From the NCBI RefSeq assembly GCF_905475395.1, contig NC_058341.1:66285501-66349500 (forward strand): a stretch of DNA of 64,000 bases. Direction: 5' to 3'. Every line of letters begins with the position of its first letter. Positions within the stretch are counted from its first letter, which is position 1. Both the position numbers and the translations under genes were made by a program. The stretch comes from Chrysoperla carnea (Eukaryota > Arthropoda > Insecta > Neuroptera > Chrysopidae). This document shows positions 1 to 64,000 of the stretch, in pieces. Below the pieces are notes generated by a model, which was not told where the DNA came from, did not search any database, and saw only the letters and a program-made list of their open reading frames with translations.

Positions 1-350
1 TTTTTGTTTTTCCGAAATAATCTGTAAAGAAATACAGATATATTAAATCCTACGTTAGTGTCACAGCTCGAACACGAAAAATGAAATCACCAACTTTTTT
101 AGTAAATTCCTGCGTATGTTCACGATTTTTTAATACCATTTTATAATCTTGTGAGAATCGATAAAATATATTAAAAAACTTGATTGGATTCAAGTATGGA
201 GCTACTACAAGATACAACGAACTAAAATTTATACCAGAATTAGAAACAATTTATATTAATATTTTCACTTTTATATTGACCTGTGTACAGCATGAAAGTA
301 AGAAGATCCATCATCTTCATGCGAGTTTATATTTACACCCATTGTTGACC
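1..350 (-). pseudogene. Cytochrome P450 (CYP4-like) unit A, partial inverted copy
   Basis: On the minus strand three exons equivalent to those of the complete P450 at 12698-17723 can be read: exon 4 at 281-350, exon 5 at 95-221 and the start of exon 6 at 1-21. Exon 4 encodes [15 protein letters not shown] followed by SYFHAVH, and exon 5 encodes a segment ending in TQEFTKK. Both are open and keep the 70- and 127-nt lengths of unit B, with usable splice borders. The gene runs off the left edge, so its 3' half is unseen. To the right, where exons 1-3 should lie, homology to unit B stops near 1330 and no exon 1-3 sequence is found on the minus strand up to unit B. I therefore infer a 5'-truncated inverted duplicate, probably a pseudogene. 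A very distant 5' half cannot be fully excluded. Confidence 0.75.
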
Positions 351-1330
351 CTGAAATCAAATTTAATTGTTATGTTATTCATTTCTTATGCTGAAACCTG
401 GTAACCGATTCAACACAACGATTTTCGCGCCTATGCCCCGCAAATACCTACTGAAATATGTGTAATCAAACCAGTCAACTAGCGTACGAAGGATTTCATA
501 CCATCTTACAAGTTATGTACATAGTAAAGCACATAGTTTACACTATGTACTTTTTATTAGATAGTTTTATAAGAAAACTAAAATGAATGCGGAGGTACCT
601 AATATTTTGTATGCGGAACCCCATGCTCGCACTTTACCGGTATTTGTTGTTAAAGCGGCAATAATAATCCACTCGCTGTCATACGTCATACCTAACAGGT
701 GCAGTCTAACTTTTGCGGTGTATGTGATATGGCCTGCTGATTGACAGACGAACAAACAAACAGCAGAGTCTTAGTAAAAGGAATCCGTTGTCTACATTTC
801 GGGAACGGAATCCCAAAAACTAATATTATTGCAGGAAATCGGAAAAGACGCCGCGTGACCTTCATTGCGAAAATAGCATTTTTCATCAAAATATTGACAC
901 TGCCTTTTATAGTAACTAGTCTCAACTACTTTTCTACTATTCACATATAAGCCGTGGAAACAAATGGACATGACAAATCAACCAACATTTTGAATCATTC
1001 CAACCCTCTGGGCATTTACCAGACTTATTCCTTTGGCTTCCGTTGCTTGTGTGTATTTTAAAGGGCAATTAATATACTCAACCAAAGTGGAACAAAATTT
1101 TACCTAAATTTAAAGCAACTGTCTCTCTGCGAATCATCGATTTTTGAACCGCAATACCTCGTTTGAAAACTTTTACTTTCTAGCTTTGGAATCTATTGCT
1201 AAAAAATGTTTATCGCCCCTTGCACAGAGGATTAAAAGGGTGAGAAATGTTATTCCCAAAATTTTAAAAATTAAATTACAACATAAAAAATTCCCGTACG
1301 AGGTTTCTGGACCAAGATATTGGCTTTCCA
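1..1330. repeat. Inverted duplication of 13966-15134
   Basis: The whole stretch is, with gaps and substitutions, the reverse complement of unit B from late intron 3 through exons 4 and 5 to the start of exon 6. Intronic sequence matches as well as exons, for example around 60-130 and 960-1060. Homology ends close to 1330 beside the reverse complement of 13966. This is a genomic duplication, not a processed copy, because introns are included. Confidence 0.8.
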
Positions 1331-1539
1331 AGAAAAATTGACACTGAATTTAAAATCCTGTATCTTTTAAAATACTATCGCACTGTAATTTTTTTCATGT
1401 CATACGAAAACGTAAACTACATTTTTTTAAGCCCTGGCACATTGTTTTGTAAAAACTTTTATTACACCCGCATTTGTTTTTAAAACATGTAAAAAAGCAG
1501 AATTTTTTCATATTTTTGGCGTTTTGTCACCTATTTAAG

Positions 1540-1880
1540 ACAGCTTCTATTTTCTACCACCAGACAGCGTTAGAATCAGTTCCCATGGCGAATATTGCTG
1601 TACATTTCATTAAAAACCATTCGCTAGTTTTAGCGTGAAAGCGTGATAGACAAACAAAGAAACATGCGTACTTTCGCATTTATAATATATAGAGATAGAG
1701 ATATTATGTAAATGGTGCTTTTAAAAATTTAAATTGTATTTTTAAAACAGATTCTTGAAAATTAACTAATGTAATTGAGTTTGAAAAAAACTCTAATAAG
1801 ATGTTGTATACACTCATAAATAAATGAAAAGTTATCAATATTTTATTCTTAGTTTATAATTATTTATAAACTAAGTTATA
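1540..1880. repeat. Copy of the right flank of the large TIR transposon
   Basis: This segment matches 27977-28320 in the same orientation at high identity. It holds the outermost ~40 bp of that transposon's right end, the 5'-terminal part of an inverted Helitron (ending at 1695) and about 180 bp of sequence beyond the Helitron. Sharing of the outside flank shows a segmental duplication, not two independent insertions. The stretch 1331-1539 holds nothing recognisable. Confidence 0.7.
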
Positions 1881-2504
1881 AAAAATCGCGCGAAGTAGCA
1901 TTTCGCTCTGCAACTAAGTATTCACCGTGATACTTTTGAAAATAATTTTTTACATCTGTGTTTGCTGCTTCATTAACGGATTCATTATTGTTCTCACTTT
2001 TTAATCGACTACAAACAAAAAAGGAGGAGGTTATCAACTCTACTGTATATATTTTTTTTTGTGTGCTACCTCAGAACTTTTAACTGGGTGAACCGATTTT
2101 GATGATTCTTTATCTATTTGAAAGTTTTCGTGTGGTCCCATTTCATTCTGGTCCAGTTCTGATAACGACATCCATGAGAAAATCATAAAAGTCTTAAATT
2201 TGCATTAAGTATGCGTGACAAGAGGGCGAATAACTCAATATTACGCCAACCGATTTCGATGATTCTTTTTTAGTGTAAAATAATCGATTTTCAACGTTTT
2301 TCCACAATTTACTCGAAAACTGTACTTTTTAAAGAAAAATTAAATTAGTCCAAAGTTATCGGGTATAAAATTTTATCATCGACTTGTATGTATAAACTTT
2401 TTCAAATTTTTCATATTTTCTGAAAATACTACATCAAAATACAATTAAGCATGTTTTTGGTGGTTTTTATAGTTTTTCTTTCTAGTGGTAAAAATTATAA
2501 AGCG
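1881..2504. other. AT-rich spacer, no gene seen
   Basis: No coding exon, RNA gene or clear repeat is recognised here. The text is AT-rich and carries phrases about cells of dispersed-repeat type that recur loosely elsewhere in the window. Confidence 0.4.
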
Positions 2505-2880
2505 GAAAAATTATATACAGAGTCTCTAGCTCAGTTGGCTACATATGGAAAACTTTTTTATTATAAGTTAAAATTTATTCTTTATAAAAAGCTCAGCTTT
2601 CAAAAATATTAACATTCAGTTATTCACTTTTGAAATCGAATATATAGGGTGTCTACAAATTGAGAGCGTTCGATAGGAATGTTAATGGTCGTTTAGAAAT
2701 GTAGACCACTTAGAACAGATAATAAGGGAAACGGTTCAAGAAATCACTCCTGAGATATGTAGGAGTGTATTTAAACAATTTTGTAACAAATACAATTACA
2801 TGTATGGAACGCGAAGTTGTACACGTTGAGGCAAAAACGAAATGAAGATAACTGTTTTAACTTACGTCTACAACTTTGGA
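2505..2880 (+). repeat. Dispersed repeat R3
   Basis: About 370 bp match 54560-54935 in the same orientation, and the first ~100 bp match the reverse complement of 58800-58960. A shared core reads GGGTGTCTA next to a run about nucleotide 2650. No coding potential is seen. The repeat is probably part of an unidentified mobile element. Confidence 0.7.
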
Positions 2881-4147
2881 CTTGAGTGTTTTTTCCCTAA
2901 AATGTATAGTTTTTGAATAAATTATAAAAAACACCGGGAAAAGCGTGGAAAATTTATAAAAGCTGAAAAAATTCATCGATTTTCAATTAGGGGAGAGATT
3001 TTACAGCGAAAATTTTTAAGTTTCCCATTTTTATCAATACCAATAAGTTTAATGGAATTTTACGTCGAAAGCAAAATACCGTATCTTTCTAGCATGTATA
3101 GAAGAAAAATGGTAGTTTTGGGGGAATTTTTCCCATTATAAGGAATGTGCGACATATATTTTAAAGTTTTCTGTTAATTTTACTTTATTATTTTTTTTCT
3201 GTTAATTTTACTTTATTTTCGTAAAAAACCCCTATTATTTTAGCGTGAACAGAATTGTTTTAGAAGAAGTTTTAGTGGTTCAGCGTTTTAGGCCTGAAAA
3301 CGTAACACAACAGAGTCACTTTCACATTTATAATATTGGTTAGCACATCTTAATATCCTGGAGCGTATTTACAATATATAAATTGCCATTTAATAAATAT
3401 TATTTTATAATTAAACTTTAATAACCAGTAATACATGTCTACTTGTAAAATAAAACAATATTCCTTGCAAATAAACAATAACTAACTATATTTTAGAACT
3501 TTTACACAGAATTAATTAATCAACAATTATTAAAATATTGATTATTGCCAAATTAATTTTTATCGCATTTTCGAACGTGTTCTAAAGTCGTTGGTATGTG
3601 GCAACTTCATTTTTTATGAATATATATGTCAAAACAAAAAAAAAGAGCCTTAAATGAATCCGTTACGATGATTTTCTGAAGTATATTTTTCATTTGAAGA
3701 AATCCGGATTTTTGACAAAAAACTTGTATATGTCAAAAAATATTCAATAGTTTTACTTGAAAAAATTTGTGTGTGGATATTTTTTCTATAACTATCATTA
3801 AAATTTGACTATTTTTGGAGAAATGAGAATAAAAAAACAAAAAAAGACGGTTTTTCCCCATTTTGTCGAAAATTATAGGGTTATGTTAGAAATTACTTGT
3901 ATAAAAGTTCTAGATTTTGGCGTGATCAAGAACTTTTTTACTGAACACATTTCATTTTGACCGCAACTTTAGTTGGAAAACGAATTATACAAATAACCAC
4001 CCCTTTTTCACCTCCCCCCCCAAATACCCTTCAACTTTCCTGCTGGGAAATAGGCTTATTTTATATTTCTTAAAACCTCCTTCACCATTTCCAATCGTTA
4101 AACTGCTGTTTACAATATATCTTTTTTTTTAGTAAAATTGTGTTAAA
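2881..4147. other. AT-rich intergenic stretch, no gene seen
   Basis: No convincing exon, RNA gene or repeat structure was found. There is a C-rich run near 4012-4022 and several poly-T or poly-A runs. Confidence 0.4.
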
Positions 4148-4148
4148 A

Positions 4149-4572
4149 CTAGAGTGATACCCATCCGCTTCGCTGGGTTTAAAAGTAAAGATTGATAAAG
4201 ATTGCTCTCGCCTATCCACTTTCTATAACACTCGAAATAATGGTAAGGATTATTTTACATTCTATTTTTTTTGTGTATGTATAATAGTAATTATTCATTG
4301 AGTAATATCAGAGAAGATGTCTGTGAAAAATTTTATATTGACTATTTTTACAGAAATCTGTAATTTATGGTAATGTCAAATGTCCAATTAAATTCAATTT
4401 TTTTATTTTTATTATTATTTTTTAATATATCTTTATAAATTATAGTTCATGTGTTATTCTGATATATGAGCTATATTGCTGTACAGTTCCATTAAAAACC
4501 ATTTGCTAGTTTAAGCGTGAAAGCATAACAAACAAACAAACATGCTTTTTTTCGCATTTATAATATAGTAGA
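4149..4572 (-). mobile_element. Non-autonomous Helitron, family H1, full length
   Basis: Read on the minus strand the 3' end is a short hairpin built on CCCAGCGAAGCGG followed by CTAG, with the host T at 4148 (A on plus). The 5' end lies in the sequence whose complement reads TATTATAAATGCGAAA. The same family is complete at 53057-53490 and interrupted at 18036-28133. There is no Rep/helicase coding sequence. The exact 5' terminus of this copy is uncertain by a few bases. Confidence 0.75.
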
Positions 4573-4591
4573 GTGAAATTACGCCTCGTGT

Positions 4592-5823
4592 ATGGATTAA
4601 AAGTTCAAGCAGCGAAACTTTGGGGTTTTTCTTTTCACATCAAAATAAGTATTTGTTGAAATTTTTTACTTTCCCGGAGTGGTGCAACATGTTTAAAAAA
4701 CAAAATGGCGTCAAAAATGGAATTTTTTTCAGAAATTTTATCATTTTTATTTTATATTCGCAATTTTATATTCACATCGGTGGATATCCAAATTTGGTAG
4801 GTTTGTAGTCAATGTTAAGAACTACTCCTCATATTTTTGGGGGGGGGGGGTTGTCCCTTGAAACTGTTGTTGAGATCAGCGACCCCAAAAACCCCTTTAT
4901 ACGTCATAAAAATTTTGAATTTGCAAAAATATGAAAGCGGGACGGGGAGGGGTGGATGTTGTAAAAAGGGCTATATTAATAAAAACATCAAAAGTTTTGG
5001 GTTACTTTAGCATTTTAAACTATATTGGCCTCTTTTGAAAATCTTTTAAGATACATTTATTCCACACACCCCTTCCCCCTAACAGCGCGGGGGTTAAAAC
5101 TTAAAAATTTTGCTTTAAACCATATAGACCTCTTTTAAAAATAGTTTTCTGAAGCCAAAGCAAAAAACACCCCCCAAAGCCAGTACATACACCCCCCAAA
5201 CAATTATTTCCAGAAAGTGTTAAATTTTCCGTTTTTCGCAAAAATATGGATCAAGGAGTCATTTTACGGGTAAGCCACTTATTATAAAATCGAAAGATAA
5301 TAAAAAATGCTACAATTTTAAAAAAATAACCCCGTAGGACAAAATGGCATAAAATGGCAGCCATTTTAAACAATTTACTAAATTGGAAATTTTGGCCGAA
5401 CTATGTGACGGATTTCGCTAAAATTTTAACCGAAAGTTGTAAGTAATGAAACCTACTATTGATATTAGTTTCATTAAAATCAATCAAACATTTTTCAAGT
5501 TACAGTCAAATGAACTGTTTTACCATATGTATGTATACATATATATATAACTGGGAGGGGAAGGGACGAACCCCCCCCCCCCAAAATATGAGGAGTAGTT
5601 CTTAACATTGACTACAAACCTACTAAATTTGGATATCCACCGATGTCCCCTTTTGCGAATATAAAATAAAAATGATAAAATTTCTGAAAAAAATTCCATT
5701 TTTGACGCCATTTTGTTTTTAAACATGTTGCACCACTCCGGGAAAGTAAAAAATTTCAACAAATACTTATTTTAATGTGAAAAGAAAAACCCCAAAAGTT
5801 TCGCTGCTCGAACTTTTAATCCA
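4592..5823. mobile_element. Foldback/TIR element with ~260-bp inverted repeats
   Basis: Bases 4592-4855 are nearly the reverse complement of 5560-5823, including a G-run on the left (near 4842-4852) and a C-run on the right (near 5572-5582). The 700-bp centre has no ORF of note. ORF-like readings inside the arms are by-products of the repeat. Target-site duplication is not evident. This is a non-autonomous DNA transposon of unassigned superfamily. Confidence 0.85.
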
Positions 5824-6211
5824 TATAACAGCCTTTTTTTGCTTAGATTTACTCCAGTATTTGGTAATTTGCTACACTTAAAATTATGTAACTAGTTATA
5901 GGTACTAACTTTGGCATGAACAGGAAGTAATTAATGTTCGAATAAAAACTGATCTTTAAAAATTATTAATATTTTTAACTATATGCTTAAATATTTTCAA
6001 GAATTTCAGATGTTAATGTTATACCTACTAAAAAAACTTGTTTTCTAATCAAAAAATTTTTTTAAAAATCATAAAACACGTGTTTGTATATCATTATCCG
6101 CTCACATAACAATATGATAATGAATTCAAATAAAAACAAACATTTTAATTTTATTTTAAACAAACAAATAAAATTATTAATTTTAACATAGTTGTCCATT
6201 ATTATATCATT
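5824..6211. other. AT-rich spacer
   Basis: No gene seen. Near 6190 a fragment resembles the arm of the hairpin element at 16840-17107 (shared GTTGTCCATTATTATATCA). Confidence 0.4.
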
Positions 6212-6270
6212 ACTTCAAAAATTAAAATAATAAAAATGCACTAAAACGTAAAAAAATAACGACAATATAA

Positions 6271-6988
6271 TCTATATATATAAAAAGAGAGTGTTTGTTT
6301 GTATGTCCCCGATTTTCCCTAAAACTAACCATTGACCTGCGGTAGGGGATTATGTCATTGGGTAGCCCTTAGGCTCCCATTGTGAATAAGGGAGTTTGGT
6401 GGGGGTGGAATTAAAAATGATCTAGAAATTCATAGAAAATAGATTAAAAAATAGTTCTAATAGTACAATAGGAAATTCTGGAATGTTCCATGGATTTCTA
6501 TCGAATTTTCTAGAATTTTCTCGAACATTCTGGAATGTTCTATGGATTTCTATCGAATTTTCTAGAACTTTCTCGAATATTCTCGAATGTTGTATGGATT
6601 TTTATTGAATTTTATCAAACTTTCTCGAACAATCTGGAATGTTCCATGGGTTTCTGTCGAATTTTCTAGAATTTTCTAGAACATTCTGGAATGTTCTATG
6701 GATTTCTATCGAATTTTCTAGAATTTTCTCGAACATTCTGGAATGTTCTATGGATTTCTATCGAATTTTCTAGAACTTTCTCAAATATTCTGGAATGTTC
6801 CATGGGTTTCTATCGATCTTTCCCTTACTTTTCCGTACACACAGAGAGTATAGACATAATATTGGGATCGGCCAAAAAAATCTTACTGTTCCGTACACAC
6901 AGAGAGAATTAAAAAAAAAGTCTTTCATTTAACAATTTTGATATTTAAATGTGCAAAAACAACCCAGCGAAGCGGGTTTAACAGCTAG
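6271..6988 (+). mobile_element. Non-autonomous Helitron, family H2, with HSE minisatellite
   Basis: The element starts with TCTATATATATAAAAAG and ends with a hairpin based on AACCC/GGGTT followed by CTAG. It sits between host A (6270) and host T (6989), the A-T target expected for Helitrons, without target duplication. The flanking palindrome gives an empty-site check. Internally, 6478-6800 is a 52-bp minisatellite of about seven units. No Rep/helicase gene is present, so it depends on an autonomous partner. A truncated inverted copy lies at 19381-20034. Confidence 0.88.
6478..6830. promoter_or_regulatory. Array of predicted heat shock elements (52-bp units)
   Basis: Each 52-bp unit carries about eight GAA and TTC triplets that alternate with exactly two bases between them, the pattern GAAnnTTCnnGAAnnTTC bound by heat shock factor trimers. 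In 6502-6541 the alternation is perfect over eight modules. Unit starts are at about 6481, 6532, 6585, 6637, 6689, 6741 and 6793. The binding-site pattern is seen in the sequence; binding by HSF is inferred. Confidence 0.7.
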
Positions 6989-7196
6989 TATAGTTATAAT
7001 TATTGTTATTTTTGGAGTCGGTGTCAGCCAAGTTAATGTAGCAAACTGTTCTTTCAAAGTTGTTTTCTTGGCTGACACCGCGACCGACTCCAAAAATAAC
7101 AATAATTGTAACTACATTATATTGTCGTTATTTTTTACTTTTTAGTGCATTTTTATTATTTTACTTTTTGAAGTCGGTTTTCTTTTTGTTAAAAGT

Positions 7197-8545
7197 TTTT
7201 TTATTAACCCCCGAATCAAAAAGAGGAGTTTTTTTACTATGTGTGAGTGTCTGTTTGTGGCATCGTAGCTTCGAAACGGATGAACTGATTTAGATTTTTT
7301 TGGTTTTGTTTGAAACTTAATTTAATGGGGAGTGTTCTTAGCTATGTTTCAAGTTTCAAGTACGAGCTTAGGGTTCCATACCCGAAACATTTTTCGGGGA
7401 TTTTAAAATTGTATTTCACTAGAAATAAGTTTAATCAAGTAATAAGAAAATTGTTGCCCCACCCCCATTTCTCAACTTTTGGGTCTTTTTACAACCTCTC
7501 AAACCTCTCTCTCTTTCTAAACCAAAATTATCTCTCACATTTGACTTTTGACCGGCCATTGTCATTGACCTTATTGACCTACGATCTTGATAATTAAAAT
7601 TCCAAAAAATTGATTTATAGAACTTTACTTTACGTGTGATATCAACAAAGATAACTAATAAAAACCAACTCACACATGTATTGACACGGGGTTGGATCTT
7701 CCCCAACACTACGAATACTCGATTTTAGAAACAGGCATGCCCCCAAACACTTCCTAAAAATTTCAGCCATTATGTATTTCTTTCAAGTAAAACGCATATA
7801 CAAGTTGTATACAAGTTGATAATACTCATAACGTCCACCTGCCAATTCAGTGACTCGCTATTATCTTTATAAAGATAATTTTATTGCAAATGCGGTAGTA
7901 TATGATTGCGGTAGTTGATGATGTAATATCGGTCAAAAAAATTACAAGCTTTCCAAGTTTTTATATTTTTATTAAAAGTGGTCTTGACCATATTTTCCTA
8001 GGCAACCCATTACAGGGATATTTGTTAATATTCTAAATTTCATCAAAAATAACTTTCATTCGGTAAGCAGATGGGTTAAAGTCGACCCCATTTTGTATAG
8101 TATTTCTTTTATTTTGTAAAACTGTAGCTATATGACAAATATTTTCGTTTTACTAATATTCACAGTGCGGAAGTTAAGAAGTTCACTTGTGGACTTATTA
8201 TGAGATCAACTCGATAATTAATATTTGGTAAGGTAAATAATCTTATGGTTTCGTGTTATCTACATGCTATGAATATAGATACAGATATAACACCGTAACC
8301 CAGGCAACTAAAACTTTTTTCAAACAAAATAAGTGAAATTTACAAAATTTAAAAAAACTCCGACAAATTTTTCGGGTACGAAACCCTAAACTCGCATTTG
8401 AAACACATCTAAGAACACTCTCCATTAAATTACCTTTCAAACAAAACCAAAAAAATCAAAATTGGTTCATCCGTTTAGGTGCTCCGGTGCCATAGACAGA
8501 CAGACACACAGGCAGACACGCACACAGACACCAGAATAAAAATTA
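7197..8545. mobile_element. Degenerate TIR element
   Basis: Bases 7200-7405 match the reverse complement of 8345-8540 with moderate divergence, sharing for example TTTTGGTTTTGTTTGAAA and a phrase around GGGTT.CGTACCCGAAA. The right end carries a CAGACAGACA-type tract. The interior has no supported gene. Fragments of the same family occur at 29160-29330. Confidence 0.7.
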
Positions 8546-9769
8546 AGAAATTTTAATGAAATATTCATGAAATTTAAATTTGGTTCAAATATTTTTCTTC
8601 CGTAACTTTAATGACTGGACATTTCAACTAAACCATTATTTTAGTAATTAATATCTTTTTAATTACCCAAAATTAATTAATAAAAGTACAAATTCAGTGA
8701 GGGCATTTAAAAATTTCTAAAACGGAAATTCAAATTTTTATACGGACGTGACATCATTGTACGGGCTTGTCAAATTTGTTGACATACTGTATGATATTAA
8801 TTACTTACATTTTATATGGTATTTCATTAAATTATACTATTCTACATCTTTTTATTAGAAAACTTAATAATAACAAGTGTAAATTCTTTGTTGTAAATTC
8901 ATTTTTTTAAAGTGTAAATTATACATTGAACTGTCACCAATTGACAGATCACGTACTTATACGTCATCAACAGGGAGCGTCAAAAAACTGCGTTTAAATA
9001 TCTCAAAATTATCAACCGTGTTAACAATGAATTAAAAATATAAAAAAAAAACATGAATATTCCCTATTACGCATAACTATATAATTAACTAGCCCCACTT
9101 AGGTATATTTGTAAATATTCGATATTTCCTTCCCACTTTCTCGCTACACCTTTCTACCCTCCGAAGGTTAAAAAAATTTCTAAATGTAATTTAAAACATT
9201 CTGACCAAGTTTTGAACTATTAAAAGCCATAATTGAAAAATATGAATTTTTTATTCATGAACCCCCCCGCAACCCCCCTTGTGGGTGGAATTTCGTAAAA
9301 TCCGTTCTTAGCTGACCTCTACTTGGCAAAAGGAATATTCCTGCCAAATTTCAAGTCTCTAGGTCTTATAGTTCCAGAGATATCGTGATGAGTGACTATC
9401 TATATCTATAGAAAGTCTCCTATATATTTATAGATAGATAGAGATAAAAAAATTAAAAAATAAAACAAACACAGTAGACCTGATGGTACATCACGGTACC
9501 TGATGGTACCTGATGGTACATCACGGGTTTTTTTGAATCATAAATACAAATTTAAAACTTCATGAGTGGCTTCCTTTTGACGAGTCTACCAAGCTATCCT
9601 TTACGATTTTTTCTAAAGTGCTTCGATTTCAAATGAACATGATGATGTCATATTTGAGTTATTGTTCTGAAAAAATGTAGCCAATTGCAATGCAAGGAAT
9701 TTTTCGGACACTGTACTTGCCCCCTTCCCACCTTGACAGCCATAAATACATTAAACTTTCACACTTAAT
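8546..9769. other. AT-rich intergenic stretch; possible degraded Helitron
   Basis: No gene is seen. Bases 9089-9444 begin with CTAG after an A and end with GA before a T, the borders an inverted Helitron would show, but no clear hairpin is present, so this is weak. A small tandem of GATGGTAC lies at 9482-9525. Confidence 0.35.
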
Positions 9770-10810
9770 TACCCGGTCAAATTAAATAAAAAAACATAAA
9801 TGAAGATACAAAAATTCGCACGCAGCTGAAATTTAGTAGAATTGTTCAAAACTCCATCAGAAATAAAATCTAAAAAGTCGATCTGAGACGTGGAAAAAAA
9901 ATGTACGCAGGATAAAAGGTCACAAAAACAGATTTTTCGTGATTTTCAGCAAAACGGTAAGTTTTACCATAAAATTAGCTCTGACGAAAATTGTAGATCA
10001 GATAAGTAAATACGAAAATTTCTCGATACTTTATTTCCTGAGAGCCACCATTTCTAATATCGATAGATATAACGATTCAAAAAGTTGAAATCGTCATTAT
10101 ATGTACGCTACGTACATCACTGAAACTGTAGTACAAAAAAAATATTTTTCTATCGATCAGTGTAACTTACATATATATAGTTTTTACTTACATATATCCG
10201 TGGAGTGTGTAGTCATGGTAGGGATAATCAAATCGACGCCAGCGTTTGCAGTGGATAATTTTGGCTTAAAGGTGGCTGTTATGACAAATTTTCAATTCTT
10301 TATATGTAAGTAAATGGTATAGTAAATGCCCAGCTAAAATTATTGAAATATAGCAATTTTAATTAAACCAGTTGCATTAGAAATTGTGAAAATAAGATAC
10401 GAAATTGTATAAATAATATTTTTTTAATATGTAAATTCACATAATTTCTTATTTAAATTTGTAAAAAAATATTATTAAATTTTCAATATAAGCCACAGTC
10501 CATCCATGTCCATCCATAAAATCATATGACGATTACAACTTTTTGAATCGTAAATCTCAGAAACGGTGGCTCTTTTATATTTAATTATCTGATCTACAAT
10601 TTTGCCTGAACTAATTTTATGATAAAACTTACCATTTTGCTGAAAATCGAAAATCGTTTTTGTGACGTTTGACTTCGCGTAAATTTTTTTCACATCTCAG
10701 ACCGTTGAGGAGTTTTTAGATTTCATTTATGATGGTGTTTTGATCAATTCTACCAAATTTCAGTCGGGTGAGAATTTTTGTATCTTCGTATGTTTAAATT
10801 GACCGGATAA
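9770..10810. mobile_element. Foldback/TIR element with ~300-bp inverted repeats
   Basis: Bases 9770-10090 correspond to the reverse complement of 10500-10810, beginning at CCGGTCAA on the left and ending at TTGACCGG on the right. Shared inner text includes GCAAAA.GGTAAGTTTTA. The 400-bp centre has no supported gene. Confidence 0.82.
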
Positions 10811-10843
10811 TAAATACTAATTTAATATTATTGGAAAATGTTT

Positions 10844-11231
10844 ATCCCATCAAAAACATTCTGTAAAAAACTAGCCAAGTCTCGATGGAGCTGCTTGTTT
10901 ATCTCTAAAAAGTAATGAAATCTAGACAAAGTCGTGCCAAGTCTAAGGTTACTTACTGCGATTTCTTTATTATTATCGTTAATGTTGTGTGACTTGGCCG
11001 TGGACGTTGACGTGGTCTCATATTGGTGAATGGTGTCATGGAGCACCTGATTTTGTACCCTTGTCTACCCTTCAACGGCCAAGTCACACAACATTAACTA
11101 TAATAATAAAGAAATCGCAGTAAGGAACTTTAGACCTGACCCGACTTTGTCTAGATTTCATTACTTTTTAGAGATAAACAAGCAGCTCCATCGAGACTTA
11201 GCTAGTTTTTTACAGAATGTTTTTGGTGGGA
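10844..11231. mobile_element. Hairpin MITE, ~390 bp
   Basis: The left arm 10844-11000 is nearly the exact reverse complement of 11075-11231, with a loop of about 75 bp. Apparent reading frames on both strands are arm artefacts. The transcript would fold into a long double-stranded hairpin. Confidence 0.88.
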
Positions 11232-12066
11232 TTTCACTTCTTTTTGTAGAAACGTAGGCATATTGATTTATTTTATTAGATTTTCTTATTTGACACAGTT
11301 TTTTTCTTTTAAGGAGTAGTTTTTTTATTATTACAAATCTTTCTTTTCTTTTTTCGGTTCTGATTCTTGTACAGTAGCAACAGTTTTTCGTATTGCCCAT
11401 TCGTGTTCATTGTTTATTCTTTTAGACGGTTTAATTTCTGAAAGATCGGCGCGGTATTTACTCCAAAGCTATTTATGCCTACGTGCTTTACATAAGGAGG
11501 GCTCTACATTTACGCTTTTGTACGGCGGTATGTCGATCTCTAATAGTTTGGTTGGGCTCTTGTGTTTTCTAATCAGGGTCATCAGGTACTCACAGATCTT
11601 CGATTATCCTAGTTTTTGTAGTTTTCCCTTTATGTGGCCATTAAACCCTAACTCTGTACCAAATTTCAGCTCTCTGAGTTTATGGGAAGTACTAGTGCTA
11701 TTCTGATGATCATGAGTGAGTGAGTGAAAGAGTGTCATAAATGCGAAACTTTGCTTTCGCTTAACTTTGGAACTAAATGACCTACAGACTTGAAATTTTG
11801 GATTTTAAGTATGTGATTATAGCTTACTGGATGACGAATCTGCGTTCATTTCCGCGTTCTGGTCTTATTCAGAGATTCCCAAATAGGGGCCTGAAAATGC
11901 GGCAAAATGTTTCCAGTAAATGATGGTACGGCAATATTTGCTTTCCGCTCGACTTGGCGGGGGCACTGCCGTGTCCCCGGATATTTTCTCTTCTTTCTTT
12001 TTCAGTCAAAGACAATATTAAAACAAATAAATAATTCGTTGATTTTATTTATTTAATGGGTCCATA
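11232..12066. other. Spacer upstream of unit B, no gene seen
   Basis: No supported gene. An open frame at 11410-11706 has no recognisable domain and no paralogue in the window. The last ~45 bp (near 12022-12066) match 38600-38650 upstream of unit C and belong to the duplicated P450 5' flank. Confidence 0.4.
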
Positions 12067-12479
12067 CAGGGCCGGATTAAACATTTGAGGGGCCCAGGGC
12101 CGAAAATCATAGGGGCCCCCATGTAAGGGACCCCTTCTTATTTTAAAGAAAAAAATATGTGCATCACGTGTAATATGAAAAATTATTAAAATTATATTGA
12201 AATAATTTTAACGTAAGTTTCATTGTATGTTTAAATTTCTAAAATTATTTTGACTATCTGATCTTTACAGTAAATTTTACTTTGTATTATTAAAAGCACC
12301 CCGAGTTATGTTATAGTTTTGGAGATCTACGACTGAAGATCGCATGCTTGTTTATTCCATATTCGCAGGCTGGCTCATTGATTTTTTTTACCTTTTTTTT
12401 ATTTGATTGTTTGGGGCCCGCAGATACTCGGGAGCTGTGGGCTTGTGCAAAGTCGTGCCCGTGTATTAATCCAGCCCTG
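12067..12479. mobile_element. hAT-like MITE in the unit B upstream region
   Basis: Termini are CAGGGCCGGATTAA on the left and TTAATCCAGCCCTG on the right, imperfect inverted repeats of hAT type. The paralogous site upstream of unit C (around 38640-38660) lacks the element, while sequence on both sides is shared. That supports insertion after the duplication. The flanking 8-mers are similar but not identical, so the target duplication is not clean. Confidence 0.75.
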
Positions 12480-12534
12480 GCGTCCTACTAGTCGATGGTG
12501 GAAACTAAACCTTGATCTCTTTCCTCTATAGGTA

Positions 12535-12697
12535 ATTAAAAAACTTATTTTTAACAAAAATTATAATTTATAATTTATAATTAAATCATAATTATTGCCA
12601 AATTAGAGGTGTTTAATTTATGTTGGACCTGAATCGCTTCATTCATATTGTAGCCGAGCTTTTTCATTTTGGAGCCGAGTTGTTTCTTAAAAACACA
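12535..12697 (+). promoter_or_regulatory. Shared P450 5' flank (units B, C, D)
   Basis: The segment resembles 38700-38868 and 62605-62752: AT-rich sequence, then ATTAGAGGTGTTT, then ATGTTGGAC and a phrase ending in TTGTTTCTTAAAAA just before the conserved ATG. It probably covers the proximal promoter and 5' UTR. No clear TATA box can be singled out in such AT-rich sequence. Confidence 0.5.
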
Positions 12698-15600
12698 ATG
12701 TTTTTAACGGTGTTTATTCAATTTCTACAAAATCATGTTTTAATTTCTTTAGTATTGTTAATCTTAGTTCTCATATGTATTTATTTTTGGAATTATATTC
12801 GTGTGTGTTATTATGTATCTAAAATTCCTGGACCACCAGCTTATCCAATTATTGGAAACGCAACTTTACTTTTGGGTTTATCTCATCAAGGTAAATTTTA
12901 TGAGTTTTTATAATATAGTTTAGAAATTTATCACGCAAGAGCTGCGTAAATCAAGCTACTTCTATCTTAAGAATATTAATATTAGGGGAGAGTGAAAACA
13001 TTGATATGTTTTTCAAAGCCACCTTAAAAAATTAGCATAATGCAAATAATTTCTTCATATAACACTGTTTTATTCCCGCACAATATGTATTTTTTGTTGA
13101 GAATTTCAATATTAAACAGATACCTTGGAGCAATATTACAAATTGTATAGGTCTTAATTTCAATTAAGATATCATACTGTTACATCTTTTGTTTTAGAAT
13201 TTACACATACTATTCTGAAAATTGCTGAAGATTATCAGCAGAATTTGGGCCGAATATGGTTTGGTCCAATTCCCGCCATCGGAGCATCAAATCCAGATAT
13301 TGTTCAAGAACTTTTAACAAATGAAAATGTTTTAGAAAAAGCCTACTTAATGAAAAAAGCTTGGAATCCTGTAATGGGAAAATCAATTTTAACATCAGAC
13401 GGTATTCTAATATTTTCTAAATTTTTTAAAATAAAAATCTTGATAACCATTAAAATATTTTTAGTTCCAGAATGGAAACATCATCGAAGTATTATAATTA
13501 GAGGTTTTACTCCAATCATTTTAAAATCATACTTTAAAATATTTGTGGAAAAAATTAATATTTTAATACAAAAATTAGATTTGGAATTAAATAAAGAAAC
13601 ACCGTTTGATATATTTGAATATTTGTCAAGAACTTCTTTAGACTCAGTTTTTGGTAAGAAATTTACCGATAAATCGAAAGAACTTGTTAGGAGAGACAAC
13701 TTACTATCAGAGAACGGGTGGGGGGATATAAATTTTTCAATTAGAAATATTGACATATCTGCCAGGTTTTAAGGAAATATGTTTCAGATAATAGTTGTTT
13801 TAGTTTTTAATTTTTTCCCCATCTTGAACAGGATGGAAACAGATTTTCCCCATCAGGAACACAAATTTTTGTACAATAAATTTCAAAACTAGATAGTACG
13901 AGAATTCAAATGAGCATAATGACATTTTAGATACCACCCTTTTTTTTTTTATAAAATAAGTCAAAAGTCAATATCTTGGTCCAAAAACCTTGTACGGGAA
14001 TTTTTTATAGCTCATTTTCAAGAAAAATAAACAAGCTTTTAAAAATTTTTAAAACTTTGGGAATAATATTTCTCTCTTTTAATCCTCCGTGCAAGGCTAT
14101 TAGATTCCAAAACTTTTCAAACGAGGTATTGCGATTAAAAAATCGAAGATTTTGCGCGGCGAGGCAGTTGTATGAAATTCAGGTAAAATTTTTGTTCCAC
14201 TGAGGTTGAGTATATTAATTGCCCTTTAAAATACACACAAACAACGGAATCCCAGTGGGTTGGAATGATTCAAAATGTTGATAGATTTGTCCATTTGTCA
14301 TGTCCATTTGTTTCCACGGCTTATATGTGAACAGTAGATAAGTAGTTGAGTCTAATTATTATAAAAGGTTATTTTCGCAATCTAGGCCACGCGGAGTCTT
14401 TTCCGATTTGCTGCAATAATATTAGTTTTTGGGATTCCGTACCCGAAATGTAGACAACGGATTCCTTTTACTAAGACTCTGCTTCTTGTTTGTCCGTCTG
14501 TCTATCAGCAGGCTATATCACATAAACCGCAAAAGTTAGACTGCGCTTGTTAGCTATGACAGAGAGTGGATTATTTTTGCCGCTTTAAGTGTAAACTATG
14601 TGCTTTACTATGTGCATAGCTTGTAAAATGGTATGAAATCCTTTGTACGCTAGTTCGACTCACAATTGACCGGTTTTACACATATTTCAGTAGGTATTTG
14701 CGGGGCATAGGCGGGATGTGTTGAATCGGCTACCAGCTTTTAGCCTAAGAAATGAAAAACATAACAATTAAATTTAATTCCAGGGTCAACAATGGGTGTA
14801 AATATAAACTCGCATGAAGATGATGGATCTTCTTACTTTCATGCTGTACACAGGTGAATAAAAAAAGTGAAAATATTAATATAAATTGTTTCTAATTTTG
14901 GTATAAATTTTAGTTCGTTGTATCTTATAGTAGCTCCATACTTGAATCCAATCAAATGTTTTAATATATTTTATCGATTCACACAAGATTATAAAATGGT
15001 ATTAAAAAATCGTGATCTTACGCAGGAATTTACTAAAAAAGTTGGTGATTTCACTTTTCGTGTTCGAGCTGTGCCACTAACGTAGGATTTAATATATCTG
15101 TATTTCTTTACAGATTATTTTGGAAAAACAAAAATTTATGGCAAACGTTATAAATAATAATGAGTTAAATAACATTAAAGCAATCAACCGTAATGTATAC
15201 AAAAAACCATTTTTGGAATATTTAATGGATTTTACAAGAAATAATTCGAATTTTACGGAAGAACAATTACGTAATGAAACCAATCTTATTATTTTTGGGG
15301 TATGTTATTTGAATTATTAACCTTAAGTCCTTAATGAAGCGAAAATTCAATGGTTACTTTTGTCTTCCATTTGGAGAATTGATTATAATATGTTTGGCTA
15401 TAAAGAAAAAGTACCTGGATGACCCGCGAGCTTTACTCGGTATTTTTTGAGTTAAAAAGGCTCAAATTTTATTCCTAATATAATAATTTAACACTAATAT
15501 AAGAATCATTTAAAATGTCTTCACACAAATACCAATTTGAATGCCTCGGTGATGTACTTTATTTCATCACCAATAGATGTCAATATTTCAGTTTTTTCAA

Positions 15601-17723
15601 AAAACATGGTCAAAACGACATTTTCTAAAAATAAAACCTAGCTAGAACGATTTAAAATTTTTGAAAGTTTAATGTTTGGAAAAACTCTAAAAAGGTCATT
15701 TTCAAATTTTTGGATTATTTTTGAAGATTGCCTTTATGAAGATTGGTTAATTGCAAAATAACCAACTTTTGTTTGAAAGTATTTCCTTGACTATTTTTTT
15801 TCGTTTTTCGAGAATGTTTTTATAGTTTTGGAGAAAATAGACATCAAAATTTTCTCCTAATTTGCGCCCTCACGGGTAAACAGTGATGTTTATGAAAAAA
15901 TATTTCAAATAAAAGTTGTTTTTATCAGGAATAATTTTTACATTTAAACTTTTGCTTTATCTCCAACGGCTTTCAAGATAGATACTTTTTAATTTGATTG
16001 AATGAGCAAAAAATACACCATTTTAAAATTGGCATATCTCGGCCAGTTTTGAAACTAGAAAGTCGCATTAAAAAACAAAAATATGCACAATTAAATCAGC
16101 TAGAACCCCCCTGAATGGCCGCTTTTTTGGTATGAAGGTTTTACAATTGTGAAAAATTTTTCAAAGATGCAACACTTTTTTCCTTTTAGATATTTGGTTT
16201 CATTGCACGCTAGAAAATTTTCCCTCATTGTAATCAAGTACTTTCCAGCCTTGTTTGAGGGAGCTTTAAAGAAATATTAAACGATTAATAAAATTTCACT
16301 ATTTTAAGGGTTATGAAACAACAGCACTTTCTCTGAGCTATGTTTTATTACACTTGGCTGCATATAAAGACATACAAACAAAATTATATAATGAAATAAT
16401 AAAAGTTCTTGGTGACATAAATGTAGACTTAATCAATGTCGACGATTTACCAAAGCTCAAATATATGGAGATGGTTCTAAAAGAATCTATGAGATTAACT
16501 CCAACGATTCCACTAATTGTAAGAGAGCCATCCCAAGATATTAAAATTGGTAATATTTGCTTATAACGCAACTAGGTTTTGGTGAGAGTTGAGTATGCAA
16601 AATTGAACCCAAAATCCAGATGCCAGGTTGAAAATTGGCGTATTTACCGTCGTTAAACAAATATATAATACTTTAGAGTTTATTAAGTATTAAAAACTTA
16701 AGCAGCCTTTAAAATTTCAAAATTAGTTATAACAGAATGTCTTTATAATATGATGAAAATTTAAGCAAGAAATTTTAATATTATTTCAAAATTAAAACTG
16801 CGTAGAATTATCAAGGAAAAAAACCTTCAACGCGGCTGACTTAAGGTAGTACTATCGGTAATAGACTTTGATTCAGAACTTAATGAAACTTGGAATAGTT
16901 GTCCATTATTATATCAAAATTAACCAGTTAAATTTTTAGGGAACCTTCAGAGAACTGAAAATCTGAACGTCCAGTTTTATGAAATAAAATAAATTCTGTG
17001 ATTTCCCATAAGGATCAATGTCAAATTTTGATATAATAATGGACAACTATGCCAAGTTTCATTAAATTCTGAATGCAAAGTCTATTACCGATAGTACTAC
17101 CTTAAGTAACAAAAGGACAAAAGGTGTACATATAAATGAACATTTTACAAAGTTTAAGGTAGGCCGGATGACAAATCTTTTTCGAGTCCCCAAAATCTGG
17201 TAGCATGAGTTTTTTGGATTCCTCATATTTTGCAAATTCAACCTTTTGGGTGCGGTTTATTGTTTTAAAGTAAAACAAATTAACGGAATTATATCCATCT
17301 TTAGGCAATTATATAATTCCAAAAGGAGTATCTATATTAATTCCAATCTTTACTATCCATCGGAATCCAGAATATTGGGAAAATCCATTAAAATTTGATC
17401 CAGAACGATTCACAGCAGAAAATATAAAAAATCGTCACCCTTACGCGTACATTCCATTCAGTGCTGGTCCTAGAAATTGTATTGGTATGCAAAATAAAAT
17501 TAAATTATTTAGGTGCGTCCGTGTGCGACGAACTTTGATTAATTTCTTTTGTTTAGGTGGTCGATATGCATGGATCTTTATGAAAACAACGTTGGCTGCA
17601 TTATTAAGCCGGTATGAATTTCACACCGATATAAATTTGGACACATTAAAGTTTGAAGGAGCGATTTCAATGAAATTAGTTAATGGGCACCAAGTACGAA
17701 TCACACCACGATATAAATCATAA
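12698..17723 (+). CDS. Cytochrome P450, CYP4-type, unit B (9 exons)
   Basis: Predicted membrane-bound haem monooxygenase of the endoplasmic reticulum. Exons: 12698-12890, 13198-13401, 13465-13653, 14784-14853, 14914-15040, 15114-15299, 16309-16549, 17305-17484, 17557-17723. All introns are GT-AG and the sum is 1,557 nt, giving 518 residues plus stop. Visible features in order: N-terminal hydrophobic anchor, proline hinge [11 protein letters not shown], helix C WKHHR, CYP4-like STMGVN, helix I GGYETT, helix K KESMR, PERF, haem loop [10 protein letters not shown] and C-terminal RITPRYKS. The ATG at 12698 is chosen because the equivalent ATG is conserved in units C and D; an in-frame ATG at 12620 would add 26 residues. 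The helix I glutamate usual in CYP4 (FEGHDTT) is replaced by Gly. AATAAA follows at 17763. Substrate is unknown; detoxification or lipid hydroxylation are typical for the family. Exon 5 uses a weak GTTGGT donor. Confidence 0.9.
13402..13464 (+). other. 63-nt intron 2 of unit B, in frame and stop-free
   Basis: The intron begins GTATTC and ends TTTTAG. It is 63 nt long and has no stop in the reading frame, so retention would add 21 residues after TSD. Unit C has an equally long, stop-free intron at 39491-39553. A second AG six bases downstream (13470) is an alternative acceptor that keeps the frame. Confidence 0.65.
16840..17107. mobile_element. Hairpin MITE in intron 7 of unit B
   Basis: Bases 16840-16915 are the reverse complement of 17030-17107, sharing ACTTAAGGTAGTACTATCGG at the outer ends. 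The loop is about 110 bp. A related fragment is seen near 6190. Confidence 0.85.
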
Positions 17724-18035
17724 GATGTTTTGTTATTTTTGTAAATAGATAGACATAAGTAAAATAAAGTCAATTTTTATTAGAATTTTCTTTATACCAA
17801 AGAAACTCATAAAATTTTAAAAAATTCGAAGTATTACAAAAAAAAAAAAAGTTCGAGTAAAAAAATTCGAATATTAAAGTTAAGTTATACAGGCTGGAAC
17901 ATAGAAGTGTGATTTTTTGAAAACGCTGTATAACAAAAACCCATCAGTTTTTCTAGATTATTTTCATACCATCTTAAAATATATAAAAAAAGCATTTTAA
18001 ATTACTATGTAACTTTTTAATCGTATATCTAAATA
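17724..18035. other. 3' flank of unit B and start of a duplicated block
   Basis: Contains the P450 3' UTR with the polyadenylation signal near 17763 and an A-run at 17837-17850. From about 17917 the sequence is copied at 21225-21850 inside the large transposon. Confidence 0.55.
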
Positions 18036-18544
18036 CTAGAGTGATACCCACCCGCTTCGCTGAGTTTAAAAGTAAAGATTGATAAAGATTGCTCTCGCTT
18101 ATCCCCTTTCTATAACACTCAAATGGAAATAATGGTAAGGATGTTTTACACAGGTAAAATATATGCATGGTTTTCTATTTTTTTAAATGTATAATAGTCG
18201 TAATTATTCATTGACTATATCAGAAAAGATGGCCGTGAAATATTTTATATTGACTATTTTTACAGAAATCTGTAATTTATGGTGATGTGTCAAATGACTA
18301 CTTTTACAGAAATCTGTAATTTATGGTAATGTCAAATAAAATTAATTTTTTTAAATTTTTATTAATATATCTTTATAAATTATATCTCGTGTGTTATCTG
18401 ATTCTACCGCTACCTGGTGGTAGAAAATAGAAGCTGTCTATGACAATAGACATAAATTTATTTATTTTTTTATTTCACTCATTATCAAAACATAAATAAA
18501 CAATTCAATCATATAGGCTAAGAGCCGGCCGCTGAAAAAGGCAC
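17917..18544. repeat. Flank-plus-end block duplicated at 21225-21850
   Basis: This block holds 120 bp of host flank, the 3' part of an inverted H1 Helitron and the outer ~140 bp of the left TIR. It is repeated nearly identically inside the transposon; the visible differences include a 2-bp indel near 18288. A short shared TTGAAAA marks the left junction. Confidence 0.9.
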
Positions 18545-19075
18545 CTGATCGGTTAAAAGACATACATTATTGGAAAAGGTTGTACTCAAATCAATGAAAA
18601 TAATGATATAGGAGTTTTAGTCCCCAGTCAGTCGCTTAACTAGGCAACCATTTTTTGATTTTTTTAATTTTGGTGTAGTTGCTTAGCTTATTAGTTAAAG
18701 CATAATTTTAGTATCAAATGAAAGCTTGAACTTTCTAGTTTTCGAAAAAAAATGGTTGCCTAGTCTCTGACTGTTAGAAATTTTGGCAGCCCACTTTAAA
18801 GACCGGCAATTCGAGTGTATACTATGAGATATTACATAAGCAACTCTGTGAGAACATTATACTTCAATTTATTTATTTCCCATCACATTTTATCAACCTT
18901 TTTTTTATATTTTAAATATTTATGAAATAAATAATAAAATTATTAAATACATAATGGAAACGTAGTTAAAACATAGAAAATATTCAATTAAACAATTTAT
19001 TTATCAAAAGTATAATATAAACTGTTATAATTGTGCCGTTTATTTAAAAATTATTTTATATTTAAAACTAATTAT
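18404..19075. repeat. Left terminal inverted repeat of the large transposon
   Basis: About 670 bp pair with the right TIR. They include the phrase AGGCAACCATTTTTTGATTT, a block around TTGGCAGCCCACTTTAAAG, and the inner end near ACGGCACAATTATAAC on the complement. Divergence is low except for an AT-rich ~40-bp indel near 18451-18511. Confidence 0.85.
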
Positions 19076-19380
19076 ACCATGTATATATGAAATATACATA
19101 GTATATTAAGTTTCGTCCCAAGTTTGTAACGCTTAAAAATATTGATGCTACGAACAAAATTTTGGTATAGGTGTTCATAGAATCACCTAATTAATCCATT
19201 TCCGGTTGTCCGTCCATCCGTCCGTCCGTCTGTGGACACGATAACTCAAAAACGAAAAAAGATATCGATCTGAAATTTTTACAGCGTACTCAGGACGTAA
19301 AAAGTCAGGTCAAGTTCGTAAATGAGCATCATAGGTCAATCGGGTCTTGAGTCCGTAGGACCTATCTTGTAAACCGTTAG

Positions 19381-20034
19381 AGATATTATGTCTACACTCT
19401 CTGTGTGTACGGAAAAGTAAGGGAAAGATCGATAGAAACCCATGGAACATTCCAGAATATTCGAGAAAGTTCTAGAAAATTCGATAGAAATCCATAGAAC
19501 ATTCCAGAATGTTCGAGAAAATTCAATAGAAATCCATAGAAAATTCCAGAATGTTCGAGAAAATTCTAGAAAATTCGACAGAAACCCATGGAACATTCCA
19601 GATTGTTCGAGAAAGTTTGATAAAATTCAATAAAAATCCATACAACATTGGAGAATATTCGAGAAAGTTCTAGAAAATTCGATAGAAATCCATAGAACAT
19701 TCCAGAATGTTCGAGAAAATTCTAGAAAATTCGATAGAAATCCATGGAACATTCCAAAATTTTCGAGAAAAATCGAAAGACATTTGCGCCAGTAGCGCCA
19801 TCTAGTGAAAATTGTACTATTGACAGTGGGGCCTATTGTACTATTAGAACTATTTTTTAAATTTATTTTCTATGAATTTCTAGATCATTTTTAATTCCAC
19901 CCCCACCAAACTCCCTTATTCACAATGGGAGCCTAAGGGCTACCCAATGACATAATCCCCTACCGAAGGTCAATGGTTAGTTTTAGGGAAAATCGGGGAC
20001 ATACAAACAAACACTCTCTTTTTATATATATAGA
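19381..20034 (-). mobile_element. H2 Helitron fragment, 3'-truncated, with HSE array
   Basis: Inverted copy of the element at 6271-6988. Its 5' terminus (complement TCTATATATATAAAAAG) ends at 20034 beside host T at 20035, as expected. The 3' terminal hairpin and CTAG are missing. The 52-bp minisatellite is kept at about 19440-19770. It lies about 490 bp upstream of the first exon of the transposon gene. Confidence 0.82.
19438..19775. promoter_or_regulatory. Second array of predicted heat shock elements
   Basis: Six to seven 52-bp units in which GAA and TTC alternate every five bases, for example GAAcaTTCcaGAAtgTTC near 19499-19520. It lies 0.75-1.1 kb upstream of the ATG at 20521. A heat-responsive effect on that gene is an inference only. 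Confidence 0.6.
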
Positions 20035-20736
20035 TTAATATAGGAATATCAAAGTGAATATCTTTTGTTATTTACGTGACGTCAAAAAAACAAACGATTG
20101 CGCATCAACACTTGCGCATTATATGAGAATATCAGTTAAATATGTCAGATATGTACGTATGTGAAATGTGACAGAGTTATCAACACTGCCTATACATGGT
20201 ATTTCAACAATTAACTCAGTCAATTGTTTGTTTTCACCTGTTTTATTATCATATTTTATGCGTTACAATAACTTATACCTGTCTTTTCTATGTATTCGTA
20301 TTTTACATGTATTTGTTCGTGTACATGCAACATGACCTTATACATTCAAAAATTCTATTGGTCGTTCTTACATTTATCTCAATATTAGAAAAAGATCGAA
20401 AGCGACAGCTGCTCCTCCATTTGAATTTATATATCCTGGTCATTCTTGCTTTGCAGTCCTTACAGCAAAGATATACTTTGATTTTTGGAGTGTAAGTTGT
20501 GTTGTGGAAATAATATCACTATGAAGTTGTGTTTTGTGTGCGGTAAATCTGAAGGGTTTGTTAATATTTTCGATGCAGAAACTTTAGAAAAATGCACTCG
20601 TATGAGTCGTTTTCGAAAAATTAAGAAGCACAAATATTGGGAAGTTGATGTTCCCAAAGCACTTGGTGACATTGGTTATCATTCCGACTGTTATAAGAAG
20701 TTTACCGTCTTGAAAGCGCGATACAAGGCAGAATTT

Positions 20737-21230
20737 GATGCAATGCTACCTGCACATGTAAGTATTTTCTTCGCAATTTTATATATATATATATTTCTAT
20801 ATGTATAATAATTCTAACCATTTACATATTTTTAATTATTCAATGATGACTGAAAGCATGAAACATATAGGTGAAAGAATGATTTTTTATTATTGGAGTC
20901 GTATCATTTTCTATTTACTTCATTATTTTTAAAAATAATTGAATTCTTTCAAGAAAAATCGGTACTATATAGATAAAGAATTTTCGTTCAATGAATACGT
21001 GTTATTTTTTTCCTCTCAAATAGATGCAGCCTTAACTGAATCAATTAATTTAGAACAGCTAGAAACTGAACCAGTTCGTGTAGAACAGCCGCAAGTTGAA
21101 TTAAGCGATGAAGAACAGCAAGAAGCTGATTTGAGCTATGTAGATCAGGAGGAGGATTCAGAATCTGAATCAGAGGTAATGTTTCTTTTTTATATCATTT
21201 TTGCAAAATTTTCAGCAGGTTGCATTGAAA
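20737..21230 (+). repeat. Direct repeat, first copy (exon 2 block)
   Basis: Nearly identical to 21855-22348, offset 1,118 bp. It includes the end of exon 1, an intron with a TA microsatellite and exon 2. The two copies are separated by the block copied from 17917-18544. Confidence 0.92.
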
Positions 21231-21850
21231 ACGCTGTATAACAAAAACCCATCAGTTTTTCTAGATTATTTTCATACCATCTTAAAATATATAAAAAAAG
21301 CATTTTAAATTACTATGTAACTTTTTAATCGTATATCTAAATACTAGAGTGATACCCACCCGCTTCGCTGAGTTTAAAAGTAAAGATTGATAAAGATTGC
21401 TCTCGCTTATCCCCTTTCTATAACACTCAAATGGAAATAATGGTAAGGATGTTTTACACAGGTAAAATATATGCATGGTTTTCTATTTTTTTAAATGTAT
21501 AATAGTCGTAATTATTCATTGACTATATCAGAAAAGATGGCCGTGAAATATTTTATATTGACTATTTTTACAGAAATCTGTAATTTATGGTGATGTCAAA
21601 TGACTACTTTTACAGAAATCTGTAATTTATGGTAATGTCAAATAAAATTAATTTTTTTAAATTTTTATTAATATATCTTTATAAATTATATCTCGTGTGT
21701 TATCTGATTCTACCGCTACCTGGTGGTAGAAAATAGAAGCTGTCTATGACAATAGACATAAATTTATTTATTTTTTTATTTCACTCATTATCAAAACATA
21801 AATAAACAATTCAATCATATAGGCTAAGAGCCGGCCGCTGAAAAAGGCAC
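21225..21850. repeat. Copy of the left flank and TIR end inside the transposon
   Basis: Matches 17917-18544 almost perfectly. It contains P450-side flank and H1 Helitron sequence that lie outside the transposon at this very locus, so the copying happened here after insertion, or is an assembly artefact. Confidence 0.92.
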
Positions 21851-21854
21851 AGAG

Positions 21855-22348
21855 GATGCAATGCTACCTGCACATGTAAGTATTTTCTTCGCAATTATAT
21901 ATATATATATATTTCTATATGTATAATAATTCTAACCATTTACATATTTTTAATTATTCAATGATGACTGAAAGCATGAAACATATAGGTGAAAGAATGA
22001 TTTTTTATTATTGGAGTCGTATCATTTTCTATTTACTTCATTATTTTTAAAAATAATTGAATTCTTTCAAGAAAAATCGGTACTATATAGATAAAGAATT
22101 TTCGTTCAATGAATACGTGTTATTTTTTTCCTCTCAAATAGATGCAGCCTTAACTGAATCAATTAATTTAGAACAGCTAGAAACTGAACCAGTTCGTGTA
22201 GAACAGCCGCAAGTTGAATTAAGCGATGAAGAACAGCAAGAAGCTGATTTGAGCTATGTAGATCAGGAGGAGGATTCAGAATCTGAATCAGAGGTAATGT
22301 TTCTTTTTTATATCATTTTTGCAAAATTTTCAGCAGGTTGCATTGAAA
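21855..22348 (+). repeat. Direct repeat, second copy (exon 2 block)
   Basis: Second copy of 20737-21230. Because exon 2 is 222 nt, splicing both copies in would keep the reading frame and double the acidic 74-residue segment. Confidence 0.92.
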
Positions 22349-22693
22349 TTGGTAATAAATAATTTAATTCATTTCTCCCATCTATCAGGAACTTGGAATA
22401 TATTTGGAAGAAAGGGAGACATTACCAGAAGCGTCAAATCTTCAATGTATTTTTTGTGATCGTTATACAAGAAGAACAGCTTCCAAGTTGATGACGACAT
22501 CTCTGTGTTCAACAGAAGATGCTGTTGAGAAAACCAAGAAGCAGGCTAATGGAAATTGAAAGATTGTCACCTATATTATTATCATAGTACTTGCAAGACA
22601 ATATTCAAAAATAAATAAATCAGGTGCATAGAGAAAGATTTAAATAGCGACTGGCATAAATTAAGGAAGCATCACAAAGAAGCTTTAGCAGCA

Positions 22694-25600
22694 ATGGCTG
22701 TCTTTCTTGATGAAGAAATTTTTAATAAAGAAAAGATCTATTTCTTGCATGACCTATTATTACGGTACAAATCTTTACTTGTAGAAGTAACAGACGAATA
22801 TTCTTTAACCGATTTCAAAAATTATACAACAAGTAATTTAGAAGAAAAACTGCGGAAAAAATACGGTGAAGCCATTATAATTCGTTCATCTGAAATTTAT
22901 AATAACAAAAAAATTGTTCACAAACGGGGTTTGAATCTCGAAACCGTATTATATAATTCGGCAGTTCAAACTTCTGAGAAATTAAGATTTCAGAATGTTG
23001 CGTATGATTTAAGAAATTGCGTGAAAAAAATAACGAAAAAAAAAAATGTTATTACTGTCAACGATGTCATTGATTGTGAATGCGACACTCCGGAATTATT
23101 ATTTAATTTTATTTCTGATTTAATACAAGGTCCAGACATTCGAAGAAAAAATTCAATGGAAGATTTAGTCAAAATTAAGTCGTTATGCCATGACATCATA
23201 TATATTGTTTGTAAAGGTCGTATAAAACCAAGTAAACAATTAAATCTTGGTATATCAATAAAATCGTTGACAAGCAGTAGAAAGGTAATCAATATTTTAA
23301 ACAAATATGGTCATTCAGTTTGCTACTCTACACTTGAAGGAATAGAGACTGAAATGACATATGCTGCTGTAGAAGAGGATCATTTGATTCCTCCTGGAAT
23401 TCATAAAAAAAAGGAATTATGTACGAATGTGGCCTATGATAATTATGATAGATTTGTAGACACAATATCTGGGAAAGACACTCTTCACGATACTGTTAGA
23501 ATTATTTATCAATTTGTTCTTATGGAAAATAATAAAGAAACAGAGTCAACGGTTCCATCCACCAGTGATCAGCCAGATCCATCTCCTAAAGTTCAATTAG
23601 CTTTATCTACTAGTGCTCAATCGGATCCATCTACCAGTTCTCAATTAGTTTTCTTAAGTAATGTTCAATCAGATCTATCAACTAACGATCCGACAGATTC
23701 ACCACAATCAGATAATTGTGCTAGCCCTGATAGTGAAAATATTACTCCTAGAAAGAGACGAAGATTCGATGTAATGCCGCGTGATTCAACACCTTACATG
23801 ATAAAACCGAAAGCTATAACCACTTTGATTCCATTTTCCGAGCTCCAACAATTCATTAATTCATGTACTAGTAGCAGAAAAAATTCTGATATTAAAAATT
23901 TGATTTGGGCTTTTTCTGTATCCCTGATTCCTAATTGTCCAATGTGGGTAGGCTATAACAGTCAAACAACTATAGATAATAGTTTAATTCAAGTTGTTGA
24001 TTATTTAGCTCAAATTAATGCACCCCCTACTTCTTATACTATAGTACATGAAACAATGAGAAATGCCCAAAACATTGCATTACAATGTGAGCAAGACGAA
24101 ATTATAGTGAGTTATGATTTAGCAATTGCTAAAATGGCTATGCAGCTTCAGTTGCAAGAGCAACCTAAATTCAATAATTTGTTCATAAACTTGGCAGCTT
24201 TTCATATAGAAATGGCTTTCTTTAAAGCCTTAGGTAAATTTATAGATTCATCAGGTATTGTCGATATACTCGTTCAGTCGGAGGTTCTCGCAGAAGGTTC
24301 AACTAACGGATTTATTGACGGTAAACATTTCAATAGATGTAAACGCATACACGGATTATTATTTGGCGCTCTTCAAAGCTTGCACATTGAAAAATTCATT
24401 TCTGAGTATGGCTTGGATATCAATATATTAATAGAAAATTTACAATATATTAGTATGACTCGCACAGAAAATTGTACGCCTCTAAATTTAAACGAATCAT
24501 TACAATCAGTCATTAATGATTATATTAATTACTCGAAATTGACCCTGAATGGTGAACATGGAAAAACAGCACAATACTACATGCTGTATATGAATTTTAT
24601 AAACACTTTTTTTTCATTATCAAGAAGCATAAGAGGTAGTGATTTCGAACTTTACATTACTACGTTATTTGAGATGTCAAATTTATTTTTTATTATGAAC
24701 CAGCCTAATTACTCTAGATGGATGTTGTTATATATATGTAATTTAATCAATTTAAAAAAGAATAATTCCAAATTATTTGATAACTTCAAAAAAGGTGCTT
24801 TTGGAGTTAAAAGAACCGGGAATAACTTTTCGCGAGGACCAGTCGATTTAACGTTAGAACAAACGATAAATACTGATGCTGCAAATTCATTAACTGGCAT
24901 TTCTCACTTTAGCAATTCGATCTCTGCTCGACAACGGTGGGCACTTAGTCATAGTTTAAGGACAAAAATTATTTCAACCTTATTTCAAGATATAGGCATA
25001 ACCCAGAGAGACGATAAAATACACGAATTAGAAAAACATCGAATCGAAAAAGATCAATTAGCGTTAAAAAATATTATTATCTGTTTTAAACAAAACATGA
25101 ATCCATTTGATAAGAACATAGATGAAGAGTATTTATTTAATGTTGTCACCGGTAAAGCTGTATCAGAAATCACAGAAACTTTCCTTTTGAATATCAATAA
25201 ACTGGGTGATGAGAAGAAAAATAATTTTTTAATTGAATGCAATAGTAAACCCGAACGATTTGAACAAACAATTAAGAGAAATACTATTTCCAACTTTTCT
25301 TCAGAATGTATAAAACAAACTTTTAAAAATAAAGATGGTAAACAAGTTCAACTAGCTATGGAACGAAATATCTTCGGTAGGTTATTAGCGATTTCATTGG
25401 AAAAACAAATAGATTTGAAATATTGTTTATCATTCCCTCTTGCACTGGTCCCTCCAGCTCTTTGTCATGTCACTGGTGATATGATTGAAACTGATAAATC
25501 ATCATTAGCGAAAAAATTATATTCTTATGTACATCCTTGTGTACCACCTCCTATGGACACAGACATAATTGACGGTTTTTATTTTTTACATCACCTTGGT

Positions 25601-26815
25601 CCGGTAATACCACAAACTTTTGAGAAACTTTCAGAATTTATTCTAATCAAAATGTGCAATACTACTGCATCAAATATTCATTTGATTTTTGATAGATACT
25701 TTTTCCCCTCGATTAAAGATTGTGAGCGCCAAAATCGAGGAGAAATTAATGTATCTTTTAATATAACTGGTCCATCTCAGAAAAGGCCCACTAATTTCTT
25801 AAAAGCTTTACGAAATTATAAATTTAAAGAAGCCCTAGTAAATTTTTTTTCTGAAAGTTTCGCTTACGATCATTTAGCAACAATAACAGGTAATAAAAAA
25901 ATTTTTTTAACAGTCGATCATAATTGCTATTCATACAAAGTCATTGATGGTGTCGTGATAAAAACACTTGAAACAGACTTTGAATGCTACCATGAAGAGG
26001 CGGACACAAGGATGATTTTTCATTTGAGCAAATTGGAAGATAATTCCAAAGTTATGATGAAGTGTTGGGATACAGATATTTTAATAATATTATTAGGCCA
26101 CATTCATAAATTACAGCACTTAGAAATCTTTTTAATAACCATAGGATCAAAGCCGAACATAATTTCTTGCAGAAATTGTACGGAATTGTCAAAAGCATTG
26201 GGTGAGCGTTTGTGTCAGGCACTCCCAGCATTTCACGCTTTTACAGGATCAGATTATACTGCTGCCTTTTTTAGAAAAGGCAAGAAAAAACCTTTAGAGT
26301 TATTGATAAAAAATGAAAAAATGCAAGAAGTTTTTGCATCATTACTTGATCCTCAAGAAGTCGAAAGTTTTGATAAGATGGAAATCGTCCAAGAATTTAC
26401 ATCAATGCTCTATAATCAAAAGAACTGTAAAAGCGTGGATTTGGCACGATTGTTTATTTTTCAAAAATTATTTGCTAATACTTTATCTGCAGTTTTCTTT
26501 TGTAAAAGTGTGAAAAGTTTTGACTCGAGTACGATACCTCCCTGTTGGAAATCCTTAAAACAAAAGATATTAAGAACAATTTATATTAATTCAATGTGGC
26601 AAAATGCTACTGAGCGAGAGTGTATCGTACTCGACATTAATCAATGTGGGTGGGTCAAATCGGATGATGCAATTAAACCTGTATGGTTCGAAGGTGATCC
26701 AACGCCTCTTACAATAGACGATATTTTAATGCATAATATGAACGATGACAATGATGAAGAAATTAATGAGCAGCATAATGTTGATGTTTTAGAGGAAGAA
26801 CATGAAAATGAATAA
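22694..26815 (+). CDS. 1,373-aa transposon protein with FEN/PIN-like nuclease motifs
   Basis: The longest ORF in the window and uninterrupted. The frame is open upstream to 22619, so residues DWHKLRKHHKEALAA just before the ATG are probably coding and the true start lies in an upstream exon. Residues ~280-350 are Ser/Thr/Pro-rich, followed by a basic RKRRR near 353 (possible nuclear signal). The C-terminal third has a spaced acidic series: FDRYF (~999), HEEADTR (~1100), DTDILIILL (~1126) and FTGSDYTAAFFRKGKKKP (~1183). This order resembles FEN/XPG-type PIN nucleases (EAEA, DxD, GCDY followed by a Gly/Lys segment). The tail is acidic. Being the only large protein between long TIRs, it is a candidate transposase or mobility nuclease; that role is inferred. 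Similar multi-copy hypothetical proteins are, to my memory, common in invertebrate genomes. AATAAA-like signals follow from 26857. Transcribed plus, after the disrupted zinc-finger exons. Confidence 0.8.
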   Translation: MAVFLDEEIFNKEKIYFLHDLLLRYKSLLVEVTDEYSLTDFKNYTTSNLEEKLRKKYGEAIIIRSSEIYNNKKIVHKRGLNLETVLYNSAVQTSEKLRFQNVAYDLRNCVKKITKKKNVITVNDVIDCECDTPELLFNFISDLIQGPDIRRKNSMEDLVKIKSLCHDIIYIVCKGRIKPSKQLNLGISIKSLTSSRKVINILNKYGHSVCYSTLEGIETEMTYAAVEEDHLIPPGIHKKKELCTNVAYDNYDRFVDTISGKDTLHDTVRIIYQFVLMENNKETESTVPSTSDQPDPSPKVQLALSTSAQSDPSTSSQLVFLSNVQSDLSTNDPTDSPQSDNCASPDSENITPRKRRRFDVMPRDSTPYMIKPKAITTLIPFSELQQFINSCTSSRKNSDIKNLIWAFSVSLIPNCPMWVGYNSQTTIDNSLIQVVDYLAQINAPPTSYTIVHETMRNAQNIALQCEQDEIIVSYDLAIAKMAMQLQLQEQPKFNNLFINLAAFHIEMAFFKALGKFIDSSGIVDILVQSEVLAEGSTNGFIDGKHFNRCKRIHGLLFGALQSLHIEKFISEYGLDINILIENLQYISMTRTENCTPLNLNESLQSVINDYINYSKLTLNGEHGKTAQYYMLYMNFINTFFSLSRSIRGSDFELYITTLFEMSNLFFIMNQPNYSRWMLLYICNLINLKKNNSKLFDNFKKGAFGVKRTGNNFSRGPVDLTLEQTINTDAANSLTGISHFSNSISARQRWALSHSLRTKIISTLFQDIGITQRDDKIHELEKHRIEKDQLALKNIIICFKQNMNPFDKNIDEEYLFNVVTGKAVSEITETFLLNINKLGDEKKNNFLIECNSKPERFEQTIKRNTISNFSSECIKQTFKNKDGKQVQLAMERNIFGRLLAISLEKQIDLKYCLSFPLALVPPALCHVTGDMIETDKSSLAKKLYSYVHPCVPPPMDTDIIDGFYFLHHLGPVIPQTFEKLSEFILIKMCNTTASNIHLIFDRYFFPSIKDCERQNRGEINVSFNITGPSQKRPTNFLKALRNYKFKEALVNFFSESFAYDHLATITGNKKIFLTVDHNCYSYKVIDGVVIKTLETDFECYHEEADTRMIFHLSKLEDNSKVMMKCWDTDILIILLGHIHKLQHLEIFLITIGSKPNIISCRNCTELSKALGERLCQALPAFHAFTGSDYTAAFFRKGKKKPLELLIKNEKMQEVFASLLDPQEVESFDKMEIVQEFTSMLYNQKNCKSVDLARLFIFQKLFANTLSAVFFCKSVKSFDSSTIPPCWKSLKQKILRTIYINSMWQNATERECIVLDINQCGWVKSDDAIKPVWFEGDPTPLTIDDILMHNMNDDNDEEINEQHNVDVLEEEHENE

Positions 26816-26998
26816 TTTGTAATTAGAATAAGTTATTGTAACGCATAAAATATTATAATAAAATTAGTTTTAAATATAAAATAATTTTTAAATAAACGGC
26901 ACAATTATAACAGTTTATATTATACTTTTGATAAATAAATTGTTTAATTGAATATTTTCTATGTTTTAACTACGTTTCCATTATGTATTTAATAATTA

Positions 26999-27503
26999 AA
27001 AAAAAAAACACGGGCTGCACTCCGGGAGTGCCGGCAGAAGTGAAAACTTGAATATTAACGTTGTGCATTTTTGATATTTTGGAATTGGAATAATTTTGCA
27101 CGAATTGCTTTAATTATCAGTATAAAAGTACTATCATTTATGTGGTAGAATACAATATTTATTTCATGAACGAACATTTTTTACCCATTACAAAAAAAGT
27201 GTACAACGCCGCTAAAGAAGTTTTCACTTAAAAAACAAAAAAAAACTAAAAAAAATTATATTTTTAATAAAAAGGCAACCGCACACAGTGTTCCCAAGCG
27301 GTCACCCATCCAAGTACTGACTGTACCTAATGTTGCTTAACTTCAGTGATCGGGCGAGAGCCGGTGTACTGACTGTGACATAGTCTTACGCTTTTTCGAC
27401 CAGGACACGTGACACTGTCGCGAGTTTAACATTTTTTACCCATTACAAAAAAAGTGTACAACGCCGCTAAAGAAGTTTTCACTTCAAAAAATTAATTGTG
27501 AAA
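26999..27503 (-). mobile_element. 5S rRNA-derived SINE (partial dimer) inserted in the right TIR
   Basis: On the minus strand a 5S-like head (27391 to 27274) is followed by a body and ends at 26999 with a homopolymer tract (T on the minus strand). Near 27018 is the hairpin GCACTCC-G-GGAGTGC. A 57-bp segment is present twice, identically, at 27173-27229 and 27428-27484, one on each side of the 5S head. This suggests an incomplete tandem copy. Flanking AATTAA on both sides could be the target duplication. Confidence 0.7.
27274..27391 (-). ncRNA. 5S rRNA-like sequence (SINE head, not a functional 5S gene)
   Basis: The minus strand carries long stretches typical of eukaryotic 5S rRNA, including CCCGATCACTGAAGTTAAGC and GTACTTGGATGGGTGACCGC. 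The internal Pol III control region is therefore largely kept. The first ~25 nt differ and cannot pair with the 3' end to form the terminal helix, so this is 5S-derived, not a working rRNA gene. Confidence 0.75.
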
Positions 27504-28133
27504 ACAATTAATTTTATTATTTATTTCATAAATATTTAAAATATAAAAAAAAAGTTGGTAAAATGTGATGGGAAATAAATAAATTGAAGTATAATGTTCT
27601 CACAGAGTTGCTTATGTAGTATCTCATAGTATACACTCGAGTTGCCGGTCTTTAAAGTGGGCTGCCAAAATTTCTAACAGTCAGAGGCTAGGCAACCATT
27701 TTTTTTCGAAAACTAGAAAGTTCAAGCTTTCATAAATACTATGAAAGCTACTAAAATTATGCTTTAACTAATAAGCTAAGCAACTACACCAAAATTAAAA
27801 AAATCAAAAAATGGTTGCCTAGTTAAGCGACTGACTGGGGACTAAAACTCCTATATCATTATTTTCATTGATTTGAGTACAACCTTTTCCAATAATGTAT
27901 GTTCTTTAACCGATCAGGTGCCTTTTTCAGCGGCCGACTCTTAGCCTAATAGCCATGCATAAATTTGACTTGTCATAGACAGCTTCTATTTTCTACCACT
28001 AGACAGCGCTAGAATCAGTTCCCATGGCGAATATTGTATATGTACATTTCATTAAAAACCATTCGCTAGTTTTAGCGTGAAAGCGTAACAAACAAACATG
28101 CTTACTTTCGCATTTATAATACATATATAGAGA

Positions 28134-28400
28134 TAGAGGTATTAAGTAAATGGTGCTTTTAAAAATTTAAATTGTATTTTTAAAACAGATTCTTGAAAAT
28201 GAACTAACTGTAATTGAGTTTGAAAAAAACTGTAATAAGATGTTGTATACACTCATAAATTAATGGAAAGTTAGCAATATTTTATTCTTAGTTTATAATT
28301 ATTTATAAGTTAAGTTAGTTTTGACTATATATTTCACTTTTTAGCTAAACTACACAGAGCAATTTTGGTTGTGGGTGGTTGTTGCCTTAACGTCCCCATG
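28134..28400. other. Flank of the interrupted Helitron
   Basis: 28134-28320 matches 1696-1880. No gene seen. Confidence 0.5.
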
Positions 28401-28700
28401 TTTTACGTACAATGGTGGCTGCCAGGGGCGGATCTAGCCCTCAAAAAAGGTGATGAGCACGGCACAGCCACCCGAAAATCAATCGAATGCGAATCGGAGT
28501 ATGTACTCACTCATGACCAATAAAGTTCATTTTTACAAAGGAGATCTTTACAAAATATGTGACGTTCTGACTAAGCTTTTACATTGTATATTAGTTCCAC
28601 GTAGGTAAAGCCGTGGACCGAGCGCACTAGCAAATTAATAAACCTAAAAAATGTAAGTTTGTCCGATCACGAAAATTAGAGAAAAAATGTGTGTTTGTAT
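28400..28700. repeat. Dispersed repeat R4
   Basis: Parts recur inverted at 40610-40860 and direct at 50330-50500. Shared phrases include TTAATAAACCT followed by TGTTAGT-like text, and the GCGGATCTAGCCCTCAAAAA region. No coding sequence seen. Confidence 0.6.
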
Positions 28701-30361
28701 ATACAAAAGAGAAAACATTGTTGTATATAGTGCCGTTACTACTGTCGATTTAGAGATGTGTTCGAAACCTGGAACTTCTCCTCTATGGGACCTCCACCCC
28801 CTACCTCTCCTCCATGGGACCCCTACCCCCTATCAATTTTCGAAAACATCGAAAAAAACCAGTATTCTTTTACGCTGGAATTTATTTATTTATAAAGTGC
28901 ATATTTTCCGATTTTTGTACATTGAAAAGGCCTTATATTTATAGTGGTTACTAAAATCCATCTTTCGAATTTTTATAATCGAAAATAAATTCAACATTGA
29001 TAAGATTGGAAACGTCAAGACTTCTTCATTTTCAAAAGAAATAATGACCAAAGAACTGAACATTTCTTATTACGTAATCAATGAAAAAAGTCTGAAATTT
29101 CTATAACTTACAAAAAGAAAATCGAATTTGTGCACATCAAAGATCCCTTTTAGAGCCGCAAGATCCGTTTTGAATGCGACTTTAGGGTCTCGTACCCGAG
29201 AAAACTAAGAACGAGGCGATGGTCCTCAAGATAGGTACTCTCTGGCGTGTAATCTTACCTATTTTTCAAGTGCGAGTTTTGGGTTCCGTACCCGAAACAT
29301 TTATCAGAAATTTTTTTAAATTCTATAAATTTCACTTGTTAGAGACAACTTTTATTGTACTAAGAAGTATAAAATAATTTTTCTTTTGGGTGACTCATAC
29401 ATACATGATTAATTGTAAAAGCTTGAGGCGCTCCGAATCATACTTGATATTTTATATTGAGTGTGTCAGCTTTTACAAATAGTCATGCATGAGTGAATTT
29501 TGGATAAAAGGCATGATTTAATTTAGATGAAGTTGGATTAAGTCTAAATCAATTATGAAAATTTTACTGGAGGTTATCCGCTTATTTAAATAAATAAATG
29601 ACTTCGAAAGTAGACATACTTAACATTGGTTTTATGGGGAAACGTAGATGGATGATTTAAGTTTTCTTAGATTTCTCCAAGACTAGTCAGTGGAAATAAA
29701 AGCAAAACTATTAAAGTTAAAACCTTAAGAAACTATTTAAAAAAAACTCATTGTGCCCCACTAATTAAGGATGTATGAGCATAGTAGTGGGAGCACAAAT
29801 TTAAAAAAATATATATTATCAATTTTGATGGTGAATTATGTTATAACTTGAAAACATAAGACGGAGAGTAATAATTGAAAATTTGGTTTAATTATTTAGC
29901 TTTCGATATTTCGAAAACCAAGGCAGACATCGAAATATTTTATTCTTATTTTTCGTCTACATTCATGAAGTTATAATAATTAAAATAAAGTATAAATAAT
30001 TCACGTTTACCTTGCGCTCGTACTACCTTATTAGAAAATGTAAAAGAATCAATTGCCCGACTTTTAAAAACATCGAGAAAAAAAATATTCGATTAATCCA
30101 ATGAAAAATTTTCGATTGATCGAGTTTATTTGTTCATCCTTATAATAATTTAACAGCCTTAAAATTTAATAAAAAAAATGATAATTTGCTATAAAATTCA
30201 TTATAATTTGCTATAATTAAAATTATGTAAATTTTTATACTAGCCTTGAAATGAAAAGGAACTGAAGTAATTAAAAGTTGATGAAAACTGATCTTTTAAA
30301 ATTATTAATATTTTGGTCAACGCATAAGTATTTTATTTAACTTCAGATGTTAATGTTATAC
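28701..30361. other. AT-rich intergenic stretch, repeat fragments only
   Basis: No gene is seen. 29160-29330 holds fragments of the family at 7197-8545 (the phrase GGGTTCCGTACCCGAAACAT). The rest shows no clear structure. Confidence 0.4.
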
Positions 30362-31335
30362 TACAACAAGTGAAAACTAACAGTTGACTGAGTTAATTGT
30401 TGAAATACCATGTATAGACAGTGTTACATTACATTACTCTGTCACATTACACATATAATGTGATATTAATATAACTGATATTAATATACTGACTCCCACG
30501 GGTAAACAGTGATGTTCACGAAAAAATATTTCAAACAAAAGTTTTTTATTTTTTTATAAGGAACATTTTTATATTTAAACTTTTATTATATCTCTATCGG
30601 TTTACAAAATGGGTCCGACGGACCCAAGATGCAATTGATCTATGTTGCTCATTTACGAACTGGACCTCACTTTTTACGTCCTGAGTACGCTATAAAAAAT
30701 TTCAGCTTGATATCTCTTTTCGTTTTTGAGTCATTCTGATGACAGGCGAACAGACGACAGACAGGCAACCGAAAATGGACTGATGATTTTATGAACACCT
30801 ATACCAAAATTTTATACCATATATATGAAATATATCAAGGTATACTAAGTTTAGTCCCAAGTTTGTAACGCTTAAAAATATTGATGATAGGAAATAAATT
30901 TTGGTATAGGTGTTCATAGAATCACCTAATTAGTCCATTTCCGTCTGTCTGTCTGTCGTCTGTCCGTCTGTCATCACGATTACTCAAAAACGAAAAATGA
31001 CATCAAGCTGAAATTTTTTATAGCGTGCTGAGGACGTAAAAAGTGAGGTGAAGTTCGTAAATGAGCAACGTAGGTCAATTGGGTCTTGGATCCGTAGGAC
31101 CCATCTTGTACACCGTTAGAGATAGAACAAAAGTTTAAATTAAAAAAAACCACTGTTTACCCGTGAGAGCGAAAATTATGCGCAAATTATATAGTATGTA
31201 TATTATGTCTGTATCAGTTATGTATGTGTGAAGTGAATGCATGTGTTATGTGACAGAGTAATCAACACTGAATATACATGGTATTTCAACAATTAACTCA
31301 GTCAATTGTTTGTTTTCACTTGTTTTTTATAACAT
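30362..31335. repeat. Two R2 copies head to head
   Basis: 30362-30835 is R2 on the minus strand and 30820-31335 is R2 on the plus strand, meeting at their ATACCAT-type ends. The result is a ~970-bp imperfect palindrome. Confidence 0.78.
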
Positions 31336-32379
31336 CAATAGTTTTAAACGTTACAAACTTGGGACTAAACTTAGTATACCTTGGTATATTTCATGTACAT
31401 GGTATAAAAACTTGTTTTCTAATCATTAATTTGTTGTGATCACATATCCGCGTGTTTATCAGTATTCTCTCACATAATAAATAATATTATAATGAATGTG
31501 TAAGTAAAAACATCATTTTTTATTTTTAAACAAAATAAAATTATTCATTGTTCTCACTGAACTATTCCCATTTTTTGCAAATAATGACTAAATAGAAGTT
31601 TAATGATAAATAGAAGAATAAGAAATTTTTTTACTATTCTTTTCTAAATTTTGCGTTTGAGTACGTAGATTTTGAAACGTAACAAAAATTTTCTGTTCGC
31701 TGGGATAGAAAGCTAAAAATTAGTACGGAGCTTCCTATTGACCGTTTATATTGCCTAAGTGCATACAAGCCTTATCTAATAATATTAAGAAGTGAATTTT
31801 TGAAAAATCTTGGATACCCCTTTCAGACCTTCCATATTGTCAGATCAGGTTGGCATGAAAATAGTAACAAAAAACCAATAACTGGAGTTTCCCTACCAAA
31901 CAGCGCGCCCCAAAGAAAGTTATAAGTAAATGTAAAAACGACTATTTTCTCTCATTTTTCAAATTTTCTCGCCACCTACGCAACTAAATCGGATTTACCA
32001 TACGTCAATCGATAGGTTTTTTTGAGATCTAGAATTTTTCAATTTATTTATTTTTTTTTTGCATTGGACGTCATTTTTTTCTGTTAATCGCAAGCAAATC
32101 GTTTTTTTGACTTTTGCGAATTTTTTCAGTTGGCCATTGATTAGTCGTAAACAAAAAAACACTATGTTTCTTGGCTCGTTTCCTTCTATAAAAACGTATT
32201 TTTTGTTTTCTGATAACAATTTTGTCATCCGTTTCATATAGATTAATGGGATTTTTTTTAAAAATGGGAATGAAAGTAAATGCATGGTGGGTCAGTTCGT
32301 TTTGTAGTTTTTTGTAGGACTCAAAAATCAACTTAAAATCCTAGTCATAGATAATAAATATTTATATTATAATTAGTTG
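31336..32379. other. AT-rich intergenic stretch, no gene seen
   Basis: Several short frames overlap on both strands at 31995-32331, but none shows a domain or codon bias. No repeat structure was recognised. Confidence 0.4.
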
Positions 32380-32860
32380 TCTATGGTCCTAGTTCTTCGG
32401 GGTGCTTTAATAGCCAATTAAGATTCTAAACGGTAAGAGATATAATAACACTTTAAATTAGAAAGTTGATGCTCATAAAAAAAACTATTAAGTTTTGTTT
32501 TTAACATTTTTTCAAAAAACGTTAGCTTTCGAAGGAAATGCGACTTAAAAATATGTCATAATTGCATTTAATTGAAAGAAAATACGCTTAAAGTTTATCG
32601 ATAATTGTAGGCTGAAATCATGGACACAGGCAAATGTCCTCTATTGCCCTTGACAAATTTTGGCTAAAGCTTTTTTCCGTAGTTATCGTATTTTCTTTCG
32701 ATTAAATGCGATAATATTTTTAAGTCACATTTCCTCCAAAATGACGAAAACATGGTTAATTTTTTTTATGAGGATCAACTTTCTAATTTAAAGTGTTATT
32801 TTATCTCTTACCGTTTAGAATCTAAGTTGGTCAGTACAGAAATCTGAAGAACTGGGTCCA
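32380..32860. mobile_element. Palindromic foldback element, ~480 bp
   Basis: The left half (32380-32625) reads as the reverse complement of the right half (32635-32860). Both share AAACGGTAAGAGATA and AATTAGAAAGTTGAT. There is almost no loop. Confidence 0.85.
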
Positions 32861-33329
32861 ATCTGATATGAGAATATGATGTGTCCCCTATCAAACTCTG
32901 CAAGTTATTTTTTGATTGTTTATCTAGAAAACGAGCTATTAGCCGTTATAGATTAAGAGGACTCTCTGATTAGGGGTTCTCTCTGGATTTTGATATTTGC
33001 CTCTGGTTTCCGGATAAAGTTAAATGTACCGAATGTATAATTTTTTCCTTTTAATAAACAAAATAAGTAAGTTAGTGCACAAAACTGATGTTTTCACATA
33101 AAAAAAACCTTGAATGGTGTTCATAAATTAATGTAAAAAAAGAACAAAATTATGACTAACTTCATGAATTTTGTCGAAAAATTTAAACTAATAATAATTA
33201 GTTGAATATATTAACTTTATGTTAATGCAAGATTCGTGTTAAGGTTTCCAAACTTTTATTAGGTTGTCAAAAACTTCACGGAATTCACAATATTAGTAAT
33301 AGATTGGTCATTCTACATTTTCCGAGCCA

Positions 33330-34025
33330 ATGCCAAGATATACAGCAAACCAATACATATAAAAAAATCGGAAATTTTCCGTAGAATTCAATGCACTATT
33401 TTTTTATACTTTTAAAGTGCGGGATCACATTGAAAATGGCTGCCAAAGTTGGTGGAAAACAATATTTTTTAGTTTTTTTAAAAAAAAAAACGCGTTGTTC
33501 AAAAACTTATTGACAAAAGCCATTTTTCTTTAAATTCCAATAGCTCATATACGCGTGTACAGAAACGTTTATAAAAAAAAAGCACGCGTATATGAGCTAT
33601 TGGAATTTAAAGAAAAACGATTTTTTGTCGATAAAAGCGATTTTTGCTTTTCAATATTAAACTTTTCAATATTTTTCAAATTTGCAAAAACGATTTTCTC
33701 GGGCATATTAAGGACTAACTTTTCACTAGGGGTCGTTAAAAAATATATTTTTTTCAAAAAGATATGGGCGTTTCAAAAAAAAAATAAATAAAATAATAAT
33801 AAAAAAAATCCGAAATAAAAAGTTACACATTTTTGTTCAAAACTTTTTTGATCCAAAACGTATTTTTCAAAAAAAAAAAAAAAAACTAAAAAAAAAATGT
33901 TTTCTACCAAATTTGACAGCCATATTAAATGTGATCCCGCTCTATAAAAGTATAAAAAATAGTGTATTGAATTCTATGGAAAATTTCCGACTTTTTCATG
34001 TATTGGTTTGCCGTATCTCGTTACG
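33330..34025. mobile_element. Foldback element with nested inner palindrome
   Basis: 33330-33480 pairs with the complement of 33885-34025, sharing GCGGGATCACATT near both inner arms and AAACCAATACAT at the outer ends. A second inverted pair lies inside at about 33530-33610 around CGCGTATATGAGCTATTGG. No gene. Confidence 0.85.
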
Positions 34026-34351
34026 AAAATTTAACATTGTGCTTAAAATAAATAGACTAGACTCTATAATGAATCCTCAGAGAAATCAGTTGAATGCATC
34101 TTCATAAAAATGGTGTAATAAAAATCACAATTCCGACAGTTTTTACTTCGATATCCCGGAGTATAGTCACGGTTGTTCGGAAATTGGACTCTCTTCAATT
34201 TCTTAGAAATATTTTGCCTTAAAACTTCGGGAGAATGCCCATTGGGTTGCAAAGTTTTTTGATAAAGTATGCTAAAAAAGGACATTTAAAAAAAAAATGT
34301 TTGATGTAATTATTGGAGCAAATTCGTGAAATTTATTAATTTATAAAATTA

Positions 34352-34893
34352 CTAGCTGTGAACTACCCGCTTTGCTGGGCAACATTCCCACTTTCACCCC
34401 TCCCCCCATATTCCATATCCTTTTCTAGGTTACCTATCTATCACCTAACTAAATTTCATCAAAATCCGTTCAGCCGTTTAGGCATGATAGAGCAAAACTC
34501 CCAGCAAAAACCATAAAAAAATCACTAACTCAATTCAGTTTTCTGCCTACTTCCTACCCCCTAAGTAGGATGACGTGATCATTTTGATCTTATATCCGTT
34601 TTTAGGTAACCATCTATTACCTTACTAAATTTCATCAAAATATGTTCAGCCGTTTAGACGTGAAAGAGCAAAAGTCCCAACAAAAACGACTAAAAATCAC
34701 TAACTCAATTTAGTTATCTGCCTACTGCCTACCCCCTAAGAACGATGGCGTGATTATTTATAGCCTATGACCATTTCTAGGTTATCATCTATCACCATAC
34801 CAAATTTCATCAAAATCCGTTTAGCCGTTTAGGCGTGTAAGAGTAACAGACAGACAGACAGAGTTACTTTCGCATTTATAATATTAGTATGGA
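34352..34893 (-). mobile_element. Non-autonomous Helitron, family H3, with ~180-bp internal repeats
   Basis: On the minus strand the 5' end is TCCATACTAATATTATAAAT and the 3' end is a hairpin on CCCAGCAAAGCGGG followed by CTAG. The neighbours are host A at 34351 and T at 34894. Inside, a unit of about 180 bp occurs two and a half times, each containing AAATTTCATCAAAAT. Confidence 0.8.
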
Positions 34894-35735
34894 TGTAATC
34901 ATGCATTTTTTAACATTTTTTTTTGTATAAAATTATGCTACACCTTCAGTTTCCTTTTTCTTTAAAATAATTACTTTTGATCCGTTACTACCTGATCAGA
35001 TGATATAGTTTTGAAATATCTTAAACAATTAAATAATAAACAATTGAAATGGCCAAGCACAAAATAGACCATATCCACTAGCAGGATTGAGGTCAGTTTA
35101 GCTTAAAATTTTCCTTATTAACTTCCCACTTTAAGAAGTTATTGTAATGGGTACCGATTTTCGAAATCGAAATTTAGAACATACCTCTACGTTTCATAGT
35201 TAGGACAAGGCATTGACATCAATTTGGAGAAGAAGCATGTGTGTGTGTGTATCTGTGTTCGTACGATACCGAAGTGTCGATCGAAGCGTATTAAAGGCAA
35301 TATAACTCGAAAAGAATTTCATAACATTCGGTCGAGTTGACTCGGGTGAGATTTTTAAAAAAATTTTTTCTGTACGATATTGGACGAACAAAAATGGTAT
35401 CGACTTCGTTGATGCCAATCGAGAAGTATTAACGGCTGTATGATCCGAAAATTATTTCTTAACATTTGGTAGAGTCGTTTCAGGTAGGTCGAGTTTTTAT
35501 TTTTTTAAATATGTTTAAAAAAAAAAATTAATTTTATGCTGGGACCTCAAGGGTCGCACCAGACTCTACTCATGCCTTGTTTTTTTATTTTTCATCCATA
35601 AGATGTGGTATCTTGACACCAGTTTTTAGGATCGAAACATTTCATTTTTTTATTAGCATTAGCGGTTTTCAGAGATGGGAGGAGGATAAAAATAAACATT
35701 TTGAGGCAAAACTTTGTGCTATGGTTAGACTAGGA
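34894..35735. other. Intergenic stretch, no gene seen
   Basis: Contains a short GT run near 35239-35250 and two loosely related segments (35210-35370 and 35400-35500, both with GTATTAA.GGC.-type text and a CGAGTTGACTC/CGTTTCAGG phrase). This may be remnant retroelement sequence. No ORF with a domain. Confidence 0.35.
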
Positions 35736-35846
35736 TGACCACAAGTCAGTGAACCTTTTTCAAAGGCTGTCCTGGGAAGATGGACGGCTCTAAGGTACAA
35801 ACCCAATATCTGGCATGAATACGTTAAACATTAAACTTTTAAACTA

Positions 35847-35847
<1 letters not shown>
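35736..35847 (+). mobile_element. 3' tail of an R4/Dong-like element
   Basis: Contains CCACAAGTCAGTGAAC at 35739-35754 and, later, a CATGAA.TCGTTAA-type ending. Both recur in order in the 3' UTR of the downstream element (38386-38520). This is the severely 5'-truncated end of a second copy in the same orientation. Confidence 0.72.

Positions 35848-35888
<41 letters not shown>
35848..35888. repeat. (TAA)n microsatellite, insertion target
   Basis: About 14 TAA units between the tail of one element and the 5' break of the next. Dong elements of the R4 clade are known to insert into TAA repeats. Confidence 0.9.
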
Positions 35889-35889
<1 letters not shown>

Positions 35890-35916
35890 TGCAAGAAGAA
35901 TCATTCGGCGCCTGGC

Positions 35917-38214
35917 ATGGATGCTGTGTCCAACTTCTGGTGGAAACGTTTAACTTCCACACACGCACATCTTGCTAGGCACTTTACTTCATACATCCTT
36001 GGGTTCGGGACCTTTCCAACGTGGTTCGCGGAAGGACGAACAGTTTTGATTCCCAAGAAAGGAGACCTTTCAGTTCCGAGCAATTATCGCCCGATTACAT
36101 GTCTCAATACCGTGTACAAAGCGTTCACCTCCATTCTTAATGAACGCATACTCACAACCATAGAACCGGTTTGGCAGATGATATACGAGCAACGCGGCTC
36201 CAAACGAGGTATATCAGGTTGCAAAGATAATCTTCTTGTTGACAGATGTATCTGTCAAGACGCTCGTCAGTATCAGCGCGACCTGAGTATGGCCTGGGTG
36301 GATTATAGGAAAGCATTTGACACTACCTCTCACCAACTCATATTGGTGCTGCTTAAATGTTTGAAAATTCACCCCGATATCATCAGATGCATCGAAGAGC
36401 TGTTACCTTTGTGGAAGACCAAATTTACCATTAGATGTGGTAAACGTACTGTCTCAACAGATCTGGTAACATATAAGCGTGGTGTCTATCAAGGCGACAG
36501 CCTTAGCCCGCTTTTATTCTGCATCTCCCTTATGCCCCTTTCCTTGCGCTTGCGAGAAGAAACTGGTTACCGTTGTGGTCCCCCGGCAGATAGGAAGCAT
36601 CAGGTAACTCATCTATTCTATATGGATGACCTGAAACTTTATGCTTCTTCTGAGAGCAGTCTATCTCAAGCTCTCAAAGCTGTCCATCAGTACACGAAGG
36701 CTATTGGCATGGAATTCGGACTTGATAAATGTGCCGTCATTCATTGTAAGAGGGGTCGTGTCCCTGATTATGATGCAGACGTGCAGCTCACAGATGGAAG
36801 CATCGTGAAACATCTCGATGAAGAAGAGCTCTACACATATTTGGGTGTCGGTGAAAACCACATTCAAAGTGTGTCTACTGTCAAGGAAGCTCTTCGCGGC
36901 AGGTATAGGCACCGTCTTCGACAAATCTGGCAATCAGAATTGTCTGGGATCCATAAGATCCGTGCTACTAATATGCTTGCAATACCCATTCTTCTCTATT
37001 CTTTTGGTTCCATCAAATGGACAATAGAGGAGCTTAAGGAACTTGATAGAGGCACTCGCAAACTCATGAACGTCAATCGTAGTTTGCACCCACGTGCTTC
37101 TGTACCCCGTAACTACCTCCCACGCCAGCAAGGAGGTAGAGGTCTCCTATCCGTTGAATGTCTACATGATAGGGTAGTTTTAGGAATAGCTTGTCAGGTC
37201 ATAAATAGTTCTGACCCTCTTATGGAACTCGTGCGCGATCATGAGCTCCAGGGTAAAGGAGCATTCTTGTTCTCTGCAGCACAACATGCAGCGTCTAAAT
37301 TGGGCCTTGCTTTTGATCCGTCTAATCGTGATCTTGATGATAACGTGATCCTTCTCTCCAAATCTCGACTTCGTTTAGCTGTAAAACGAGCTGAAATACG
37401 CTCCCTCTTCGAGGATCATCGGCATCGTGACCATCAGGGAATGTTCTACCGTCATCTAGACTCCTGTGGTCTTTCCGTTGATCTTACGTTCTCTTTTCTG
37501 CGATCAGCTGGACTCAAGTCCGAAACAGAAGGCTTTATCATCGCTGCCCAAGATGGTGTGATAGCGACGCTAACTCACCAAAAGTATGTATATAAGAAAG
37601 CAGTCTCCACCACTATGTGCAGAGCGTGCAAATCTCAGCCGGAGACGCTGATGCACCTCATCTCGGCATGTCCTTCTTATGCCACGAACACCTACATACA
37701 TCGCCATAACGCTGCCCTCCGCGTGCTGTACTACTTCTTGAGACACAAGTATGAAGTGGACCCTACGCCAGTCCTACCATATGCTCCAGGCGAGATCGAG
37801 TCCGTCGTCAAGAACGAGAAATGCATTATCTTCTGGAATTTCTCGTTCCCAACTACCAGGCAGCTCTCTGCTACTAAGCCTGATATAGTGCTCCAGGATA
37901 TCTCATCTAAGACTATGTACGTCATCGAGTTCTCTGCGCCTGCAGAAACGAACATAGTCACGAAGGAGGAGCAAAAACGGACTAAATATCTTGATCTCTT
38001 ACAAGAACTACGACAACTACACCCTGGCTACTCAGTCAAAATGGTTGTCCTCATTATCGGTTGCCTAGGCGGAATTCGTCCCACTCTCGAGACGAATCTA
38101 TCTCAAATTCCGGTCTGCAGGTCTCATCTTCGTCACCTTATCTCTTCCATGCAGAAGGCTGTCATTATAGGCACCCTTCGTACATTGAGATCGCATCAGA
38201 CTGTCTTCAAGTAA
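35917..38214 (+). CDS. Reverse transcriptase / restriction-like endonuclease polyprotein (R4/Dong-like)
   Basis: 765 codons without a stop; the frame is open a little further upstream to the microsatellite, so the ATG at 35917 is simply the first available one and the true N terminus is lost. Reverse transcriptase motifs in order: NYRPITCLNTVYK, GCKDNLL, AWVDYRKAFD (first catalytic Asp), GVYQGDSLSPLLF and FYMDDLKLYAS (catalytic Asp pair). A CCHC-type knuckle follows, CRACKSQPETLMHLISACP. A C-terminal restriction-like endonuclease comes next, with KPDIVLQD, a Glu in VIEFSAP and a K..KY segment. This order (RT, then CCHC, then endonuclease) is that of the R2/R4 group. The missing part would carry the N-terminal zinc fingers. 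It is richer in GC than its surroundings. All visible catalytic residues are kept, so the copy is young. Confidence 0.88.
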   Translation: MDAVSNFWWKRLTSTHAHLARHFTSYILGFGTFPTWFAEGRTVLIPKKGDLSVPSNYRPITCLNTVYKAFTSILNERILTTIEPVWQMIYEQRGSKRGISGCKDNLLVDRCICQDARQYQRDLSMAWVDYRKAFDTTSHQLILVLLKCLKIHPDIIRCIEELLPLWKTKFTIRCGKRTVSTDLVTYKRGVYQGDSLSPLLFCISLMPLSLRLREETGYRCGPPADRKHQVTHLFYMDDLKLYASSESSLSQALKAVHQYTKAIGMEFGLDKCAVIHCKRGRVPDYDADVQLTDGSIVKHLDEEELYTYLGVGENHIQSVSTVKEALRGRYRHRLRQIWQSELSGIHKIRATNMLAIPILLYSFGSIKWTIEELKELDRGTRKLMNVNRSLHPRASVPRNYLPRQQGGRGLLSVECLHDRVVLGIACQVINSSDPLMELVRDHELQGKGAFLFSAAQHAASKLGLAFDPSNRDLDDNVILLSKSRLRLAVKRAEIRSLFEDHRHRDHQGMFYRHLDSCGLSVDLTFSFLRSAGLKSETEGFIIAAQDGVIATLTHQKYVYKKAVSTTMCRACKSQPETLMHLISACPSYATNTYIHRHNAALRVLYYFLRHKYEVDPTPVLPYAPGEIESVVKNEKCIIFWNFSFPTTRQLSATKPDIVLQDISSKTMYVIEFSAPAETNIVTKEEQKRTKYLDLLQELRQLHPGYSVKMVVLIIGCLGGIRPTLETNLSQIPVCRSHLRHLISSMQKAVIIGTLRTLRSHQTVFK

Positions 38215-38520
38215 CAGCCCTTGAAGTTTCTTTTTTTTCTTTTTCATTTTCTATTTTTTAGTAGGTTCCACATCGCTGCGGTGCAGGGACGGAGCCTGCT
38301 TGACCAGGACATTAGACAGACTTACGTACCACCGACTCGGAAAACAGACGGACCAACAGACGTCGCGGACGTACAGACTACACGGCCACAAGTCAGTGAA
38401 CTTTCTTCAAAAGACGTAGCTGCCTTGTGAAGATTTATGTCTCTCAAGGAGATGGGAGGCTCTGGGGTGTAAATCCTGTATCCTCTCTCCCTCCTTGGCA
38501 GGCATGAATTCGTTAATTTC
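38215..38520 (+). other. 3' UTR of the R4/Dong-like element
   Basis: Non-coding. Carries CAAGTCAGTGAAC and GCATGAATTCGTTAA, both also found in the truncated copy at 35736-35847. Confidence 0.7.
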
Positions 38521-38699
38521 AAATTTTATAATAATATTAATAATAATTTATTTTCTTTTCTTTTTTGGTAAAAGAAAAACATCTTTGTCTGAGATGTTTA
38601 ATCTTAAAACAAATAAAGGATTAATTTATTTTCTTTATTTAGTGGATCCACCAAGTCGATGGTAGAACAAACCTTGATCTCTTTCTCCTTTACAGATAT

Positions 38700-38868
38700 A
38701 ATTAAAAAATTTATTGTTAACAAAAATTATAAATTATAATTTATAATTAAATAAATAATTATTGCCAAATTAGAGGTGTTTATTTTATGTTGGACATGAA
38801 ACGCTTCATTCATATTGTAGCCGAGCTTTTTCATTCATGTTGGATCCGAGTTGTTTCTTAAAAACGCA
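38700..38868 (+). promoter_or_regulatory. P450 5' flank of unit C
   Basis: Parallel to 12535-12697. The upstream ATG near 38788 is out of frame with the gene here, which supports the ATG at 38869 as the start. Upstream, 38600-38660 is the uninterrupted version of the site holding the hAT-like MITE in unit B. Confidence 0.5.
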
Positions 38869-41800
38869 ATGTTTTTAACGGTGTTTATGAAGTTCCTACA
38901 AAATCATGTTTTAATTTCTTTATTATTTTTAATCTTAGTTTTCACGTGTATTTATTTTTGGAATTATATTCGTGTGTGTTATTATGTATCTAAACTTCCT
39001 GGACCACCAGCTTATCCAATTATTGGAAATGCAAAATTATTTTTGGGTTCTCATCAAGGTAAGTTCAAACAGTTTTTATAATACAGTTTAGAAATTCATC
39101 ATGCAAGACCTGCGTAAATAAAGCGTATTTCCCTTAAGAATATTAATATGGAGGAGAGAGAAAATGTTTTTCAAAGAAATTTAAAAAAAATATAACAGAA
39201 AAAATTAAACAGAAATGTTAGAGTATTATTACAAATTGTGTAAGCTTCTTAATTAAAGGATCATACTGTCACATTTTTTGTTTTAGAAATTACACATAAA
39301 TTCATTAATATTGCTGGAGAGTATCAGCAGACTATGTTCCGAGTATGGTTTGGTCCTTTTCCAATAATCGGAATATCAAATCCAGATATTGTTCAAGAAC
39401 TTCTAACAAATGAACATGTGTTAGAAAAAGCTTACTTATTTAAATTAGCTTGGAATCCTGTTATGGGAAAATCAATTTTAACATCAGAGGGTATTATAAT
39501 ATTTTCTAAATTTTTTAAACTAAAAATCTTGATAACCATTAAAATACTTTTAGTTCCAGAATGGAAACATCATCGAAGTATTATAATTAGAGGTTTTACT
39601 CCAATCATTTTAAAATCATACTTTAAAATATTTGTGGAAAAAATTAATATTTTAATACAAAAATTAGATTTGGAATTAAATAAAGAAACAACGTTTGATA
39701 TATTTGAATATTTGTCAAGAACTACTTTAGATTCAGTTTGTGGTAAGACATTTACAGATAAACCGGAGCAAATTGTTCTCAGGGGCATCTTGCCAATCGG
39801 ATGTCTTCGAATGGGGAAATAAATTTTTTAAATTTTATTTTGAGAAATTTGTCAGGCTAAAACAAATATGTTTTAGATAATAGTTGCTTGTATTTAAGGT
39901 ATTTCTAACGATAATCGGTATTTTTAAAATAGTTTTTCAAGAAAATATTCAAATAGGTAGTTTTCAACGACATAAAATCGTAAGAGAAATTTTTGGACCA
40001 TTGATCGTCTATGTTAGTTGCTATAAATATTCAAATTTGTCGCTATTTGACATTATATGTAAAGGATAGGGATTCATACTATTTAGAAGATATTTTCGAA
40101 CATGTTTAGTTCGCGTTTTTGCTAAAAAAAAATTTTTGCAAAAAAAAAAAAAAATTGTTGAACCAAATGTTGGTGTCAAGTACTTGAATATTGATATCCA
40201 GGCAATGAAAAATATAAGTCAGATGTTCCGGCGATTCATTAATGATAGTGAATCAATTATTATAAATGAATACTGACTCTGGATGGCCAAATGTAAAACA
40301 GAATATGAAAATAATTCCACCATACCAGAGTCGGTAAGTCACCTCATTGAAGCTTTCGACCATTATTTGCAGCGTACCTCTTCCGGTCAGCGTAGCTACC
40401 TCAGAAGAACGTTTTCTACATTTCACGGGGTAAAAACTTGGTTACGTACCTCAACGGGGAAGGAAAGATTATTCGGACTTGCTTTCCTAAACATTTGGAA
40501 ATTGATGATATTATCAATGCTTTCGCGAAAAAAAACGAAAGCTTAAATTTGTTATTTAAGTTAAGGTGGGATATTGTGATGTTCAAATGGGATACTGTGA
40601 TGTGCAAAAAAATCGCACATTTACTTTTGTAATCTTTGTGAACGAACAAGCTAACATTTTACAGGTTTATTAATTTACAAATACACTTTACAAAATCTTG
40701 GTCAGGGTGTCATATAATTTGTAAACATCTCTTTTTTTAGGAATGCACTATGCCGACCATGAGCGAGTTCATACTCCGATTTGCATTTGACCGATTTTCG
40801 GGTGATGTGCCGTGCCCATCACCTTTTTTGAGGGCTGAATCTGCGCTTGAAATGATAGATGGTTTGAGCCTAATGAGGATATAATTGTCCGTTAAATTTG
40901 CGAAAAAAAAAATAAACAAAGGTTATTTAAACAAAGAGTATTCAGTCTAATGTAGAAGTGAATTGTCTAAGCGACAACGTTGTTCAACACTCCGTGTGCT
41001 GTTAGCACTAGATGCTTGACCATGTATACACATATGAGCAACGTATGTATTGTTATTTATTTATTTATACCATGTATATATGTAATATATATCAAGGTAT
41101 ACTTAGTTTAGTCCCAAGTTTGTAAAGCATAAAAATATTGATGCTACTAACAAAACTTAGGTATAGGTGTTCATAAAATCATCTAATTAGTCCGTTGCTT
41201 GTTGTCTGTTTGTCTGTCTGCCCGCCTGTTAACACGATAACTCAAAAACGAAACGAGATATCAAGCTGAAATTTTAATAGCGGGCTCAGGGCGTAAAAAG
41301 TGATATTGGATTCGCAAATGAGCAACATAGGTCAATTGGATCTTGGGTCCGTAGGACACATCTTGTAAACCGTTAGAGATAGAACAAAAGTTTATAAATA
41401 AAAAATGTTCCTTATAAAAAAAATAAACAACTTTTACAAAGTTTTATACAGTTATGTGAAATGTATTTATCTGCAAAGTGACAGTGAAATCAACACGGTC
41501 TATACATGGTATTTCTACAGTTTACTAAATTGTTTGTTTTCAATTATAAAATAAATACTAATTTAATTTTTTTTTTAAAATTTTTTTGATGATCTAAATA
41601 TTTTGCTATAGTGGTAATCTGGTTCTTTTCTTTTCTTCCTGTAAGTAATGTTTAAATATGTTTGATTTGTGTTGTTCATTAATAGAGCCCTTCATGGTCT
41701 GTTGTAGTTGTTGTATGATGGAAATTGGAGTTCCATACTTGTATTGACTTATTCCAATTGTACCACACATCAAAATTGTTATTTTGCATTTGTAAATTTA

Positions 41801-44800
41801 TGTGCAATATGGGAAAATCTTGTCGAATTGCCCATATTACCCATAAAAATGTAAAACTAGACTTATACCATGACAAAATTTGAAAGTGAAATTAAAATTG
41901 ATTAAGAAATGAAGAAGTTATCAGGAATCAAAGATTGCATTCAAAGGTTGTCCATCTCCTTTTAGCTAAACAAAGTTTTATATATAATCTCTATGGCAAT
42001 GCCCACGTATGACTCTATTCTTGAAGTGAGAATTCTTCATCTGAAGTGATAAAAAAAATTGAGTCCGATCTCCTAATTAAGTGATTATTATGACAGTACG
42101 CTGTGGGGTTGGCAGATTTACTGTAGTTGATTTTCACATCTTAGAGATTTTCTTTTGTCGTTAGAAATACCTTAATTCTTCTTCCATCTCTTGCGGTTTT
42201 AAAGAAGCATGTTTTATTTTAAAATTTGCATAGATTTCGGAAAACACTTTGCAATATTTTAGGTTTTAAATATGTTTCATTTGACGACTTTTGTGTTTTT
42301 AAATTTTGCAAATTTTGCAATATTTAAATTTAATATTATAGATTAAACTTTACTTCAAATTTAATATCGAGTATCTCCGTTGTGTGTAATAGTGTCCCAT
42401 TTTTGAACGCAAGGGCTTAAAACTTCAGAAAATAACCAACTTCTCTATAGTTACATATGATAACAAGAGTTACATATGATAATGAATTAAAAATAAACAA
42501 ATTATAAAAAATAATATGAAAAAATTAAAAATTTGCGACTGCTGTTGGATTGGAACCACGCAATCAATGAAAGAACTATATGAAAGTCTAATTGTTCCTG
42601 TCGTGACAAGTACTAGTTTCAAATCTCAATTAAGCCGTCTAATTATAAAAGTATTTAGAGGTTGTATGGCAGTCATATCAGATTTTATTTTATAAAGTAC
42701 TAACAAGACAAGCGAATAAGGCTCTTTAGTTTCGCTAAGAGATAATAAACTTAAAATGCAATATTCAGCAACATGTTTAGAAAACTATTTTTTATTGAGA
42801 CGAAAGAGCAGAAATGTCGGCACTCAATGAAAATTTAATGGACTTGGAGATGGTGGCATATTTCACACGAAGATTTTTTCCCTTGTGCCTCCGGAGAATA
42901 TGAAAAGATAATGAAAAATTAGTAGCAATATTGATATAGAAAAATATTTGTAAATGCTAATTTTTTTTGTTGTAAAAAATACAGATAAGAAGTTTTCCGG
43001 TTCCGGAACGATCCGCGCGACCTATTGCACGTGGTTTTTATCTCTGCATTGCTTTCTCTGGTGACGTTTTCTTGAACATCTCTGCTTCTATTGATCGGAT
43101 TGAGACTAATAAAAAAAAAGACTTGTTTATTAACAATTTCTGCGTCGACCTTGCCTGATATCGAATCCTGACTATAGCAAAATAACCTCGAAATCTCAAG
43201 AAAACCTCAGTAACATCATATTTTCAACTTTCTCTGAAAACTTTTTGAAAAGGAAGGAGCCCAGGATGCTAAATGTGTAGTAACTTGAGCGTCGTCGAGA
43301 TCGGATTTTGTAGACCTAGATGATTTTAAGAAAAAATAATCCAACAAATCTTTTAATTTAGCGATGGGGAAGAGACTGATAGGCATTCGAGAATGTAAAA
43401 AAACGAGTCTTGGCGTAACCCGAGTGATTTCAATATTGAATCTGTAAGACTCCCACATATATTTGATAATATAAATATATTAATCTGACGGTTTGGGCTG
43501 TGGAGGTGGCCGTGCAGAAGGATTAAAATTGGGAAAAAAAATATTCGCACGTGTCAGATTTTGATAGGGGATGTCAAGTGGACTTCAAGAAAGTTCTCAT
43601 ACCTTGGACTGGCGATTTGGAGGTGACGCAAGCTCAAGATTAATTTTTGTAAATGCAAAAATAAGACAAGTGTACTAACTCAAGCGCGTCAGATTTTCAT
43701 ACTGAAGGTTCAACTTGATTCTCTGATCATCCTGTACCTTAATCTGCCAAAAATCTTGCAGGGTTTTCTTAATCTAACGGTTTGATTTTTTTTTCACTTA
43801 CACTTAATTGTTTCTAGTGATGTTCCGTCTAGTATATGTAGTAGTATGAAGTATAAGCGTTCTTAGACTTTCTTCGAACCGGTTTAATCTTTATCACAAG
43901 TTCCACAAAATACACATTTCACATTAGCATCACTAATTATGCATTGTAGTGCATATGAAACTTATTGCATTAAATTCACTAATTTTTCTAAAAGTACAAC
44001 AAAGCGTCGTACACAATATTAATATTATTTTACTAGCTGTATCTTTCCACGCTTCGCCGTGGCAGATTAAGATTGCATGGAAATAGATGAGAAGTTTAAC
44101 AAATTGTAAATTTTACAAAACTTGATAAACCCTCGATAAAAGAGTTCACAATTTTTGAACGGCTGAACTGATTTTCATGTAACTTTCAGTCCTGCAAATA
44201 TTCGATTGTTCATCCACCTCCTGGGAGTTAAATATAGATAAAAAGCATTCTCAAAGCAGGTTGTATTTCGTAAAAATTTGAGCTCAATCGATGCGGAACT
44301 TTTTGAGCTCATGAACCATACACAAACGAACATAACATATAGATAGATTGTAAACAGATCCAAACCCCAAGCTGTGCAAGTCGAAATATAGCGTATTTAG
44401 TTAACAACACTTCTGCTTCTATAATTAAGATTCGCATCCGTTTAGGCACATCACTATCAAATATACACTCTATTGACATTGCCCGAGTAAAACTATTTTT
44501 TCGATTTTTGATGCTGCGGCTTGCCTAATCGTCAGATTATATGTTTTTCGTATTCCTTTATTTTTCTTTTCAAAATAAAAAATATTTTAACCGCGCTCGA
44601 GTAACTACAGCTAACTTTTTTTATTTACAACATTGCAAGCCTTCTATTTCCTTGCGTCACATTTTGTAGCATGTACTGAACCCAACATATCTTAATCTGA
44701 CGAGCTCGAGTTAATTCACCTGTCGATTTTTTTTTACTAATCTGATTGACTGCCCTACGCGCGTCCCCCCATACTAAGGGCTAATATTTGGTGGAGGTAC

Positions 44801-47800
44801 TATTACAATCTGCTGACAGAAGATGATGCCCACCATCAAACTCTGCAACTTGTGTTTAATTTATTTTTTGATTGGTTAACTACAAAAGGAGATATTCAAA
44901 TGCATAGATAAAATGGCCCATCTTGTATATTTAAGTATTAGGGAATATCGTTGTGTGAATGTGCTACCTTCTCCCAGTCTAAAGATAAATATTGTGACAG
45001 TAAATTTAATTTCAGGGTCAACAATGGGTGTAAATATAAACTCGCATGAAGATGATGGATTTGCTTACTTTCATGCTATACACAGGTTAATAAAAATGTG
45101 AAAATATTAATATAAATTTCTTTTAATTTTGGTATAAATTTTAGTGCGATGTTTTATATAATGGATAAATTTATGAATCCAATCAAATTTTTTAATATAG
45201 TTTATCGATTCACACAAGATTATAAAATGGTAACAAAGAGTCGTGTTGTAACGCAAGGATTTACTGAAAAAGTTAGTGGTGATAACACTTGTCGTGTTCA
45301 AACTATGTCACAAACGTAGTAATTAATATATTTAATTATTTATTTTTTGTGTGTATTTCTTTACAGATTATTTCGAAAAAACAAAAATTTATGGCAAATG
45401 TTATAAATAATAATGAGTTAATTAACGTTAAAGCGATCAATAGTAATGTATACAAAAAACCATTTTTAGATTATTTAATGGATTTTACAAAAAATAACTC
45501 GAATTTTACGGAAGAACAATTACGTAATGAAACCAATCTTATGATTTTTGCGGTATGTTATTTGAATTATTAATTAAATCCTTAATGAAGCGAAATTTCT
45601 ATGATTATTTTTGTCTACCATTTGGACGATTCATAAAAATAACTTTGGCCTTAAAAAATGAAATTTTTTGATTTTCGTATTTTGCGCATGTTGTTTGTCT
45701 GCCGTTAAAAGAAAATCATTGATAGCGTAATACGTTCAAAACAAGGGCAAAATGCTGTTAACTGAGGAAAAATATTTCGAAACGATTTATGTTATTTCAA
45801 TCCTTTCGAAAACTGCAGACATCCTTTCCATTATCTAAGTATTACGCTGAAACAAACTTTGTTTTAACATAAATGGCAGGCAAAAAATATCGTCGAAATA
45901 CAAAAATCGAATAAAAAAAATCTCGATTTATATAAATTCGACACTCGAGCTTTCGTTAAAATCTCGTATTTAGTGTTTCGTCATCAAAAATGAAAAAAGA
46001 ACTGGTCCGACTGTCACAGCCAAATTTTTCCGAATTTACTAAGCGAAGAAAATTGTAATTGAAAATTTATAGCGTAAATAAACGAATTCTTATTTGGAGG
46101 TTCGTTTTGGTGGGAAAGAGTGATAAGTTAGAAAATAATAATGTTTCCAAGTATATTAATCATTTTTCATTTTATATTAAGAACTCGTTATGAGAAATAC
46201 GAATATGTATTTTTTTATTTACTTGAAAAGTATAGTTTGGAAAATGATTGTACAAATTTGTGAAAACTGAAAAAAAAATAAAGAGCTTTACACATGATTT
46301 TCAGGAATATCTAAACGAAAATCGTATTCTTATTTTAACGATTTTTTAGTGAGGGAAAGTAGGTATATAATATGTGCAAAACTTTTAAGGTGGGTAAGAC
46401 TTTTTGGAAGTGTATTGTGACAAATCATACGAAAAGGTTCGTTATAAGAAATAAAAAAAGGTGTTTTTATTAATTTTAAAGATTGCAAAATTTTAGAAAA
46501 AAATTACAAAAACGGACCATACTGCTCCGTTATAAAATTCACGCTGAATTTGTCTTTATTACCAAACTTAGCAATTTATTATAGTCTCACAATCTATTTG
46601 TAATATATTATAGTCATTTGGTAGTTTTACCTGTAAAGTTTTCCGGGAGTTTTGAAAATGGATGATTTTATAGATTTTTAGGTACTCTTTTCAAATTTCC
46701 ACTTTACTACCCCGTATCTCTACCCCATGCGCCGCCATATTCCAAAACGTCGTCGAAAATTAGTTTTTTGACAAAATTTTCTTTTCGAATCATTTTACGA
46801 GGAAAATATCTATATAAAAAATTAAACTAGACCAAATTTTCTACAATTTATTTCTTAAGAATTTGTTTCGTAAAATCTATAGCTTCGGCTTACGAATAAC
46901 TCGTTTCCACAATAACTTGAGGTAGAGTAAGCGACGCGTTTTTTTTTAAATGTGGCTTTAATCCTTTTTTCTTAACTTCAGCTACTTCACCATCAATTTG
47001 TATATTTTCGCAAATAAATAAGTTTCCTTTATTAGAAGCTATGGCTCAATGAACGCAAACTAACTATTCTTTTGAGTTCTGCCGGCAGATAATATTTTAA
47101 CAGTTATAATTTTTTAATGTTTTATCGAATATAAGGCGATAAACATGTGAGCAGGTGCTCGATGAAAACTTTAATCAATAATTGACTTTTGTTATAATAA
47201 AGAAAATATACCACTTTAGAGAGATATGTTAGAGAGGTATTAGCTTGTTTAAAAGAGTTATTCAGCATAACCACGAATTATTCAACATAACCAGCATGAC
47301 CACAGCATCACACTTTGCGGCGGTCGTACGCCAAAACTTTTGATTTTACGAAAAACATTCTCGGGAGACGTACATTGTAGGAATTTTTTTTAAGTTTAAT
47401 TTTGTATACATATATTTTCCTCATAAAATGACTCGGAAAGAAGATATTGAGTAAAACTTACTTTTCGATGCCATTTTTCCAATATGGCGAAGCTAGCGGC
47501 AAAGATACGTGGTAGCAAAGTGGAAACTCGAAAAGAATCCCTCAAAATAAAATCACCCACTTTCAAAACTCCCGGAAAAGTTTCCAAATGACCCACCCCC
47601 TTTTTTTTTTTTACCAAATGACTATAGTACTAGAGAGTAACTTATAGTAGTAATTTATTGTGCCTCAATTTCTCCATTTTCTTTCGAAGGGGAGATAAGA
47701 GGAGGATAAAGTATTTCAGCGTGGTCTATTTTTAATATTATTTTGTATAAAATAATATTTTTGAGTTATACTTACACAATCGCACTCTTACATAATCATT

Positions 47801-50077
47801 TATCCACAAGGTTCGCACAAGAGTATCTACACGTTTTTATTTTTAGATAGTGGGGTATATATTTTAAATAGCACATCTAGTGTTTCACGAGGTACGAGGC
47901 GAGGCGAGCTGTTGGTATCACCTCGCCTCGCCTAAATTTTTTAATAATCATCCTCGCCTCGCCTCGCTCTCGGCCAAGGTAGAATGTTTACTACCCTCGC
48001 CATGCCTCTTACTCGGCCGAGGTAGAATGTTGACTAGCCTCACCTCGGCCGTGGCAAAAATTGTAAAAAAAACTTGTTAGAATATTAATGTCTTTTAAAC
48101 ACGGAATTTAAGTTGCTAATTCTCTAAATTTTTATGACTCCTGGAATGAAAACAGTTCAAACAATTAAAAAAAAATTTCGATAGTAATTTTAAAGTATAA
48201 AGCACAATCTTGTATACCAGAGGTATACAATTCTTTGAGGTAGGCTTATTAAACCATTGATAAATTTTATTGTTATTAGGGTTATGAAACAACAGCAATT
48301 TCTCTCAGCTATGTTTTATTACATTTGGCTGTATATAAAGACATACAAACAAAACTATATAATGAAATATTGGAAGTTGTTGGTGACATAAATGTAGACT
48401 CAATCAATGTCGACGATTTACCAAGGCTCAAATATATGGATATGGTTCTTAAGGAGTCAATGAGAATAATTTCAACGATTCCAGTAATTTCAAGAGAAGC
48501 ATCTAAAGATATTAAAATTGGTAATATTTGCTTATAACGCAAGAAGATTTTGCGCGTTATCTGCCAATATACATATATACTTGAGACCCTGATGAACCCA
48601 AAATCCAGATGTCAAATTGAAAATTTCCGTTTTTACCGTCACTATTTTCGATGGATACAACATCATCTTTAAACTAATCAGCCTAAAAATTAATGTGTAA
48701 ACATTGATACAGAAATCAAATCTTAGAGTTGATCGCAACACACAGTTTATAAAAAGATTTTTTATATCATGCATATATGTAATATGCAAGGTATACTAAG
48801 TTTAGTCCCAAGTTTGTAACGCTTAAAAATATTGATGTTACGCACAAAATTTTGCTATAGGTGTTCATAGAATCACCTAATTAGTCCATTTCCGGTTTCC
48901 GTCCGTCCGTACGTCTGTGGACACGATAACTCAAAAACGAAAAAAGATATCGAGCTGAAATTTGTACAGCGTACTAAGGACGTAAAAGGTCGAGTTCGTA
49001 AATGAGCGTCATAGGTCAATTGAGTCTTGGGTCCGTAGGACCCATCTTATAAACCGTTAGAGATAGAACAAAAGTTTAAATGTAAAAAATATTCCTTATA
49101 AAAAAATAAACAACTTTTGTTAGAAACATTTTTTTCGTAAACATCACTGTTTACCCGTGAGGGCGCCAATTAGGCGGACATTTTCTAGTATGTAATATAC
49201 TTGAATATCAGTTATCTATGTTTCACGTGTATGTATGTGTTATGTGATAAAGAAATCAACACTGACTACGCATGGTATTTCAACAATTAACTCAGTCAAT
49301 TGTTTGTTTTCACTTGTTACTTATAAAATAGAAGAAGTGATTCAATTAAAAAATTTGTTTATTTAATGTCTTTATATCTTGATGTACATGTTAGTAAGAA
49401 ATTTCCTTCTTAAAAAAATTTGTACTGCTTATAATTCTAGCGACTTTTGGCTTAAGTAACAAAAGGTTTATACATAAATGCATATTTTACAAATTTTTGG
49501 GACGATCGAATGGTAGATCTTTCTTCAGGCCCCAAAAAAATAGTGAAGGTGAAAGCGGCTTTTCTATCTGATCACATGAGTTCAGTATTCCTGATATTTT
49601 GCAAATTTAACTACTTATTGTTTAAAAAAAAACTAATTTTTGAAAAAATATTTTTAGGCAATTATACCATTCCAAAAGGAACAAATATATTAATTCCAAT
49701 CTTTACTATCCATCGAAATCCTGAGTATTGGGAAAATCCATTAAAATTTGATCCTGAACGATTCACAGCAGAAAATATAAAAAACCGCCACCCCTACGTG
49801 TACATTCCATTCGGTGCTGGTCCTAGAAATTGTATTGGTATGAAAAATAAAATTAAAATTAATTAGATGCGTACGCATGCGAAGAACTTTGATTAACTTT
49901 TTTTGTTTAGGTGGTCGATATGCATGGATCTTTATGAAAACAACGTTGGTTGCATTATTAAGCCGATATGAATTTCACACCGATATAAATTTGGACACAT
50001 TGCAATTTGAAGCAGCAATTTCAATGAAGTTAATTAATGGATACCCAGTACGAATCACTCCACGATATAAACCATAA
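38869..50077 (+). CDS. Cytochrome P450, CYP4-type, unit C (9 exons)
   Basis: Exons: 38869-39058, 39287-39490, 39554-39742, 45016-45085, 45145-45271, 45367-45552, 48280-48520, 49658-49837, 49911-50077. They total 1,554 nt, giving 517 residues plus stop. Every exon except the first has the same length as in unit B; exon 1 is one codon shorter. All splice borders are GT-AG. Seen in order: hydrophobic anchor, [24 protein letters not shown], helix I AGYETT, KESMR, PERF, haem loop [18 protein letters not shown]. The helix I position that is Glu in most CYP4 proteins is Ala. Intron 3 is 5.3 kb and introns 6 and 7 are long, all filled with mobile elements. AATAAA follows at 50120. Exon 5 differs strongly from unit B, whereas intron 2 plus exon 3 is about 97% alike. 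Substrate unknown. Confidence 0.9.
39491..39553 (+). other. 63-nt intron 2 of unit C, in frame and stop-free
   Basis: Same length and nearly the same sequence as 13402-13464. An alternative acceptor six bases downstream (39559) is also kept. Confidence 0.65.
40610..40900. repeat. R4 repeat fragment in intron 3
   Basis: Inverted relative to 28440-28690. It includes CATCACCTTTTTTGAGGGCT. Confidence 0.6.
41067..41555 (+). repeat. R2 repeat in intron 3 of unit C
   Basis: Matches 48761-49319 and 30820-31335 from ATACCATGTATATATG to the TTGTTTGTTTTCA end, shortened in the middle. Confidence 0.78.
41556..44032. other. Rest of intron 3, no gene seen
   Basis: About 2.5 kb without recognisable exon, RNA gene or repeat. 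Text around 43400-43780 is a little richer in GC and may be old transposon sequence, but no domain can be read. Confidence 0.35.
44033..44347 (-). mobile_element. Helitron-like element in intron 3
   Basis: Begins CTAG after host A with a CACGCTTCGCCGTG-type hairpin nearby, and ends GA before T at 44348. The complement of its right end is TCTATCTATATGTTATGTT. These are the borders of an inverted non-autonomous Helitron. Confidence 0.6.
46609..47625. mobile_element. TIR element in intron 6 of unit C
   Basis: The left end TATAGTCATTTGGTA pairs with the right end TACCAAATGACTATA. Inner arms 46640-46800 and 47440-47600 also pair, sharing GGGAGTTTTGAAA. About 1.0 kb, no gene. Confidence 0.82.
47884..48058. 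repeat. GC-rich repetitive island in intron 6
   Basis: About 175 bp rich in GAGGCGAGGCGAG and its complement CCTCGCCTCGCC, with inverted and direct repeats of GCC(T)CGGCC(G/A)AGGTAGAATG. It stands out sharply against the AT-rich intron. Confidence 0.7.
48761..49319 (+). repeat. R2 repeat in intron 7 of unit C
   Basis: The most complete R2 copy, from ATCATGCATATATG to TTGTTTGTTTTCACTTGTT, about 560 bp. No coding sequence; it carries a TCCGTCCGTACGTCTGT-type tract. Confidence 0.8.
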
Positions 50078-50329
50078 GATATTTTGTAATTTTTGTAATA
50101 TTTAGATAATTATAAGTAAAATAAAGTCAATTTTTATAGGAATTTCGAACTTCATCTCTATAAAGTTCATTAAAGATGCGTAATAAGAAATAAAAACAAA
50201 AAAATATGTTGTTAATGTATCTTAGTGGTCTTCAATGTCCATTTCAAAAAAATTTCCCAAATATCGTATTTCCGGGAAAAATCAATAAAATTCATTTAGA
50301 CAGTTGTGAAGGAAGCTGGCGTGAATCCA

Positions 50330-50500
50330 GCTCTCAAAAAATTATGTGCTGTTCCTACAAAAGAAATGTTTACAAAATATATGACGCCCTGATAAAGGCG
50401 TGAAGCGAACATTAGTAAATTAATAAACCTGTAAAATGTTAGTCTGTTCGCTCACAAAAATTACAAAAACAAATGTGTCTTTGTTTGCAACATCACAGTG
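50330..50500 (+). repeat. R4 repeat fragment downstream of unit C
   Basis: Shares the TTAATAAACCTGTAAAATGTTAGT-like core (with changes) with 28600-28690 and, inverted, with 40620-40680. Confidence 0.6.
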
Positions 50501-50743
50501 TTACATTTAGACTAGTGAAACAATTTTGATAACATTTTTACTTCAAAATAAATTAAACGCTTGTATTAAGAACTGACAAATCGAAGCACGCAGTCTGGTG
50601 GTAGAAAAAACAAACTATTAGTGGGTAACAACAGTAAATACATAATTGTTTATATTAGCAATAAATTGTTTATAATAAATTATCGCTAAATAAAATTAAA
50701 AATGGAAGTTGGAATTTTTACAGAACGTGTTTAATCAAAAAAT

Positions 50744-50985
50744 AGAGTAATTTGCGCAGTTAGAGATTGTAAGAGTAAAGCAAATAAAAATTTTAACATA
50801 GTTTTCCATAAATTTCCAAAGGCTGGCGATCGTAAAGTGTTATTAGAAAATTTTTTTGGCAATTTGGAGAAAGTTGATACATTAAAAGCGTGGAAGAAAG
50901 CATTAAAAATAAATTAAGTTATTCCTCAAATGATATTTTGCTCTCTACATTTCAAGAAAACCGATTATATATTATCAGGTACGTT
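50744..50985 (+). pseudogene. Degenerate THAP domain
   Basis: A continuous frame encodes RVICAVRDCKSKANKN, then FHKFPKAGDRK, AWKKALKIN, a TAA stop at 50914, then CSLHFKKTDYILS before a GTACGT donor. Spacing fits the C2CH THAP zinc finger (CxxxxC, W, C, xxH). The in-frame stop makes it a pseudogene. THAP domains are the DNA-binding part of P-element-type transposases and of many host proteins. Confidence 0.72.
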
Positions 50986-51681
50986 TTTAAAGCTAGAAAT
51001 TAGTAAGATTTATAAAAATCTTAGTTTTTCCAGTTTTCAGACTCAAACACTTTAGTTTGTGTTAAGATCATAAAATTATATTTTATTTCGCAACTAATTT
51101 TGTCCTGCGCTTCCATAACATTCAATGTAACTGCCAGGTATTATCTAGTTATTATAATTATTCTGAAGTTGATGAATCTTTGTTTTTGAGTAAAATCGCC
51201 TCGTGTAATAAACGTTCAAAAAATGTAAAGCTTTGAGCATAATTTTTACGTAATTTTAATTAAAGTCCACGTTAATTATAAATAAAAATTCATCAAACGA
51301 CAAATTGAAAACAAAAAATGTTTTTTTAACGTTTTTTTAACTACAGTTTAAAGCACATGGGTTAAACATTTAAAAGTGTAAGTTACTTTCGGACATGTTT
51401 TTTATGCTACGCCTCCATGTCAGTTCCCAATACATTTTATAGTAAATAATTTTAAATTGCGAATTCAAGCTTTCCTTTTCGCGAAAACGCGGATAATGTC
51501 ATCGATATCTAGGTTAACATTTTTGTGTATATTTTATCATGCTATTTAAACCTTGATTTTACCTTGCGAAGTATAGAAAGCGATCTCTCTGTGGTAACTA
51601 AGCAGACCGGAAGAGTTAATTGAAATAATCTGTACAGACAATACCAATTGAATATCAGTCAATCAGTGATTTTATATTGTA
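50986..51681. other. AT-rich spacer
   Basis: No gene or clear repeat seen. Possibly the remainder of the THAP-bearing element, but no transposase domain is readable. Confidence 0.35.
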
Positions 51682-52170
51682 CTAGCAGATACCCGCTCGC
51701 TTTGCTGGGCAATTACAACTTTAAAAACACAGACTATATCGTGTTATAGCCCTCACTTTCCTTGATCTCACTTATCCTCCCTTTTGTTCACAATTTTGTG
51801 AATTTTAATTTTTTGGTTCGGAAGCCTAATTTTTAAAAAATTAGCCCATGATACTCTCTGATAAGGTAACTTTCTGTAGGTTAAATCATTTTTTAAAATC
51901 GGTTAAGTAATTAATTCAAAAATGACGAATATCAACTTCGATGCAAATGCAAATGAGTTTCAATAAAATCGAAACACGTCTTCCATCATCAATGTTTTCA
52001 CAAAATTTAAAGTAGATTCGATCAAGGATTCACGTTGTCTCATACAAACTTTGCCCCCGTTTTTCATCCTCTTAATTTCGGAAAATTCTTATTATCGGAT
52101 GCCTATGTGTTGATCCGTCAATCAAGTCAGTCCGTCTATAGTTCAGAAAAAAGCACTTTATATGTATAGA
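51682..52170 (-). mobile_element. Helitron-like element
   Basis: CTAG after host A, a hairpin around CCCGCTCGCTTTGCTGGG, and a right end whose complement is TCTATACATATAAAGTGC, before host T at 52171. Related to the H3 element at 34352-34893. Confidence 0.65.
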
Positions 52171-53056
52171 TTACTTTTATAAATAAGATTAGATTTTTGG
52201 AAAACGAATTTAAAAAAAAAATAAATGTTATCTCCTAAAATTATCAGATGAGTTTAGTATGAAATTAGAATCAACAGACTAATGTTTTGAAATGATTCAT
52301 TTATTTTTTTTACCCGACTGTCAAGGAGTGGTTATGTTTTCGCGCGTATCTTGAAATTTAATCTGGGAAAGCTCTACTTAAGTTCAAGGTCATAAAAATA
52401 TCATACGTTTTTCGAAATAGCGAAATCCTTGGAAAGGAGACCGACGAGGATGTTCCAAAGTAGCGGGGAAAATTATATTTGTTAGTATATAAATATGTAT
52501 AAAATTTTTTTGTAAATTTCTGTATTACCTCGTATTTTCGAAACGGCTCAATGGATTTCCACATTTAGGGTATCATCATAGTTGTCTCAAAATTCCAAGT
52601 GTTCTTAGATACGTTTTGGAAAAAACAACGAAATACATTTATTAAAAAAAAACAAACGAGTAGGGTAGCAGAATAAAGGAAATGAAAAGGAGATTATAAA
52701 AATATATACAGAATGTTCGATTTACAACTAGGCATATAAATATCAAGAGTATGACAAAATACATGCGTTAAGCACTGCATCTAAGTGAGAGGTATTATAT
52801 ACATGTGTTGAAGCTTCGATATGCGTTGAGATAGTGGTAACATGCTTGGAGAGTGGGAGTTTCTTAGTTGAATAACTGAACTATAACAGATAAGCCATGA
52901 TACAAGTCACTTTTGCAATTTCATATAACACCTATAATACCTCTTACTTAGATGAATTGCTTAACGCATGTATGTACTCTGTCATACTCGTGATATTTAT
53001 ATGCCTAGATGTAAATCAAACATTCTGTATATATGTTTTTCATATTTTATTTGATA
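52171..53056. other. Intergenic stretch, no gene seen
   Basis: No exon or repeat recognised. Confidence 0.35.
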
Positions 53057-53490
53057 CTAGAGATACCCACTCGCTTCGCTGGGTTTAAAAGTAAAGATTG
53101 ATAAAAATTGCTCTCGCTTATCCCCTTTCTATAACACTCGAAAAAATGATAAGGATTGTTTTACACAGGTAAAATATATGTATGGTTTTCTATTTTCTTA
53201 AATGTATAAGAGTCGTAATTATTCATTGAGTACATCAGAAAAGATGGTCGTGAAATATTTTATATTGACTATTTTTACAGAAATCTGTAATTTATGGTAA
53301 TGTCAAATTCAATTAATTATTTATTTTTTATTCATATATCTTTATAAATTATATCTCATGTGTTATTCTTAAGTTTGAGCTATATTGCTATACAGTTTCA
53401 TTAAAAACCATTCTCTAGTTTTTGCGTGAAAGCGTAACAAACAAACAAACAAACAAAAATGCTTACTTTCGCATTTATAATATATAGAGA
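53057..53490 (-). mobile_element. Non-autonomous Helitron, family H1, full length
   Basis: The clearest H1 copy: CTAG at 53057-53060 after host A, hairpin CGCTTCGCTGGG on plus, right end GAGA before host T at 53491 (5' end TCTCTATATATTATAAATG on minus). 434 bp, no gene. Confidence 0.85.
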
Positions 53491-53582
53491 TTTATAATTT
53501 TAATATAGGATTAAATAAATTAATAATTTATAATTTTATATTCAAATAATTACCTTTGTAGTGTGTTACAGTGCTATACTGC

Positions 53583-54534
53583 TATTCGTTGGGTGCGTAA
53601 GGCATAGTGGGGGACACAAAAGTGATGTCAGCGCCCGCTGCGGACAATACAGAACTACGGGTGGCTCTTTATTATTTATGACCATAAAAATAACACGTGT
53701 GTCAGTTTATATAAATAAATAAAATAAAATGGGTCATCAAAGTTCCTGTGTAGTCGATTGCAAAAATACTAGTAGAAATAGTAATTGTAAATTTTATAAG
53801 TTTCCGGTTGCCAAGTGGAAATTAAATCAGCGAAAAAAATGGATAACTGCTGTTAAAAGGCAAAAGTAAGTATTACTATAACCTACAACCGTATTCTATA
53901 GAATAATGTCATATACATGTGTATATTATGTAAGAAAACGGAGTAATAATTTAATTAATTTTTTTTTTTTGTAAAGTATTGATGGATCGTTATTATCTAC
54001 AAAACCTATGGATGTTATATGCAGTGAACACTTCATTGGCGGTGAAAAATCAGATGTTGAAACAAGTCCCAATTACGCTCCAACTATTTTTCCATCAGTT
54101 TATAGAAGACGTAAAGTCAACGAATTAGATATATTCGTAAATATATAATTATGTTAAATAGAGCTATTTGTTATTTTATATATTATTTTAGATTGTTTTT
54201 TAATATTTATAATGATTTTTTATTCAATATTAATTTTACAATAAACAACTTGACAGATTTTAACGCTGCTTAACCTAATTCACTTATTGAGACTTGTTTT
54301 AGTTGTTGTATTTATTTTACTTACTGTTTTTAGCTGACCCACGGAAAAATTTTTAATTTAATATTCACTCTTTGTAATATATCACATTTAACATTGAAAA
54401 AACATTTTTTTCAAGTTTTTATTTTTTTTTATTTTTTCAATAGCTATTTGACATCCAATACATGTTTATTTTCTCAAAAGAGCCACCGTAAGTTGTATCG
54501 TTAGATGGCGCTTGGGTCACGCACCCAACGGATA
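53583..54534 (+). mobile_element. Small TIR element carrying a THAP gene
   Basis: Outer ends CGTTGGGTGCGT (from 53588) and ACGCACCCAACG (to about 54529) are exact inverted repeats. Weaker pairing continues about 85 bp inward to GGTGGCTCTTT on the left and AAAGAGCCACC (near 54477) on the right. The ~950-bp element holds only the two-exon THAP gene. No target duplication is clear. Confidence 0.75.
53729..54148 (+). CDS. THAP-domain protein, 102 aa, two exons
   Basis: Exon 1 53729-53865 starts MGHQSSCVVDCKNTSRN and ends with a GTAAGT donor. Exon 2 53977-54148 starts after TAAAG and ends at TAA. Joined they give 102 residues: C2CH zinc finger with C7 and C11, the aromatic-basic FYKFP, W in KKWITAVKRQN, then CSEHF, and after it a proline-containing APTIFP (the usual AVPTIF end of THAP domains). 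The domain is complete and intact, followed by only ~15 residues ending RRRKVNELDIFVNI. There is no transposase catalytic region. It is a sequence-specific DNA-binding protein by family knowledge. Enclosure by TIRs suggests a transposon-borne DNA-binding factor, either a repressor or a remnant of a P-like transposase. A host THAP gene is the alternative. Confidence 0.8.
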
Positions 54535-54559
54535 ACATATTTAGATACAAGTATCTAGA

Positions 54560-54935
54560 GACATTTTTTGTATCTTGTATCTCTAAGTTGGCTACATATG
54601 AAAAACCTGTTTTATTATAAGGTTTAGGGAAAAAAAATCTCTCTCCATCGTTATAAAAAGATCTGCTTTCAAAAAAATTAGCATTCAGCTATTCTCTTTT
54701 TACATCGAATATACAGGGTGTCTAGAAATTGAGAAAATTCGATAGAAATGTTAATGGTCGTTTATAAATGTAGACCACTTAGAACAGATAATAAGGGAAA
54801 CGGTTCAAGGAATCACTCCCGTGATATGTAGGAGTGTATTTAAACAATTTTGTGAAAGAACACTTACATGTATGGAACACGAAGATGGATACGTTGAGGC
54901 AAAAACGAACTGAAGGTAACTGTTTTTACTTACGT
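54560..54935 (+). repeat. R3 repeat, left of the retrotransposon remnant
   Basis: Matches 2505-2880. A partial inverted copy lies at 58790-58965, on the other side of the retrotransposon. Confidence 0.7.
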
Positions 54936-55108
54936 CAACAATAATAATTGTATTGTTAAAACTTTCCTCTCCCAAATCAGTAGTTTATTAGCCACTGCCT
55001 TGTTCATAGCCCACGTTTCCGACCCATAGAGTACCGTTGGCCTAATCATTCTTTTGCAAATCCGCGCCTTCACCGATCTTGATACCATTGGAAGTAGCAA
55101 GAAGCTTC

Positions 55109-56029
55109 TCAAGGTACTGACGACCTTGCTTCCTTTTGAAGCCTATTATTAATCTGCATCTCTTCATGCGCATTTGCTGTAATTAAGACACCTAGGTATT
55201 CAAAATCTGTAACACTTTGGAAGGTGTACGTTTTCATAGGTGTTTGAATTTTTAGATCACTTTCAGCTTCGCCATCATGGTTTTGTAAATTAACATATTT
55301 TGTTTTACTTTCATTAACTGTTAACCCATATTGTCTAGCTACATGCTCTAGATTTTTAAAAACGTTCAGTAGTTCGACTTTGCTTCTGGTGATAACAGCT
55401 AAATCATCTGCATATGCTACGATTTGATGCTTAAAGTGGTTAACAGTACCTTTTGTTTGCAATCCACATTCCCTGATTATGACTTCAAGCACTAATCTAA
55501 ATAACAGTGTGTACAGCGGATCTCCTTGCCTTAATCCCCTTTTTACACAAAAGTCTTTGGAAATTCCTCCTTTCCAAGTTACCTTACTCCATGTTTTATG
55601 CAAAGTTATCTGCACTAGTTTGACCAATTTTTTAGGTATATTTAGTTTTGTCAAGGCTTTTAACATCTTTTCTCTTATAATCCTGTCGTATGCTTGTTTA
55701 AAATCAATAAAAAGCACATGAAGCTGTACATTACTATTATAACTGCTACTAAATAACTCTTTAACCGTGAAAATTTGGTCAACCGTAGACTTTCCTCTCC
55801 TGAAGCCCCCTTGGTACTCATCAACTAAGTTATCAGCATACGCACTTGACCTTGCCCGAATTAATTGGGCTAATACTTTGTACACTACATCTAAGAGGGA
55901 GATCCCTCGATAATTTTCGCAGCAATGTTTGTTTCCTTTTTTGAAAATTGGGCAAATGAGCGATCCTCTCCAACCTTTAGGGATATTTTCTTCCTCCCAC
56001 ATTTGCTTAAAGAGCTCAAAAATTTTCAT
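55109..56029 (-). pseudogene. Reverse transcriptase domain of the LINE
   Basis: 306 codons with NYRGISLLDVVYKVL, QGGFRRGKSTVDQIF, FIDFKQAYDRI (catalytic Asp), RGLRQGDPL and AYADDLAVI (catalytic pair). The downstream frame 54930-55112 continues with YGSETWAMN. Catalytic residues are kept, but the frame is broken on both sides. Confidence 0.82.
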
Positions 56030-56399
56030 GCGCTATAATGCGCAGTGATACCATTTTCTCCTCCAGATTTATTATTTTTTAGTGAAGCAACAATTTCTTC
56101 AAAATCCTTTAGTGTTGGATCTTCTACTCTCTTCAGTATCGTTCATTTGATTGTTGATTGATTGCGTAACACTTTTTTCTTCTTCATCTAATAACTTTTG
56201 GAAATACTCCTGCCACATATTCAGTTTTCCATTCGTTTCACCAATTGAGTTACCATCTTTGTCTTTAAAATAAACTGAATTGGTTGAATTTACCGGCTTA
56301 CATTTTTTAATTTCTTGGAAAAGGTTTTTAATTTCGTTTTGCTGAAAATAATCTCCAATTCTCTCAATTCTACTGTTCCAGTATTCTCTTTTCTTTAAT

Positions 56400-56648
56400 C
56401 TACAAAGTCGTTTTAAGTCTTTTTTTCATACGACAGTAATGTCCCTTGTTTAGCGCTGAGCTATTGCTGCACAAACTCATCCATGCCTTATTCCTTTCTT
56501 GCAGAGCCCTTTCGCACTCCTCATCAAACCAATCTTTACCTTTTTTGGGTACATCATAGCCGAGTACATCTTCTACTGCACTAACAACTGCTGTTTGTAT
56601 CATTTGCCACTTTTGTTCGATGACTTCCCCTTCCCCTTGCGTATTCAA
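56400..56648 (-). pseudogene. LINE segment between endonuclease and RT
   Basis: 82 codons, including KGKDWFDEECERALQERNKAW, a phrase typical of the linker that follows the endonuclease in such elements. A frameshift separates it from both neighbours. Confidence 0.65.
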
Positions 56649-56856
56649 GTTAGCTGATATTTGTAATTCTAGCTGATTCTTTATATCTTCCTGTTTTAAC
56701 TTAAGAATGTAATACTTCTACCTAGTTAACGTCTAAGTTTTTGGATTTTAGGAAACTGCTGCCTTAATTTAGCTATAACCAAAAAATGATCTGAATTACC
56801 TTCCGCTCCTCTGTAGCTTCTCACATTTGTTACTGTTTTCATATCTCTCTCTTTTA

Positions 56857-57309
56857 TTAGCATGTCGTCGATTTGATTGTTTTTCCATCAGGTGAAACCC
56901 AGGTTGCCTTATGTATATTTTTGTGATCAAAGTGAGTGCTCAAAACTTTCATATTATTCTCTCTTGCAAACTCAATAACACATTTCCCATTTTCGTTAGC
57001 ACACTCGTGTTTACTTTTACCTCCTGTTACACTTTTATATATTGCTTTGTTTCCAATCTTAGCATTACAATCGCCTATTATGATTTTCGTATCGTACTTC
57101 GGTAATTTATTATAGGCATTTTGTACTTCCTCATAAAAAAGTTGTTTAGCCTCGATATCCTTTTCTTCGGATGGTGCGTGAATATTTATAACCGATATCT
57201 TTCTATATTTTCCTCTCAACCTTATTCGACACATTCTCTCCGAGTGAGCTTCAAAATCCAGAACTACTTTCTCATCTTTCTCATTTAGAAGGAACCCCGT
57301 GCCTAACAT
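56857..57309 (-). pseudogene. AP-endonuclease domain of the LINE (broken)
   Basis: 150 codons with INIHAPSEEKD, IIIGDCNAKIG and HKATWVSPDG, matching the conserved blocks of APE-type endonucleases. The N-terminal part (RWNVRSIYEEE near 57440) sits in another frame, so a frameshift separates them. Confidence 0.78.
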
Positions 57310-57822
57310 TCTGTTAACACCCCCACTTTTAAATACGACATGTTTCCCGATTCTAACAATATCATTCCCTAATAAAATTATATCTTTCCATTACTTTTTT
57401 TTTTAATTTTCAAATTTTTCCTCTTCGTAAATACTTCTCACATTCCATCTAGCGATTCTCATTTCTAGATCAGAAAGTTTGCTATACCTCATTTTAATAT
57501 TTTTTCCTTTCTTGTTGTGTGTTGACGTTTTTCAAAATTTCCCATAATCTTGTCCATTTTCAAAGCCCATTTCGTCTGAGATATTACTTTTTTCCAACAT
57601 CGTTTCTACGTTGTGTCTCTAACTGGTCAGCTTCAATATTCCATCTCCATTCTACATCGCCGATTTTCAATTTTTGGTACCCAATTTTAACCTGCTTTTC
57701 CATTCTCTGTTCCTCTGCTGCTATTGCTCTTATGAGTCTCTGTATATCCCTCTCCTTGACTGTCTGATCGTTATACATGAAAATCTTTCCCGCCTTTATT
57801 TCTCTTAATTTGCTTTTATTTT

Positions 57823-58152
57823 CTATAACTTTAAATTATCATCTAACTTTTCGAATAAGATCAGGTAAGTTGCTTTCCCTAGCCTGTGTGCTGACTGAAT
57901 TGAGGCTTCCACTTTCAAAGTTCTTTTGAAAAAATCAGTCATCACATCTTTTAATAAATCCTTATTTTCGTTAGCTACCTCCAGCCCAGAGACCACCACA
58001 TTATTTCGCCTCTTTTCCCTATCCCACTGCTCAGTTTTTGCATTGAGTGTTGCCAAATTTTTCTTAATATTTTCGTTCTTTGCTTTTAAAATTTCATTCT
58101 CTTTCTTTATTTTATTATTATTCTCCTTCAATTCTTGCATTTCATGTCTCAT
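57823..58152 (-). pseudogene. ORF1-like coiled-coil protein fragment
   Basis: 109 codons. A charged coiled coil (repeated KKENEI/KAKNENIKK) is followed by REKRRNNVVVSGLE, a phrase common in ORF1 proteins of insect LINEs, and by AHRLGKATYLILFE. It is interrupted upstream by stops. ORF1 proteins bind the element's RNA. Confidence 0.7.
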
Positions 58153-58789
58153 TTTTTTTTCTCTTCTTTCATTTGTCTTATATAATGCCTATAATTTATT
58201 TTTATATCCGATGATACCGTTTGTAACAATTTGAAAATATCATCTAACTTTTTGTCATTTTCATACATTATTCTTGCTAATTTCTTGCTCCCTTTAAAAG
58301 GCCCCGTGTTCTCTGCATTTCTTTTCCTTTTGCCTTCATCCGCTGAAAATCTTCCGTACTACTCATAATTTAAAGTACGTCCCTGTTCAAATATTGTAAA
58401 GCGTTAAAAACACAAAACCAGATCAACTCTTCGAGGTGAAGTATTTTATCAATACAATTTTATGTTATACACTTTACTACCCCTTAACTGCTTTAAAATT
58501 AATACAGCAAACAAAAACAAAACAAAAAAATTATTATCTATATATTTTATTACCTTCCTATTTGAAGGTTATCCAACTGTCAAAATTAACAATTAGCCAC
58601 TATATTAATTAAATATCATTAAAAAACAGATATAATTTATTTCACTTAAGAAACTAATCCCCAAAACACTTTCTAATACCTTTTCGTGGCACAGTAAGCT
58701 CAAAATTTTCCAATAATGAACATAAATTTTGGAGTTATGTACCACAGTAATGTCTTCATTAAATACCAGGACTGGACTCGACAGTCTGT

Positions 58790-58965
58790 ATATTCCATGT
58801 TAAAATTGGATAGCTAAATGTCAATAATTTTGAAAGCAGAGCTTTTTATATAAAAAAAATTGGTTTGGTAAACCTTATAATAAAAAAGTTTTCCATATGT
58901 AGTCGACTTAGGTAGACATCCTGTATACCTAGATACTATTATTTTTAAAGCATCTGTAGCTGTAT
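58790..58965 (-). repeat. R3 repeat, partial and inverted, right of the LINE remnant
   Basis: The complement shares CTACATATGGAAAACTTTTT and TATTATAAGGTTTA with 54590-54640 and 2545-2600. Confidence 0.65.
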
Positions 58966-59139
58966 CTAGATATATTTTAAATGTATATTATATTATATCT
59001 ATAAACAAAACTCAGATACAGATACATTTTTTTTCAATTTTTAATTAATTTCTGTTTCATTTTCAAATTATTAATGAATATCAATTTGACGATTTTACCA
59101 AATACATCAAAATTAGTATACACTATATTCTATGAGTTA

Positions 59140-59205
59140 GTATTCCGCGGACGGAATTGGTTACGCCTTAACCAACTGAGCTAATAGGGCGACGATCTTA
59201 AACTA
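59140..59205 (-). mobile_element. tRNA-like SINE head fragment
   Basis: The complement contains a Pol III A box in TTAGCTCAGTTGGTTAAGG and then GTCCGCGG-AT, also found in the SINE at 61635-61880. There is no B box here, so it is a truncated head and not a tRNA gene. Confidence 0.6.
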
Positions 59206-59259
59206 AATTTGTTTTGATGTTGATGCTGGGTGTCATCGCACAATTGCCCCTAAAAAATT

Positions 59260-59740
59260 ATTTCAGGAAAAATTCCCTCATGTTAACCCAATTCCATGTA
59301 AAAAAACTTTTAAAAGTTAAAAGATGAACTCAATGAACAAAGGTCAAATATAGTTAGAGCTTTTACCTGAAACCAAACCAAAACTTCTAAAACAAAGACC
59401 TATGCCATAATACACAAGGTAGATAAGGAAATTGACCGCCTGGTACATGAAGGAATTTTGGAGCCTATTGAATATAGTGATTTTGGGTCGCCTATTGTTC
59501 CAGTGATGAAGCGCAATGGTAATTTAGGATTTGCGGGGATTAAAAATTAACCCTCAACCCGTGCTTGAAAATGGATCCTTATCCCTTACCAAAAATTGAG
59601 GATATATTCCAGAAATTGGGTGAAAATCGAGTTTGGGCCAAAATGGATTTGAGCCATGCTTACCAACGGTGTGAGTTGGAGCAAGAGTCGCGCAAACTGG
59701 TAGCCATTACTACACAGAATAATAATAATCACTTCCTCAA
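59260..59740 (+). pseudogene. Gypsy-type (Ty3) reverse transcriptase fragment
   Basis: Broken frames read EIDRLVHEGILEPIEYSDF, then GSPIVPVMKRNG, then after two frameshifts PYPLPKIEDIFQKLG and AKMDLSHAYQ (first catalytic Asp) with ELEQESRKLVAI. These are consecutive conserved blocks of Ty3/gypsy polyproteins. Everything after LVAITTQ is lost. Confidence 0.82.
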
Positions 59741-60073
59741 AAAACAAAAATAGCGGCATCAAACCGTGCCTAGGGCGGCATCAAGACTAAATCTGAAACT
59801 GGAAAATGGAAAAATAGGCATTTTACAATTTTTTTTTTATTAATTTGATCGATACTTTATACTTCATGAAAATTCATTTAAATGTAAAATAAATTTTTAT
59901 TTCAGATGAAACAGATTTTTATTAATAAAAAACGTAAGTATAATAAAATTTTGCTGCATTCAAGCAAAATCATAAATATTAAATATTAATAGAGTACAAA
60001 GTCAAAAATATATATTTTACAATCACATTTATTATCCTTTGACTTTGACTTGAAAATTTTTTTTATCTACACA

Positions 60074-60851
60074 TAATAGCCCAGGAAAACAAAGGGCTTT
60101 CTGCGTAAAAAATCCAAGTGAAGTTCTTTCACTGGGATTATCTTTATTTGGATGTTAGAAATGACCTATGAAAAGTCTAAAGCAATATCATGTGCCCAAA
60201 AATATATATTCAAGGTCAAAGTTCGCGAAACTGGGGTTCAAATATCTCGTAAACTATTAAGTTTATTACAGTTTTGGTTATTATAAAACATGTTCGTGAG
60301 TTAATTTTACATAAAACGGTTCTGTACAAAATATCCGTAGATACAATATTTCTCAAGATATATGCCTAAAAAAAATATCAAAAAAAAAATAAAAAAATTT
60401 AAAGAAACTATAGCAATTTGTATTTATTTTAATTTTTTTGAATATTATTCATTTATAAAATATTTTAGATATTTTTCGTGCAGTAAAGTGTATACGAATT
60501 ACTTAAATTTTTCTCAGTTATATATTTCGAAAACTATTGCTTCTACGGAAATTTTTGTACAGAATCTTTTTTGTGTAAAATAATTCGCAAAGTTTCTAAT
60601 AGAAAAAAATACAATAAATTTATGAATTTATACAATATTAAATACAATATATTATAAATTTATGAGATATTTGTAAAAAAACTATTTTCATGACCTTTCA
60701 CGTTGAATTTTTTCTTGCGCACATGATACTGCAATGGATTTTTCATTGGTCATTTCTTACAACCATATAAAAATAATCCCGCTGAATAAACTTCACATGG
60801 ATATCTTAAGCAGATCGACTTTTACATTTTATTATTTTTCTGGGCTATAAT
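60074..60851. mobile_element. TIR element, ~780 bp
   Basis: The left TAATAGCCCAGGAAAA pairs with the right TTTTTCTGGGCTATAATA. Inner arms share GTGAAGTT..TTCA..GGGATTAT and GAAATGACC. No gene. Confidence 0.78.
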
Positions 60852-61634
60852 AAGTATAATTTGTAATTAAAATTGTTATTTTGAATATCCATAATTTTGT
60901 CATGAAGCTGAGACTGTAATCTTTAAACAATCGTCAGAAGTAAATAATTTTTAGGAAAAATTTAAAATTTGTTTTTATTTTACGTTAAAAAAATATTTTG
61001 TAAATGGGCCTTTGCTGCCTAGATTGATCTATCAGTGATAATATTTTACATAAGACTGGTGTTGGAACGGTTGAAAGTGATCTGTCAAATTTAATTTAAT
61101 GAAATGAATGGCCAAATATATCTGTGATATTCCTAATATTTCAACAAAATTTCCTAAAAATATCATCGCTAAATGGTTTGCGGTAAATTGTAAGTTTCTC
61201 TTAACTCTCGCAATGCACACACATATGGGTTAAAAAATGCGTGAAGTATTCGTTCTTATTTATGATTTTGGCGATTTCTTGTTTTTATTTTACTTAGAGG
61301 TGTTTTTTGATTGAGAAAACATTTTTACGTAAATATTTTATTAATGCTTGAATCCTCTTTTGAATTGATATTGAACTTCTTTTTTTAATAACCAAAATGA
61401 TTATCCGTTTTCCATAATTTAAATCAACTTTCAATTTTAGTTAATTTCTTGGATTTTATTTTTGTTTAAGCATATTATTCTACGCCTCTGTAATACAGCT
61501 TGGTATTTTGCATGAAATGGCATTTCGGTTAAAACCTCAAGGTTTTGTTTGCATATACACTGAATTTCGTTGACGCTCCTCTCAAATTCCTTCCTCAAGG
61601 AATGATGATTGTTCGAAAACTTTTTCATATAAGC
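60852..61634. other. AT-rich spacer, no gene seen
   Basis: No exon or structured repeat recognised. Confidence 0.35.
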
Positions 61635-61880
61635 CTAGGTTAGGTTAGGTTATATTCCCACGAAGGACACACTTAGGCTATAGAGCCCATTGTGATACCA
61701 TATTTGTGTTTTACCACCTTTTCCGCTGATAATTTCTTTTATCAGCTCCTCGTATTCAGAGGCTGAGTGCACCTCCTTCATACATATACCATGCAATACA
61801 CCAGCCCATCAAAACTATCAATTAAATTGATTTTGATGCGACGGCGGGAATCGAACCCGCTACCCTAAGCATACCGCGGA
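61635..61880 (-). mobile_element. tRNA-derived SINE
   Basis: On the minus strand a B box lies in GCGGGTTCGATTCCCGCCG, preceded by GTCCGCGGTATGCTTAGGG and followed by a ~200-bp body ending in a short TTAGG-like repeat (complement) near 61635. The A-box half is missing here but is seen at 59140-59205. Confidence 0.72.
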
Positions 61881-62604
61881 CATCATAAATGTAATTGTAA
61901 ATATGAATGTAATTTAATAAATAAAGATTAACAATTAATGATGTGGGTGGCCTCTGTGATAGGGCGTATGTCAGAAAAACGGAGGTCAAACCCCATTATT
62001 ATTTATTATTATATTTTTTCTAGAGTAGGCGTTCGTTGCCCATTAGACTCAAATAATTGAAATACTTTTTTTATCCAATTTTTAGTGATGTGCGTGTGAC
62101 AGTGATGTTCAGCTGTCTCAATGTCTTCTTCATTATCTTGATGTATTAGGAAACTTCGGTGGAACCATAATTGGAGTCAGATATAATCTATTTTATAATT
62201 CTTCGGTAAATTTAATAAATGTTGTTTTGTTGCAGCGTAGAAAAATCCTTTCATTTTCATTGTTGTATTTATTATAGGGTTTTACTTTTTTTAGTTACCT
62301 AGCGCCCGCAATTTATTTCTCAGGTTATGGAGGCATTTAGTATTTCTTTCCCATCTCGACTGAAGATAAATTTCCCCAGATTTGTCGAGGCGAGAATTCT
62401 GGAGGTTCCACCTCTTCTAAATCATTATTAGATATTATTAGGTTAGGATGATATAAAATTTAAGCCCTATAGAACAATAACTGTAAGCTAGATACCAATT
62501 TTAAACATTCTATCTTTTAACTTCTATTTATTACTTTTTGCAAATATCGGAAGGCAAGTTAAAAATTGAGATGGAATAACTTTAATCTTTTTCTCTTTTA
62601 TAGG
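61881..62604. other. Spacer upstream of unit D
   Basis: No gene seen. The last part joins the shared P450 5' flank. Confidence 0.35.
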
Positions 62605-62752
62605 TAATTAAACAACTTATTTTTAACAAAAATTTGAAGGAATACATTTTAAATTATAATTAATTAATAATTGACAAATTAGAGGTGTTTCATTTATGTT
62701 GGACATGGGTTGTAACATTTATGTTGGAGCCGAGTTGTTTCTTAAAAACTCA
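62605..62752 (+). promoter_or_regulatory. P450 5' flank of unit D
   Basis: Matches the flanks of units B and C, including ATTAGAGGTGTTTCATTTATG and TTGTTTCTTAAAAACTC before the conserved start. Confidence 0.5.
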
Positions 62753-62942
62753 ATGTTTTTAATGGTGTTTATGAAATTTCTACAAAATCATGTTTTAATT
62801 TCTTTATTATTTTTAATTTTAATTCTCACATGTTTTTATTTTTGGAATTATATTCGCGGATGTTATTATGTATCAAAACTTCCTGGACCACCAGCTTATC
62901 CAATAATTGGAAATGCAAAATTATTTTTGGGATCTCATCAAG
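62753..62942 (+). CDS. Cytochrome P450, CYP4-type, unit D, exon 1 only
   Basis: 190 nt from the conserved ATG ([15 protein letters not shown]) through the hydrophobic anchor and [17 protein letters not shown] to CATCAAG, followed by a GTAAAT donor, exactly as in unit C. No exon 2 is recognised up to 64000, so the rest of the gene, if intact, lies beyond the window. An in-frame ATG at 62696 would add 19 residues. Confidence 0.78.
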
Positions 62943-64000
62943 GTAAATTTAAAGAGTATTTATAATACTTATATTTTAGAATTTCGTCATGCAGGAGCTG
63001 TGGTAATCTTAGCGAAATCTCTCTTAAGGCTGTTGTCTTGCTATGGTTGTTTTAACAATTACCATTTGAAGTCAATTGATTGTCTCTAATAACTCGAGAT
63101 AAACTTAATTAAAGTGTGAACCATTAACTTTAAAAGTACAAGAGAAATTTTCCAAAAACTAACTGTTTATTGTCTATCTACTGTAAAGTTAAAACATTTT
63201 ATTGTTGACCAGAAACAAGTCTAGTTAGTGCATTGTGGCTAAAGAGAAATAACTATATTAGCAGAATTTTACACAATTAATCGTACACAGTATATTCTAT
63301 GAGAAACAGTTGAGTTGTATAGTATAGATAAAATTTGTAACTTATTTCACTATAAGTTTATGCACTCTTACCATATATTCTCCCGTGCATATATTGCAAA
63401 ACTTTTTGATAATATTGTAGCAAGACAACAGCCTTAAGAAATTAAGAAATTTTATTTAAAAATTACAATTTAAAAAAATACTTACATTTCGTTAAATATC
63501 GATATTTCGGTTGCAACGTAACCATCGTCAGTAGCAAAATTTATTGATATAATGCAGTACAAGTATTTTTTACATATAGTTAAAAATAAATATTTAAAAA
63601 AAAAAAAAAAAAAAAAAATACAAAGATATCACAAAATCGAAAAAATAAACTTTTTAAGACCACCAAACTTTTTGTAGCAATTCACAACAAAGTATTTAGT
63701 GGGTTTGAAAAATTCCTTTATCGACCGTGATTTATATCAACGAGCTGGATTCAAATTTTGTATCGCTAATGAAATAGATGTGTCTAAGTTCGCTGTAACT
63801 GACGAGAATTGTTGCATGACTTTATTTTTAAAAGATGTCTATTTTATCAATTCAGAGTCAGGCATACGACTTTTATTCTAGTTGAGAGTCTTATTACCCG
63901 TCTTGTGGAATAAAATGCTTTCGCAAGCATCTAAAATATTGTGAAACCTAACAGATTTAACTAACATTGTTGATAGAATCTTGTGTTCCGTACTTAAAAC
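62943..64000. other. Intron 1 of unit D and beyond, no exon seen
   Basis: An A-run of more than 20 lies at about 63597-63619. A small frame at 63699-63881 has no recognised domain. Inserted repeat sequence is likely, because intron 1 is only ~230-310 bp in units B and C. Confidence 0.4.

Follow-up and report, generated by a model that had tools for sequence, protein, structure and literature searches.

A minisatellite of predicted heat shock elements in Helitrons of the green lacewing Chrysoperla carnea

The closest described counterparts of the element reported here are Helitrons of Caenorhabditis nematodes in which heat shock elements (HSEs), i.e. the sites recognized by heat shock factor (HSF), precede the Rep-Helicase gene. 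In C. elegans, 14 HSEs precede the Rep-Helicase gene of Helitron1_CE, which is raised 21-fold by heat; for the C. briggsae counterpart the corresponding figures are 85 HSEs and 4-fold (PMC6927752). Binding of HSF-1 to Caenorhabditis Helitrons has been reported (PMC6927752, section 5), as has HSF-1 dependence (PMC6765114), and in vitro most of the tested HSEs were bound cooperatively by the worm HSF-1 DNA-binding domain, with up to five domains per site (PMC9148306). HSE-bearing Caenorhabditis elements named in these sources include Helitron1_CE, HelitronY1_CE, Y1A_CE, Y4_CE, Helitron2_CE and Helitron7_CB (PMC6927752; PMC6765114). Among other mobile elements, a heat-activated retrotransposon is described for Arabidopsis (PMC3907296), and insect Helitrons with internal tandem repeats are known (PMC6544945), 'heat shock' and Neuroptera having no occurrence in the main text of the latter paper.

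A metazoan survey of the RepeatMasker Helitrons of UCSC found HSE enrichment only in Caenorhabditis and suggested that it might be restricted to this genus; the motif printed for the scan is NGAANNTCCNNGGAN (PMC6927752, section 9). No HSE-bearing insect Helitron appeared among the titles and abstract openings listed in the literature searched, which most subscription papers lie outside. The printed motif differs from the canonical HSE and, if it was used as printed in that survey, other species may have been missed. The lacewing element described in the following is an arthropod case of an HSE-bearing Helitron, the published survey having had Caenorhabditis only. HSEs in front of a transposase gene in a second phylum would point to a mobile element that ties its movement to host stress outside the nematodes.

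The element and its array in the window

The window, i.e. the whole stretch of 64,000 nucleotides of C. carnea DNA that was analysed, contains a non-autonomous Helitron of 718 bp (copy 1, 6271..6988, + strand) with 5'-TC and CTAG-3' ends of the types also found in 38 genome copies. The initial annotation, made from the letters alone, had placed the array in a Helitron and supposed an insect host, and was right on both counts. Copy 1 inserted into an inverted repeat, and the arm opposite to the one that received it (7067..7174, - strand) preserves the empty site: the 5' flank (6212..6270, +) and the 3' flank (6989..7032, +), once joined, match the opposite arm with 98/109 identities and 7 gaps in an alignment that crosses the junction. 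As the joined flanks align through the junction of the element-free arm, the insertion took place between A6270 and T6989 without target duplication. A 3' subterminal hairpin, AACCCAGCGAAGCGGGTT, directly precedes the CTAG (6961..6978, +; -4.1 kcal/mol with DNA parameters). The marks of a canonical Helitron are, therefore, all found, namely 5' TC, 3' CTRR with its preceding hairpin, and insertion between A and T with no duplicated target. Inverted-repeat elements of other families occur in the window at 6212-7174 (the recipient repeat), 10844-11232, 30350-31338 and 32384-32860.

The HSE minisatellite of copy 1 (6475..6822, +) consists of 6.6 units of 52 bp and comprises 41 modules in runs of at least three, giving 27 overlapping three-module HSEs; Tandem Repeats Finder reports it with period 52, 6.6 copies and 88% match at 6475-6816. 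In a module walk, GAA and TTC triplets were found to alternate in strict 5-bp steps, with up to eight modules per unit, i.e. eight at 6503..6540, seven at 6555..6587 and again eight at 6659..6696 and at 6711..6748 (all +). The 5-bp phase claimed by the initial annotation is thus borne out, with runs of eight modules in three units and of seven in a fourth, and so is its account of the unit length, since each unit contains one TGG module and one gap that is 2 bases longer than the others (TTC-TATC-GAA), so that 52 = 10 x 5 + 2. Some of its details need amendment, the element measuring 718 bp (6271-6988). The 52-bp unit stands, its 'about seven' repeats becoming 6.6 units, one of which (6579-6630) is degenerate; the TGG module, which it called altered, is unchanged in 13/13 aligned units of the two window copies and is, therefore, not simply a decayed module.

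The second of these copies, absent from the initial annotation, lies on the minus strand at about 19386..20034, within another repeat. It is 3'-truncated, ending at about 19383-19386; over the first 195 bases only two substitutions and one single-base indel separate the two copies (85% identity overall, array indels included). Its HSE array (19423..19770, -) has 36 modules in runs of at least three, among them three 8-module runs.

The density of the motif in the window is far above expectation. The four-module match GAANNTTCNNGAANNTTC occurs 25 times against 0.01 expected from dinucleotide shuffles, and the three-module HSE 55 times against 1.18. Taking an HSE as at least three alternating nGAAn units, 53 of these 55 are within the two arrays (27 in that of copy 1 and 26 in that of copy 2, taken here as 19423-19790), and two are elsewhere. 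GAA/TTC at 5-bp spacing forms 10 runs of at least four modules in the window, the longest of eight; among the other 31 trinucleotide/complement pairs at this spacing, AAA/TTT forms four runs, ATA/TAT one and TAA/TTA one, the longest of five modules, and at spacings of 3 to 12 no other pair exceeds six modules within the window (AAA/TTT, spacing 8). A coding origin of the array was rejected, the frames in the element being short, overlapping and of at most 73 aa.

Two tandem P450 genes (13108-17788 and 39201-50145, both +), close to the lacewing CYP4416A group, are found in the same window, copy 1 lying some 6.1 kb upstream of the earliest exon recognised for the first gene and copy 2 some 1.7 kb downstream of the last exon of that gene. 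The joined exon translations of one P450 gene of the window, used as the query, have their best matches in P450s of C. carnea and C. zastrowi sillemi; against one C. carnea protein, identity is 80% over 96% of the query and, against another, it reaches 91% over 58%. CYP4416A is the name used in records of C. zastrowi sillemi, in which CYP4416 is expanded and two members are reported to be lower in an imidacloprid-resistant strain (PMC9604014). A 1373-aa open frame at 22694-26815 (+), with no Pfam family and 83 homologues at up to 58% identity, the named ones from insects, is perhaps an undescribed mobile-element protein.

Genome copies and Rep-Helicase relatives

A search of the 559-Mb assembly with window positions 6300-6900 gave 316 candidate places, the best 40 of which were scored. 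The sampled copies are those most similar to the query and not a random set, so that older copies are unsampled, and, as window copy 2 is not among the 40 scored, the list of copies is incomplete. An array with an intact 8-module run was found in 39/39 fetched places (from the best 40 of 316, besides the window's own). Thirty-eight of these were cut out with both ends, the L044 copy being set aside, and together with window copy 1 they form a set of 39 elements, which leaves out window copy 2 and L044, both without the CTAG end and its hairpin. The 5' terminus reads TCTATRTAT in 36 of the 39, the other three having diverged at the start, and in all 36 with a readable start the TC is preceded by A; each of the 39 ends in CTAG followed by T, and the hairpin core CCCAGCGAAGCGGG is intact in 35. 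The 40-base flanks of the copies are at most 62.5% alike in any pair (ungapped).

The 5-bp phase to which the initial annotation had attached its reading is retained in the genome copies, the 8-module run being kept in all 39 elements, i.e. the window copy and the 38 best-scoring genome copies, and in the L044 copy. Each element carries 25-34 three-module HSEs (32 in the consensus); the flanks of the 38 genome copies contain five in 170,361 bases. Median divergence from the consensus is 0.85% over the 39 elements, so the sampled copies are young, and their spread is recent.

A six-frame search of the genome for the Helitron_like_N domain returned 64 matches, some rows being pieces of one locus. 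Short stretches from the first 12 Rep-Helicase loci had no match to any part of the element; the autonomous partner emerged from longer upstream stretches together with the locus beside L044, where a Rep-Helicase match at C6:9729915 adjoins the array-bearing copy. L044 and L078, which are contiguous and were joined (G000:C6:9.727-9.733 Mb), constitute a decayed autonomous relative with its Rep-Helicase gene broken into several frames, the only autonomous relative found for the array-bearing family. In the joined sequence, positions 4-706 of the family consensus are found at 2489-3196 (97.7% match), followed by a second array in the opposite orientation at 3278-3741, by TATATAA at 3786, 61 bp past the last array run, by a splice-donor-like GTAAGT at 3947, and by an ATG at 4223, 437 bp past the TATA, which opens the Rep-Helicase reading. 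Pieces of the latter match PF14214 (3.6e-47) and Pif1 2B (1.9e-18), PIF1 itself, at 2.9e-4, being under Pfam's cut-off. Consensus positions 711-773 then recur at 8729-8791 (98.4%), the last 3' bases having diverged. The Rep and Pif1 helicase parts of an autonomous Helitron are, in this way, found in broken frames between the 5' block of the short elements and the greater part of their 3' end.

Where the middle part of this relative joins the two outer ones, neither a TC start nor a CTAG end was seen, from which we infer an origin of the short elements by internal deletion rather than the insertion of a second Helitron. In the transposase-making element, the sequence of array, TATA and ATG makes the array promoter-proximal. 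As a control, a 4-module HSE followed by TATAWAR within 110 bp was counted and occurs once, at the promoter of the autonomous element, in a pool consisting of the window and L023-L061 (537,078 bases counted on both strands), to which the second Rep-Helicase family does not belong.

To this second family belong eight fetched loci (L066-L073), whose domain scores are equal and whose open frames have 1372-1528 aa (1462 in five loci); its identity to the first family is 65% in the helicase and 76% in Rep. In one long upstream stretch, GAGAG and a 4-module HSE are followed 19 bp on by TATATAA, 440 bp before the first ATG, and the same HSE and TATA are present in three of four copies, the fourth stretch beginning downstream, in the leader. 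The layout of HSE and TATA is found in two of five Rep-Helicase upstream regions: no HSE was found in the 3.5 kb upstream of the Rep-Helicases at C3:1.677 Mb and C6:10.658 Mb, and the region upstream of that at C6:11.861 Mb has only three scattered HSEs, in a GAA/TTC-rich stretch. This stretch with its three HSEs (L076, G000:C6:11861100-11864600, Rep sense 150-640) is possibly a decayed HSE array.

Two features of the distribution of these genes may be added. At G000:C3:3767553-3809834 there are seven Helitron_like_N matches, five consecutive intervals between them measuring 5813-5815 bp and the remaining one 12.7 kb, and six of the matches have frames of 720-721 aa; this is a tandem Helitron array, perhaps a rolling-circle concatemer. 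Furthermore, 35 of the 64 match rows (some rows forming one locus) are on C6, at 38.6 Mb the shortest of C1-C6, and 34 of them are within G000:C6:4.3-12.8 Mb.

Possible roles of the array

With a probability of about three in four, we consider the array to be an HSF-binding regulatory module of a green lacewing Helitron lineage, acting as a selfish heat-shock switch on transposase transcription; heat stress would then probably switch the element on. The order of array, TATA and Rep-Helicase is a heat-shock-promoter layout, as reported for Helitron1_CE of Caenorhabditis. The parallel with Caenorhabditis drawn in the initial annotation is apt, and it goes beyond that first reading, because in the decayed autonomous relative the array occupies the promoter region of the Rep-Helicase gene. 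In the autonomous ancestor, the array would have lain directly upstream of the Rep-Helicase TATA box, where HSF trimers arising under heat or proteotoxic stress would occupy it and promote transcription of the transposase, as the behaviour of HSF and the Caenorhabditis precedent suggest, and host stress would lead to multiplication of the element in a heat-coupled transposition. The non-autonomous members may derive from internal deletions in which the TATA box and the gene were lost while the two ends and a single array were retained, and they would be mobilised in trans, each insertion scattering about 30 overlapping three-module HSEs. Portable clusters of predicted HSF sites would be spread by such copies, and recently inserted HSE clusters in one insect offer a natural set for testing whether the heat response is rewired.

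An unlikely alternative is that the array is a passive minisatellite, in which a 10-bp GAATTTTCTA-like repeat expanded within a Helitron and the HSE match has no function. Internal tandem repeats are common in Helitrons, the short copies are without the Rep-Helicase TATA region, and Tandem Repeats Finder also reports for the array a 10-bp period (29 copies, 65% match). Such repeats of GAA/TTC do arise in prokaryotes, which are not known to have HSF: 8-module runs were found at 11 prokaryotic loci, each with a single TTC-to-GAA spacer, eight being exact 10-bp repeats and three varying in the GAA-to-TTC spacer. Compared with these controls, and in favour of the HSF-binding module, the window runs have two to three TTC-to-GAA spacer types and two to four GAA-to-TTC types. 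However, both spacers also vary in three contigs of a viral collection that contain the 8-module pattern (L001, L002 and L003, L001 and L003 sharing a stretch), so that varied spacers alone prove nothing. Scans of viral contigs with pieces of the element found no match. The runs of the three contigs, of eight to nine alternating GAA/TTC modules and inside an open frame in L001 and L002, the two for which frames were listed, could represent an origin or else a coding repeat.

The substitution counts likewise leave room for passive expansion. Private changes in the 39 elements number 17 at 132 core sites, 21 at 76 spacer sites, 31 at 127 other array sites and 99 at 403 flank sites; the 17 in cores compare with 33 expected from base-matched or 38 from context-matched sites, the copies having been selected for their similarity to a query made up largely of array. 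This apparent depletion of the cores is undone by the copy-sampling bias and by one diverged copy, L034. Without it, changes at non-core array sites fall from 52 to 28, and against the expectation from flanks there are 13 changes versus 30.2 in cores and 28 versus 45.4 at non-core sites, i.e. both classes are depleted relative to the flanks with no clear difference between them. Within the units themselves, mismatches in one consensus unit amount to 3/30 core versus 7/20 spacer positions (P 0.07); over the 13 window units, which are not independent of each other, 23/351 core versus 41/286 spacer cells differ (P 0.001), and 12/27 core versus 14/22 spacer sites are variable (P 0.25). Against a passive origin, the consensus 8-module run, chosen for its perfect cores, has mismatches in 0/24 core and 6/16 spacer cells, the array abuts the Rep-Helicase TATA, and the corresponding position in the second Rep-Helicase family is taken by a 4-module HSE that is not repetitive.

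The invariance of the TGG module implies that what is conserved is not the HSE cores alone, and a reading based solely on HSEs leaves this module unexplained. The TGG module of each unit (window 6475-6822) is, as such, a possible site for another factor. That the whole array serves some other factor reading GAA/TTC or the CYATGGRTTTCTATCGA segment, the resemblance to HSF sites being secondary, finds support in the unchanged TGG of the 13 aligned window units; it is nevertheless quite improbable, because the 3+2 alternation, here sustained over eight modules, has the geometry specific to HSF trimers, and because the autonomous promoter and the second family share the layout of HSE and TATA, the HSE of the latter being outside any 52-bp array.

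A structural or replicative role, in which the self-complementary array would form hairpins or cruciforms, or bind Rep, during rolling-circle transposition, draws on the hairpins that Helitron ends need, on folding better than that of mononucleotide shuffles (0/100 as good) and on TTC-to-GAA spacers that are self-complementary in 6/16 cases in copy 1, above the chance level of 1 in 4. This role is the least probable of all and a hairpin or cruciform function is disfavoured, given that the same spacers are self-complementary in 4/15 cases in copy 2 and the GAA-to-TTC spacers in only 1/20 (copy 1) and 2/20 (copy 2), that the genuine 3' hairpin at 6961-6978 is separate from the array, and that, when the spacers are shuffled around unchanged cores, 97/100 shuffles equal or surpass the real array in folding, so that hairpin formation is not what is kept.

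Comparison with known systems

Among elements of similar build, the insect Helitrons with internal tandem repeats cited at the outset and the DINE-1-type elements, with their central repeats, resemble the lacewing element in combining Helitron ends with internal tandem repeats. The regulatory module that we propose for the lacewing array has its nearest likeness in the Caenorhabditis HSE Helitrons, which likewise transpose as rolling-circle elements, contain densely overlapping HSEs, some of them upstream of the Rep-Helicase gene, and have non-autonomous copies with HSE clusters. Unlike those of Caenorhabditis, the lacewing HSEs are arranged as a regular minisatellite of 52-bp units, in which eight modules may follow one another, and HSF binding and heat induction, shown for the worm Helitrons, are in the lacewing predicted from sequence. 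The Arabidopsis heat-activated element, which we take to be ONSEN, represents a different class, ONSEN being a plant LTR retrotransposon with HSEs in its LTR; it would share with the lacewing Helitron, as proposed here, the exploitation of the host heat response by a mobile element for its own activation. Finally, insect heat-shock promoters, e.g. that of Drosophila hsp70, are built of HSE, GAGA-like repeat, TATA and short leader, and the second Rep-Helicase family of the lacewing resembles this layout in all four parts; the difference from hsp70 is that the gene is a transposase, and that the arrays of the window reach 36 and 41 modules in runs of at least three.
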